From Bacillota bacterium (GTDB lineage: Bacteria > Bacillota > Clostridia > Christensenellales > Pumilibacteraceae): 34,471 nt of DNA. Within the stretch, counting starts at the first letter, position 1, and the number at the start of each line of letters is the position of its first letter. The translations under genes were made by a program, and so were the position numbers. Below the pieces are notes generated by a model. The model saw only the letters and a list, made by a program, of their open reading frames with translations, was not told where the DNA came from and did no database searches. The stretch spans positions 1 through 34,471 of the forward strand of contig WRGC01000018.1 of NCBI GenBank assembly GCA_009787385.1. The letters run 5' to 3'. Positions 1 through 34,471 of the stretch are shown piece by piece.

Positions 1-51
1 TAATTTTGTAGATAAGTATAAGTACAAATACGACTATCTTTAATGTATGCG

Positions 52-85
52 AAAGGATATATACTCAATTGAGTATATATCCTTT
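52..85 (+). terminator. Rho-independent terminator of a gene upstream of the window
   Basis: A perfect 34-base palindrome with 17-base arms (left arm begins AAAGGATATATACTC) is followed by a T run at 83-87. It would end a gene lying to the left of the window. The full symmetry means it could also act on the other strand. Bases 86-209 show no open reading frame I can support. Confidence 0.75.
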
Positions 86-163
86 TTGTTTTGTGTTGAT
101 GGTATAGATATTTATTGCTTTGAGTTGTAATAGTATATTGCTGGATTTATAACCACTTATAAG

Positions 164-235
164 GTAGTGTATTGGTAAATATTGTATGTTAATATATTGT
201 GAATAAATATTGACAATATATATATATGCTATAAT
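164..235 (+). repeat. 72-bp duplicated promoter cassette, copy 1
   Basis: Bases 164-235 match 1523-1594 at 69 of 72 positions (mismatches at 169, 226 and 232). The block ends exactly at the -10 element of both promoters, so two accessory genes share upstream control DNA. It probably arose by duplication or gene conversion. Confidence 0.85.
210..235 (+). promoter_or_regulatory. Promoter of the DUF4268 gene
   Basis: TTGACA (210-215) and an extended -10 TGcTATAAT (-10 hexamer 230-235) are separated by only 14 bases, shorter than the usual 17. The same 14-base spacing occurs in the second copy at 1569-1594. The TG extension may compensate. The predicted leader is about 80 bases. Confidence 0.6.
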
Positions 236-322
236 TTATAGTGAGTGATTTAAAAAAATAAAAATGATAAGCGATAGAAAAACTAAGATTGTTTTTTTAA
301 AAATATAAGGGATTGATGGAAT

Positions 323-1267
323 ATGAATATAGGAAAATTGGAGAATGTAAATTTGCGAGAATTGTGGAAGCATGAAGCAATTGATTTTACAAGATGGTTG
401 GCACAAGATGGTCTTGAAATTTTGAGCAAAGAAGTAGGATTGAATCTAATTAATCCAAAAACCGAACAAAGTGTTGGTGGATTTTTTTGTGATATTATTT
501 GTGAAGATGAGTTTACTAATAAAAAAATTATTATAGAAAATCAACTGGAGAATACGGACCACAAACATTTAGGTCAAATTATAACATATGCAAGTGGAAT
601 GGACGCAAGCTGCATGATATGGATTGTAGAGCAAGCAAGACAAGAACACAAAAGTGCAATAGAATGGCTTAATAACAAAACAATTACTGGTATAGATTTT
701 TTCTTGATTGAGTTGAGAGCATATAAAATAGGAAATAGCAATCCTGCACCCAAATTTGAGATTGTTGAGTCTCCAAATGAGTGGAGTAGAGCAATAAAAA
801 GGGGAATAGAAAGTGGAGAAATTAATAAATCCAAAATACGCAATCTTCCTTTTTGGGAAAATTTTAATAGCATTTTAAGTAATAGAAAAGATATAGGATT
901 AAATGCAACAAGGGCTGTTGCTAGTAGGCACTATTGTGATTTTTCAATTGCTAGTCTTATATGTCATTTAAGTGCAGATTTGATGTGGAGAGATAGATTT
1001 ATAAGAATCAACTTTTATATCCCTGACAACAAGGACTTGTATGATTTTGTATACAAAAGTAAAAATACTATTGAGAATGAATTGAAAGGAGTATCATTGG
1101 ATTGGGATAGAAAAGAAGATAAAAAACCATCTTCAGTTTCTACCAATATTGATGGGCTTAGCTTTGAAAATCAATCTAACTATAATGATTTGTGTAATAA
1201 AATTATTGATATGTTAGTAAGATTTAGAAAAGTATTTTTGCCTATTGTGAATAGTTTTAGTGCATAG
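323..1267 (+). CDS. DUF4268-type protein with PD-(D/E)XK-like N-terminal domain
   Basis: A 314-residue cytoplasmic protein with no signal peptide or membrane segment. Residues about 45-90 carry a block typical of DUF4268 proteins: GGFFCDI, then IIIENQLE, then DHKHLGQIITYASG. The spacing of Asp (FCD) and Glu-x-Gln (ENQ) resembles a PD-(D/E)XK nuclease core in which the usual Lys is replaced by Gln. The C-terminal half (about 180-310) is the DUF4268 region, with conserved aromatic and charged residues and no clear catalytic motif. Such proteins are common in accessory islands; their biochemical role is not established, so nuclease activity is inference. The ATG at 323 is preceded by AAGGGA and GATGGA. 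The gene stands alone, with its own promoter and a terminator at 1400-1440. Confidence 0.75.
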   Translation: MNIGKLENVNLRELWKHEAIDFTRWLAQDGLEILSKEVGLNLINPKTEQSVGGFFCDIICEDEFTNKKIIIENQLENTDHKHLGQIITYASGMDASCMIWIVEQARQEHKSAIEWLNNKTITGIDFFLIELRAYKIGNSNPAPKFEIVESPNEWSRAIKRGIESGEINKSKIRNLPFWENFNSILSNRKDIGLNATRAVASRHYCDFSIASLICHLSADLMWRDRFIRINFYIPDNKDLYDFVYKSKNTIENELKGVSLDWDRKEDKKPSSVSTNIDGLSFENQSNYNDLCNKIIDMLVRFRKVFLPIVNSFSA

Positions 1268-1399
1268 ACATTATGTAATGCAATATTTTAAACTTTTATA
1301 AGTTATAAAAACTTGTTTGTTCAAATTGTCAAAAGCATTGTTTTATTGTACAACATATTATAATGCATATTAAAAAAGAAAATAAAATTGATATTAAAG

Positions 1400-1440
1400 A
1401 ATAAAGCTGTATCAAGCAAAAAGTTTGATACAGTTTTATT
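1400..1440 (+). terminator. Terminator after the DUF4268 gene
   Basis: An 18-base stem with G-T wobbles pairs 1400-1417 with 1423-1440 around a loop of five A. The distal arm ends in a T-rich stretch. The rest of 1268-1522 shows no supportable gene. Confidence 0.75.
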
Positions 1441-1522
1441 TTGTGTATTGTACATTATTAGTAGTGCGTTTCGTATTATCAATATATTACTTTTGTATTG
1501 TGATTTATATACTGTCCATATA

Positions 1523-1594
1523 GTAGTTTATTGGTAAATATTGTATGTTAATATATTGTGAATAAATATTGACAATATATATATGTGCTAAAAT
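1523..1594 (+). repeat. 72-bp duplicated promoter cassette, copy 2
   Basis: Second copy of the block at 164-235, with 69 of 72 identities. It contains TTGACA (1569-1574) and extended -10 TGcTAAAAT (hexamer 1589-1594), again with a 14-base spacer. It serves the small gene starting at 1640. Confidence 0.85.
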
Positions 1595-1639
1595 ATCTTT
1601 ACAAATATATTTTATAAGTTTGACTATGTGGGAGATAAT

Positions 1640-1894
1640 ATGAAAAGTTTTAAGTATGAAAATTCTAAATTAGATGTTTATGTTAAGTCTGGTATTTTAA
1701 GTGGTGGAAGTATTGTGCTTGCAATAGATGGAATTAAAGTTGCTACACGAAGTTATGGCAATGAGATTGGAGCAACTTCAAGTATTAGATTTGAATTTGA
1801 TGGGAAAACAATTGATGTTTTTGTAGAAAAAAGATTGATTGGTGGGAGTAAAATCAAAGTAAGGGTAGGCGGCGAATATTTGATGACTTATTAA
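1640..1894 (+). CDS. Small beta-rich protein of unknown function
   Basis: An 84-residue protein that I do not recognise. It alternates hydrophobic and charged residues with Gly turns (GILSGGSIVLAIDG, EKRLIGGSKIKVRVGGEYL), suggesting a small all-beta fold. Two halves, each with Gly-Gly-Ser followed by a beta strand, may be an internal duplication. The ATG at 1640 is chosen over the in-frame GTG at 1628 because GGGAG (1630-1634) sits five bases before it. It lacks a signal peptide. It is followed after 34 bases by the DUF4177-like gene, so the two are probably cotranscribed from the promoter at 1569-1594. Confidence 0.6.
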   Translation: MKSFKYENSKLDVYVKSGILSGGSIVLAIDGIKVATRSYGNEIGATSSIRFEFDGKTIDVFVEKRLIGGSKIKVRVGGEYLMTY

Positions 1895-1928
1895 TTTATA
1901 AAATAATAACATATAAAGGAGAAATATT

Positions 1929-2099
1929 ATGAGATACGAATACAAAGTAGAAATTCAAAAAACAAATTTTATATTTAGCAATGACAATAAGAAGCAGGAA
2001 AAGCAATTAAATGCCGCTGGTCAAGATGGTTGGAAGTTGGTTTGCGTTGCTGAAGGTAAAAAATTTATGAAATACATGTATGTTAGAGAGATAAATTGA
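1929..2099 (+). CDS. DUF4177-like small protein
   Basis: A 56-residue protein beginning MRYEYKVEIQK and containing LNAAGQDGWKLVCVAEG, then KYMYVRE. This matches the layout of the DUF4177 family: a beta strand with YEYKV, a helix ending LN..G..GWELV, and a final strand ending in an aromatic and Arg. The family is small, widespread and of unknown function. AAAGGAG at 1916-1922 gives a strong ribosome binding site, and the stop is TGA at 2097-2099. The gene is followed by a terminator at 2129-2161 and probably forms a two-gene unit with the preceding gene. Confidence 0.7.
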   Translation: MRYEYKVEIQKTNFIFSNDNKKQEKQLNAAGQDGWKLVCVAEGKKFMKYMYVREIN

Positions 2100-2128
2100 A
2101 GTCAAAATACTAAAATATATTTGTACAT

Positions 2129-2161
2129 AAAAGAACCTTGCCAATATAGTAAGGTTCTTTT
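2129..2161 (+). terminator. Terminator after the DUF4177-like gene
   Basis: AAAAGAACCTT (2129-2139) pairs with AAGGTTCTTTT (2151-2161) across an 11-base loop and runs into a T tract. Confidence 0.8.
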
Positions 2162-2320
2162 TAATTATTTAAATATTTTTGAGATTTATATTTATTATTA
2201 GTGCATATATCAATATATAAATATGTCTAAAATAAATAAATTTTGTGAATAAAATATAATTTTGGTAATATTTTAACACTGAATATCTATGATGATTTAT
2301 TTTTTTAAAATTAGATAATA

Positions 2321-2329
2321 TGCTATAAT
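2321..2329 (+). promoter_or_regulatory. Extended -10 promoter of the MACPF lipoprotein gene
   Basis: TGcTATAAT at 2321-2329 is a perfect extended -10. No good -35 lies 17 bases upstream (only a T run), so this promoter relies on the extended -10. The GTG start lies 51 bases downstream, after AGGAG (2369-2373). Confidence 0.5.
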
Positions 2330-2380
2330 TGTGGGAGTAATTGATATTGTATTAGTTCTAACAAAATAGGAGATAGATGA

Positions 2381-5300
2381 GTGAAAAAATTTGTAAGAGT
2401 TGATAATAAAACTAAATTAGTACATATGATAGCGACACTAATAGTGTTGTTGTTTGTTGTTTCTATGTCTTTGGTAGCTTGTGTTGGCAAAACAGGAGGT
2501 GAAGAAATACCTAATTTGCCCAATATACCGCCTGTTGTACCAACCAATGTATTTGTAGATAGTAAGGCTAGTAGTCTTACTAGTTATGCTATACCAAATC
2601 TCAAATGGGATAGCAATACGGATATGGATAGTAGAGTATCCTGTAGATGGTACAAGTTTTGATTTGTCTATTTTGCAACCGGGGTATCATGATTTGTCTG
2701 TAGCTTCTGTAGTTGATGGGGAGGTTAGCGATTTTAGTAGACCAATATCACACTTTAGTTATGGAAAGTTGGATAGTAGTTCGTGGAGTCCTACTAAGGG
2801 ACAGGATTCTGGATTGTTGGGTGCTATGGACGAAATTAGTGTTGGGTCTAGTTTTTTGGGATTTGGCTTTGACATGATTAATTCTACCGAAGTTAGTAGT
2901 AGAACTGTAAGACGCAATTTTCCTATTTTTGATTTGCAAGGGCTTAAAATGCAACCTGTCGTCAAAGATAAGGAGTTTTTTACTAGTGTGTTTGACACTT
3001 ACGAAGAGAGTGCCGTAGACTTTATGGAGAGTATGAATGGCAAACTCAATATCAATGCAAGTGGTTTTTGGGGTGGAGCTTCTATGTCTTCTACATTTGG
3101 CTCTTTGTCTACTAGCAAAAGCTCACATAGTTTTAAAATGCTTGATGCTTATGTTCATAGTTACAATCTTACAATGCAAAGTGGTATGAGTGACTTGCGT
3201 AACATACTAGACAAAGATTTTTTGTTGGACTTGTATGACCCAAATATGTCACCTGCAAAATTGATGGACAAGTATGGTACTCACTTTATCACAGGTGTAG
3301 ATATGGGAGGTAGACTAAAGAGTACTTATCTCTTAGAAGCTGATGAACAAAGTAGTATAGACAATGTCAATTTGGCTATCAGTATGCAGTTTAATTATGG
3401 TGTAGGAAATGCAGGTGGAGACGCTAGTATAGATTGGCGAAAAGAAGCTAATGAAAAACATGTAAGTGCCAAGACAGCTATTTGGGCATTGGGTGGCAAT
3501 AGTGATGAAGAATTCTTTGACTTTAGTAGTGATGATCAAGTTAGAAAATATTATGCTGCTTGGGCAAAGACGCTCAACAATAGTCCTGCTCTAATGGGCA
3601 TAGGTTCTAGTCAAGACTTGATACCAATTTGGAACTTGATAGACAGTATCAATGATAGCCCTGAATATTCTTGGACATATGAAGATGGGACAAATATAGA
3701 CAATTTGACTAGGTCAGCTCAATTGCAAGAGTACTTTTGGCAATATGGTAGAGAGCAACAAGTTAAGTTTTATAACACTTATGGGCATGAAGTGTCTTTG
3801 CCAACTAAGATAGAAAATATTACAGTAGGTGGACAAGCGCCAGTGTATGATTCATCTGTTGGAGACTATGTATACTATGTAAGACCAGAAGCAGATAAAA
3901 ATGAAAATATAGAGTTGAGATTTAATGTATTGCCTAGCAATGCTACTCTCTTTGACAAAGAGTATAGTGTACAACCACATTTTGGAAACTATCTCACAAT
4001 ATCCAAAAGTGGTATAATCAACATGACTGACAATGCTAAATTGGGTGAAACCATAAGAGTAATATTGTCGGTAGGTGGTATACGCCAAACAATCACACTC
4101 AAAACTGCAAGAGTTTTTGACATCACTTTTGATGCTGGTGATGGCTCATTTGGCAAAGACAATTATGGGCAAGATATCAAGCAGATTGTGAGAAAGGTAG
4201 ATTATTTGGATACAGTACAAAGTATTAGTAGAGAAATTGATAATTCAACAGGTAAATCAATAGAGCCAATTTTAAAAGATTTTGTATTTGATAAAGATAA
4301 TGCATTGAATGATGTAAATGAGATTGTATATACAGATGGTTGGTTGGATGAAAAAGGAAAATTGTTTGAATTTGGCTACCTTACATTGAGTGACATTACT
4401 TTATTTCCAAAATGGAAAAAAGAATACCATACTATTACTTTTGATGCTAATGAAGATATGGGAGGATATTTTAAAAATAGTAGTGAAAATACTTATACAA
4501 TAGAGTTGCAATATAGGTACGATGAATTGGTTCAGTCACTATTAGCATTGGGGTATTCTAATCCAGTCAAAGATCCTATTGATGGCAACAAGCAATATTT
4601 TGACAATTGGTATATAAGCAAAACTAGCAATGAACCATTTGTATTTAATAAATCTATTACAGAAGATATTACACTGTTTGCAAAGTATAAGCAGACTAGA
4701 ATAATTAGTATTGAGTTTGATTTGATGGGTGGAGAGGGTGATTTCCCTATAAAACAGTATGAACTAGAAGATGGTGATAATACACTCCTTAGCTGGGCAA
4801 TACCACAAGATCATTTTCCCCAAAAAGGTTTTTATGATTTTAGAGGCTGGTCATTATCTAAAGATAAATATGAAGAGACTGGTGGGAAATGGATATTTGA
4901 CAATACAGTGATATATGCATGGTATCATGATCCTAAATCCGTTAGTATTAATATTGCTTATGACTTTGGAGATGGGACAGAAGCTAATGGAGGAATCAAA
5001 AATGTTGTATTGGGAGAAAAATTAATAAAGCCGTCAAATCCTAGTTATTCAAATTATACATTTGTAAATTGGTTTAAGACAAAGACAACTACAACGCCTT
5101 ATGACTTCAATAGTGTAGTGACTGAAGCATTTACTTTGTATGCTAGGTTTAAAAGAAATCAGTATACAGTTGTTTTTGATACCAATGGTGGGGATAGTGG
5201 CAATTTTGAAGTGTTGGCAAATAATGGAAGAGTAGAAAAGCCTAATGATCCAAAAGGTAAGTATAGGACATTCTTGGGTTGGTATGATAAAAAAGAAGGT

Positions 5301-5816
5301 GGAGTACAAATCAACTTTAGCAATCTATATGTTGAAAGCAATATGACAATATACGCTCATTGGAGTTGGGAGAATACTGTAACGGGCAACAATGTGTTGG
5401 TGCGTACGGCAGAAGTTAAGGTTGATAAAAATGAGCAAACTTGGGGTGAAAGTGATCCATATGATACAGTTTATATCAAAGACTTAGGTTTTAACAAAGT
5501 AGAGATGTTGAATTTGGGATACAAGACTATGCAAGTCTCTATGACTATAGATGTAAAAGAGATAGATGACGGATATCAATATGTCAACTTATACAGGACA
5601 AATATAGCTAGTTCTGCACCATACGAACAAATAAGATTTGAACATGGTAGAAATTATATTGACAAAAATTATAGAGAGTATACATTCAACTTTAGAGCAA
5701 GATCATTAAATGACTTTGAAGACAATTCATTTGTGATTAGGTATGGTTCTAGTGGGTCGTTGAATGATGATTGGCTTCACAAAAATTTGAGAGTGAGAGT
5801 GACATTCTCAAGATAA
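2381..5816 (+). CDS. MACPF-domain lipoprotein with InlB-type repeats, frameshifted near 2631
   Basis: A secreted lipoprotein: residues 1-34 are a signal peptide ending in the lipobox LVAC. A MACPF (perforin-like) domain follows, marked by KYGTHFITGVDMGGRL near 3265-3315. Bases about 4120-5370 encode five InlB/Flg_new-type repeats (for example ITFDAGDGSFG, VVFDTNGGDSGNF, each ending in an aromatic-rich W strand). The last 140 residues look like a beta sandwich. MACPF proteins form pores, and bacterial members include toxins against related bacteria; activity here is inferred. The start is GTG at 2381 after AGGAG. The first frame stops at 2662; the rest is read from a frame open since before 2586. 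A lost GT at about 2631 would restore DMDSVEYPVDGTSF and a 1145-residue protein. This may be a true pseudogene or a sequencing error. Confidence 0.8.
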
Positions 5817-5828
5817 TCTGCAATGTAT

Positions 5829-5860
5829 AAAGAGCTACACTATTGCTAGTGTAGCTCTTT
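5829..5860 (+). terminator. Terminator after the MACPF gene
   Basis: A perfect 14-bp stem (5829-5842 with 5847-5860) has a TTGC loop and a T run. A near-identical hairpin lies at 9792-9823. Confidence 0.85.
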
Positions 5861-5993
5861 TGCTATAATCAAGTACAAAAATCTTTCTACCAATATTATA
5901 TTTAGTAATATCATTATGTAAAAAATAAAGTAATAAAAACATTTATTTGTTTTGTTTGGAAATTATTGGTATATTTATAAAATATGAATATAT

Positions 5994-6023
5994 TTGACTA
6001 TATATGTACAAATATGGTATAAT
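5994..6023 (+). promoter_or_regulatory. Promoter of the 6263-9709 gene unit
   Basis: TTGACT (5994-5999), an 18-base spacer and extended -10 TGgTATAAT (hexamer 6018-6023). Transcription would start near 6030, leaving a leader of about 230 bases before the first gene. Confidence 0.55.
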
Positions 6024-6029
6024 TAATTA

Positions 6030-6262
6030 ATAAAATTTAAATATAGTATATATAAAATAATTTGAATCACTTTTAGTTAGTAGGTTTTAATTAAATTGAT
6101 ATGAGTGATTTTTAATATATTTATTGACAGTATGTTGAGTAATAAAATTGTGGATATACATTACATAATAAGTGATAATGTTGATAATTATTTATATTAG
6201 TTAAACAATTGAACCTTAAAGAGTTGTTGTATTGTTGGGTTCAAAACTAAATAGGAGATAGT
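6030..6262 (+). other. Long 5' leader with two hairpins, no gene seen
   Basis: An AT-rich leader without a supportable reading frame. AATCACT (6065-6071) pairs with AGTGATT (6104-6110), which is followed by T residues. TTGAACC (6209-6215) pairs with GGTTCAA (6238-6244), a stem ending eight bases before the AGGAG at 6253-6257. The second stem could influence ribosome access. No known riboswitch was recognised. Confidence 0.35.
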
Positions 6263-6526
6263 ATGAAGCCTTGCAATACAAATCAACAAGTTATAAGAAA
6301 TATTATAAATTTGTTAGAGCTTTCTGAAAGTGAGAATGACAAGATAACAGCAACAGAGTTGCTAGATATAATGATGTTGCTTAACTTTGTTAGAGAAAAG
6401 AATATAGATTGGAAAGGATTAAAGAAAATAGTAGATTATATTGATGACAACCAAATAGATTTGAAAGAATTAAAAACATTTTTGAAATTAAAGGAATTGG
6501 GAGCATTTAATTTTAAAACCAAATAG
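6263..6526 (+). CDS. Small helical protein of unknown function
   Basis: An 87-residue protein that I do not recognise. It is predicted to be mainly alpha-helical and charged, with Leu/Ile spacing suggesting a helical bundle (VIRNIINLLELSESEND, TELLDIMMLLNFV, LKELKTFLKLKELG). There is no signal peptide or membrane segment. AGGAG at 6253-6257 supports the ATG at 6263. It is the first gene of a closely spaced unit; 23 bases separate it from the coiled-coil gene. Its role probably depends on the downstream proteins. Confidence 0.6.
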   Translation: MKPCNTNQQVIRNIINLLELSESENDKITATELLDIMMLLNFVREKNIDWKGLKKIVDYIDDNQIDLKELKTFLKLKELGAFNFKTK

Positions 6527-6549
6527 TTGAAAATACAAGGAGTGTAATT

Positions 6550-7701
6550 ATGGCATATAGGGATAAAATACTATCAAAAATTGATATTAAAAAGAGTAAG
6601 CAAGACAAAAAAATAGGTAAAATTAAAAATAAAATCAATGCTTTGTTTGTTAAAATTGGTGAAGTAGGCGAAGAACATGTAGTGGTAAGAAAAGAAATTG
6701 AAAAAGAAAAAAAGGGTAATTGGGTTTTTGTGACAGACAAGCAAAAGGTTGTAGAACATCAATCACTAGAAAAAGGTGAATGGTTTTTTGTGACAGACAA
6801 ACAAAAGGTTGTAGACAAGCCAATTGATGAAATATCTGTAGATAGCGGAGTAATGACTCCATTTAAAGTTGATAATGCTTCATCAACTGAATCTGCATAT
6901 TATTATGGAAATAATCCAATAAGCTCAACAGGATACGATGATAAAGAGACTCAAAATAAAGATACAGAAATTCCAGCAGAAGACTTGATATCAGAACTAA
7001 TTGGAGTTACAAACCAAATAGATGATATTCCATCAGAAAAAGAGCGTTCGGAAATGGCTGCTATAGCTAAGAAGCGTGAAGCTAGAGATAAGGCAAAAGA
7101 AGAGCTAGATATATTAAAAAACAGGATTGAAGAATATGATACTAAGATATATAGATTGACTCAAGACATGATAAGATATCCTGGTGAGGGTAGGACAACA
7201 CTTGATGATGAGTATAAGATAATGGGCGAGAAGTTGTTGAGAATGAAGACTTCAAGAAAATTTATTGTTTTTGAAATATCAAGGTTGGAAAAATATATAG
7301 ATGATTCTAAAATACTTGACATTGTTGACAGTTATACCAAGAAAAGAAAAGAGATGTCATTGTATCCTGCTATTGAAGATTATGATGAATTTAATATATC
7401 TAGAGAGCATATTTTGAAAGAAAATAAAAAATTAGGCAAAGAATTGGATAGTCTAATAGATGAAAATAATGGTTGGGAAATACTTAGAAATGTAGATAAG
7501 CAATACAAAGAAGCTAAAAAGAAAATTGATGATGAAAGAAAAATGTTTGATGGTGCTGAGTGGGAAAAGAAAATAAATGATATAAACAACGAAGAGTATG
7601 ATGAAAGAAAAAATGATTGTGATAGTTGGGAGCAATATATAAAAGATAAGAATAAAGAAGACATATATAAGAAAGATGATTTTAATGATATCAAGGATTA
7701 G
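6550..7701 (+). CDS. Coiled-coil protein with duplicated WVFVTDKQKVV motif
   Basis: A 383-residue, highly charged cytoplasmic protein of unknown function. Residues about 57-88 hold two copies of a 20-residue unit (GNWVFVTDKQKVVE, then GEWFFVTDKQKVVD), a direct repeat also at DNA level (about 6715-6756 and 6774-6815). Residues about 175-240 and 280-380 are predicted coiled coils rich in Lys, Glu and Asp (KEELDILKNRIEEYDTKI; KEAKKKIDDERKMFDGAEWE). The middle is low-complexity and probably disordered. No enzymatic motif was found. AAGGAG at 6537-6542 lies before the ATG. Five bases separate the stop from the next start, so it is cotranscribed. It may be a scaffold, but that is a guess. Confidence 0.6.
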   Translation: MAYRDKILSKIDIKKSKQDKKIGKIKNKINALFVKIGEVGEEHVVVRKEIEKEKKGNWVFVTDKQKVVEHQSLEKGEWFFVTDKQKVVDKPIDEISVDSGVMTPFKVDNASSTESAYYYGNNPISSTGYDDKETQNKDTEIPAEDLISELIGVTNQIDDIPSEKERSEMAAIAKKREARDKAKEELDILKNRIEEYDTKIYRLTQDMIRYPGEGRTTLDDEYKIMGEKLLRMKTSRKFIVFEISRLEKYIDDSKILDIVDSYTKKRKEMSLYPAIEDYDEFNISREHILKENKKLGKELDSLIDENNGWEILRNVDKQYKEAKKKIDDERKMFDGAEWEKKINDINNEEYDERKNDCDSWEQYIKDKNKEDIYKKDDFNDIKD

Positions 7702-7706
7702 GTATT

Positions 7707-8030
7707 ATGGCAAAAATTGAAAAAATTGAAAGAATTGTAAGCTTCTTTAGAGAAGCACGAGAATATATAAAAAAAAATGACTGCTATCAAGCACAATGCA
7801 AATTAAAACAATTTTTGACTGATATAAAAGCACTTGTTGATATTAGTCACAATCAACACAATAGAGTTAAGTTTCAGCAAATTTATAATTTGTATGATTC
7901 TGTGCTTGTGGATATGATAAGAGATGGTATAACAGCAAGAGTCAAAAAACATTTTGGCGGGGCAAATTTGCAAAAATCTCATGACATATCTCTAGAGACA
8001 ATAAGAGGCGAACTTAGAGGGAGAAACTAA
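7707..8030 (+). CDS. Unknown protein, short paralogue of the next gene's N-terminus
   Basis: A 107-residue helical protein that is not a family I recognise. Residues about 12-80 align with residues about 8-78 of the 8032-9057 protein: REAREYIKKNDCYQAQCKL matches RNARKAVVKGDCKLAKREL, then both have (V)KF.(Q/E)I...Y and a Gly-Ile-Thr before (V)..(H/A)F. The N-DC and GIT positions are shared. The two genes are adjacent, one base apart, so this looks like tandem duplication followed by fusion or loss of the C-terminal part. There is no clear ribosome binding site besides GGATTAGG (7695-7702), overlapping the upstream stop. Translational coupling is likely. Confidence 0.6.
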   Translation: MAKIEKIERIVSFFREAREYIKKNDCYQAQCKLKQFLTDIKALVDISHNQHNRVKFQQIYNLYDSVLVDMIRDGITARVKKHFGGANLQKSHDISLETIRGELRGRN

Positions 8031-8031
8031 T

Positions 8032-9057
8032 ATGAGTATATTTGATGAATATGCTAATCATTATAGAAACGCAAGAAAAGCGGTTGTAAAGGGAGATTGT
8101 AAATTAGCAAAAAGAGAATTAGATAGTTTTGTTCATAAACTTTCTAATATTGCAAATGACCCTTATGCATTTAATAGAGATAAATTTAAAGAAATTATTG
8201 ATAAATATAGATCTATATCTATTGAGTTAAGAGAATGGGGAATAACTACAACGGTATATAATGCATTTAATATTAAATTTAAATCATCATATAACCCAGT
8301 AGAAGAAGCAAGGCAACGAGCAGAGGAAGCAGAAGCAAAACAACAAGCGGAAGAAGCGGAAGAAAAACAACAAGCGGAAGAAGCGGAAGAAAAACAACGA
8401 GCAGAAGAAGCAGAAGCAAGGCGACAAGCGGAAGAAGTAGAAGCAAGGCGACAAGTGGAAGAAGCGGAAGCAAGGCGACAAGTGGAAGAAGCGGAAGCAA
8501 GGCAACAAGCGGAAGAAGCGGAAGCAAGGCGACAAGCGGAAGAAGCGGAAGAAAAACAACGAGCAGAAGAAGCAGAAGCAAGGCGACAAGCGGAAGAAGC
8601 AGAAGTAAAACAACGAGCAGAAGAAGTAGAAGCAAGGCGACAAGCGGAAGAAGATGTGAAACAAGAAGAAGATATGAGCCAAGATGATGAATATAACGAA
8701 ATAGAGAGAATAGCAGAAGACCATAAGCAACAACAAGAATATAAGTTTAAATCGCCAGAACCTTTGCAACCATCAGTAGATACAGTAGATACATCTGCAA
8801 TAGAGAGTGAAGTATTGTTTGTATTAACTGGAGAGTTTTACGATAGAAAAGTCAAAAAAGAAGATTTGGCTAAAAAATTTTGTGTTTCTATGGATATTCT
8901 AGATGGTATTCTTTTAAAGCTTAAAGATGATAGGTTGATTAGATATTCAATTGGAATGGTAAAAGCAACATATATTGCATATAATAAATTGGGATTGCCA
9001 TATCCAAAAGATATAGTAATTGGTAATTCTATATCTAATAAAACTGTATTGTGTTAA
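8032..9057 (+). CDS. Protein with paralogous N-domain, 9-residue AEEAEARRQ repeats and a winged-helix-like C-terminus
   Basis: A 341-residue protein in three parts. Residues 1-85 are homologous to the preceding small protein. Residues 97-204 are exactly twelve copies of a nine-residue unit of the type AEEAEARRQ, which should form a long charged single helix or coiled coil. Residues about 255-325 (ESEVLFVLTGEFYDRKVKK, then EDLAKKFCVSMDILDGILLK, then LKDDRLIRYSI) look like a winged helix-turn-helix, so DNA or protein binding is plausible. The nine-residue period fits neither a 7- nor an 11-residue coiled coil well. The repeat is 27 bases at DNA level and could change length. GAGGGAG (8017-8023) precedes the start. 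The function is unknown; co-operonic with a SprT-like protease. Confidence 0.65.
   Translation: MSIFDEYANHYRNARKAVVKGDCKLAKRELDSFVHKLSNIANDPYAFNRDKFKEIIDKYRSISIELREWGITTTVYNAFNIKFKSSYNPVEEARQRAEEAEAKQQAEEAEEKQQAEEAEEKQRAEEAEARRQAEEVEARRQVEEAEARRQVEEAEARQQAEEAEARRQAEEAEEKQRAEEAEARRQAEEAEVKQRAEEVEARRQAEEDVKQEEDMSQDDEYNEIERIAEDHKQQQEYKFKSPEPLQPSVDTVDTSAIESEVLFVLTGEFYDRKVKKEDLAKKFCVSMDILDGILLKLKDDRLIRYSIGMVKATYIAYNKLGLPYPKDIVIGNSISNKTVLC
8320..8643 (+). repeat. 27-bp tandem repeat, 12 units, inside a gene
   Basis: Twelve in-frame 27-base units encode the AEEAEARRQ series. Units differ mainly at a few positions (Ala/Val, Ala/Glu, Arg/Lys/Gln). The block is much richer in G and C than the flanking coding sequence. 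Confidence 0.9.
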
Positions 9058-9082
9058 GACTTGTGTTTATTTGTAGTAGTTT

Positions 9083-9709
9083 ATGGAAGAAATTAATGTA
9101 AAAGATGTTTGTACCGAATTGACTATTGCTTTTCGGACACTCAATGAGTTGTTGTTTCAAAATAAACTTGTAGAACCTAGAATAGTGACACAACCTAGAA
9201 AACGACCAAATGTGAATGGGTGGCTAACAGTAGATAAGCCGTGGGTTAATACAGATACTGGAAAAGCTTATTATGAAATAACAATATCTTCTCAAAGTTT
9301 TAATGAGTCTATCAATGATGTTTTGGGGATACTTGTGCATGAGATGGTACATCTTTCTAATGCTATGGAAGGTATTGTAGATTGTGCTAGAAATCAGTAT
9401 CATAATATTGCATTCAAGGAGGCCGCTGAAGCAGCGTTGTTGATATGTGAGAAGATACCTCATTATGGATATATGTTTACTCAACCATCCGAAAGACTTA
9501 TAAAAATATTTGATTTGTTGCCAATCCATGATGATGTATTTCATCTAGAATATAGAAATACTGTAGTTAAGTCCAAAACAATGCAATACAAAATGAATTG
9601 TTATGTATGTGATAAATGTGGTATAAAGTTTAAAACAAGAGCCAATTTAGCTTTAGATGCAAAATGTGGAGATTGCAACGGCTCTATCAATAAGTGTAAT
9701 AAAGAATAA
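9083..9709 (+). CDS. SprT-like zinc metalloprotease with C-terminal zinc ribbon
   Basis: A 208-residue protein. Residues 15-50 (LNELLFQNKLVEPRIV, RKRPNVNGWLTV) and HEMVH at 86-90, followed by QYHN at 105-108, match the SprT-like/SprT-related minigluzincin pattern: two His of HExxH plus a downstream His in YHN as the third zinc ligand. Residues 176-198 form a zinc ribbon (CDKC, CGDC). The SprT and Spartan families include proteases acting on DNA-protein crosslinks; phage and mobile-element versions of this type are common, with unknown substrates. The start has no evident ribosome binding site, and 25 bases separate it from the previous gene. The whole unit ends at the terminator at 9792-9823, so it is probably the last gene of the 6263 transcript. 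Confidence 0.8.
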   Translation: MEEINVKDVCTELTIAFRTLNELLFQNKLVEPRIVTQPRKRPNVNGWLTVDKPWVNTDTGKAYYEITISSQSFNESINDVLGILVHEMVHLSNAMEGIVDCARNQYHNIAFKEAAEAALLICEKIPHYGYMFTQPSERLIKIFDLLPIHDDVFHLEYRNTVVKSKTMQYKMNCYVCDKCGIKFKTRANLALDAKCGDCNGSINKCNKE

Positions 9710-9791
9710 TTGTTGATTACTATTATAGATATTGATTTTATAAAAATTTGAAAGTGCAAGTAGCATTTTTAAGATAATATAGTTAATTTAT

Positions 9792-9823
9792 AAAGAGTTG
9801 TACTAGCAATAGTGTAGCTCTTT
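9792..9823 (+). terminator. Terminator after the SprT-like gene
   Basis: A 14-bp stem with three G-T wobbles (9792-9805 with 9810-9823), a GCAA loop and a T run. It is homologous to the hairpin at 5829-5860. Confidence 0.8.
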
Positions 9824-9849
9824 TGTTGATTTGTGGTTGTTTAATACCC

Positions 9850-9879
9850 TTTACAGTGTTGTGACAACTGTGCTATAAT
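9850..9879 (+). promoter_or_regulatory. ruvB promoter placing the start codon at or next to +1
   Basis: TTTACA (9850-9855), an 18-base spacer and extended -10 TGcTATAAT (hexamer 9874-9879). The ATG is at 9888, eight bases after the hexamer, so transcription should begin within about two bases of it. An 11-base dyad (GTTGT, G, ACAAC at 9858-9868) lies between the two elements and could bind a regulator; it does not resemble a LexA box. Confidence 0.65.
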
Positions 9880-9887
9880 GTTGACAA

Positions 9888-10901
9888 ATGGAAATTACTG
9901 ACAATCAAAAATTGCCTACAGATGATGAAGTATCCTTGAGACCACAGTCCTTTGATGAATATATAGGACAATCCAAAATTAAGAAAAATCTTAAAGTATT
10001 TATAGAAGCCGCAAAGGCAAGGCAAGAGGCTTTGGATCATGTGTTGTTGTATGGACCTCCCGGGCTTGGAAAAACTACTCTTAGTCATATTATTGCTATA
10101 GAACTAAATGCTAATATCAAGATTACATCTGGACCTGCTATAGAAAGACCTGGGGACTTAGCCGCAATTTTGACCAATCTCAACAAATATGATGTGTTGT
10201 TTGTAGATGAAATACACAGGTTGAATAGGACTGTAGAAGAAGTATTGTACCCCGCTATGGAAGATTTTGCTTTGGATATAATAATAGGCAAAGGTCCATC
10301 TGCACGCAATATGAGACTTAATTTGCCACCTTTTACTTTAATTGGAGCTACTACTAGAGCGGGTATGCTTACAGGACCTCTTAGAGATAGATTTGGTATT
10401 GTGGGGCATTTAGAAGTATACAATACTCAAGAGTTGGCTCAAATTTTGCGTAGGAGTGCTACAATACTTAATTACGAATTAGACAATGATGCTAGTATAG
10501 AGTTGGCATGTCGTAGTCGTGGCACACCTCGTATTGCCAATAGACTGCTAAAGCGAATTAGAGACTTTGCACAAGTCAAAGGTAGTAGTGTAATTACTAA
10601 AGAAATTACTAAGTCTAGTTTGATTCATCTTGAAGTTGATGATTTAGGATTGGATACCACAGACAAAAAAATCTTGAGATGTATGGTAGAAAAGTTTGGT
10701 GGTGGTCCAGTTGGATTGGATACATTGGCGGCCGCATCGGGTGAAGAGAGTGTGACGATAGAAGATGTGGTAGAACCATTTTTGATACAATTAGGCTTTG
10801 TAGCTAGAACCCCAAAAGGCAGAATAGTTTTGCCTTTTGGATATAAACATTTGGGATTAGTCCCACCTGACAAGCTAGAGCAGATGGCATTTTTTAGTTA
10901 A
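9888..10901 (+). CDS. ruvB: Holliday junction branch migration ATPase RuvB
   Basis: A 337-residue AAA+ motor that drives branch migration of Holliday junctions with RuvA. Visible signatures: [12 protein letters not shown] at the N-terminus, Walker A GPPGLGKT (56-63), Walker B LFVDEIH (104-110), sensor I GATTRAG (153-159), the arginine finger in LRDR (165-168), and the C-terminal winged helix with [11 protein letters not shown]. The length is normal for the family. ruvA is not in the window; the gene before it is the unrelated protease, and ruvB has its own promoter. No ribosome binding site precedes ATG 9888, and the promoter geometry indicates a leaderless message. queA and tgt follow, the usual Firmicutes order. 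Confidence 0.97.
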
Positions 10902-10919
10902 TTTTATTTTTATCAACCG

Positions 10920-10969
10920 TTGATTTTTACTTTATAATTGACAATTGATTTTTACTTTATAATTGACAA
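10920..10969 (+). repeat. Perfect 25-bp tandem duplication carrying a -35 element
   Basis: Bases 10920-10944 and 10945-10969 are identical and head-to-tail. Each copy includes TTGACA. Only the second copy (10963-10968) is correctly spaced from a -10 (TATACT 10986-10991). Confidence 0.9.
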
Positions 10970-10991
10970 TTTGTACACTCCTAATTATACT
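10963..10991 (+). promoter_or_regulatory. queA promoter
   Basis: TTGACA (10963-10968), a 17-base spacer and TATACT (10986-10991) predict +1 near 10998, leaving only about 12 bases before ATG 11010 and no ribosome binding site. A second possible -10, TGcAATAAT (10997-11002), would make the message leaderless. Confidence 0.6.
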
Positions 10992-11009
10992 AATGCAATA
11001 ATTATAACT

Positions 11010-12032
11010 ATGAAAACTATAGATTTTGATTATCATTTACCGACACAGTTAATTGCCCAAAATCCTACGGATAAGAGAGAAAATAGTAGGCTTATGGTTG
11101 TAGACAGACATACTAAGGAGATATATCACAAGCATTTTTATGATATATTGGACTACTTGAATGCGGGAGATGTTTTGGTTGTCAACAACACTAGGGTCTT
11201 GCCCGCAAAATTGATTGGTATTTTGGACAATAGTAAAGAGTTGGAGATATTGTTGCACAAAAGACTTGATAGTGACGAATGGGAAATATTGGTAAAAAAT
11301 TCTAAACGCTATAAAGTAGGTACACAACTTGTATTTGGTGACAATCTAAAGGGTGTATTTTGTGAAAGAGTTAGTAATGGCAATAGAGTGCTTAAATTAG
11401 AATACAATGGTATCTTAGAAGAAGTATTGTCACAAATAGGGCAGATGCCTTTACCTCATTATATCAAATCCGTATTGCAAGATAAAGAGCGTTATCAAAC
11501 GGTATACTCAAAAGGCAATGCTAAAAGTGTAGCTGCTCCCACAGCTGGCTTGCACTTTAGCTCTGAGATAATAGATAAGTTGAAATCTAAGGGGATAGAA
11601 TGGTTGGAAGTTAGTTTGAATGTGGGATTGGGTACTTTTAGACCTGTCAAGACTGAAGATTTGGCATTGCACAATATGCATGCAGAATATTTTGTATTGA
11701 GTGAAGAAACAGCCAATGCTATTAATTTAGCAAAATCTCAAGGGCGTAGGATAATCGCTGTAGGTACAACTAGTGTGAGAGTGCTTGAAAGTGCAAGTAC
11801 TCAAGATGGGAAATTGATTGCACAAAGCAATGATACTCAAATATTCATATATCCACCATACAAATTTAAAGTCGTAGATGGACTTATAACCAATTTCCAT
11901 TTGCCCAAAAGCACGCTTATCATGTTGGTATCCGCATTTATGGGACATGCTCAAACAATGCATGCATATGATTTGGCGGTGAAAAATAATTATAGATTTT
12001 TTAGTTTTGGCGATGGAATGATGATATTATAA
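11010..12032 (+). CDS. queA: S-adenosylmethionine:tRNA ribosyltransferase-isomerase QueA
   Basis: A 340-residue enzyme of queuosine synthesis; it transfers and isomerises the ribosyl part of SAM onto preQ1 at tRNA position 34. Family features: MKTIDFDYHLPTQLIAQNP at the N-terminus, SRLMVVDR, VLVVNNTRVLPA, AAPTAGLHF, GLGTFRPV and the C-terminal NFHLPKSTLIMLVSAF. An upstream in-frame ATG at 10938 would add 24 residues unlike any QueA, and it lies inside the promoter repeat, so ATG 11010 is chosen. The length is normal. It works with tgt, which follows after 281 bases. The leader appears very short and without a ribosome binding site. Confidence 0.96.
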   Translation: MKTIDFDYHLPTQLIAQNPTDKRENSRLMVVDRHTKEIYHKHFYDILDYLNAGDVLVVNNTRVLPAKLIGILDNSKELEILLHKRLDSDEWEILVKNSKRYKVGTQLVFGDNLKGVFCERVSNGNRVLKLEYNGILEEVLSQIGQMPLPHYIKSVLQDKERYQTVYSKGNAKSVAAPTAGLHFSSEIIDKLKSKGIEWLEVSLNVGLGTFRPVKTEDLALHNMHAEYFVLSEETANAINLAKSQGRRIIAVGTTSVRVLESASTQDGKLIAQSNDTQIFIYPPYKFKVVDGLITNFHLPKSTLIMLVSAFMGHAQTMHAYDLAVKNNYRFFSFGDGMMIL

Positions 12033-12095
12033 TTTTTTGTGAGAGTGTACAAATAGAGTAGATTAAGATGGAAATAAGTAATATTTAAATAAGAA

Positions 12096-12175
12096 CAACC
12101 ATAAAGCGTTCGGGGGTTTGGGGGATTCCCCAAGAACTTTTTTGGTTCTTGTTGGGCGTCAAAAAAGAATAAAGC
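12096..12175 (+). repeat. Dispersed GC-rich repeat, copy A
   Basis: An 80-base GC-rich island in AT-rich DNA. It begins CAACCATAAAGCGTTCGGGG, contains GGGGGATTCCCC and a CAAGAAC/GTTCTTG stem, and ends GGCGTCAAAAAAG. An inverted relative lies at 13582-13649, beyond tgt. It resembles REP-type elements; the hairpins could terminate queA transcription. Confidence 0.65.
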
Positions 12176-12310
12176 TATCTTTGTTGATAGTTTGTATATT
12201 ATTATTAACCACTCGTTGTACATTTTCTTTTTTGTTGCAATGATTTGTATCTTTGTTGTGAGATTCAAACTAACAACATATCATTACGCAATTTAAAATT
12301 AAAAACTTGA

Positions 12311-13426
<1,116 letters not shown>

Positions 13427-13455
13427 GTTTTAGGAATCACAATTTATTGTATTAA

Positions 13456-13488
13456 AGAGAGTATATAAGCATTTTGTATATACTCTCT
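13456..13488 (+). terminator. Terminator after tgt
   Basis: A perfect 12-bp stem AGAGAGTATATA/TATATACTCTCT with a nine-base loop, followed by CTCTTTTG. Confidence 0.75.
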
Positions 13489-13581
13489 CTTTTGTATTAC
13501 AATATATTCAAATTTTTGAAAGTGTGCAATGAGATGTTATTAACAACAATATATAAACAATCAATAAAAACAACAATATTA

Positions 13582-13649
13582 TTTTTTGACGCAAAAAAAG
13601 AAGCAAAAAGCTATTGCGTGATTGTGAATCCCCGAACGCTTTAAGGTTG
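13582..13649 (-). repeat. Dispersed repeat, copy B, inverted relative to copy A
   Basis: Read on the minus strand it begins CAACCTTAAAGCGTTCGGGG and ends TGCGTCAAAAAA, matching both ends of copy A (12096-12175); the middle differs. It lies in the gene-free interval 13489-13794, which shows nothing else recognisable. Confidence 0.6.
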
Positions 13650-13794
13650 ATTTTATTTAATTATTAATTCTTTCCATATTAATGTACTCTATTTGTATAC
13701 TCATAACTTATAAAATATGAACAAATTAATACATAAATTAAACTAAATTTGTATAATAAAATAATATTAACAAGATGTAGTTTGCAATCTAAGG

Positions 13795-13823
13795 TAGACA
13801 AATGTAGTTAAATCCTATATAAT
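13795..13823 (+). promoter_or_regulatory. Promoter of the first surface-protein gene
   Basis: TAGACA (13795-13800), a 17-base spacer and TATAAT (13818-13823), about 25 bases before the start region. Confidence 0.6.
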
Positions 13824-13854
13824 TGATATATAAGATTATATGGGGAGTCATAAT

Positions 13855-15561
13855 ATGAGCAAGAGAATCTGTCTATCAGTCTATTTGTCTATTATAGTAT
13901 TATTTAGTTGTCTTGTTGGGATTGTAGCATTGTTGAATACTACATCAGATAGCAATACAAGTTTGATTGATAATATCAACAAAATTGAAAATTTTGAAAG
14001 TAGTACAACACCTAAGTTTAAAATAACATTTCAACATACGGGTGAGTATCCAAAAGGTGATAAAGTACCCGATCCAATTGAGGTAACTTTGGGCGAATTG
14101 CCACCAGCATTGCCACATTATACAAACGCTACAAATCCATCATATGGTAGAAGTCTTTATGGTTTTTATACTATAAGAGATGGACAAAGTGTATTTTATT
14201 ATGGTGCATATGGTGAAACTTCGCATGATATAGGATTGCTAGGTGATGATTTGATTCCGTTGAGAGTGTGGGATATAGAAGAAGATACAATTCTTATACC
14301 CGCTTATGGACATATGAATTGGTATAAGGATATATTGTTAAATCCAAATGGTGGAACATTGATTGACCCAAAATTAGATGATACCAAATTAATTGCCGTT
14401 GCCCCTTGGACAAAATTTCCATCAGGATACAGTGCTCCAACAAGAATTGGATATAAATTTGCTGGTTTTTATGATAATTTGAATGATAGTCTAGAAGCTT
14501 ATGGAAAACAATGGTATGATGAAAATATGGTTTGTCAAGTAGATGAAGATGAGATTAATTTGGATCATACAAGAAAAACTCTTCATGCTAAGTGGATAGT
14601 GAATGACGGAATTGAAACTGTTGTCAAATTTGACAAAAAAAATGGTGATGGTGGAACAAACAAAGTAAGAGTAATAACTGGAAAAAACATGACACAAGCT
14701 ACAGCTCCTACTATGCGAACAGCTATTTTTACGGGGTACTATGATAGAGTAGAGGGCGGAAAACAATATTATGATGAGAATATGAGGTCAGTTAGAGTTT
14801 GGGATAGAGCAGAAAGTACAACATTGTATGCAAGATGGGAGAATAAAGAATATACAGTTACTTTAGACCCTAATAGTGGAAGTGGTGGAACAACAGAAGT
14901 GATGGCGTTGTGGGGAGAAAATCTTCCTTATGCTATAGCTCCTATGAGAGATGGTTATATGTTTATGGGGTACTTGTCTACTAGAGATGGTGGCACTCAA
15001 TACTACAATTATGATATGAAACCAATTGTATGGGATAAGAAGAGAGATTGGACAATATATGCACAATGGCAAAAAGCAGAGTTTACGGCTACTTTGGACT
15101 TTCAAGGTGGACGAGGTGGTAGCAGCAAAGTGTCAGTAATGTACGGAAATATTATGCCACGAGTTGTAGCCCCTAATAGAGATGGATATATATTTAGTGG
15201 ATACTATGATATAGTAGGCGGAAAGCAATATTATGATAAGAATATGAACTCAATGAGACCATGGGATGTGAGAGGAGATGGTACACTGTATGCAAAATGG
15301 GAAAAGGAAGAAGAAGTATTGCCACCGCCACCAACAGAGCCTACAGCACCTACAAATCCGTCATCAGTTGACTTTGGTGGGATATTGGGTTGGAGTGGGG
15401 CTGGAATAGCTTTGGTAGCAATTATATTGGGTGGAGTGTTATTTGTATTGAGACGAAAGAGAAATATGCAATCATCACAACAAGGCAATTATAGTAGCCA
15501 AAATAACTATTATAACAATCAATCTCAAAGCAATTATAGAAATAATAACAATGGTTGGTAA
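13855..15561 (+). CDS. InlB-repeat surface protein with C-terminal membrane anchor
   Basis: A 568-residue predicted surface protein. Residues about 8-28 are a hydrophobic export segment (LSIIVLFSCLVGIVALLN). Four InlB/Flg_new-type repeats follow, each with a beta strand (for example YTVTLDPNSGSGGTTEV), DGYxFxGYY, then YYDxNM.S.R.WD...TLYAxW. A Pro/Thr spacer (LPPPPTEPTAPTNPSS) leads to a membrane helix (about IALVAIILGGVLFVL), basic residues, and an Asn/Gln/Tyr-rich cytoplasmic tail ending NNNNGW. There is no LPXTG, so anchoring is by the membrane helix. Such repeats serve as stalks or binding modules; the ligand is unknown. ATG 13855 is preferred over 13840 because GGGGAG (13842-13847) precedes it and the paralogue at 15646 starts at the same MSK. 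Confidence 0.8.
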   Translation: MSKRICLSVYLSIIVLFSCLVGIVALLNTTSDSNTSLIDNINKIENFESSTTPKFKITFQHTGEYPKGDKVPDPIEVTLGELPPALPHYTNATNPSYGRSLYGFYTIRDGQSVFYYGAYGETSHDIGLLGDDLIPLRVWDIEEDTILIPAYGHMNWYKDILLNPNGGTLIDPKLDDTKLIAVAPWTKFPSGYSAPTRIGYKFAGFYDNLNDSLEAYGKQWYDENMVCQVDEDEINLDHTRKTLHAKWIVNDGIETVVKFDKKNGDGGTNKVRVITGKNMTQATAPTMRTAIFTGYYDRVEGGKQYYDENMRSVRVWDRAESTTLYARWENKEYTVTLDPNSGSGGTTEVMALWGENLPYAIAPMRDGYMFMGYLSTRDGGTQYYNYDMKPIVWDKKRDWTIYAQWQKAEFTATLDFQGGRGGSSKVSVMYGNIMPRVVAPNRDGYIFSGYYDIVGGKQYYDKNMNSMRPWDVRGDGTLYAKWEKEEEVLPPPPTEPTAPTNPSSVDFGGILGWSGAGIALVAIILGGVLFVLRRKRNMQSSQQGNYSSQNNYYNNQSQSNYRNNNNGW

Positions 15562-15645
15562 TTAGTATCAACAACAAGTATATTGTATTGATTTTTTAAA
15601 TTTAAGTCTTATTATGTTTGTTAAGATTTGTGTATGGAGTTCATT

Positions 15646-17454
15646 ATGAGTAAGAAAAATATTTATCTATCTATTTGTTTGTCTATTGTAGTATTGTTTA
15701 GTTGTTTTGTAGGATTGCTATTTTGTATATTTAACAACAATTCAACGACAAACTTAGTAGATTCTTCAATATATAGTATTGAAAGCAATACTAGCGATTC
15801 TAATTACAGTAGTATTGACAGTGAAACCAATCGTAATATTGACAAAGGTTCTAGGTATATGTATGATGATTTCTTTACTATGTATCCACAGAAATACAAT
15901 CATGCATATGTTGGTGATCAAGTTGTGCTTGAGGCAGCTACAGACTTAGGCGAGAACGAACAATTGCAGTGGTTTGAAAGCAACTCTGGATTTCAAGCTA
16001 GTAATGATAATACACTTTTAGAGGGAGAGACTAGCAGAATATTTTATCCGCCAACAAATGTTGTTGGAACAAAATATTATTATTGTGCGTATTTTTGGGA
16101 TGGCTATGTTCAAACATCTCATATACAAGTCAATGTATATCCGCAAGGTCAACCATTGCCAGAACAAGTATATCATGTATCATTAAATGCGTGGGAAGGT
16201 TATTATTCACATGAGGTAGCTGTTGAAGTAGAGTATGGACAATCAATGCCTTCTGCTCCTGCTCCTAAGGGGAGAAGAAGATTTCTTGGGTATTATGATA
16301 GAAGAATGGTAATAGAAGTTGGCAGAAGTGAAAAAGCAAACAAAGATGCTGTTCAATATTATGATAAAGATATGAATTCGGTTAGAGATTGGGATAGAAC
16401 AAAAGATTTTATGCTTTGGGGATGGTATGATTTTTCAACTAGTATAGTATTTGTAAAATTGTTTGCTAACGGTGGAATAAGTGGAACAGATGAGATAATT
16501 GCAGATTTTGGGTATCCAATGCCAGAAGCACATGCTCCAATGTGGAAAGGTTACGATTTTAAGGGGTATGCTGATGTTGATGGAAACTATTATTATGACA
16601 AGGATATGAATAGTGTACGCAATTGGGATCAAAAAGGTGCTAATAATGCTACATTTAAAAGAGTATGGTTGTATGCACAGTGGGAAGAAAAGCCAGTTGT
16701 ACAAGACAAGTTTGATATAACACTAGACTTTAATGGTGGAAGTGGTGGAACAAATCAAGTAGTAGTAGGTTTTGGAGAAAGTATGCCTACTGCAATAGCT
16801 CCTACTAGAGATGGTTATATATTTGGTGGCTATACAGATGATATAAATGGTGGAAAAAGATATTATGATGAGAATATGGAATCGGTTAGTTTGTGGGACA
16901 AGGAAAATGATTGTACATTATATGCACAGTGGCAAGAAGAAGGAATACAACCACCATTACCAGAAGAAAAATATACAGTAATACTAAATTTTAATGGTGG
17001 AAGTGATGGAACAAGTCAAGTAGATGTACAATTGGGTGAGAATATGCCACAAGCTATTGCCCCTATTAGAGATGGATATATCTTTAAAGGCTATTATGAT
17101 AGGGTAGATGGTGGAAAGGGCTATTATGATGACAGTATGAACTCAATGAGTGTGTATGACAAAAAAGAAGATAGTACACTGTATGCACGATGGGACAAGA
17201 CAGGGGTAACATTGCCACCACCAACAGATACCCCGACAGATACTGTATCCCCAGTAAGTCCATCATCAGGAAATTTTGGAGAAGTATTTGGGTGGAGTGT
17301 ATTGAGTGTATTTTTGGTTGCAGTTGTAGCTAGTGGAATATTTGTAATGTTGAAACGCAAGAAAAACACAAAAAGGACACAATCAGGTTATTATAACAAT
17401 CAAAATTATAGTAATACAAAAAACTACTATAATAGAGACAATGGTTGGTACTAG
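15646..17454 (+). CDS. InlB-repeat surface protein with Ig-like domain, paralogue of the preceding gene
   Basis: A 602-residue tandem paralogue. It has the same export segment (LSIVVLFSCFVGLLF) and an added Ig-like domain at residues about 80-165, marked by VGDQVVLEAA and TKYYYCAYFWDG. Four InlB-type repeats follow, each with the YYDxxM and LYAxW features (for example ITLDFNGGSGGTNQVVV), then a Pro/Thr linker (LPPPTDTPTDT), a membrane helix (VLSVFLVAVVASGIFVML) and a KRKK-led Asn/Tyr-rich tail ending DNGWY. The DNA is similar to the first gene even across the start region (ATGAGxAAG... and the TTTAGTTGT block), so this is a tandem duplication. ATG 15646 follows TGGAG. The function is probably adhesion or surface display; the ligand is unknown. 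Confidence 0.8.
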   Translation: MSKKNIYLSICLSIVVLFSCFVGLLFCIFNNNSTTNLVDSSIYSIESNTSDSNYSSIDSETNRNIDKGSRYMYDDFFTMYPQKYNHAYVGDQVVLEAATDLGENEQLQWFESNSGFQASNDNTLLEGETSRIFYPPTNVVGTKYYYCAYFWDGYVQTSHIQVNVYPQGQPLPEQVYHVSLNAWEGYYSHEVAVEVEYGQSMPSAPAPKGRRRFLGYYDRRMVIEVGRSEKANKDAVQYYDKDMNSVRDWDRTKDFMLWGWYDFSTSIVFVKLFANGGISGTDEIIADFGYPMPEAHAPMWKGYDFKGYADVDGNYYYDKDMNSVRNWDQKGANNATFKRVWLYAQWEEKPVVQDKFDITLDFNGGSGGTNQVVVGFGESMPTAIAPTRDGYIFGGYTDDINGGKRYYDENMESVSLWDKENDCTLYAQWQEEGIQPPLPEEKYTVILNFNGGSDGTSQVDVQLGENMPQAIAPIRDGYIFKGYYDRVDGGKGYYDDSMNSMSVYDKKEDSTLYARWDKTGVTLPPPTDTPTDTVSPVSPSSGNFGEVFGWSVLSVFLVAVVASGIFVMLKRKKNTKRTQSGYYNNQNYSNTKNYYNRDNGWY

Positions 17455-17477
17455 TATATAAATAATAATGCAAAAAT

Positions 17478-17508
17478 AAAAGGGTAGAATTAAATTTTCT
17501 ATCCTTTT
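17478..17508 (+). terminator. Terminator after the surface-protein pair
   Basis: A 12-bp stem with one G-T pair (17478-17489 with 17497-17508), a seven-base loop and a T run. Confidence 0.75.
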
Positions 17509-17564
17509 TTGTGCGATATAAAATCAAATTTTTAAAATTAGAAAATTTGTAATAAAGTTATTAA

Positions 17565-19007
17565 ATGAAATTACCGTTTATAAAATTTAGCAATCACCCA
17601 ATATTGGGAGATTTGAATATTGACTTTCGCAAGGATAATGTGGAAGAGATTGTAGTATGCAGAGAAGATGATCCATATACTGAGAAATTTCCTTATACAA
17701 CGGAACATATGAAAAAGGTATATTATCCTTATAATACTCCCAATATACGCATACCAACCCCACAAAAAGGTAATCAATATGCCAACATAATCAATCAAGA
17801 CAATATACATGACAATATTTTGTTTGTAGGTGAAAATGGTTGTGGCAAGACTACGCTATTGCATGAACTTAATAACTACAACAAAAGTGAGTATATAGAA
17901 TACAAGTACGATAAGAGTAAGGTAGAACTACACTCTAGATATACTAAGACACCACTTTGGGGATTTCCAACAACATTTGAAAGTAGTTTTTTGAGTAGAG
18001 ATATAAAGTATGATGAGGGACGAAAAGATGTAGAAAGTGAGATATTGAAAACTGAGGTTGATTCTCACGATAATATAAGTGGAGATATGCGTTCGTGGTT
18101 TAATATAAGTGTATTATCCACTCAAACTCTAAAAGGCTTTTTTGACAATGATAGACTTGCAAATGCATTTGAAAGTGCTTACAATTTTCAAATTCCTTAT
18201 ATTATGAGAAAAGTGACTCGGGAACAATGGCATAGCAAGCCAGATACGATGATAGATTATATAAAAGATTTGTCATCAGGTGAACAAGAAATACTGCTTA
18301 GGTTGCTTTATTTTTATAAACACCCACTTTCACAGTGTAGTGACAATATTTTGATAGACGAACCAGAAACAGGTTTGCACCCAAAATGGCAGTTGAAGGT
18401 TTTGGGATATTATAAAGAGATATTTAAACTTCAAGACAATCCTGGGTACATTGGACAAAATGGTAAGCCAATACCCCCACTCAATGGAAATCAAAAATTG
18501 CAACTTTTTGTTGCATCACACAGTGAGAATATACTCAAATCAGCAATAGGGCAAGGTGATTGGTTGATAATAAGATTGTTTAAAGATAGTCAAGGCAAAA
18601 TAACAAGTCAAAGGATAGATAGTAGTGATAGACGACTATCAAAAATTACATTTGCCGAAGTCCAGTATATTGTCTTTGGTGTTGCTAGTAGAGATTATCA
18701 CAATGAGTTGTATGGAGCATTACAAAATCAGATAAAGTTGATTGTAGGCAAAGAAGTTATTACAGTAAAAGAAACTGACCATTATATTGCAAGTAGCAAA
18801 GTATATGATAGAGAAGAACATGAAAAGGAAGATAGATATAATACACATAGGAAATATAGAAATGGTAGAGACAAGATAACTGAGTATAAAACTTTGCCAA
18901 CGAAAATAAGAAATGAGATTGACCATCCACCAGATAAGGGTATATCATTTAGTGATTATGAACTAGAAAAATCTATTGAGTTGTTGAGAGTATTATTGAA
19001 AAATTAA
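17565..19007 (+). CDS. OLD/PtuA-like AAA ATPase, candidate defence protein
   Basis: A 480-residue ABC-type ATPase without membrane segments. It has Walker A GENGCGKTT (89-97), the signature-like LSSGEQ (236-241), Walker B ILIDEPETGLHP (262-273) and an H-loop ASHSEN (317-322). The C-terminal region (about 365-480) has a short helical module with YHNELYG and ends with RNEIDHP (449-455) and a final ELEKSIELL helix. This layout occurs in ATPases of phage-defence modules such as Septu (PtuA) and retron effector ATPases, but no partner nuclease (such as PtuB) is next to it; the neighbours are a surface protein and asnS. A defence role is inference. ATG 17565 has no ribosome binding site. Another AAA_21-type role is equally possible. 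Confidence 0.75.
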   Translation: MKLPFIKFSNHPILGDLNIDFRKDNVEEIVVCREDDPYTEKFPYTTEHMKKVYYPYNTPNIRIPTPQKGNQYANIINQDNIHDNILFVGENGCGKTTLLHELNNYNKSEYIEYKYDKSKVELHSRYTKTPLWGFPTTFESSFLSRDIKYDEGRKDVESEILKTEVDSHDNISGDMRSWFNISVLSTQTLKGFFDNDRLANAFESAYNFQIPYIMRKVTREQWHSKPDTMIDYIKDLSSGEQEILLRLLYFYKHPLSQCSDNILIDEPETGLHPKWQLKVLGYYKEIFKLQDNPGYIGQNGKPIPPLNGNQKLQLFVASHSENILKSAIGQGDWLIIRLFKDSQGKITSQRIDSSDRRLSKITFAEVQYIVFGVASRDYHNELYGALQNQIKLIVGKEVITVKETDHYIASSKVYDREEHEKEDRYNTHRKYRNGRDKITEYKTLPTKIRNEIDHPPDKGISFSDYELEKSIELLRVLLKN

Positions 19008-19052
19008 ATTTAAACACCTATAAATTGTATTTGACAAGACAACTTAAAATGT

Positions 19053-19081
19053 TTTACAAAAAAAGTAAATCATGTTATAAT
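19053..19081 (+). promoter_or_regulatory. asnS promoter
   Basis: TTTACA (19053-19058), a 17-base spacer and extended -10 TGtTATAAT (hexamer 19076-19081). Predicted +1 is near 19088, giving a leader of about 39 bases, too short for a T-box riboswitch. Confidence 0.65.
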
Positions 19082-19084
19082 TTT

Positions 19085-19117
19085 ACAAAACAAACACACA
19101 ATTTGTTTTGTTTTTTT
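19085..19117 (+). terminator. Hairpin and T run between the asnS promoter and its start
   Basis: ACAAAACAAA (19085-19094) pairs perfectly with TTTGTTTTGT (19102-19111), followed by a T run to 19117. It may end the upstream ATPase transcript or attenuate asnS; its left edge lies at or just before the predicted +1. Confidence 0.55.
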
Positions 19118-19126
19118 GTTACAATT

Positions 19127-20506
19127 ATGAAACATATTGATATAGCAAAGTTGTTAAATAATCCACAAGATTGGCTAAACAAAACTGCAACTGTTTGTGG
19201 TTGGGTGCGGACAAGTAGAGATTCTAAATCTATAGCTTTTGTAGAATTGAATGATGGTAGTTGTCTCAAGCATTTGCAAATAGTATTGGACAAGAATAAG
19301 TTTGACAATACTACAAGCTATTTGCCACTTTGTACAGCTTTGTGTGTAGAGGGAGATGTTGTACCAACTCAAAAGGGTGATTCGGTAGAAATCAATGCAA
19401 CTGTTGTCACAATTTTGGGGACAAGCACACCCGAATATCCTATTCAAAAAAAGCCACATTCGTTAGAGTTTTTGCGTACTATGCCGCATTTGCGTTTGCG
19501 TACTAACACATTCAATGCTATGTTCCGTCTTAGAAGTGTTTTGAGTATGGCAATACATCAGTACTTTGAAGACAATAATTTTTTGTATGTTCATACGCCA
19601 ATAATTACGGGTAGTGATTGTGAGGGAGCGGGTGAGTCATTTGGTGTAACTACTCATAAATTTAATCATAATAAAAAGACAGAAAAAGAGTATTATGATA
19701 CAGATTTTTTTGGAGTTCCCGCCAATCTAACTGTTTCTGCCCAGTTAGAAGGCGAAGCTTATGCAATGGCTTTTGGCAAGATATATACATTTGCTCCCAC
19801 TTTTAGAGCAGAAAATAGCAATACAACTAGACATGCTGCTGAGTTCTGGCAGATTGAACCCGAAATTGCATTTGCAGATATTGATGATATTATTGAAGTT
19901 GCAGAACAACTTATCAAATATATAATAAAAGTTTGTATTGATAGATGTTCTCAAGAGTTGGAGTTTTTTGAAAAATTTTATGAAAAAGGTTTGATTGGCA
20001 AATTGCAGTCAGTATTGGATAGCAATTTTATAAAATTGGATTATACAAAAGCTATAGATTTGTTGCAAAAAGCAGACAAAAAATTTGAATATCCCGTATC
20101 ATGGGGAAGTGACTTGCAAACAGAACATGAGCGATATTTGTGTGAAGAAATATACAATCAACCTATATTTGTAGTAAATTATCCTAAAGATCTCAAGGCT
20201 TTTTATATGAAACAAAACTCAGATGGTAGGACAGTAGCAGCAACAGATTTGTTGGTACCTAGCGTTGGTGAGATTATTGGTTGTAGTGAGAGAGAGACAG
20301 ACTATACAAAACTCTTAAATACAATTGAAAATAGAAAAATGAAAATAAGTGACTATACCAATTATTTAGATTTGAGAAAATATGGTAGCGTACCTCACTC
20401 AGGGTTTGGTTTGGGATTAGAACGCATGTTGTTGTATTTGACAGGTGTAGGCAATATTAGGGATACTATAGGATATCCTAGAGCTAAAGGTGAGTTGAGA
20501 TGTTAG
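19127..20506 (+). CDS. asnS: Asparaginyl-tRNA synthetase
   Basis: A 459-residue class IIb synthetase charging tRNA-Asn. Features: an N-terminal OB-fold (VCGWVRTSRDSKSIAFVELNDGS), HTPIITGSDCEGAGESF, the catalytic FGVPANLTVSAQLEGEAYA and TFAPTFRAENSNTTRHAAEFWQIE (split motifs typical of AsnRS), and motif 3 near the end (HSGFGLGLERMLLYLTG) with a final IRDTIGYPRAKG. The in-frame ATG at 19025 adds 34 residues of poor, AT-rich translation and lies upstream of the promoter, so ATG 19127 is chosen. There is no clear ribosome binding site. The paralogous AspRS is 57 bases downstream. Confidence 0.95.
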   Translation: MKHIDIAKLLNNPQDWLNKTATVCGWVRTSRDSKSIAFVELNDGSCLKHLQIVLDKNKFDNTTSYLPLCTALCVEGDVVPTQKGDSVEINATVVTILGTSTPEYPIQKKPHSLEFLRTMPHLRLRTNTFNAMFRLRSVLSMAIHQYFEDNNFLYVHTPIITGSDCEGAGESFGVTTHKFNHNKKTEKEYYDTDFFGVPANLTVSAQLEGEAYAMAFGKIYTFAPTFRAENSNTTRHAAEFWQIEPEIAFADIDDIIEVAEQLIKYIIKVCIDRCSQELEFFEKFYEKGLIGKLQSVLDSNFIKLDYTKAIDLLQKADKKFEYPVSWGSDLQTEHERYLCEEIYNQPIFVVNYPKDLKAFYMKQNSDGRTVAATDLLVPSVGEIIGCSERETDYTKLLNTIENRKMKISDYTNYLDLRKYGSVPHSGFGLGLERMLLYLTGVGNIRDTIGYPRAKGELRC

Positions 20507-20563
20507 TACAGATTGTATTGTTGAAAAACTTTTGTTGAAATTAGTTGTATTAGGGAAGATATT

Positions 20564-21934
20564 ATGCAAAATAGAATATATATAAATCAAGTCAAGGCTT
20601 ACAATGGTCAATTGGTCAAGTTGTGTGGTTTTGTACATGAAGTAAGAGATACAAAAAAAATGCAATTTGTAGTACTTAGGGATATCAGTGGTGATATTCA
20701 ACTTACTATATTCAAAAATGAAGAGTCGTCACATCTCAATACATTGGTATCTAGCTTGAATACACAATCTAGCATAATTGTTTTGGGTACTGTCAATGTA
20801 GATGATTATGTAAAATTAGGTGGAGTAGAAATACATGCAAAGGAGATAGTTGTAGTCAATGAAAGTGCTAGTCCAATTCCAATTGATATGAAAGGTATAC
20901 AAGAATCCTCTAAAGATATAAGGGCAGATTGGCGTTTTTTGGATTTGAGAGACAACAAAAAGCAATTGATTTTTAAAATACAAACTACTATATTAAATGC
21001 AATGAGAGAGTTTTGGGCAAAATTTAATTTTATAGAATTGAATAGTCCAAAGCTTGTAGCTACTCCAAGTGAAGGCGGTGCAGAGCTGTTTTGTTTGGAT
21101 TATTTTGGCAAGCAGGCATATCTAGCACAAAGTCCACAAGTGTACAAGCAGATGGCAATTGCTGCAGGTTTTGATAGAGTGTATGAGATTGCTGCAGCAT
21201 ATAGAGCAGACAAATCTCATACCAATCGTCATGTTACTGAGTTTGTGTCTGTTGATGTTGAAATGGCATGGATTGATAGCGTAAGTGATGTCATGGAACA
21301 TCAAGAGAACTGGCTAAAATATGTATTAAAAACTATACAAGAAAAACATCATAAAGAGATATTAGAAAGTTTTGATATTGATATTGTTGTACCTTCAAAT
21401 CAGTTTGTAAGACTCACAATGACACAAGCAAAACAGATAGTAAAAGAAAGTGGGTATATTGTCCCTGAAACTACAAAAGGTGATTTAGACCCACAAGCAG
21501 AGCGTATACTAGGGGCTTATGCAAAAGACAAATACAAAAGTGATTTTGTATTTGTTACAGAGTATCCTGTATCTGTTAGACCTTTTTATCATATGTATAG
21601 CGATGATAGCAAGTATACTTATAGTTTTGATTTATTGTACAATGGGATAGAAGTTTCTACTGGAGCTCAAAGAGAACATCGTTTTTTGAAAGTTGCAAAA
21701 CAAGCTGTATCTAAGGGGGTATTGCCTAAAGATGCTATATCAAAAAATGATGAAGTTGATTATTCTAAATTACCTATTGGTATGGATAATTATTTTGATT
21801 GTTTTAAGTATGGTTGTCCACCTCATGGTGGATTTGGTTTTGGACTATCTAGATTCGTTATGCAAATTCTCGGGCTAGATAATGTCAAAGAGGCTATGTT
21901 TTTGTCTAGGACTGTTGATAGAATTACTCCGTAG
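20564..21934 (+). CDS. aspS: Archaeal-type aspartyl-tRNA synthetase
   Basis: A 456-residue class IIb synthetase. It is the short archaeal/eukaryal form rather than the roughly 590-residue bacterial AspRS, because the bacterial insertion (GAD) domain is missing. Features: the OB-fold VKLCGFVHEVRDTKKMQFVVLRD, motif 1 region FIELNSPKLVATPSEGGAELF, QSPQVYKQMAI, motif 2 VYEIAAAYRADKSHTNRHVTEF and motif 3 GGFGFGLSRFVMQILG. His in GFVHEVRD occupies the place of a residue known to discriminate tRNA-Asp from tRNA-Asn in archaeal enzymes; His there is typical of non-discriminating forms. With asnS adjacent and no gatCAB in view, its true specificity is open. AGGGA (20552-20556) gives the ribosome binding site. 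Confidence 0.93.
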   Translation: MQNRIYINQVKAYNGQLVKLCGFVHEVRDTKKMQFVVLRDISGDIQLTIFKNEESSHLNTLVSSLNTQSSIIVLGTVNVDDYVKLGGVEIHAKEIVVVNESASPIPIDMKGIQESSKDIRADWRFLDLRDNKKQLIFKIQTTILNAMREFWAKFNFIELNSPKLVATPSEGGAELFCLDYFGKQAYLAQSPQVYKQMAIAAGFDRVYEIAAAYRADKSHTNRHVTEFVSVDVEMAWIDSVSDVMEHQENWLKYVLKTIQEKHHKEILESFDIDIVVPSNQFVRLTMTQAKQIVKESGYIVPETTKGDLDPQAERILGAYAKDKYKSDFVFVTEYPVSVRPFYHMYSDDSKYTYSFDLLYNGIEVSTGAQREHRFLKVAKQAVSKGVLPKDAISKNDEVDYSKLPIGMDNYFDCFKYGCPPHGGFGFGLSRFVMQILGLDNVKEAMFLSRTVDRITP

Positions 21935-22012
21935 TATATTTATAAGTATACAATTCAAAACTCATTTCAATACAACTGTTGTCTTAAATACTTTGTTGTT
22001 GCAGTAATACAA

Positions 22013-22041
22013 TTGACATTATTTTACAATAGTGTTATAGT
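22013..22041 (+). promoter_or_regulatory. Leaderless promoter of rsmH
   Basis: TTGACA (22013-22018), a 17-base spacer and extended -10 TGtTATAGT (hexamer 22036-22041). The GTG start at 22048 is exactly seven bases after the hexamer, the expected +1, so the message should have no leader. Confidence 0.75.
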
Positions 22042-22047
22042 ACTATT

Positions 22048-22980
22048 GTGAATATTGAGCAATCAGCTTATCATGTTCCTATAATGTTGAATGAAGTAAT
22101 TCAGTTGTTGTGCAAAACTCAAAGTGGATTGTTTTTTGATGGGACTCTTGGTGGTGGTGGGCATACTAGGGCTATATTGGATTACAGTATGCAAAACTTT
22201 GTTGTTGCTACTGATAGGGATGAAGATGCAATTGTGCATGCTAGTGAGTTGCTCAATAGTAGCAATGGGCGTCTTAAGATATTTCAATCCAATTTTAAAG
22301 ATATAGAACATGTATTAAATTTGGAAGGTATAGATAAGTTGGACGGAGCATTGCTTGACTTGGGTATTTCTAGCCATCAGATTGATAGTGCTGAGAGAGG
22401 TTTTAGTTATAGGTTTGAAGCTAGACTTGATATGCGTATGGATAGAAATCAAGAATTGAATGCTCATACTATAGTCAATTCGTATTCGGTGCAACAGATT
22501 ACAGATATTTTGAGAATATATGGAGAAGAAAAGTTTGCATTCAAAATTGCAAATAAGATAGAAAAAGTTAGACAAAGTATGCCTATAGATACTACAATTC
22601 AACTTGTAGATATTATAAGGCAGTGTATCCCTTATCACAAGAGTAATGGACACCCTGCAAAAAAGACTTTTCAAGCTTTGCGTATATATATCAATACTGA
22701 GTTACAAGGTTTGGATAAAGCTATTTTAGATATTGTAGCTAGGTTGAATAAGGGAGCTATATTTTGTGTTATCACCTTTCATTCATTAGAAGATAGAATA
22801 ATAAAAAATGTATTTAAGCAACTGTCTATAGGATGTACATGTGATAAACGAATTCCTGTGTGCGTGTGTGGCAATCAACCTACTGTGTCTGTTGTAAGCA
22901 AGATAATTCCATCAAAAGATGAATGTATTGCTAATAAGCGAGCCAAAAGTGCTATATTGCGGAGTTGTATCAAGTTGTAG
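22048..22980 (+). CDS. rsmH: 16S rRNA (cytosine-1402 N4)-methyltransferase RsmH
   Basis: A 310-residue SAM-dependent enzyme methylating C1402 in the ribosomal decoding centre. Features: HVPIMLNEVIQLL at the N-terminus, the SAM-binding DGTLGGGGHTRAIL, GALLDLGISSHQID, RGFSYRFEARLDMRMD, GHPAKKTFQALRIYIN and FHSLEDRIIKNVF. It uses GTG as the start; the upstream DNA has no ribosome binding site, and the promoter places +1 at the GTG. In most Firmicutes rsmH opens the dcw cell-division cluster between mraZ and ftsL. Here neither mraZ nor pbpB is present, so the cluster is broken up. Confidence 0.96.
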   Translation: MNIEQSAYHVPIMLNEVIQLLCKTQSGLFFDGTLGGGGHTRAILDYSMQNFVVATDRDEDAIVHASELLNSSNGRLKIFQSNFKDIEHVLNLEGIDKLDGALLDLGISSHQIDSAERGFSYRFEARLDMRMDRNQELNAHTIVNSYSVQQITDILRIYGEEKFAFKIANKIEKVRQSMPIDTTIQLVDIIRQCIPYHKSNGHPAKKTFQALRIYINTELQGLDKAILDIVARLNKGAIFCVITFHSLEDRIIKNVFKQLSIGCTCDKRIPVCVCGNQPTVSVVSKIIPSKDECIANKRAKSAILRSCIKL

Positions 22981-23050
22981 ATTTGTAATTAAAATAAAAT
23001 TAATATGCATCAGTATTGGTGTTACATTTGTAATTTAATAGTTTATAGTA

Positions 23051-23821
23051 ATGATAAAAATAAAAAGAAAAAGAGACAATAGCAATCTCATTCAAAACTC
23101 AAAAATATTTGAGATTCATGAACTAGATAATAATATTGATAGGTCTGCACTTCTTCAAGAACAATCAAGAGAATCGGCTGTAGAGATTATAAATTCTAGT
23201 TTATTGCCAAATTTTGATAGCAATTCTCAAGTGTCTACAAATTTTGAGACTTCACATCGTTTTGATGTAGAACAACAACAGTATATTAATGTAGATAATG
23301 GATACTTTGTTAATGTTGAAAACCAAATTATCAACACCAATCATACAGAGTCAATAGATTTTGATGAGTATACCCATGCTCAAGCTTCACAAAATATTGA
23401 TGAGCAAATTGTTGATATATCATTGGGTGATGGATTGGAAGAAAAAGTTTTGGAATATAATACTAGTGATGTTTCTAATGATTTTGATACCATATTAGAT
23501 AGTGATATAGTTGTTGAATCACTTTCAAACAACAATAAAGAAAATATTCAATCTGATATCACTAAAGTTATAGATGAGAATATAGACAAAAAACTTGTTG
23601 TAAAAGCATCAATAGATATTAATAATAGTATAAAAAAACATAAGTCTACAATAAAATTAATTGCATTTATTGTAGCTATAGTGGCAATAATTGCAATTGT
23701 AATTGCTGTAGGTCTTTATTTTATAGATAATTCTCAAACAAATTCTGCAATATCAACTATTGATAACATTCTAAGATATGATAGTTTGATAGCAAGAAAT
23801 TGTGACTTACAAATTTTTTGA
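23051..23821 (+). CDS. Bitopic membrane protein in the FtsL position, function unknown
   Basis: A 256-residue protein I do not recognise. Residues 1-10 are basic. Residues 11-190 are acidic, Asn/Asp/Ser-rich and probably disordered. Residues about 201-225 form a single membrane helix (IKLIAFIVAIVAIIAIVIAV), followed by about 31 residues outside. The topology is N-in. It sits directly after rsmH, where ftsL would be found in a dcw cluster, but FtsL is about 100-120 residues with a long extracellular coiled coil after the helix, and here only 31 residues follow, so FtsL is not supported. No ribosome binding site precedes ATG 23051, and the stop is TGA. A terminator lies at 23849-23879. Confidence 0.6.
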   Translation: MIKIKRKRDNSNLIQNSKIFEIHELDNNIDRSALLQEQSRESAVEIINSSLLPNFDSNSQVSTNFETSHRFDVEQQQYINVDNGYFVNVENQIINTNHTESIDFDEYTHAQASQNIDEQIVDISLGDGLEEKVLEYNTSDVSNDFDTILDSDIVVESLSNNNKENIQSDITKVIDENIDKKLVVKASIDINNSIKKHKSTIKLIAFIVAIVAIIAIVIAVGLYFIDNSQTNSAISTIDNILRYDSLIARNCDLQIF

Positions 23822-23848
23822 AAAATCATTAATAATTTATTGTTTTAG

Positions 23849-23879
23849 ACTCACTATGGAAATGTATAGTGAGTTTTTT
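23849..23879 (+). terminator. Terminator after the bitopic membrane protein gene
   Basis: ACTCACTAT (23849-23857) pairs with ATAGTGAGT (23866-23874) and runs into a six-T tract. Confidence 0.75.
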
Positions 23880-24050
23880 GTTTGATGTTATTTGTATAAT
23901 AATAGATTATTTTATTCAACTTCATGAAAGCTATGTTATGATTTAGATTTAATATTGTAGTCAAATTATTTTAAAAAGAATTGTAAGTTGTCAAACTTTT
24001 AAATTATCAAATTTTATGTCAAATAATACATTGTATTCATAAAATGTATT

Positions 24051-25130
24051 ATGAATAGTGTTAGTATATGTCTTATTGTAAAGAATGAAGAAAAAGTTTT
24101 GGCAAGGTGTCTAAATAGCCTTGGTGATTTAGCTGATGAGTTGGTCGTTGTTGATACTGGTTCTAGTGATAGTACTGTAGAAATTGCAAAACTCTATACT
24201 GATAAAGTATACAACTTTGAGTGGCAAGATGATTTTGCAAAAGCTCGCAATTTTGCCTTTGATAAGGCTACAAAAAATTATATAATGTGGTTGGATGCTG
24301 ATGATGTAATTGCTGATGATGATAGAAAAAAGTTGAATAATTTAAAAAAAGAATTAAACCAAGATATTGATATGGTTGTATGTCGTTATAATTTGTTGTT
24401 TGATGAGAAAAAAAATGTTACATTTTATTCTACTAGAGAACGGATTTTTAGGCGAAATTATGGTTATAAGTGGTGTGGTGTTGTACATGAAGTTATACCT
24501 ATAGAAGGTAAAGTTTTGTACCGTGACGATATTGCAATCAACCATATGACAGAACACAAAGATTATAAACAGTCAAACCAAAGAAATATCGCTATTTATG
24601 AAAAAACAATTAAACAACAAAAAGAATTAGATTCTAGAACTATATTTTATTATGCTAGGGAATTGCATGATGGAGGTAGATACATAGAATCAGTACATTA
24701 TTTAAATATGTTTTTGGATAGAGATGATGGTTGGGTTGAAGATAAAATAAATGCTTGCATGTTGCTTGCAAAAATATATAGGGACAAATTTTGTGACAAT
24801 AGCAATGCAATTAGATATGCTTTAAAAACAATGAGTTATAGTGTATTGAGAGTAGAGACTTGTTGCTTTTTGGGATATTTATATAAAAACAATAAGGACT
24901 TTTTGCAAGCAGTTGACTGGTTTGATTTGGCATTGCATTTGCCTAAAAAAAACGAAAAAGGTTTTGTTAATATGGATTATTATGAATACATACCTAATAT
25001 AGAGCTTTCTGTATGTTTTGACAAATTGGGTAATAGAGATTTGGCAAAATTTTACAATGAAAAAGCCGGAGTAATCAAACCATATTCTACAGCATATTTG
25101 CATAACAAAAAATATTTTGATAGTATATGA
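24051..25130 (+). CDS. Family 2 glycosyltransferase with helical-repeat C-terminus
   Basis: A 359-residue cytoplasmic enzyme. Residues 1-110 are a GT-A fold glycosyltransferase family 2 domain: SICLIVKNEEKVLARCLNSL, ELVVVDTGSSDSTVEIA, the DXD-type LDADD (82-86) and RIFRR. The C-terminal half (about 190-350) has paired helices resembling TPR units (FYYARELHDGGRYIESVHYL, LLAKIYRDK, CFLGYLYKNNKDFLQAVDWF). This domain order occurs in SunS-like and related transferases; donor and acceptor are unknown. It could modify surface proteins, but no substrate is adjacent. No ribosome binding site is seen. TAAAAT (24040-24045) lies five bases before the ATG and might make it leaderless. The stop is TGA. 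Confidence 0.85.
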   Translation: MNSVSICLIVKNEEKVLARCLNSLGDLADELVVVDTGSSDSTVEIAKLYTDKVYNFEWQDDFAKARNFAFDKATKNYIMWLDADDVIADDDRKKLNNLKKELNQDIDMVVCRYNLLFDEKKNVTFYSTRERIFRRNYGYKWCGVVHEVIPIEGKVLYRDDIAINHMTEHKDYKQSNQRNIAIYEKTIKQQKELDSRTIFYYARELHDGGRYIESVHYLNMFLDRDDGWVEDKINACMLLAKIYRDKFCDNSNAIRYALKTMSYSVLRVETCCFLGYLYKNNKDFLQAVDWFDLALHLPKKNEKGFVNMDYYEYIPNIELSVCFDKLGNRDLAKFYNEKAGVIKPYSTAYLHNKKYFDSI

Positions 25131-25414
25131 ATATCGTGCTTTTGTTTATTATTGTTAATTGTGAAGTAAAAATTAGCGATTGGTATAATTAAGTTTGCTT
25201 TGATTTATTTCCTCATAATGTAGATATTGACTAGTCAAATTCTATACTATGATGATTTTTATTGAAAAAGTTTTTGCAACTACAAATTATTGTTAGGATT
25301 TTAATTAAGGTAAATCATAGTCTTGTATATACATCAGTGAAAATAAAGTTATCAAAATATTTTGTATAACCAATATAGTAATATAATATATAGTTTACTA
25401 CATTTGTCAATTTC
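25131..25414 (+). other. Gene-free interval before the restriction-modification locus
   Basis: About 280 AT-rich bases with no supportable reading frame, RNA gene or terminator. Confidence 0.5.
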
Positions 25415-25443
25415 TAGACTACTTGTGTGTTTTGTGCTATAAT
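25415..25443 (+). promoter_or_regulatory. Promoter of the restriction-modification operon
   Basis: TAGACT (25415-25420), a 17-base spacer and extended -10 TGcTATAAT (hexamer 25438-25443). Predicted +1 is near 25450, inside a dyad at 25445-25465. Confidence 0.65.
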
Positions 25444-25444
25444 T

Positions 25445-25465
25445 AAATAAAGAAAATCTTTATTT
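25445..25465 (+). promoter_or_regulatory. Dyad at the transcription start of the restriction-modification operon
   Basis: Perfect arms AAATAAAGA and TCTTTATTT are separated by three A. The dyad begins two bases after the -10 hexamer and ends directly before GGGGA (25466-25470), the ribosome binding site. It could be an operator or an RNA hairpin limiting translation; no regulator gene is adjacent. Confidence 0.5.
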
Positions 25466-25476
25466 GGGGATATAGT

Positions 25477-28400
25477 ATGCCATCAATAATTGACAATAAA
25501 AACAAAACAATGCTAGCTTCGTTAAAAAACTCATTATCACAAGCAGAAAGAATAGATATACTTACTGCTTTTTTTTACTTTTCTGGATTTGATGCTTTGA
25601 TGGAAGAACTGAAAGATAAGTATATTAGAATTTTGGTAGGCAAGACAATTGACCCCACAAGAGTGTCGGATTTAGGTAGTATTTTGCAAGATGGACAAAA
25701 TGTAGATTTGGCAAGTTTTGCAAATGCTAAGATGTATAAACTAAATAATACGCAGAAGAAAGAGCAATACATTGATAGTTTTGTAGAACTTTTTAACAAT
25801 TCTGCACTTAGCAACCAGTTTGATGAAACTAATAGTCAAAAATTCTTTAAGATTTTTGTGGACAAAATACAAGATGGAACATTGCAAATTAGGTTCACTA
25901 ATGATACAAACCATGCCAAAGCTTTTATACTTACCAACAAACCAGAACATTCTTGTTTTGGAGATAGCAAAGGAGTTGTATTTACAGGTTCTTCAAATTT
26001 TACTTATAATGGACTTATAGGACAAGGAGAGTTGAATGAAAGATTTAGTGACAATACAAAATATGACGAATATAATGAGCATTTTGAAGGTCTTTGGAAT
26101 AACAGTAAAGCTGTAAATATAGCAACAAAAGACAACCATCAAGATTTTGTTAAACAGTTGAAAGAAAGACTTTGGATATATGCCACACCTACGCCTTATG
26201 ATGTCTATGTTAGGGTGTTAGCCGAACAGTATAGTTATTTGGACAACATAAAAATAGAAACACCAAATCAAATTACTAGTGGAAAATTTGACAATTATAA
26301 GTATCAATTGGATGCTATACAGTTGGGGCTAGATTGTATAGACAAAAATAACGGTGTCATTGTTGCCGATGTCGTAGGGCTTGGAAAATCTATTATTGCT
26401 AGTGCTATAGCAAGGAATTTGAATTATAACAAAAATATAGTTATAGCACCACCGCATTTGAAGGAACAATGGGAAGAGTACAAAGGTGAGTTTGGAATTA
26501 GGGGGGCAGTTGTAGCAAGTAGTGGAAATCTTGAAAACTTGTACAACACATATATAAATGATGATAGTCCAATACTTTATATTATTGATGAGGCTCATAG
26601 ATACCGCAATGAGCTTTCTAGTAGTTATCAATGGTTGCACCAGTTGACGAGATCTAATCCAAACAACAAAGTTATACTATTGACAGCAACGCCATACAAC
26701 AATAGACCGCAAGACCTTTTTGCACTTATCAAATTATTTCAAACACCTAGTCGTTCTACAATAACTTGTGTTGACAATCTTGGTATAAGATTTAGAGAAC
26801 TTATAGCAAATTATAATGTGCTAGAAAAAGATGGCAAAAAAAATATGACTCCACAAATAAAATCTAAGCTGGAAAGGTTGAGTGAGCAATTGAGAGTTCT
26901 AATTGACCCTGTTATTATTAGGCGTAGTCGTATTGATTTGAGTGAGATAAAAGAATATGCCGAAGATCTAGATAAACAAGGCATAAAGTTTTCTAAAGTT
27001 GTAGGTCCTGAGTTGTTGCAATATGATTTGGGAGATATACAAGAAATGTATATAAATACTCTCAAAAAGTTAAGCAATGAATTTAGTGCCGTTAGATACA
27101 ATCCAGCGTCATATTTGGTAGACCCTAAGGCGTTTAATGACAAATATGGACATTTCTTTGAAGATGCTGATATTACGCATTTTCAACGCAATCTAGCACA
27201 ATTTATAAAAAGGTTGTTAGTCATGCGTTTTGAAAGTAGCAAGTCTGCATTTAGAACAACGCTAGATAATATAATTCATTCATATCATAATATAAAAGAA
27301 TGGTGGGCAAAAGGGTTTGTTCCTATTTTAAAGAGAGGACACTTGCCAGATTTTGATTTAGATGAAGTACAAGAAATATTGAATGAAATCAATGATATAG
27401 AGCCTGATTTTGACAAATCAAAACTTCAAAACAAACCGTTGCCTATTCCAGCAAGTTTTTTTAGAGAAGATTTTATCAAAGAAGTGGAGCATGATATCAA
27501 ACTTCTAGAAAGTATAAGGGATAAGTGGTTTGTTGGTAGTAGTTTGGGATATGATCCAAAATTTGAAAGAGTAAAAGAAAAAGTTGAACAACTGTTAAAT
27601 CAAGACAAAACAAAAAAGATTGTAATATTTTCTAGTTATGCCGATACTGCAATATATGTAAAAAACCAACTTGAAGAAAATAGGTTTAGAGTTCTTTTGT
27701 ATACTGGCAGTTCGGACAAAGTAGATAGAAATATAGTTAGGCAAAATTTTGATGCGTCGTATAAAGATACTCAAAAAGATGAATATGATATCATTGTAGC
27801 TACAGATGCTTTGAGTGAGGGCTTTAATCTAAATAGAGCAGGCATTATAATCAATTATGACATACCATACAACCCTACAAGAGTTGTTCAACGAATAGGG
27901 CGAATAAATCGTATCAACAAAAAGATGTTTGATGAGATTGCTATATTCAATTTGTTCCCGTCAGAAATTGGAGAACAAGTGACACTAATTAAAGGTATAT
28001 CTCAACTAAAAATGTTGCTTATCAACAACATTGTAGGCAGTGATACAAGGACATTGTCGCCTGATGAAACTCTTGAAAGCTATTTTAGAAAGCAAATTGA
28101 TGATATAGACAATAGTTCGTCTGAAAAAGCATGGGATAACGAATTTAAGAACGAATGGAATGACATAAAGCATAATGCAGAACAACTTAAAAAATCATAT
28201 GCACTACCTATTAGGTCTCGTCTATTGCGCAAAAATTGTAAAGAAGAATTGGCTATTGCATTTGCAAAAAGGGGGAATCACTCTATTTTTGCAAGGTGTA
28301 TAGGCAACAATGAACAAGTAGAGTTGAGTTCGCCCGAGAGTGTTTTGAAATATTTTAAAGCACATTATCAAGAACAAAGTTATGCAACAGACCAAAGCTT

Positions 28401-28758
28401 GGATCAAAAATTTATAGCTTTGCGTGACGAAATAACAAAGCCTTATCCCAAAATAAAGCTAGATAAAAGAAAGGGTGACAGTATAAAAAAACTTGATAAA
28501 TTATTAGAGCTATACCCACAAGAGAGTGATTATATACAAGACCTTTTGGAAATTATCAAAACATATGATGATTTGAGCGATGGTGAATTAAAATTTTTAG
28601 CTAATATAAAAATTAAAAAAGATAACCTACGAGAGATTTTGGATGAGATAAAACAAACAATACCAAATAGTTATATCAACAACATTAGAGAAAAGGTACA
28701 AAGCATAGATAGTCAAACTGAGATTATTATGTTTACCGAAGATTTACGAATGAATTAA
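25477..28758 (+). CDS. Restriction protein: PLD nuclease fused to SF2/SNF2-type helicase
   Basis: A 1093-residue protein. The N-terminal phospholipase D-like domain has HAK (146-148) and GSSNFT (171-176), one PLD active-site motif; dimerisation usually completes the site. The helicase follows: Walker A VADVVGLGKSI (296-306), motif II DEAH (371-374), motif III LLTATPYNN (about 400), then the C-terminal helicase lobe with DALSEGFN and VVQRIGRINRIN. The layout fits ATP-driven restriction enzymes that cut DNA after translocation. The methyltransferase gene starts 12 bases downstream, so the pair is an operon. Sequence specificity is expected to come from the methyltransferase TRD, as in Type IIG, ISP and Pgl-like systems; this is inference. 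A GGGGA ribosome binding site is present. Confidence 0.9.
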   Translation: MPSIIDNKNKTMLASLKNSLSQAERIDILTAFFYFSGFDALMEELKDKYIRILVGKTIDPTRVSDLGSILQDGQNVDLASFANAKMYKLNNTQKKEQYIDSFVELFNNSALSNQFDETNSQKFFKIFVDKIQDGTLQIRFTNDTNHAKAFILTNKPEHSCFGDSKGVVFTGSSNFTYNGLIGQGELNERFSDNTKYDEYNEHFEGLWNNSKAVNIATKDNHQDFVKQLKERLWIYATPTPYDVYVRVLAEQYSYLDNIKIETPNQITSGKFDNYKYQLDAIQLGLDCIDKNNGVIVADVVGLGKSIIASAIARNLNYNKNIVIAPPHLKEQWEEYKGEFGIRGAVVASSGNLENLYNTYINDDSPILYIIDEAHRYRNELSSSYQWLHQLTRSNPNNKVILLTATPYNNRPQDLFALIKLFQTPSRSTITCVDNLGIRFRELIANYNVLEKDGKKNMTPQIKSKLERLSEQLRVLIDPVIIRRSRIDLSEIKEYAEDLDKQGIKFSKVVGPELLQYDLGDIQEMYINTLKKLSNEFSAVRYNPASYLVDPKAFNDKYGHFFEDADITHFQRNLAQFIKRLLVMRFESSKSAFRTTLDNIIHSYHNIKEWWAKGFVPILKRGHLPDFDLDEVQEILNEINDIEPDFDKSKLQNKPLPIPASFFREDFIKEVEHDIKLLESIRDKWFVGSSLGYDPKFERVKEKVEQLLNQDKTKKIVIFSSYADTAIYVKNQLEENRFRVLLYTGSSDKVDRNIVRQNFDASYKDTQKDEYDIIVATDALSEGFNLNRAGIIINYDIPYNPTRVVQRIGRINRINKKMFDEIAIFNLFPSEIGEQVTLIKGISQLKMLLINNIVGSDTRTLSPDETLESYFRKQIDDIDNSSSEKAWDNEFKNEWNDIKHNAEQLKKSYALPIRSRLLRKNCKEELAIAFAKRGNHSIFARCIGNNEQVELSSPESVLKYFKAHYQEQSYATDQSLDQKFIALRDEITKPYPKIKLDKRKGDSIKKLDKLLELYPQESDYIQDLLEIIKTYDDLSDGELKFLANIKIKKDNLREILDEIKQTIPNSYINNIREKVQSIDSQTEIIMFTEDLRMN

Positions 28759-28770
28759 GGGACAAGTTAT

Positions 28771-31437
28771 ATGATACCTATAAATGATAGCAAAGATATA
28801 TTAGCTTTTGAGTACCATAGAGACAATTTTTTGACTTTGGTTGAAAACCTATTAGCTAGTTTTAACAAAGAATTACACCCTATAAAATTTGATAGCAAAG
28901 TGTTTGATACTGTAGTTGAGTTGGGGCAATGTAAAATTTGCAAAGTAACTATTTATGAAATAATTTTAAAAGAAGGTATACAAAATCGCCGTGTTGAGCT
29001 TACTCAAAATGCTTTTAGAATGTTGAGAGAACAAGGTGTAAACAACGCTTTGGTATCTATTGTAAGTAGTGATAGACAAACTTATCGCATATCTCTACTG
29101 ACTTCTCATTACGAATTTGACGCTAATAATAAAATAATTAAAGTTTGTTCAAATCCTAGAAGATATAGTTATGCTCTTGGTATGGGTGCAAAAACTAAGA
29201 CTGCTTATAGGTTTTTGATAGAGCAAGGCAAGGTTGATAATTTAGATGACTTGATAAAAAGATTTAGTATAGAGATAGTTAATAAAGAATTCTATGATAA
29301 AGTATCAAGAGAATTTCATAGTCTAGTTGATACTAAACTAACAATACAAAGGGTTGAAGATAAAGTCAAACTAAGTGAATTTGCTGTAAGACTAATTGGA
29401 CGCATAGTGTTTTGTTGGTTTTTGAAAGAGAAAAAGAGTAAAGATTCAATATCACTTGTCCCTGATTATTTGTTGTCATTGCAAGCTATTGAAGATAACC
29501 AAAACTATTATCACAGTATTTTAGAGCTTATATTTTTTGAAAGTCTAAACAAAGATAGGTATGATAAGTTTAGACAAGGTTGTTATAAAGACATACCTTA
29601 TTTAAATGGTGGGTTGTTTAGTCCACACAACGATGATTATTATAAATATAATAACGGCACTCAGTGCGGAGGCTTGGATAAGATACAAATTGACAATGGT
29701 TGGTTTTGTGATTTTTATAGAGTATTAAATGATTATCATTTTACAGTAGATGAAAATACAAATTATGATATAGAATTGTCTATTGACCCAGAAATGTTGG
29801 GAAGGATATTTGAAAACCTTTTAGCAGAGATAAATCCACAAACGGGTGAGAGTGCAAGAAAAGAAACTGGAAGTTTTTATACTCCAAGAGAGATTGTTGA
29901 TTATATGGTTGACAGTTGTATTTTGCAATATCTTTCTACTAATACGGGATTAAATCAATCATTGTTGGATAGTTTGTTAGATTATAGTGTAGAATTAAAT
30001 GACAACGCTTGGACAAGCCAAGATAGAAAAAAGGTAGTAAACTGTTTGTATAACCTCACAATACTTGACCCCGCTTGTGGAAGCGGGGCATTTCCTATTG
30101 GAGCATTGCAAAAAATAACATATATATTGCAGAAAATAGATCCTAAATGTGATTTGTGGTTTGACAAAATGTGTGAGAATGTCCCACAGTATATAAAAAA
30201 AGAGTTCCAAAAGAAGTTTGAAGATGGTAGTTTTGACTATTTGAGAAAGCTCTGCATAATAGAAAAGACAATGTATGGCATAGACTTGCAAACCATAGCT
30301 GTAGAAATATCAAGGCTTAGATGTTTTTTGTCACTTATTATAGAAGAAAAAGTAGATGATTCAAAGCCTAATAGAGGGGTCAATCCTTTGCCCAACTTAG
30401 ATTTCAAGTTTGTAGCTTGCAACTCATTATTGAGATTGCCTGATGATAATATACAAAATTCATTATTTGAAGATGTAGGCCATATCCAATGTTTGAAAAA
30501 AATTAGAGAAGAGTATTTTAATATTGAAAGCAACAAACGAGATAAGATAATAATTAAATTTCAAAGTTTGCAAAATGACATGTTGCATAGGACGGGCAAT
30601 ATTATGGGTTCGTCAAAAGCATCAAATAGGTATCAGGCTTTAGCCACATGGAAACCTTTTGAAAATGTGTCAACTGACTGGTTTGATAGCCAACTTATGT
30701 TTGGCGTTAAAGAGTTTGATATAGTTATTGCAAACCCGCCATATGTTCACTTAGAAAAAATGAAAGACACTAAGTGGTTGCAATCAATTAAGAAAAACTT
30801 TGATGAAGAGTTGAATAAATCAACCAAACAAGGATACAAACCTAACCTACTATACTCAACATACAATGCAAGGGGTGACCTTTATGGATTGTTTTATGAG
30901 AGAGGTGTGCAACTGCTTAAGCAAGGTGGTTTGTTGTGTTATATAACTAGCAATAAGTGGCTTAAAGCAGGATATGGACAAAGTTTGAGAGATTATTTTT
31001 TAAACAATACTGATCCGCAAGTTTTGATAGATTTAGGGGCAGGTAGATTTGGTAGTGCCACAGTAGACACAAATATTCTAACACTTACAAAACAACAAAA
31101 TACCAACAATTTGCAAGCAGTATTGTACAGTGATACTAATCTCAAAAATATAAAAGATTATGTACAAAAAAATAAAGTACAAGTATCACAAGAGAACGGC
31201 AAACCATGGCTAATACTTAGTGATATAGAAAAATCTATAAAATATAAGATAGAAAAAATTGGTACACCATTAGGTGAATGGGATATAAGAATAAACTATG
31301 GAATAAAAACAGGTTGCAACGAAGCCTTTATTATTACAAAAGAAAAAAGACAAGAAATATTGGATAACTGTAAGACAGATGATGAAAAAGAAGAACTGAC
31401 GAGCTTATACGACCAATTTTGCGTGGCAAGGACATAA
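28771..31437 (+). CDS. Eco57I-type adenine methyltransferase, separated from its TRD by a frameshift
   Basis: 888 residues as read. An N-terminal helical region is followed by IPYLNGGLFSP (275-285), GSFYTPREIVDYMV (367-380), motif I DPACGSGAF (433-441) and motif IV NPPY (655-658), the marks of an Eco57I/N6-adenine methyltransferase. The start of a TaqI-type C-terminal domain (GEWDIRINYGIKTGCNEAF) is present. The frame then reads into a stop at 31435 (SLYDQFCVART) while the conserved IRPILRGKDIKK lies in another frame. One added A in the A5 tract 31385-31389 restores DEKRRTDELIRPILRGKD and joins the TRD at 31428-32042 into a 1090-residue protein. AAGGGA precedes the start. As sequenced it should lack target recognition. 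Confidence 0.88.
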   Translation: MIPINDSKDILAFEYHRDNFLTLVENLLASFNKELHPIKFDSKVFDTVVELGQCKICKVTIYEIILKEGIQNRRVELTQNAFRMLREQGVNNALVSIVSSDRQTYRISLLTSHYEFDANNKIIKVCSNPRRYSYALGMGAKTKTAYRFLIEQGKVDNLDDLIKRFSIEIVNKEFYDKVSREFHSLVDTKLTIQRVEDKVKLSEFAVRLIGRIVFCWFLKEKKSKDSISLVPDYLLSLQAIEDNQNYYHSILELIFFESLNKDRYDKFRQGCYKDIPYLNGGLFSPHNDDYYKYNNGTQCGGLDKIQIDNGWFCDFYRVLNDYHFTVDENTNYDIELSIDPEMLGRIFENLLAEINPQTGESARKETGSFYTPREIVDYMVDSCILQYLSTNTGLNQSLLDSLLDYSVELNDNAWTSQDRKKVVNCLYNLTILDPACGSGAFPIGALQKITYILQKIDPKCDLWFDKMCENVPQYIKKEFQKKFEDGSFDYLRKLCIIEKTMYGIDLQTIAVEISRLRCFLSLIIEEKVDDSKPNRGVNPLPNLDFKFVACNSLLRLPDDNIQNSLFEDVGHIQCLKKIREEYFNIESNKRDKIIIKFQSLQNDMLHRTGNIMGSSKASNRYQALATWKPFENVSTDWFDSQLMFGVKEFDIVIANPPYVHLEKMKDTKWLQSIKKNFDEELNKSTKQGYKPNLLYSTYNARGDLYGLFYERGVQLLKQGGLLCYITSNKWLKAGYGQSLRDYFLNNTDPQVLIDLGAGRFGSATVDTNILTLTKQQNTNNLQAVLYSDTNLKNIKDYVQKNKVQVSQENGKPWLILSDIEKSIKYKIEKIGTPLGEWDIRINYGIKTGCNEAFIITKEKRQEILDNCKTDDEKEELTSLYDQFCVART
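31385..31389 (+). other. A5 tract at the methyltransferase frameshift
   Basis: Five A in GATGAAAAAGAAG. Six A would give codons for DEKRRTDELIRP, continuous with the TRD. The run is short for slippage, so a mutation or sequencing indel is also possible. Confidence 0.5.
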
Positions 31438-31445
31438 AGAAAGGA
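31405..31445 (+). repeat. Outer inverted repeat, left copy (inversion site)
   Basis: A 41-base sequence, including TTATACGACCAATTTTGCGT, whose reverse complement recurs at 32569-32608. The first 22 bases are identical. The copies differ by an extra C at 31427 (absent on the right) and C versus T at 31433. It encodes IRPILRGKDIKKG at the junction between methyltransferase and TRD. Confidence 0.92.
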
Positions 31446-32042
31446 ACATATCAATATAAAGACTTACACATTATTGCCTATTTCCCAGTTAAGAAATACA
31501 ATATAGAGGATTATCCAGCAGTAGATAATTATTTGCAACAGGCAAAATGGAGCAATAAAGTACCAGACGGATTTGGCAAACTAATGCTAGAGCAATCTGG
31601 AAAAAGTCATATAGTTGAAGGGATTAAATTTAAATCAAGAAAATTCACCCACAACAAATGGTTTGAAGTGCAAGATAGCATAAGTTATTGGGACGATTTT
31701 AATAAGCAAAAAATTGTTTATAGTGAGATAGTTCAAACACCACAATTTTACTTGGATAAAGACAATAAATTTATGGTGGATGCTACAGCTTATATAATGG
31801 TTGGTAATAAAATTGAATACTTAATTGATTGGCTAAATTCCAAAACTATGGGTTGGGCATTTAAAAGATGGTACACAGTAAATTTGGGTGACAAAGGTTT
31901 TAGATATCAAAAACAATTCATTCAAAAACTCCCCATACCATTACCAAAAAATGATAAAACTAATTTTAGTGAAAGTGATATTCATCAAATTTTATCACTA
32001 ACAGAAGAAGAAATAAACTTTATTCAAAATACTTTACAATAA
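31419..32042 (+). CDS. Active-position target-recognition domain (TRD-A) of the methyltransferase
   Basis: The frame opens at a TTG (31419) in the inverted repeat, but is best read as the C-terminal part of the methyltransferase. After the conserved LRGKDIKKG come TaqI-type specificity-domain features (DLHIIAYFPVKKYNI, SYWDDFNKQKIVYSE, IPLPKNDKT) ending SLTEEEINFIQNTLQ. About 204 residues belong to the invertible segment. The domain aligns with TRD-B on the opposite strand: both share KDIKKG at the start, DDFNKQKIVYSE in the middle and a final SL(T/N)..E..FI helix. A separate TRD protein made from TTG is unlikely because no ribosome binding site is present. It overlaps the TRD-B tail by 23 bases. 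Confidence 0.85.
   Translation: MRGKDIKKGTYQYKDLHIIAYFPVKKYNIEDYPAVDNYLQQAKWSNKVPDGFGKLMLEQSGKSHIVEGIKFKSRKFTHNKWFEVQDSISYWDDFNKQKIVYSEIVQTPQFYLDKDNKFMVDATAYIMVGNKIEYLIDWLNSKTMGWAFKRWYTVNLGDKGFRYQKQFIQKLPIPLPKNDKTNFSESDIHQILSLTEEEINFIQNTLQ
31691..31728 (+). repeat. Inner inverted repeat, left copy
   Basis: A 38-base block beginning GGACGATTTTAATAAGC whose exact reverse complement is at 32334-32371. It encodes DDFNKQKIVYSE in TRD-A and the same residues in the same frame in TRD-B. Identity includes synonymous positions although the flanking TRD sequence has diverged. Confidence 0.9.
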
Positions 32043-32586
32043 ATTCTTTTTCCTTATCATTTAAGCTATACAATTCAAAAACATTGTTAAAATTTTTTAA
32101 TCCTTGTTTAGCTAATGGAAATTTTATTACACTTTCTTTGGTTAGTGAAATGCCACTATCTCCTAATAATGGACTAATTAAATTCATATAAAAACTAAAT
32201 ACACTACTAGATAAAACTTTGTAAATATACTCAATGTCTATATTATAATTATTAGCTACTAATATAAAACAAGTTTTGTCAGTGCAATAACTGTTGCTAT
32301 CCAAAGCTATCTTGGTATTTTTTTGATTGTTGGTCTCACTATAAACAATTTTTTGCTTATTAAAATCGTCCATATAAGCACAACTACGCAAGTTGTATGG
32401 TGTGTATCCTTTGTTAGTCCTTTTATTTATTGTATCCCAAAAACAATCCAAATGGTTTTTAATTGAGAGATATTCATTTTTAATATCAATTCTATCTATC
32501 AATTTATTGTCTTGGTCATAGTATCCATCATGTGTAGCTATGAGATATATGTTGGCAAATTTTATATCTCCTTTCTTTATATCCTT
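32020..32586 (-). CDS. Silent alternative target-recognition domain (TRD-B)
   Basis: A minus-strand reading frame (about 188 residues inside the inversion boundary; the open frame continues to 32694 but only by running into the recombinase gene). It starts at the right inverted repeat with WKDIKKGDIKFANIYLIATH, then YMDDFNKQKIVYSET, and ends with SVIKFPLAKQGL and SLNDKEKEFIVKYFE. It is a TaqI-type specificity domain homologous to TRD-A but diverged. It has no own start signal or promoter, as expected of a silent cassette. If the outer repeats recombine in 31428-31445, the methyltransferase flank (which keeps the C at 31427) would read LRGKDIKKGDIKFA in frame, so the truncated-looking frame would become functional. 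Confidence 0.85.
   Translation of the reverse strand, partial: KDIKKGDIKFANIYLIATHDGYYDQDNKLIDRIDIKNEYLSIKNHLDCFWDTINKRTNKGYTPYNLRSCAYMDDFNKQKIVYSETNNQKNTKIALDSNSYCTDKTCFILVANNYNIDIEYIYKVLSSSVFSFYMNLISPLLGDSGISLTKESVIKFPLAKQGLKNFNNVFELYSLNDKEKEFIVKYFE
32334..32371 (-). repeat. Inner inverted repeat, right copy
   Basis: Perfect 38-base reverse complement of 31691-31728, within TRD-B at the matching place. Confidence 0.9.
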
Positions 32587-32608
32587 CCACGCAAAATTGG
32601 TCGTATAA
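32569..32608 (-). repeat. Outer inverted repeat, right copy (inversion site)
   Basis: A 40-base reverse-strand match to 31405-31445, lacking one C. The recombinase start codon lies 32 bases beyond its outer edge. Confidence 0.92.
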
Positions 32609-32609
32609 T
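32604..32609 (+). promoter_or_regulatory. Possible -10 of the recombinase at the repeat edge
   Basis: A perfect TATAAT lies at the outer edge of the right repeat, 31 bases before the ATG. No good -35 is seen; if one exists it lies inside the repeat or the invertible DNA, so expression might depend on orientation. AAAGGAG (32629-32635) is the ribosome binding site. Confidence 0.4.
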
Positions 32610-32640
32610 AACGACAATTTTTAAAAGTAAAGGAGATAAA

Positions 32641-33243
32641 ATGATATACGGATATATAAGAGTAAGTAGTGACAAACAAACAGTTGACAATCAAAGGTTT
32701 GAAATTGATAAATTTGCCCTAGATAATAATATAAAAATTGATGATTGGATAGAAGAAACTTCATCAGGTAGCAAAGATTGGAATAAACGACAATTGGGTG
32801 AATTGTTAAAAAAAGTTGAAAAAGATGATATAATAGTATGTAGTGAGTTGTCTAGGTTGGGTAGGTCTTTGTTCATGATTATGGACATACTAAATTTTTG
32901 TTTGTCAAAGCAATGTCATATTTGGACAATAAAAGATAATTATAGACTAGGTGATGATATTACAAGCAAGGTTCTAGCATTTGCTTTTGGATTGTCAGCA
33001 GAGATAGAAAGAAAGCTAATATCACAAAGAACAAAAGAAGCTCTTCTTAGAAAAAAATTAGATGGCAAAGTTTTGGGTAGACCAAAAGGTAGTAAAACAA
33101 ATCTATTAAAAACTAAGTGTTATCAACAAAAAGATAAAATAATTAAATTAAGACAAAAAGGATTGTCTTATAGTAAAATTGCAAGAAAGGTTAAAATTAG
33201 TAGAAATATCATATCAAAATTTTTTAAAACAGTTAAGGTATAG
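32641..33243 (+). CDS. Hin/Pin-type serine recombinase (DNA invertase)
   Basis: A 200-residue small serine recombinase. The N-terminal catalytic domain begins MIYGYIRVSSDKQTVDNQ with catalytic Ser 9, and ELSRLGRSL holds two of the conserved Arg residues. The E helix region (GLSAEIERKLISQRTKEAL) is followed by a C-terminal helix-turn-helix (KGLSYSKIARKVKISRNIISK). The length and domain order match Hin-type invertases. The ATG at 32641 is chosen because AAAGGAG lies before it and MIYGYIRVS is the family N-terminus; the longer frame from 32512 crosses the inverted repeat. It sits beside the right repeat and is the obvious enzyme for flipping the TRD cassette. Its own core site and any enhancer are not identified. 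Confidence 0.92.
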   Translation: MIYGYIRVSSDKQTVDNQRFEIDKFALDNNIKIDDWIEETSSGSKDWNKRQLGELLKKVEKDDIIVCSELSRLGRSLFMIMDILNFCLSKQCHIWTIKDNYRLGDDITSKVLAFAFGLSAEIERKLISQRTKEALLRKKLDGKVLGRPKGSKTNLLKTKCYQQKDKIIKLRQKGLSYSKIARKVKISRNIISKFFKTVKV

Positions 33244-33364
33244 GTTGAGTTTGTTTTAGCATAGTTAGTATTTAGTTTGCAATTTTATTAGTATTTATCC
33301 AATATTAAATGGAAAATTGAAATGCTATTATATTCTAATAATTGTATATGTATTAATTTGTTAG

Positions 33365-33397
33365 AACATTCATTTAGCAATTGGCTAGATGAATGTT
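33365..33397 (+). terminator. Terminator after the recombinase
   Basis: AACATTCATTTAGC pairs with GCTAGATGAATGTT (one T-G pair) across a five-base loop, followed by TTTATTATTTTT. The rest of 33244-33557 holds only this hairpin and the promoter of the next gene. Confidence 0.75.
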
Positions 33398-33473
33398 TTA
33401 TTATTTTTACAAAAAGTTGATATGGTTTTTAATTAACAATTATTTTATAATAAAGATCTATTGGATATAACAA

Positions 33474-33503
33474 TTGTCAATTTGTATTGTCATTGCATAC
33501 AAT
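33474..33503 (+). promoter_or_regulatory. Candidate promoter of the collagen-like gene
   Basis: TTGTCA (33474-33479), an 18-base spacer and TACAAT (33498-33503), about 55 bases before the ATG. Confidence 0.4.
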
Positions 33504-33557
33504 GTAATAAGCAATGATTGGTATTGTGTTAGTCAAAATAAATATAAGGAGAAACAA

Positions 33558-34471
33558 ATGACAAATAATTTTGATAATGGTGTTGAATGGATTGATAATA
33601 GGTATGGAATTAGTAGATTTTCAAATTGTGTAAATAATGACAGTTCAAAATTAGATTGCAATAATGTATGCAATAGTTGCAATTTTTCTAGTTGTAGTTG
33701 TGGACCAACAGGACCTACAGGGCCAATGGGTCCAGCTGGTCCTAGAGGTTGTGATGGTATAATAGGACCAGTAGGACCTGCTGGTCAAAGGGGAGCTACT
33801 GGAGCTACAGGTCCAATGGGTCCTATAGGACAAAGAGGAGTTACAGGTCCCACTGGAGCAATGGGACCTGCTGGACCAAGGGGTAGTACTGGGGCAACAG
33901 GTGCTACTGGAGCTACAGGGATTGGACTTCAAGGTATCCCGGGACCAACAGGAGCTACAGGACCACAAGGTATACAGGGATTGCAAGGACTTCAAGGACC
34001 AATAGGAGCTACAGGTCCTGCAGGAATTCAAGGTATACCTGGTATCCCGGGACCAACAGGAGCTATTGGACCTCAAGGAATTCAGGGATTGCAAGGTCTT
34101 CAAGGACCAATAGGTGTTACAGGACCACAAGGCATTCAAGGACCGACGGGAGCAGATGGAGTAACAGGACCAACAGGACCGACGGGAGCAGACGGAGTAA
34201 CAGGACCGACAGGACCGACTGGGGCAGATGGAGTAACGGGACCAACAGGACCAACAGGGACAGACGGAGCAACAGGCCCAACAGGACCGACTGGAGCAGA
34301 TGGAGCAACAGGTCCAACAGGCCCAACAGGACCGACGGGAGCAGACGGAGCAACGGGACCAACAGGACCGACAGGACCGACTGGAGCAGATGGAGCAACA
34401 GGTCCAACAGGCCCAACAGGACCGACGGGAGCAGACGGAGCAACGGGACCAACAGGACCGACAGGACCGAC
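33558..34471 (+). CDS. Collagen-like Gly-X-Y repeat protein, 3' end outside the window
   Basis: A partial protein, at least 304 residues, open to the window edge. Residues 1-48 are a short N-terminal region with six Cys ([18 protein letters not shown]) and no signal peptide. From residue 49 (33702) an uninterrupted run of Gly-X-Y triplets follows: [13 protein letters not shown], then a GLQGIPGPT section, then [12 protein letters not shown] units. Such proteins form trimeric triple helices; Firmicutes examples include BclA of exosporium, but the location here is not known. AAGGAG (33547-33552) gives the ribosome binding site at ATG 33558. The GC-rich sequence is unlike its AT-rich neighbours, a consequence of Gly/Pro/Ala codons. 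The tail units (34140 on) are nearly identical and may vary in number. Confidence 0.88.
34140..34471 (+). repeat. Near-identical tandem repeats in the collagen region
   Basis: GADG(V/A)TGPTGPT units of 36 or 45 bases recur to the window edge with a high level of DNA identity. Length changes and assembly collapse are both possible here. Confidence 0.85.

What the first reader, a model, noticed from the sequence alone, without database searches (positions are those of the whole stretch)
31405..32608. Invertible target-recognition cassette in an Eco57I-type restriction-modification system
Seen: two homologous TaqI-type TRD frames lie tail-to-tail on opposite strands between inverted repeats of 41 and 40 bases, and a Hin-type recombinase gene begins 32 bases outside the right repeat. 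The upstream methyltransferase frame leads into the left repeat at the conserved IRPILRGKDIKK. Known: site-specific inversion changes specificity in Type I HsdS loci and in some BREX pglX loci. Inference: here inversion swaps the TRD, and so changes both methylation and restriction by the PLD-helicase. This combination (PLD-helicase, Eco57I methyltransferase and serine invertase) looks like a poorly described arrangement.
Basis: partly seen in the sequence, partly recalled or inferred. Interest (0 to 1): 0.93.

Follow-up and report, generated by a model that had tools for sequence, protein, structure and literature searches.

The report
Invertible half-domain shuffler in restriction system
A bacterial DNA-methylation (restriction) gene ends in two interchangeable target-reading domains that lie head-on between inverted repeats beside an invertase gene; relatives carry the swapped and half-swapped forms, so the cell likely flips the cassette to change which DNA it marks, although both joins in this particular genome read one or two bases out of frame.

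Summary
As assembled, however, neither TRD is in frame with the methyltransferase in either orientation.

Relatives support inversion. In eight other loci both orientations read in frame. Two Lactococcus plasmids carry the TRD N-halves in opposite orientations. In a Prevotella-type protein set, a near-identical methyltransferase carries either the forward or the opposite-strand TRD of one sequenced locus, and the two TRDs' N- and C-halves occur in all four combinations (12, 16, 13, 11 proteins), breaking at the inner repeat. So the cassette probably yields four recognition variants.

This would account for unassigned motifs published for P. intermedia 17F (GGNYAG, CCNYAG, GGYGAB), which look like {GG,CC} x {NYAG,YGAB}, three of four.

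Invertible Type I hsdS is well known; inversion of Type II systems was, as I recall, predicted in 2023. The half-domain scheme is the new part. That the invertase does the work, and acts at the inner repeat, is inferred.

The parts
25477..28758 (+). PLD-domain plus SNF2/SF2 helicase (1093 aa), presumed restriction (cleaving) partner
   Evidence: Pfam PLDc_2, SNF2-rel_dom, Helicase_C; PADLOC 'HKD+Snf2' E 6.5e-40 over residues 1-867
28771..31437 (+). Eco57I-type N6-adenine methyltransferase ORF (888 aa); homology to relatives runs to about 31385, the last codons are out of frame
   Evidence: Pfam Eco57I 9.4e-33; listed relatives 55% and less apart from P0001; frames
31386..31400 (+). Place where the methyltransferase frame and the TRD-A frame part company (one base short relative to L099)
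   Evidence: frame translation; sequences
31405..31445 (+). Outer inverted repeat, left copy; likely recombinase site TTATACGACCAATTTTGC, codes (L)IRPILRG in the TRD-A frame
   Evidence: consensus over 25 arms
31386..32042 (+). TRD-A frame (TaqI_C type; N-half of the FP..QDSISYW class)
   Evidence: Pfam TaqI_C 1.2e-8
31691..31728 (+). Inner inverted repeat, left copy (38 bp perfect; codes DDFNKQKIVYSE), border of TRD N-half and C-half
   Evidence: 44 nt at 95%; same codons on both strands
32334..32371 (-). Inner inverted repeat, right copy
32020..32607 (-). TRD-B frame on the opposite strand (N-half of the THDG..YNLRSCAY class)
   Evidence: Pfam TaqI_C 9.6e-9; homologous to TRD-A E 3e-12
32569..32608 (-). 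Outer inverted repeat, right copy, one base shorter than the left copy
32641..33243 (+). Mpi-family serine recombinase (DNA invertase), 200 aa
   Evidence: NF009949 304.9 bits, cut-off 272; only match in the draft genome at E<=0.001

Best explanation
This locus is a restriction-modification system whose methyltransferase gene ends in a two-domain cassette with two nested pairs of inverted repeats beside an Mpi-family serine invertase gene; the invertase would likely flip the cassette, exchanging whole target-recognition domains at the outer pair, while exchange at the inner pair likely swaps their C-terminal halves, so that one locus is predicted to make up to four DNA-recognition variants. 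Shown directly: the anatomy; the same anatomy in other phyla; opposite orientation of the TRD N-halves in two Lactococcus plasmids; and all four half-domain combinations on a near-identical methyltransferase in a Prevotella-type protein set. Inferred: that this recombinase does the inversion, that it (rather than homologous recombination) acts at the inner repeats, that each half reads part of the methylation motif, and that the PLD-helicase cuts unmodified DNA. In this assembly both joins are out of frame (TRD-A by one base, inverted TRD-B by two), so here the system is either switched off, decaying, or carries sequence errors at two places.
For: Same architecture (serine recombinase plus opposite-strand TRD next to the methyltransferase) in 6 of 80 genome loci and 2 of 12 viral-contig loci, and in 3 of 40 loci from the order of genome G400. 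All 10 relatives' recombinases tested pass the Mpi-family cut-off (the window's own). In silico inversion leaves a long in-frame fusion in both orientations in 6 of 9 loci tested (the other three are the window, the degenerate L022, and L100 with an N), and also in L159 and L030, which has another TRD type. The site T[TA]AT[AT][CA]GACC[ACG]ATT lies at the methyltransferase/TRD junction in 8 of 12 loci with a recombinase and 0 of 82 without, among 94 loci with at least 1800 nt downstream (Fisher p 4e-9). That test is not clean: the pattern was written after seeing the recombinase loci, a few loci are in the set twice (e.g. L042/L043, L052/L095), and many of the 82 have other TRD types. Lactococcus: pUCCL629A 8766-9261 equals JM1 plasmid 8094-7599 in inverse order at 99.2% (locus coordinates), while methyltransferase and recombinase are collinear at 91-93%. 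Prevotella-type set (120 proteins listed; the three with an organism name are Prevotella): 11 full-length proteins carry the TRD that is forward in L099 and 11 carry the TRD on its opposite strand; in the pair P0126/P0125 the 919 residues compared before the tail are identical. Half-domains: F-F 12, F-R 16, R-F 13, R-R 11 among 101 usable of 120 proteins, methyltransferase core 96-100% identical to P0123. In the set found with the window's methyltransferase: three combinations at a 100% identical core (P0023/24/25) and four at cores 92.6-100% (P0020/21/27/29/37/40). The inner repeat is present at the matching place in the window and in L016, L018, L022, L034, L045, L072, L079, L099 and L159.
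Against: The window's own methyltransferase is not in frame with either TRD in either orientation. No reads and no second genome of this species with the other orientation were available. In the Lactococcus pair the exchange point maps to the outer end of about 270-bp arms, roughly 216-238 nt before the RPILRG motif, not to the motif, and the C-halves of the two plasmids gave no blastn match. No inner repeat was listed for L100 or within L124 or L125. The likeness of inner to outer sites is partly a coding effect: recombinase loci did not differ significantly from other loci (5 vs 5, p 0.11). L022 is degenerate; L126/L127 have no annotated recombinase or second TRD. L038 has the recombinase and the site but no opposite TRD; L163 and L188 have recombinase and opposite TRD but not the site at the junction.
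Confidence: 0.78

Rival explanations
1. The TRDs are exchanged by ordinary homologous recombination or gene conversion between repeats and between strains; the recombinase gene is a passenger.
For: Arms reach about 270 nt in Lactococcus, 123 nt in L099 and over 300 nt in L159, and the Lactococcus exchange point is at the outer end of the arms. Further half-domains beyond the two of one locus (3 N-half and 7 C-half clusters) need exchange between strains.
Against: In the window the perfect outer repeat is only 22 bp; in three loci (W, L034, L079) the right arm's likeness begins at or just before TTATACGACC, where the sequence upstream is no longer methyltransferase code. The junction site was found only with the recombinase: 8 of 12 vs 0 of 82 loci with enough downstream DNA (with the caveats given there). 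A locus with another TRD type (L030) has a look-alike site (ACGTCCGTTTTTTAAAG) in another reading frame.
Confidence: 0.25
2. In this genome the locus is a decayed, non-functional remnant of such a system.
For: Two separate one-base shortfalls, one before the outer repeat and one in TRD-B's copy of it, put both orientations out of frame; I noticed no other frame break by eye in the large ORFs of the window (no systematic test was run), so random sequencing error alone is less likely. R. bromii L022 shows a clearly degenerate copy.
Against: Helicase (1093 aa), methyltransferase up to the join, both TRDs and the recombinase are otherwise open, with conserved domains. The inner repeat is still 38 bp identical, codon for codon.
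Confidence: 0.4
3. Inversion works as an on/off switch rather than a change of specificity.
For: In the window the two TRDs stand in different frames relative to the methyltransferase, so at most one orientation could be productive.
Against: In seven relatives with TaqI_C-type TRDs (L016, L018, L034, L072, L079, L099, L159) both orientations give long in-frame fusions, and both fusions are found as predicted proteins in the Prevotella-type set.
Confidence: 0.1
4. A tail-to-tail duplication of the TRD that never inverts.
For: No read evidence for inversion was available for any of these genomes.
Against: Opposite orientations of the TRD N-halves in Lactococcus plasmids and the fused forms of the opposite-strand TRD in the Prevotella-type set.
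Confidence: 0.03

Closest known systems
Invertible Type I hsdS loci (e.g. S. pneumoniae, abstract starts seen in the listings)
   Same: Inverted repeats in specificity sequence, a recombinase at the locus, alternative specificity sequence stored in opposite orientation, combinatorial half-specificities (details partly recalled).
   Different: Here the specificity part is the C-terminus of a single-chain Eco57I-type methyltransferase with a PLD-helicase partner; none of the five proteins scanned is HsdS, HsdM or HsdR by Pfam, and the invertase is of the serine Mpi family rather than the tyrosine type usual there (recalled).
Gene-altering programmed inversions of Type II restriction-modification systems (Milman, Yelin, Kishony 2023, doi 10.1093/nar/gkac1166; not held; content recalled, only the title seen in reference lists)
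   Same: As recalled, predicts inversion in Type II systems and confirms representatives with long reads.
   Different: Whether the survey covers this PLD-helicase/Eco57I family, the Mpi-type invertase, the inner repeat or half-domain exchange could not be checked.
Pin17FIII / Pin17FORF9595 of Prevotella intermedia 17F (PMC5608340, passages read)
   Same: SNF2/RAD54 helicase upstream, methyltransferase 22231-25584, opposite-strand ORF 25608-26525 directly downstream; cloned methyltransferase methylates GGYGAB, two more motifs of the strain left unassigned.
Mpi of Bacteroides fragilis (PMC5903667, passages read)
   Same: Same serine-recombinase family by curated cut-off.
   Different: Mpi inverts at least thirteen regions across the genome; here the 22-bp repeat occurs only at this locus in the draft genome.

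Membership tests
Mpi-family serine DNA invertase | Passes curated NCBIfam cut-off NF009949 (272 bits) | tested here: met
   304.9 bits for the window; 316-349 bits for 10 of 10 relatives tested
Mpi-family serine DNA invertase | Inverts DNA between its sites | not testable with these tools
   needs reads or an assay
Invertible specificity cassette (inverton altering a coding sequence) | Inverted repeats flanking alternative C-termini on opposite strands, next to a recombinase | tested here: met
Invertible specificity cassette (inverton altering a coding sequence) | Both orientations give an open fusion with the invariant part | tested here: not met
   in the window both joins are out of frame; met in L016, L018, L034, L072, L079, L099, L030, L159
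Invertible specificity cassette (inverton altering a coding sequence) | Related genomes in the opposite orientation | tested here: met
   in relatives only: Lactococcus plasmids, N-half segments; Prevotella-type proteins
Type IIG restriction enzyme | Nuclease domain in the same chain as methyltransferase and TRD | tested here: inconclusive
   PADLOC IIG profiles match but no nuclease domain among Pfam hits; N-terminal 167 residues of the P0035 model barely covered by structural matches
BREX (PglX) | PglX curated cut-off (500 bits, BREX-1) | tested here: not met
   71.9 bits
DISARM (DrmD) | DrmD curated cut-off (610 bits) | tested here: not met
   151.3 bits for the helicase
Type I restriction-modification (invertible hsdS) | Separate HsdS subunit | tested here: not met
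   the TRDs match TaqI_C; PADLOC Type I specificity profiles match only TRD-B and only at E 1.5e-4 and 2.1e-4

The most novel reading that the evidence does not exclude
A nested, combinatorial inverton: one Mpi-type serine invertase acts on two pairs of sites, one at the methyltransferase/TRD border and one in the middle of the TRD, so that two stored TRDs give four enzymes from a 2x2 set of half-domains. Each half reads its own part of the motif; this would explain the orphan methylation motifs of P. intermedia 17F as {GG,CC} x {NYAG,YGAB} and predicts the fourth, CCYGAB.
Probability: 0.42. Interest if true: 0.85.

Novelty: new variant of a known kind. Interest (0 to 1): 0.66.

Why it matters
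It extends specificity switching by inversion to a two-gene PLD-helicase/Eco57I system found from Clostridia to Bacteroidota and Chloroflexi, and suggests that a single TRD is itself built of two exchangeable halves. That makes an unexplained published methylome directly testable: a fourth motif is predicted. A cell line that changes its methylation motif would change both which phages it can block and which of its own genes are marked. The natural half-domain exchanges also offer a set for working out which half reads which bases.

Tried and rejected

Rows dropped before counts: 57 of 119 proteins of the list without a recognisable motif or split point, 19 of 120 of the list. Of 65 genomes with a match I fetched DNA for 40. 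The locus sets hold some sequences twice (e.g. L042/L043, L052/L095, L070/L096, and L051/L169 from one genome).
Full report
Setting. The window is contig C18 of an unnamed draft genome of 1,567,360 bases in 49 contigs, 90.5% complete. The methyltransferase is rare in its order: 7 of 396 genomes have a match at E <= 1e-30, own genome included.

Anatomy. From left to right: a 1093-aa protein with a PLD domain and an SNF2/SF2 helicase (25477-28758); an Eco57I-type methyltransferase ORF (28771-31437); TRD-A on the same strand (to 32042); TRD-B on the opposite strand (32607-32020); and an Mpi-family serine recombinase (32641-33243). Outer inverted repeats of 41 and 40 nt lie at 31405-31445 and 32569-32608 and are perfect over 22 bp. 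The order is thus outer, N-half A, inner, C-half A, then C-half B, inner, N-half B, outer, recombinase.

Frame problem. The conserved motif ELIRPILRGKDIKK is in TRD-A's frame, not in the methyltransferase's. The two frames part company just before the outer repeat, where the window is one base shorter than the relative L099 (counted by hand). TRD-B's repeat is short by one more base. In silico, neither order gives a fusion. I noticed no other frame break by eye in the other large ORFs of the window; no systematic test was run. Sequence error, decay or a silent state cannot be told apart without reads. Of the 120 proteins listed only P0001 (782 aa, contig of 6714 bp) is of this methyltransferase, and it ends about 290 bp before the repeat.

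Relatives with the same arrangement. Homology searches gave 80 genome loci and 12 viral-contig loci (the 80 are the best of 405 relatives found). A serine recombinase stands beside the methyltransferase in 8 of 80 and 2 of 12, an opposite-strand TRD in 7 of 80 and 2 of 12, both in 6 of 80 and 2 of 12; 58 of the 80 genome loci have at least 1800 nt of downstream DNA. A further set, 40 loci out of 65 matching genomes from the order of G400 (a Prolixibacteraceae genome by the title of L051; the order is Bacteroidales, recalled), gave 3 of 40 with both. Hosts by record title include Clostridia, Ruminococcus bromii, Balneola and Chloroflexi, plus Prevotella nigrescens and Lactococcus plasmids. All 10 relatives' recombinases tested are Mpi family. 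Inverting the cassette in silico leaves long in-frame fusions both ways in L016, L018, L034, L072, L079 and L099 (6 of 9 tested; not in the window, the degenerate L022, or L100 with an N), in L159, and in L030, which carries a different TRD type.

A DNA site, not only a protein motif. Over 25 arms from 15 loci, including some without a recombinase in view, the consensus is TTAT.CGACCGATTTT.CG.GGCA. In the right arms of the window, L034 and L079 the likeness begins at or just before TTATACGACC although the sequence before it is not methyltransferase code. Among 94 loci with at least 1800 nt downstream, the site stands at the junction in 8 of 12 with a recombinase and 0 of 82 without (Fisher p 4e-9; the four without it are L022, L030, L163, L188); over all 132 loci the figures are 9 of 13 and 7 of 119, and in those seven the stored sequence ends within 700 nt of the ORF. 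The test has three weak points: the pattern was written after the recombinase loci had been seen, a few loci are in the set twice, and many loci without the site have other TRD types. L030 has a look-alike repeat (ACGTCCGTTTTTTAAAG) in a different reading frame.

Opposite orientation in relatives. Plasmids pUCCL629A (L124) and the JM1 15-kb plasmid (L125) carry helicase, methyltransferase, an opposite-strand TRD and the same invertase accession. Helicase plus methyltransferase are collinear at 93% and the recombinase end at 91%, but the segments holding the TRD N-halves are in opposite orientation: 496 nt at 99.2% and 535 nt at 85.5%. Against my reading: the exchange point lies at the outer end of the roughly 270-nt arms rather than at the motif, the C-halves gave no blastn match, and no inner repeat was listed within either plasmid. 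Two further plasmids, L126 and L127, have no annotated recombinase or second TRD.

Swapped fusions in a Prevotella-type set. L099 lies in a viral-contig record; its methyltransferase residues 600-915 find P0123 (Prevotella intermedia) at 100%, and the three of 120 listed proteins that bear an organism name are all Prevotella. Of the 120, 11 full-length ones (and one short) carry L099's forward TRD and 11 carry the TRD that L099 has on the opposite strand, on methyltransferase cores 96-100% identical; 97 carry neither as a whole. P0126 and P0125 are identical over the 919 residues compared before the tail and differ soon after the motif.

Half-domain exchange. Splitting each TRD at the inner repeat (the [ED]DF.K.K[IV] motif), 101 of the 120 proteins could be classed. 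L099's two N-halves and two C-halves occur in all four combinations: F-F 12, F-R 16, R-F 13, R-R 11. With other halves there are 3 N-half and 7 C-half clusters in 12 combinations. The set found with the window's own methyltransferase shows the same (62 of 119 proteins usable): P0023, P0024, P0025 have 100% identical cores and three combinations; P0020, P0021, P0027, P0029, P0037 and P0040 (cores 92.6-100%) show all four. This points to exchange at the inner repeat. Whether the invertase does it is open: inner sites of the window rank 4th and 5th of 28908 windows under a matrix from outer sites of other loci, but the control against loci without a recombinase was not significant. These are protein records without genomic context, so that the halves are exchanged within one locus rather than between strains is inferred.

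Link to a published methylome. In P. intermedia 17F (PMC5608340, passages read) the methyltransferase Pin17FIII at 22231-25584 is followed by the opposite-strand ORF9595 at 25608-26525, with an SNF2/RAD54 helicase upstream. The strain shows GGNYAG, CCNYAG and GGYGAB; the cloned gene gave only GGYGAB, ORF9595 alone gave nothing, and the other two motifs stayed unassigned. A half-domain scheme reads these as {GG,CC} x {NYAG,YGAB}, three of four, with CCYGAB predicted. The Rikenella microfusus motifs quoted in the same passage (CCGACY, CCRGAG, SCCAAB) do not fall into so plain a pattern.

Structure. A model of P0035 (mean pLDDT 80.9, pTM 0.72) matches CamA, BrxX/PglX, LlaGI, MmeI and M.TaqI, as expected for a single-chain N6-adenine methyltransferase with a C-terminal TRD. 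P0035's outer motif falls at residues about 877-888 and the inner one at about 962-971 (invariant positions).

Verdict. Inversion of specificity genes is a known kind of system, and I recall that Type II systems were predicted to be among them in 2023 (paper not held). I rate this a new variant of a known kind.

Noticed in passing
L121 (NZ_CP082843.1 378000-394000) 9157-12857: Prevotella nigrescens has two opposite-strand Eco57I-type fragments, separated by an ATP-binding protein, between methyltransferase and Mpi invertase; L188 6259-8609 also has two opposite-strand fragments. Possibly cassettes with three TRDs.
   Followed up: no
L030 11024-11041 / 11896-11913 and 11070-11100 / 11819-11849: Elusimicrobiaceae locus with a different TRD type but also an Mpi invertase and a cassette that reads in frame both ways; site ACGTCCGTTTTTTAAAG.
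   Followed up: partly
TRDs of window, L018, L034, L045, L072, L079, L099: The two slots of a cassette often hold the same two N-half classes, one with TF/FP(S) and one with TH(N/D)G near its start (7 of the 12 loci I compared by eye); other pairs seen are FPS with PWHFP (L016, L159, probably L022) and THNG with TAYKG (L124, L125).
   Followed up: no
loci L015-L106 and L158-L197: In 28 of 132 loci the stored sequence ends within 300 nt of the methyltransferase ORF end, as assembly breaks at an invertible region might do; part of this may come from how stretches were cut.
   Followed up: partly
window 32600-32615: Terminator-like hairpin GTCGTATAATAACGAC followed by T-rich sequence, straddling the right outer repeat and the recombinase leader; 1 found, 0.5 expected.
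   Followed up: no
window 33560-34471: Collagen-like Gly-x-y repeat protein (GPTGPTGATG) running off the window end.
   Followed up: no
window 2586-5816: 1076-aa protein with a YGTHFITG...GG stretch that recalls MACPF proteins and with repeats like Listeria-Bacteroides repeats; label from recall, no family search run.
   Followed up: no
L022 10394-10439: R. bromii YE282 copy: the methyltransferase end before the left repeat is deleted or mutated while the right arm keeps the fuller end; looks degenerate.
   Followed up: partly
L124/L125 7599-7622: The Lactococcus exchange region contains TACGACAAAAT in three of the four arms, loosely like the outer site; a second-site role was not tested.
   Followed up: no
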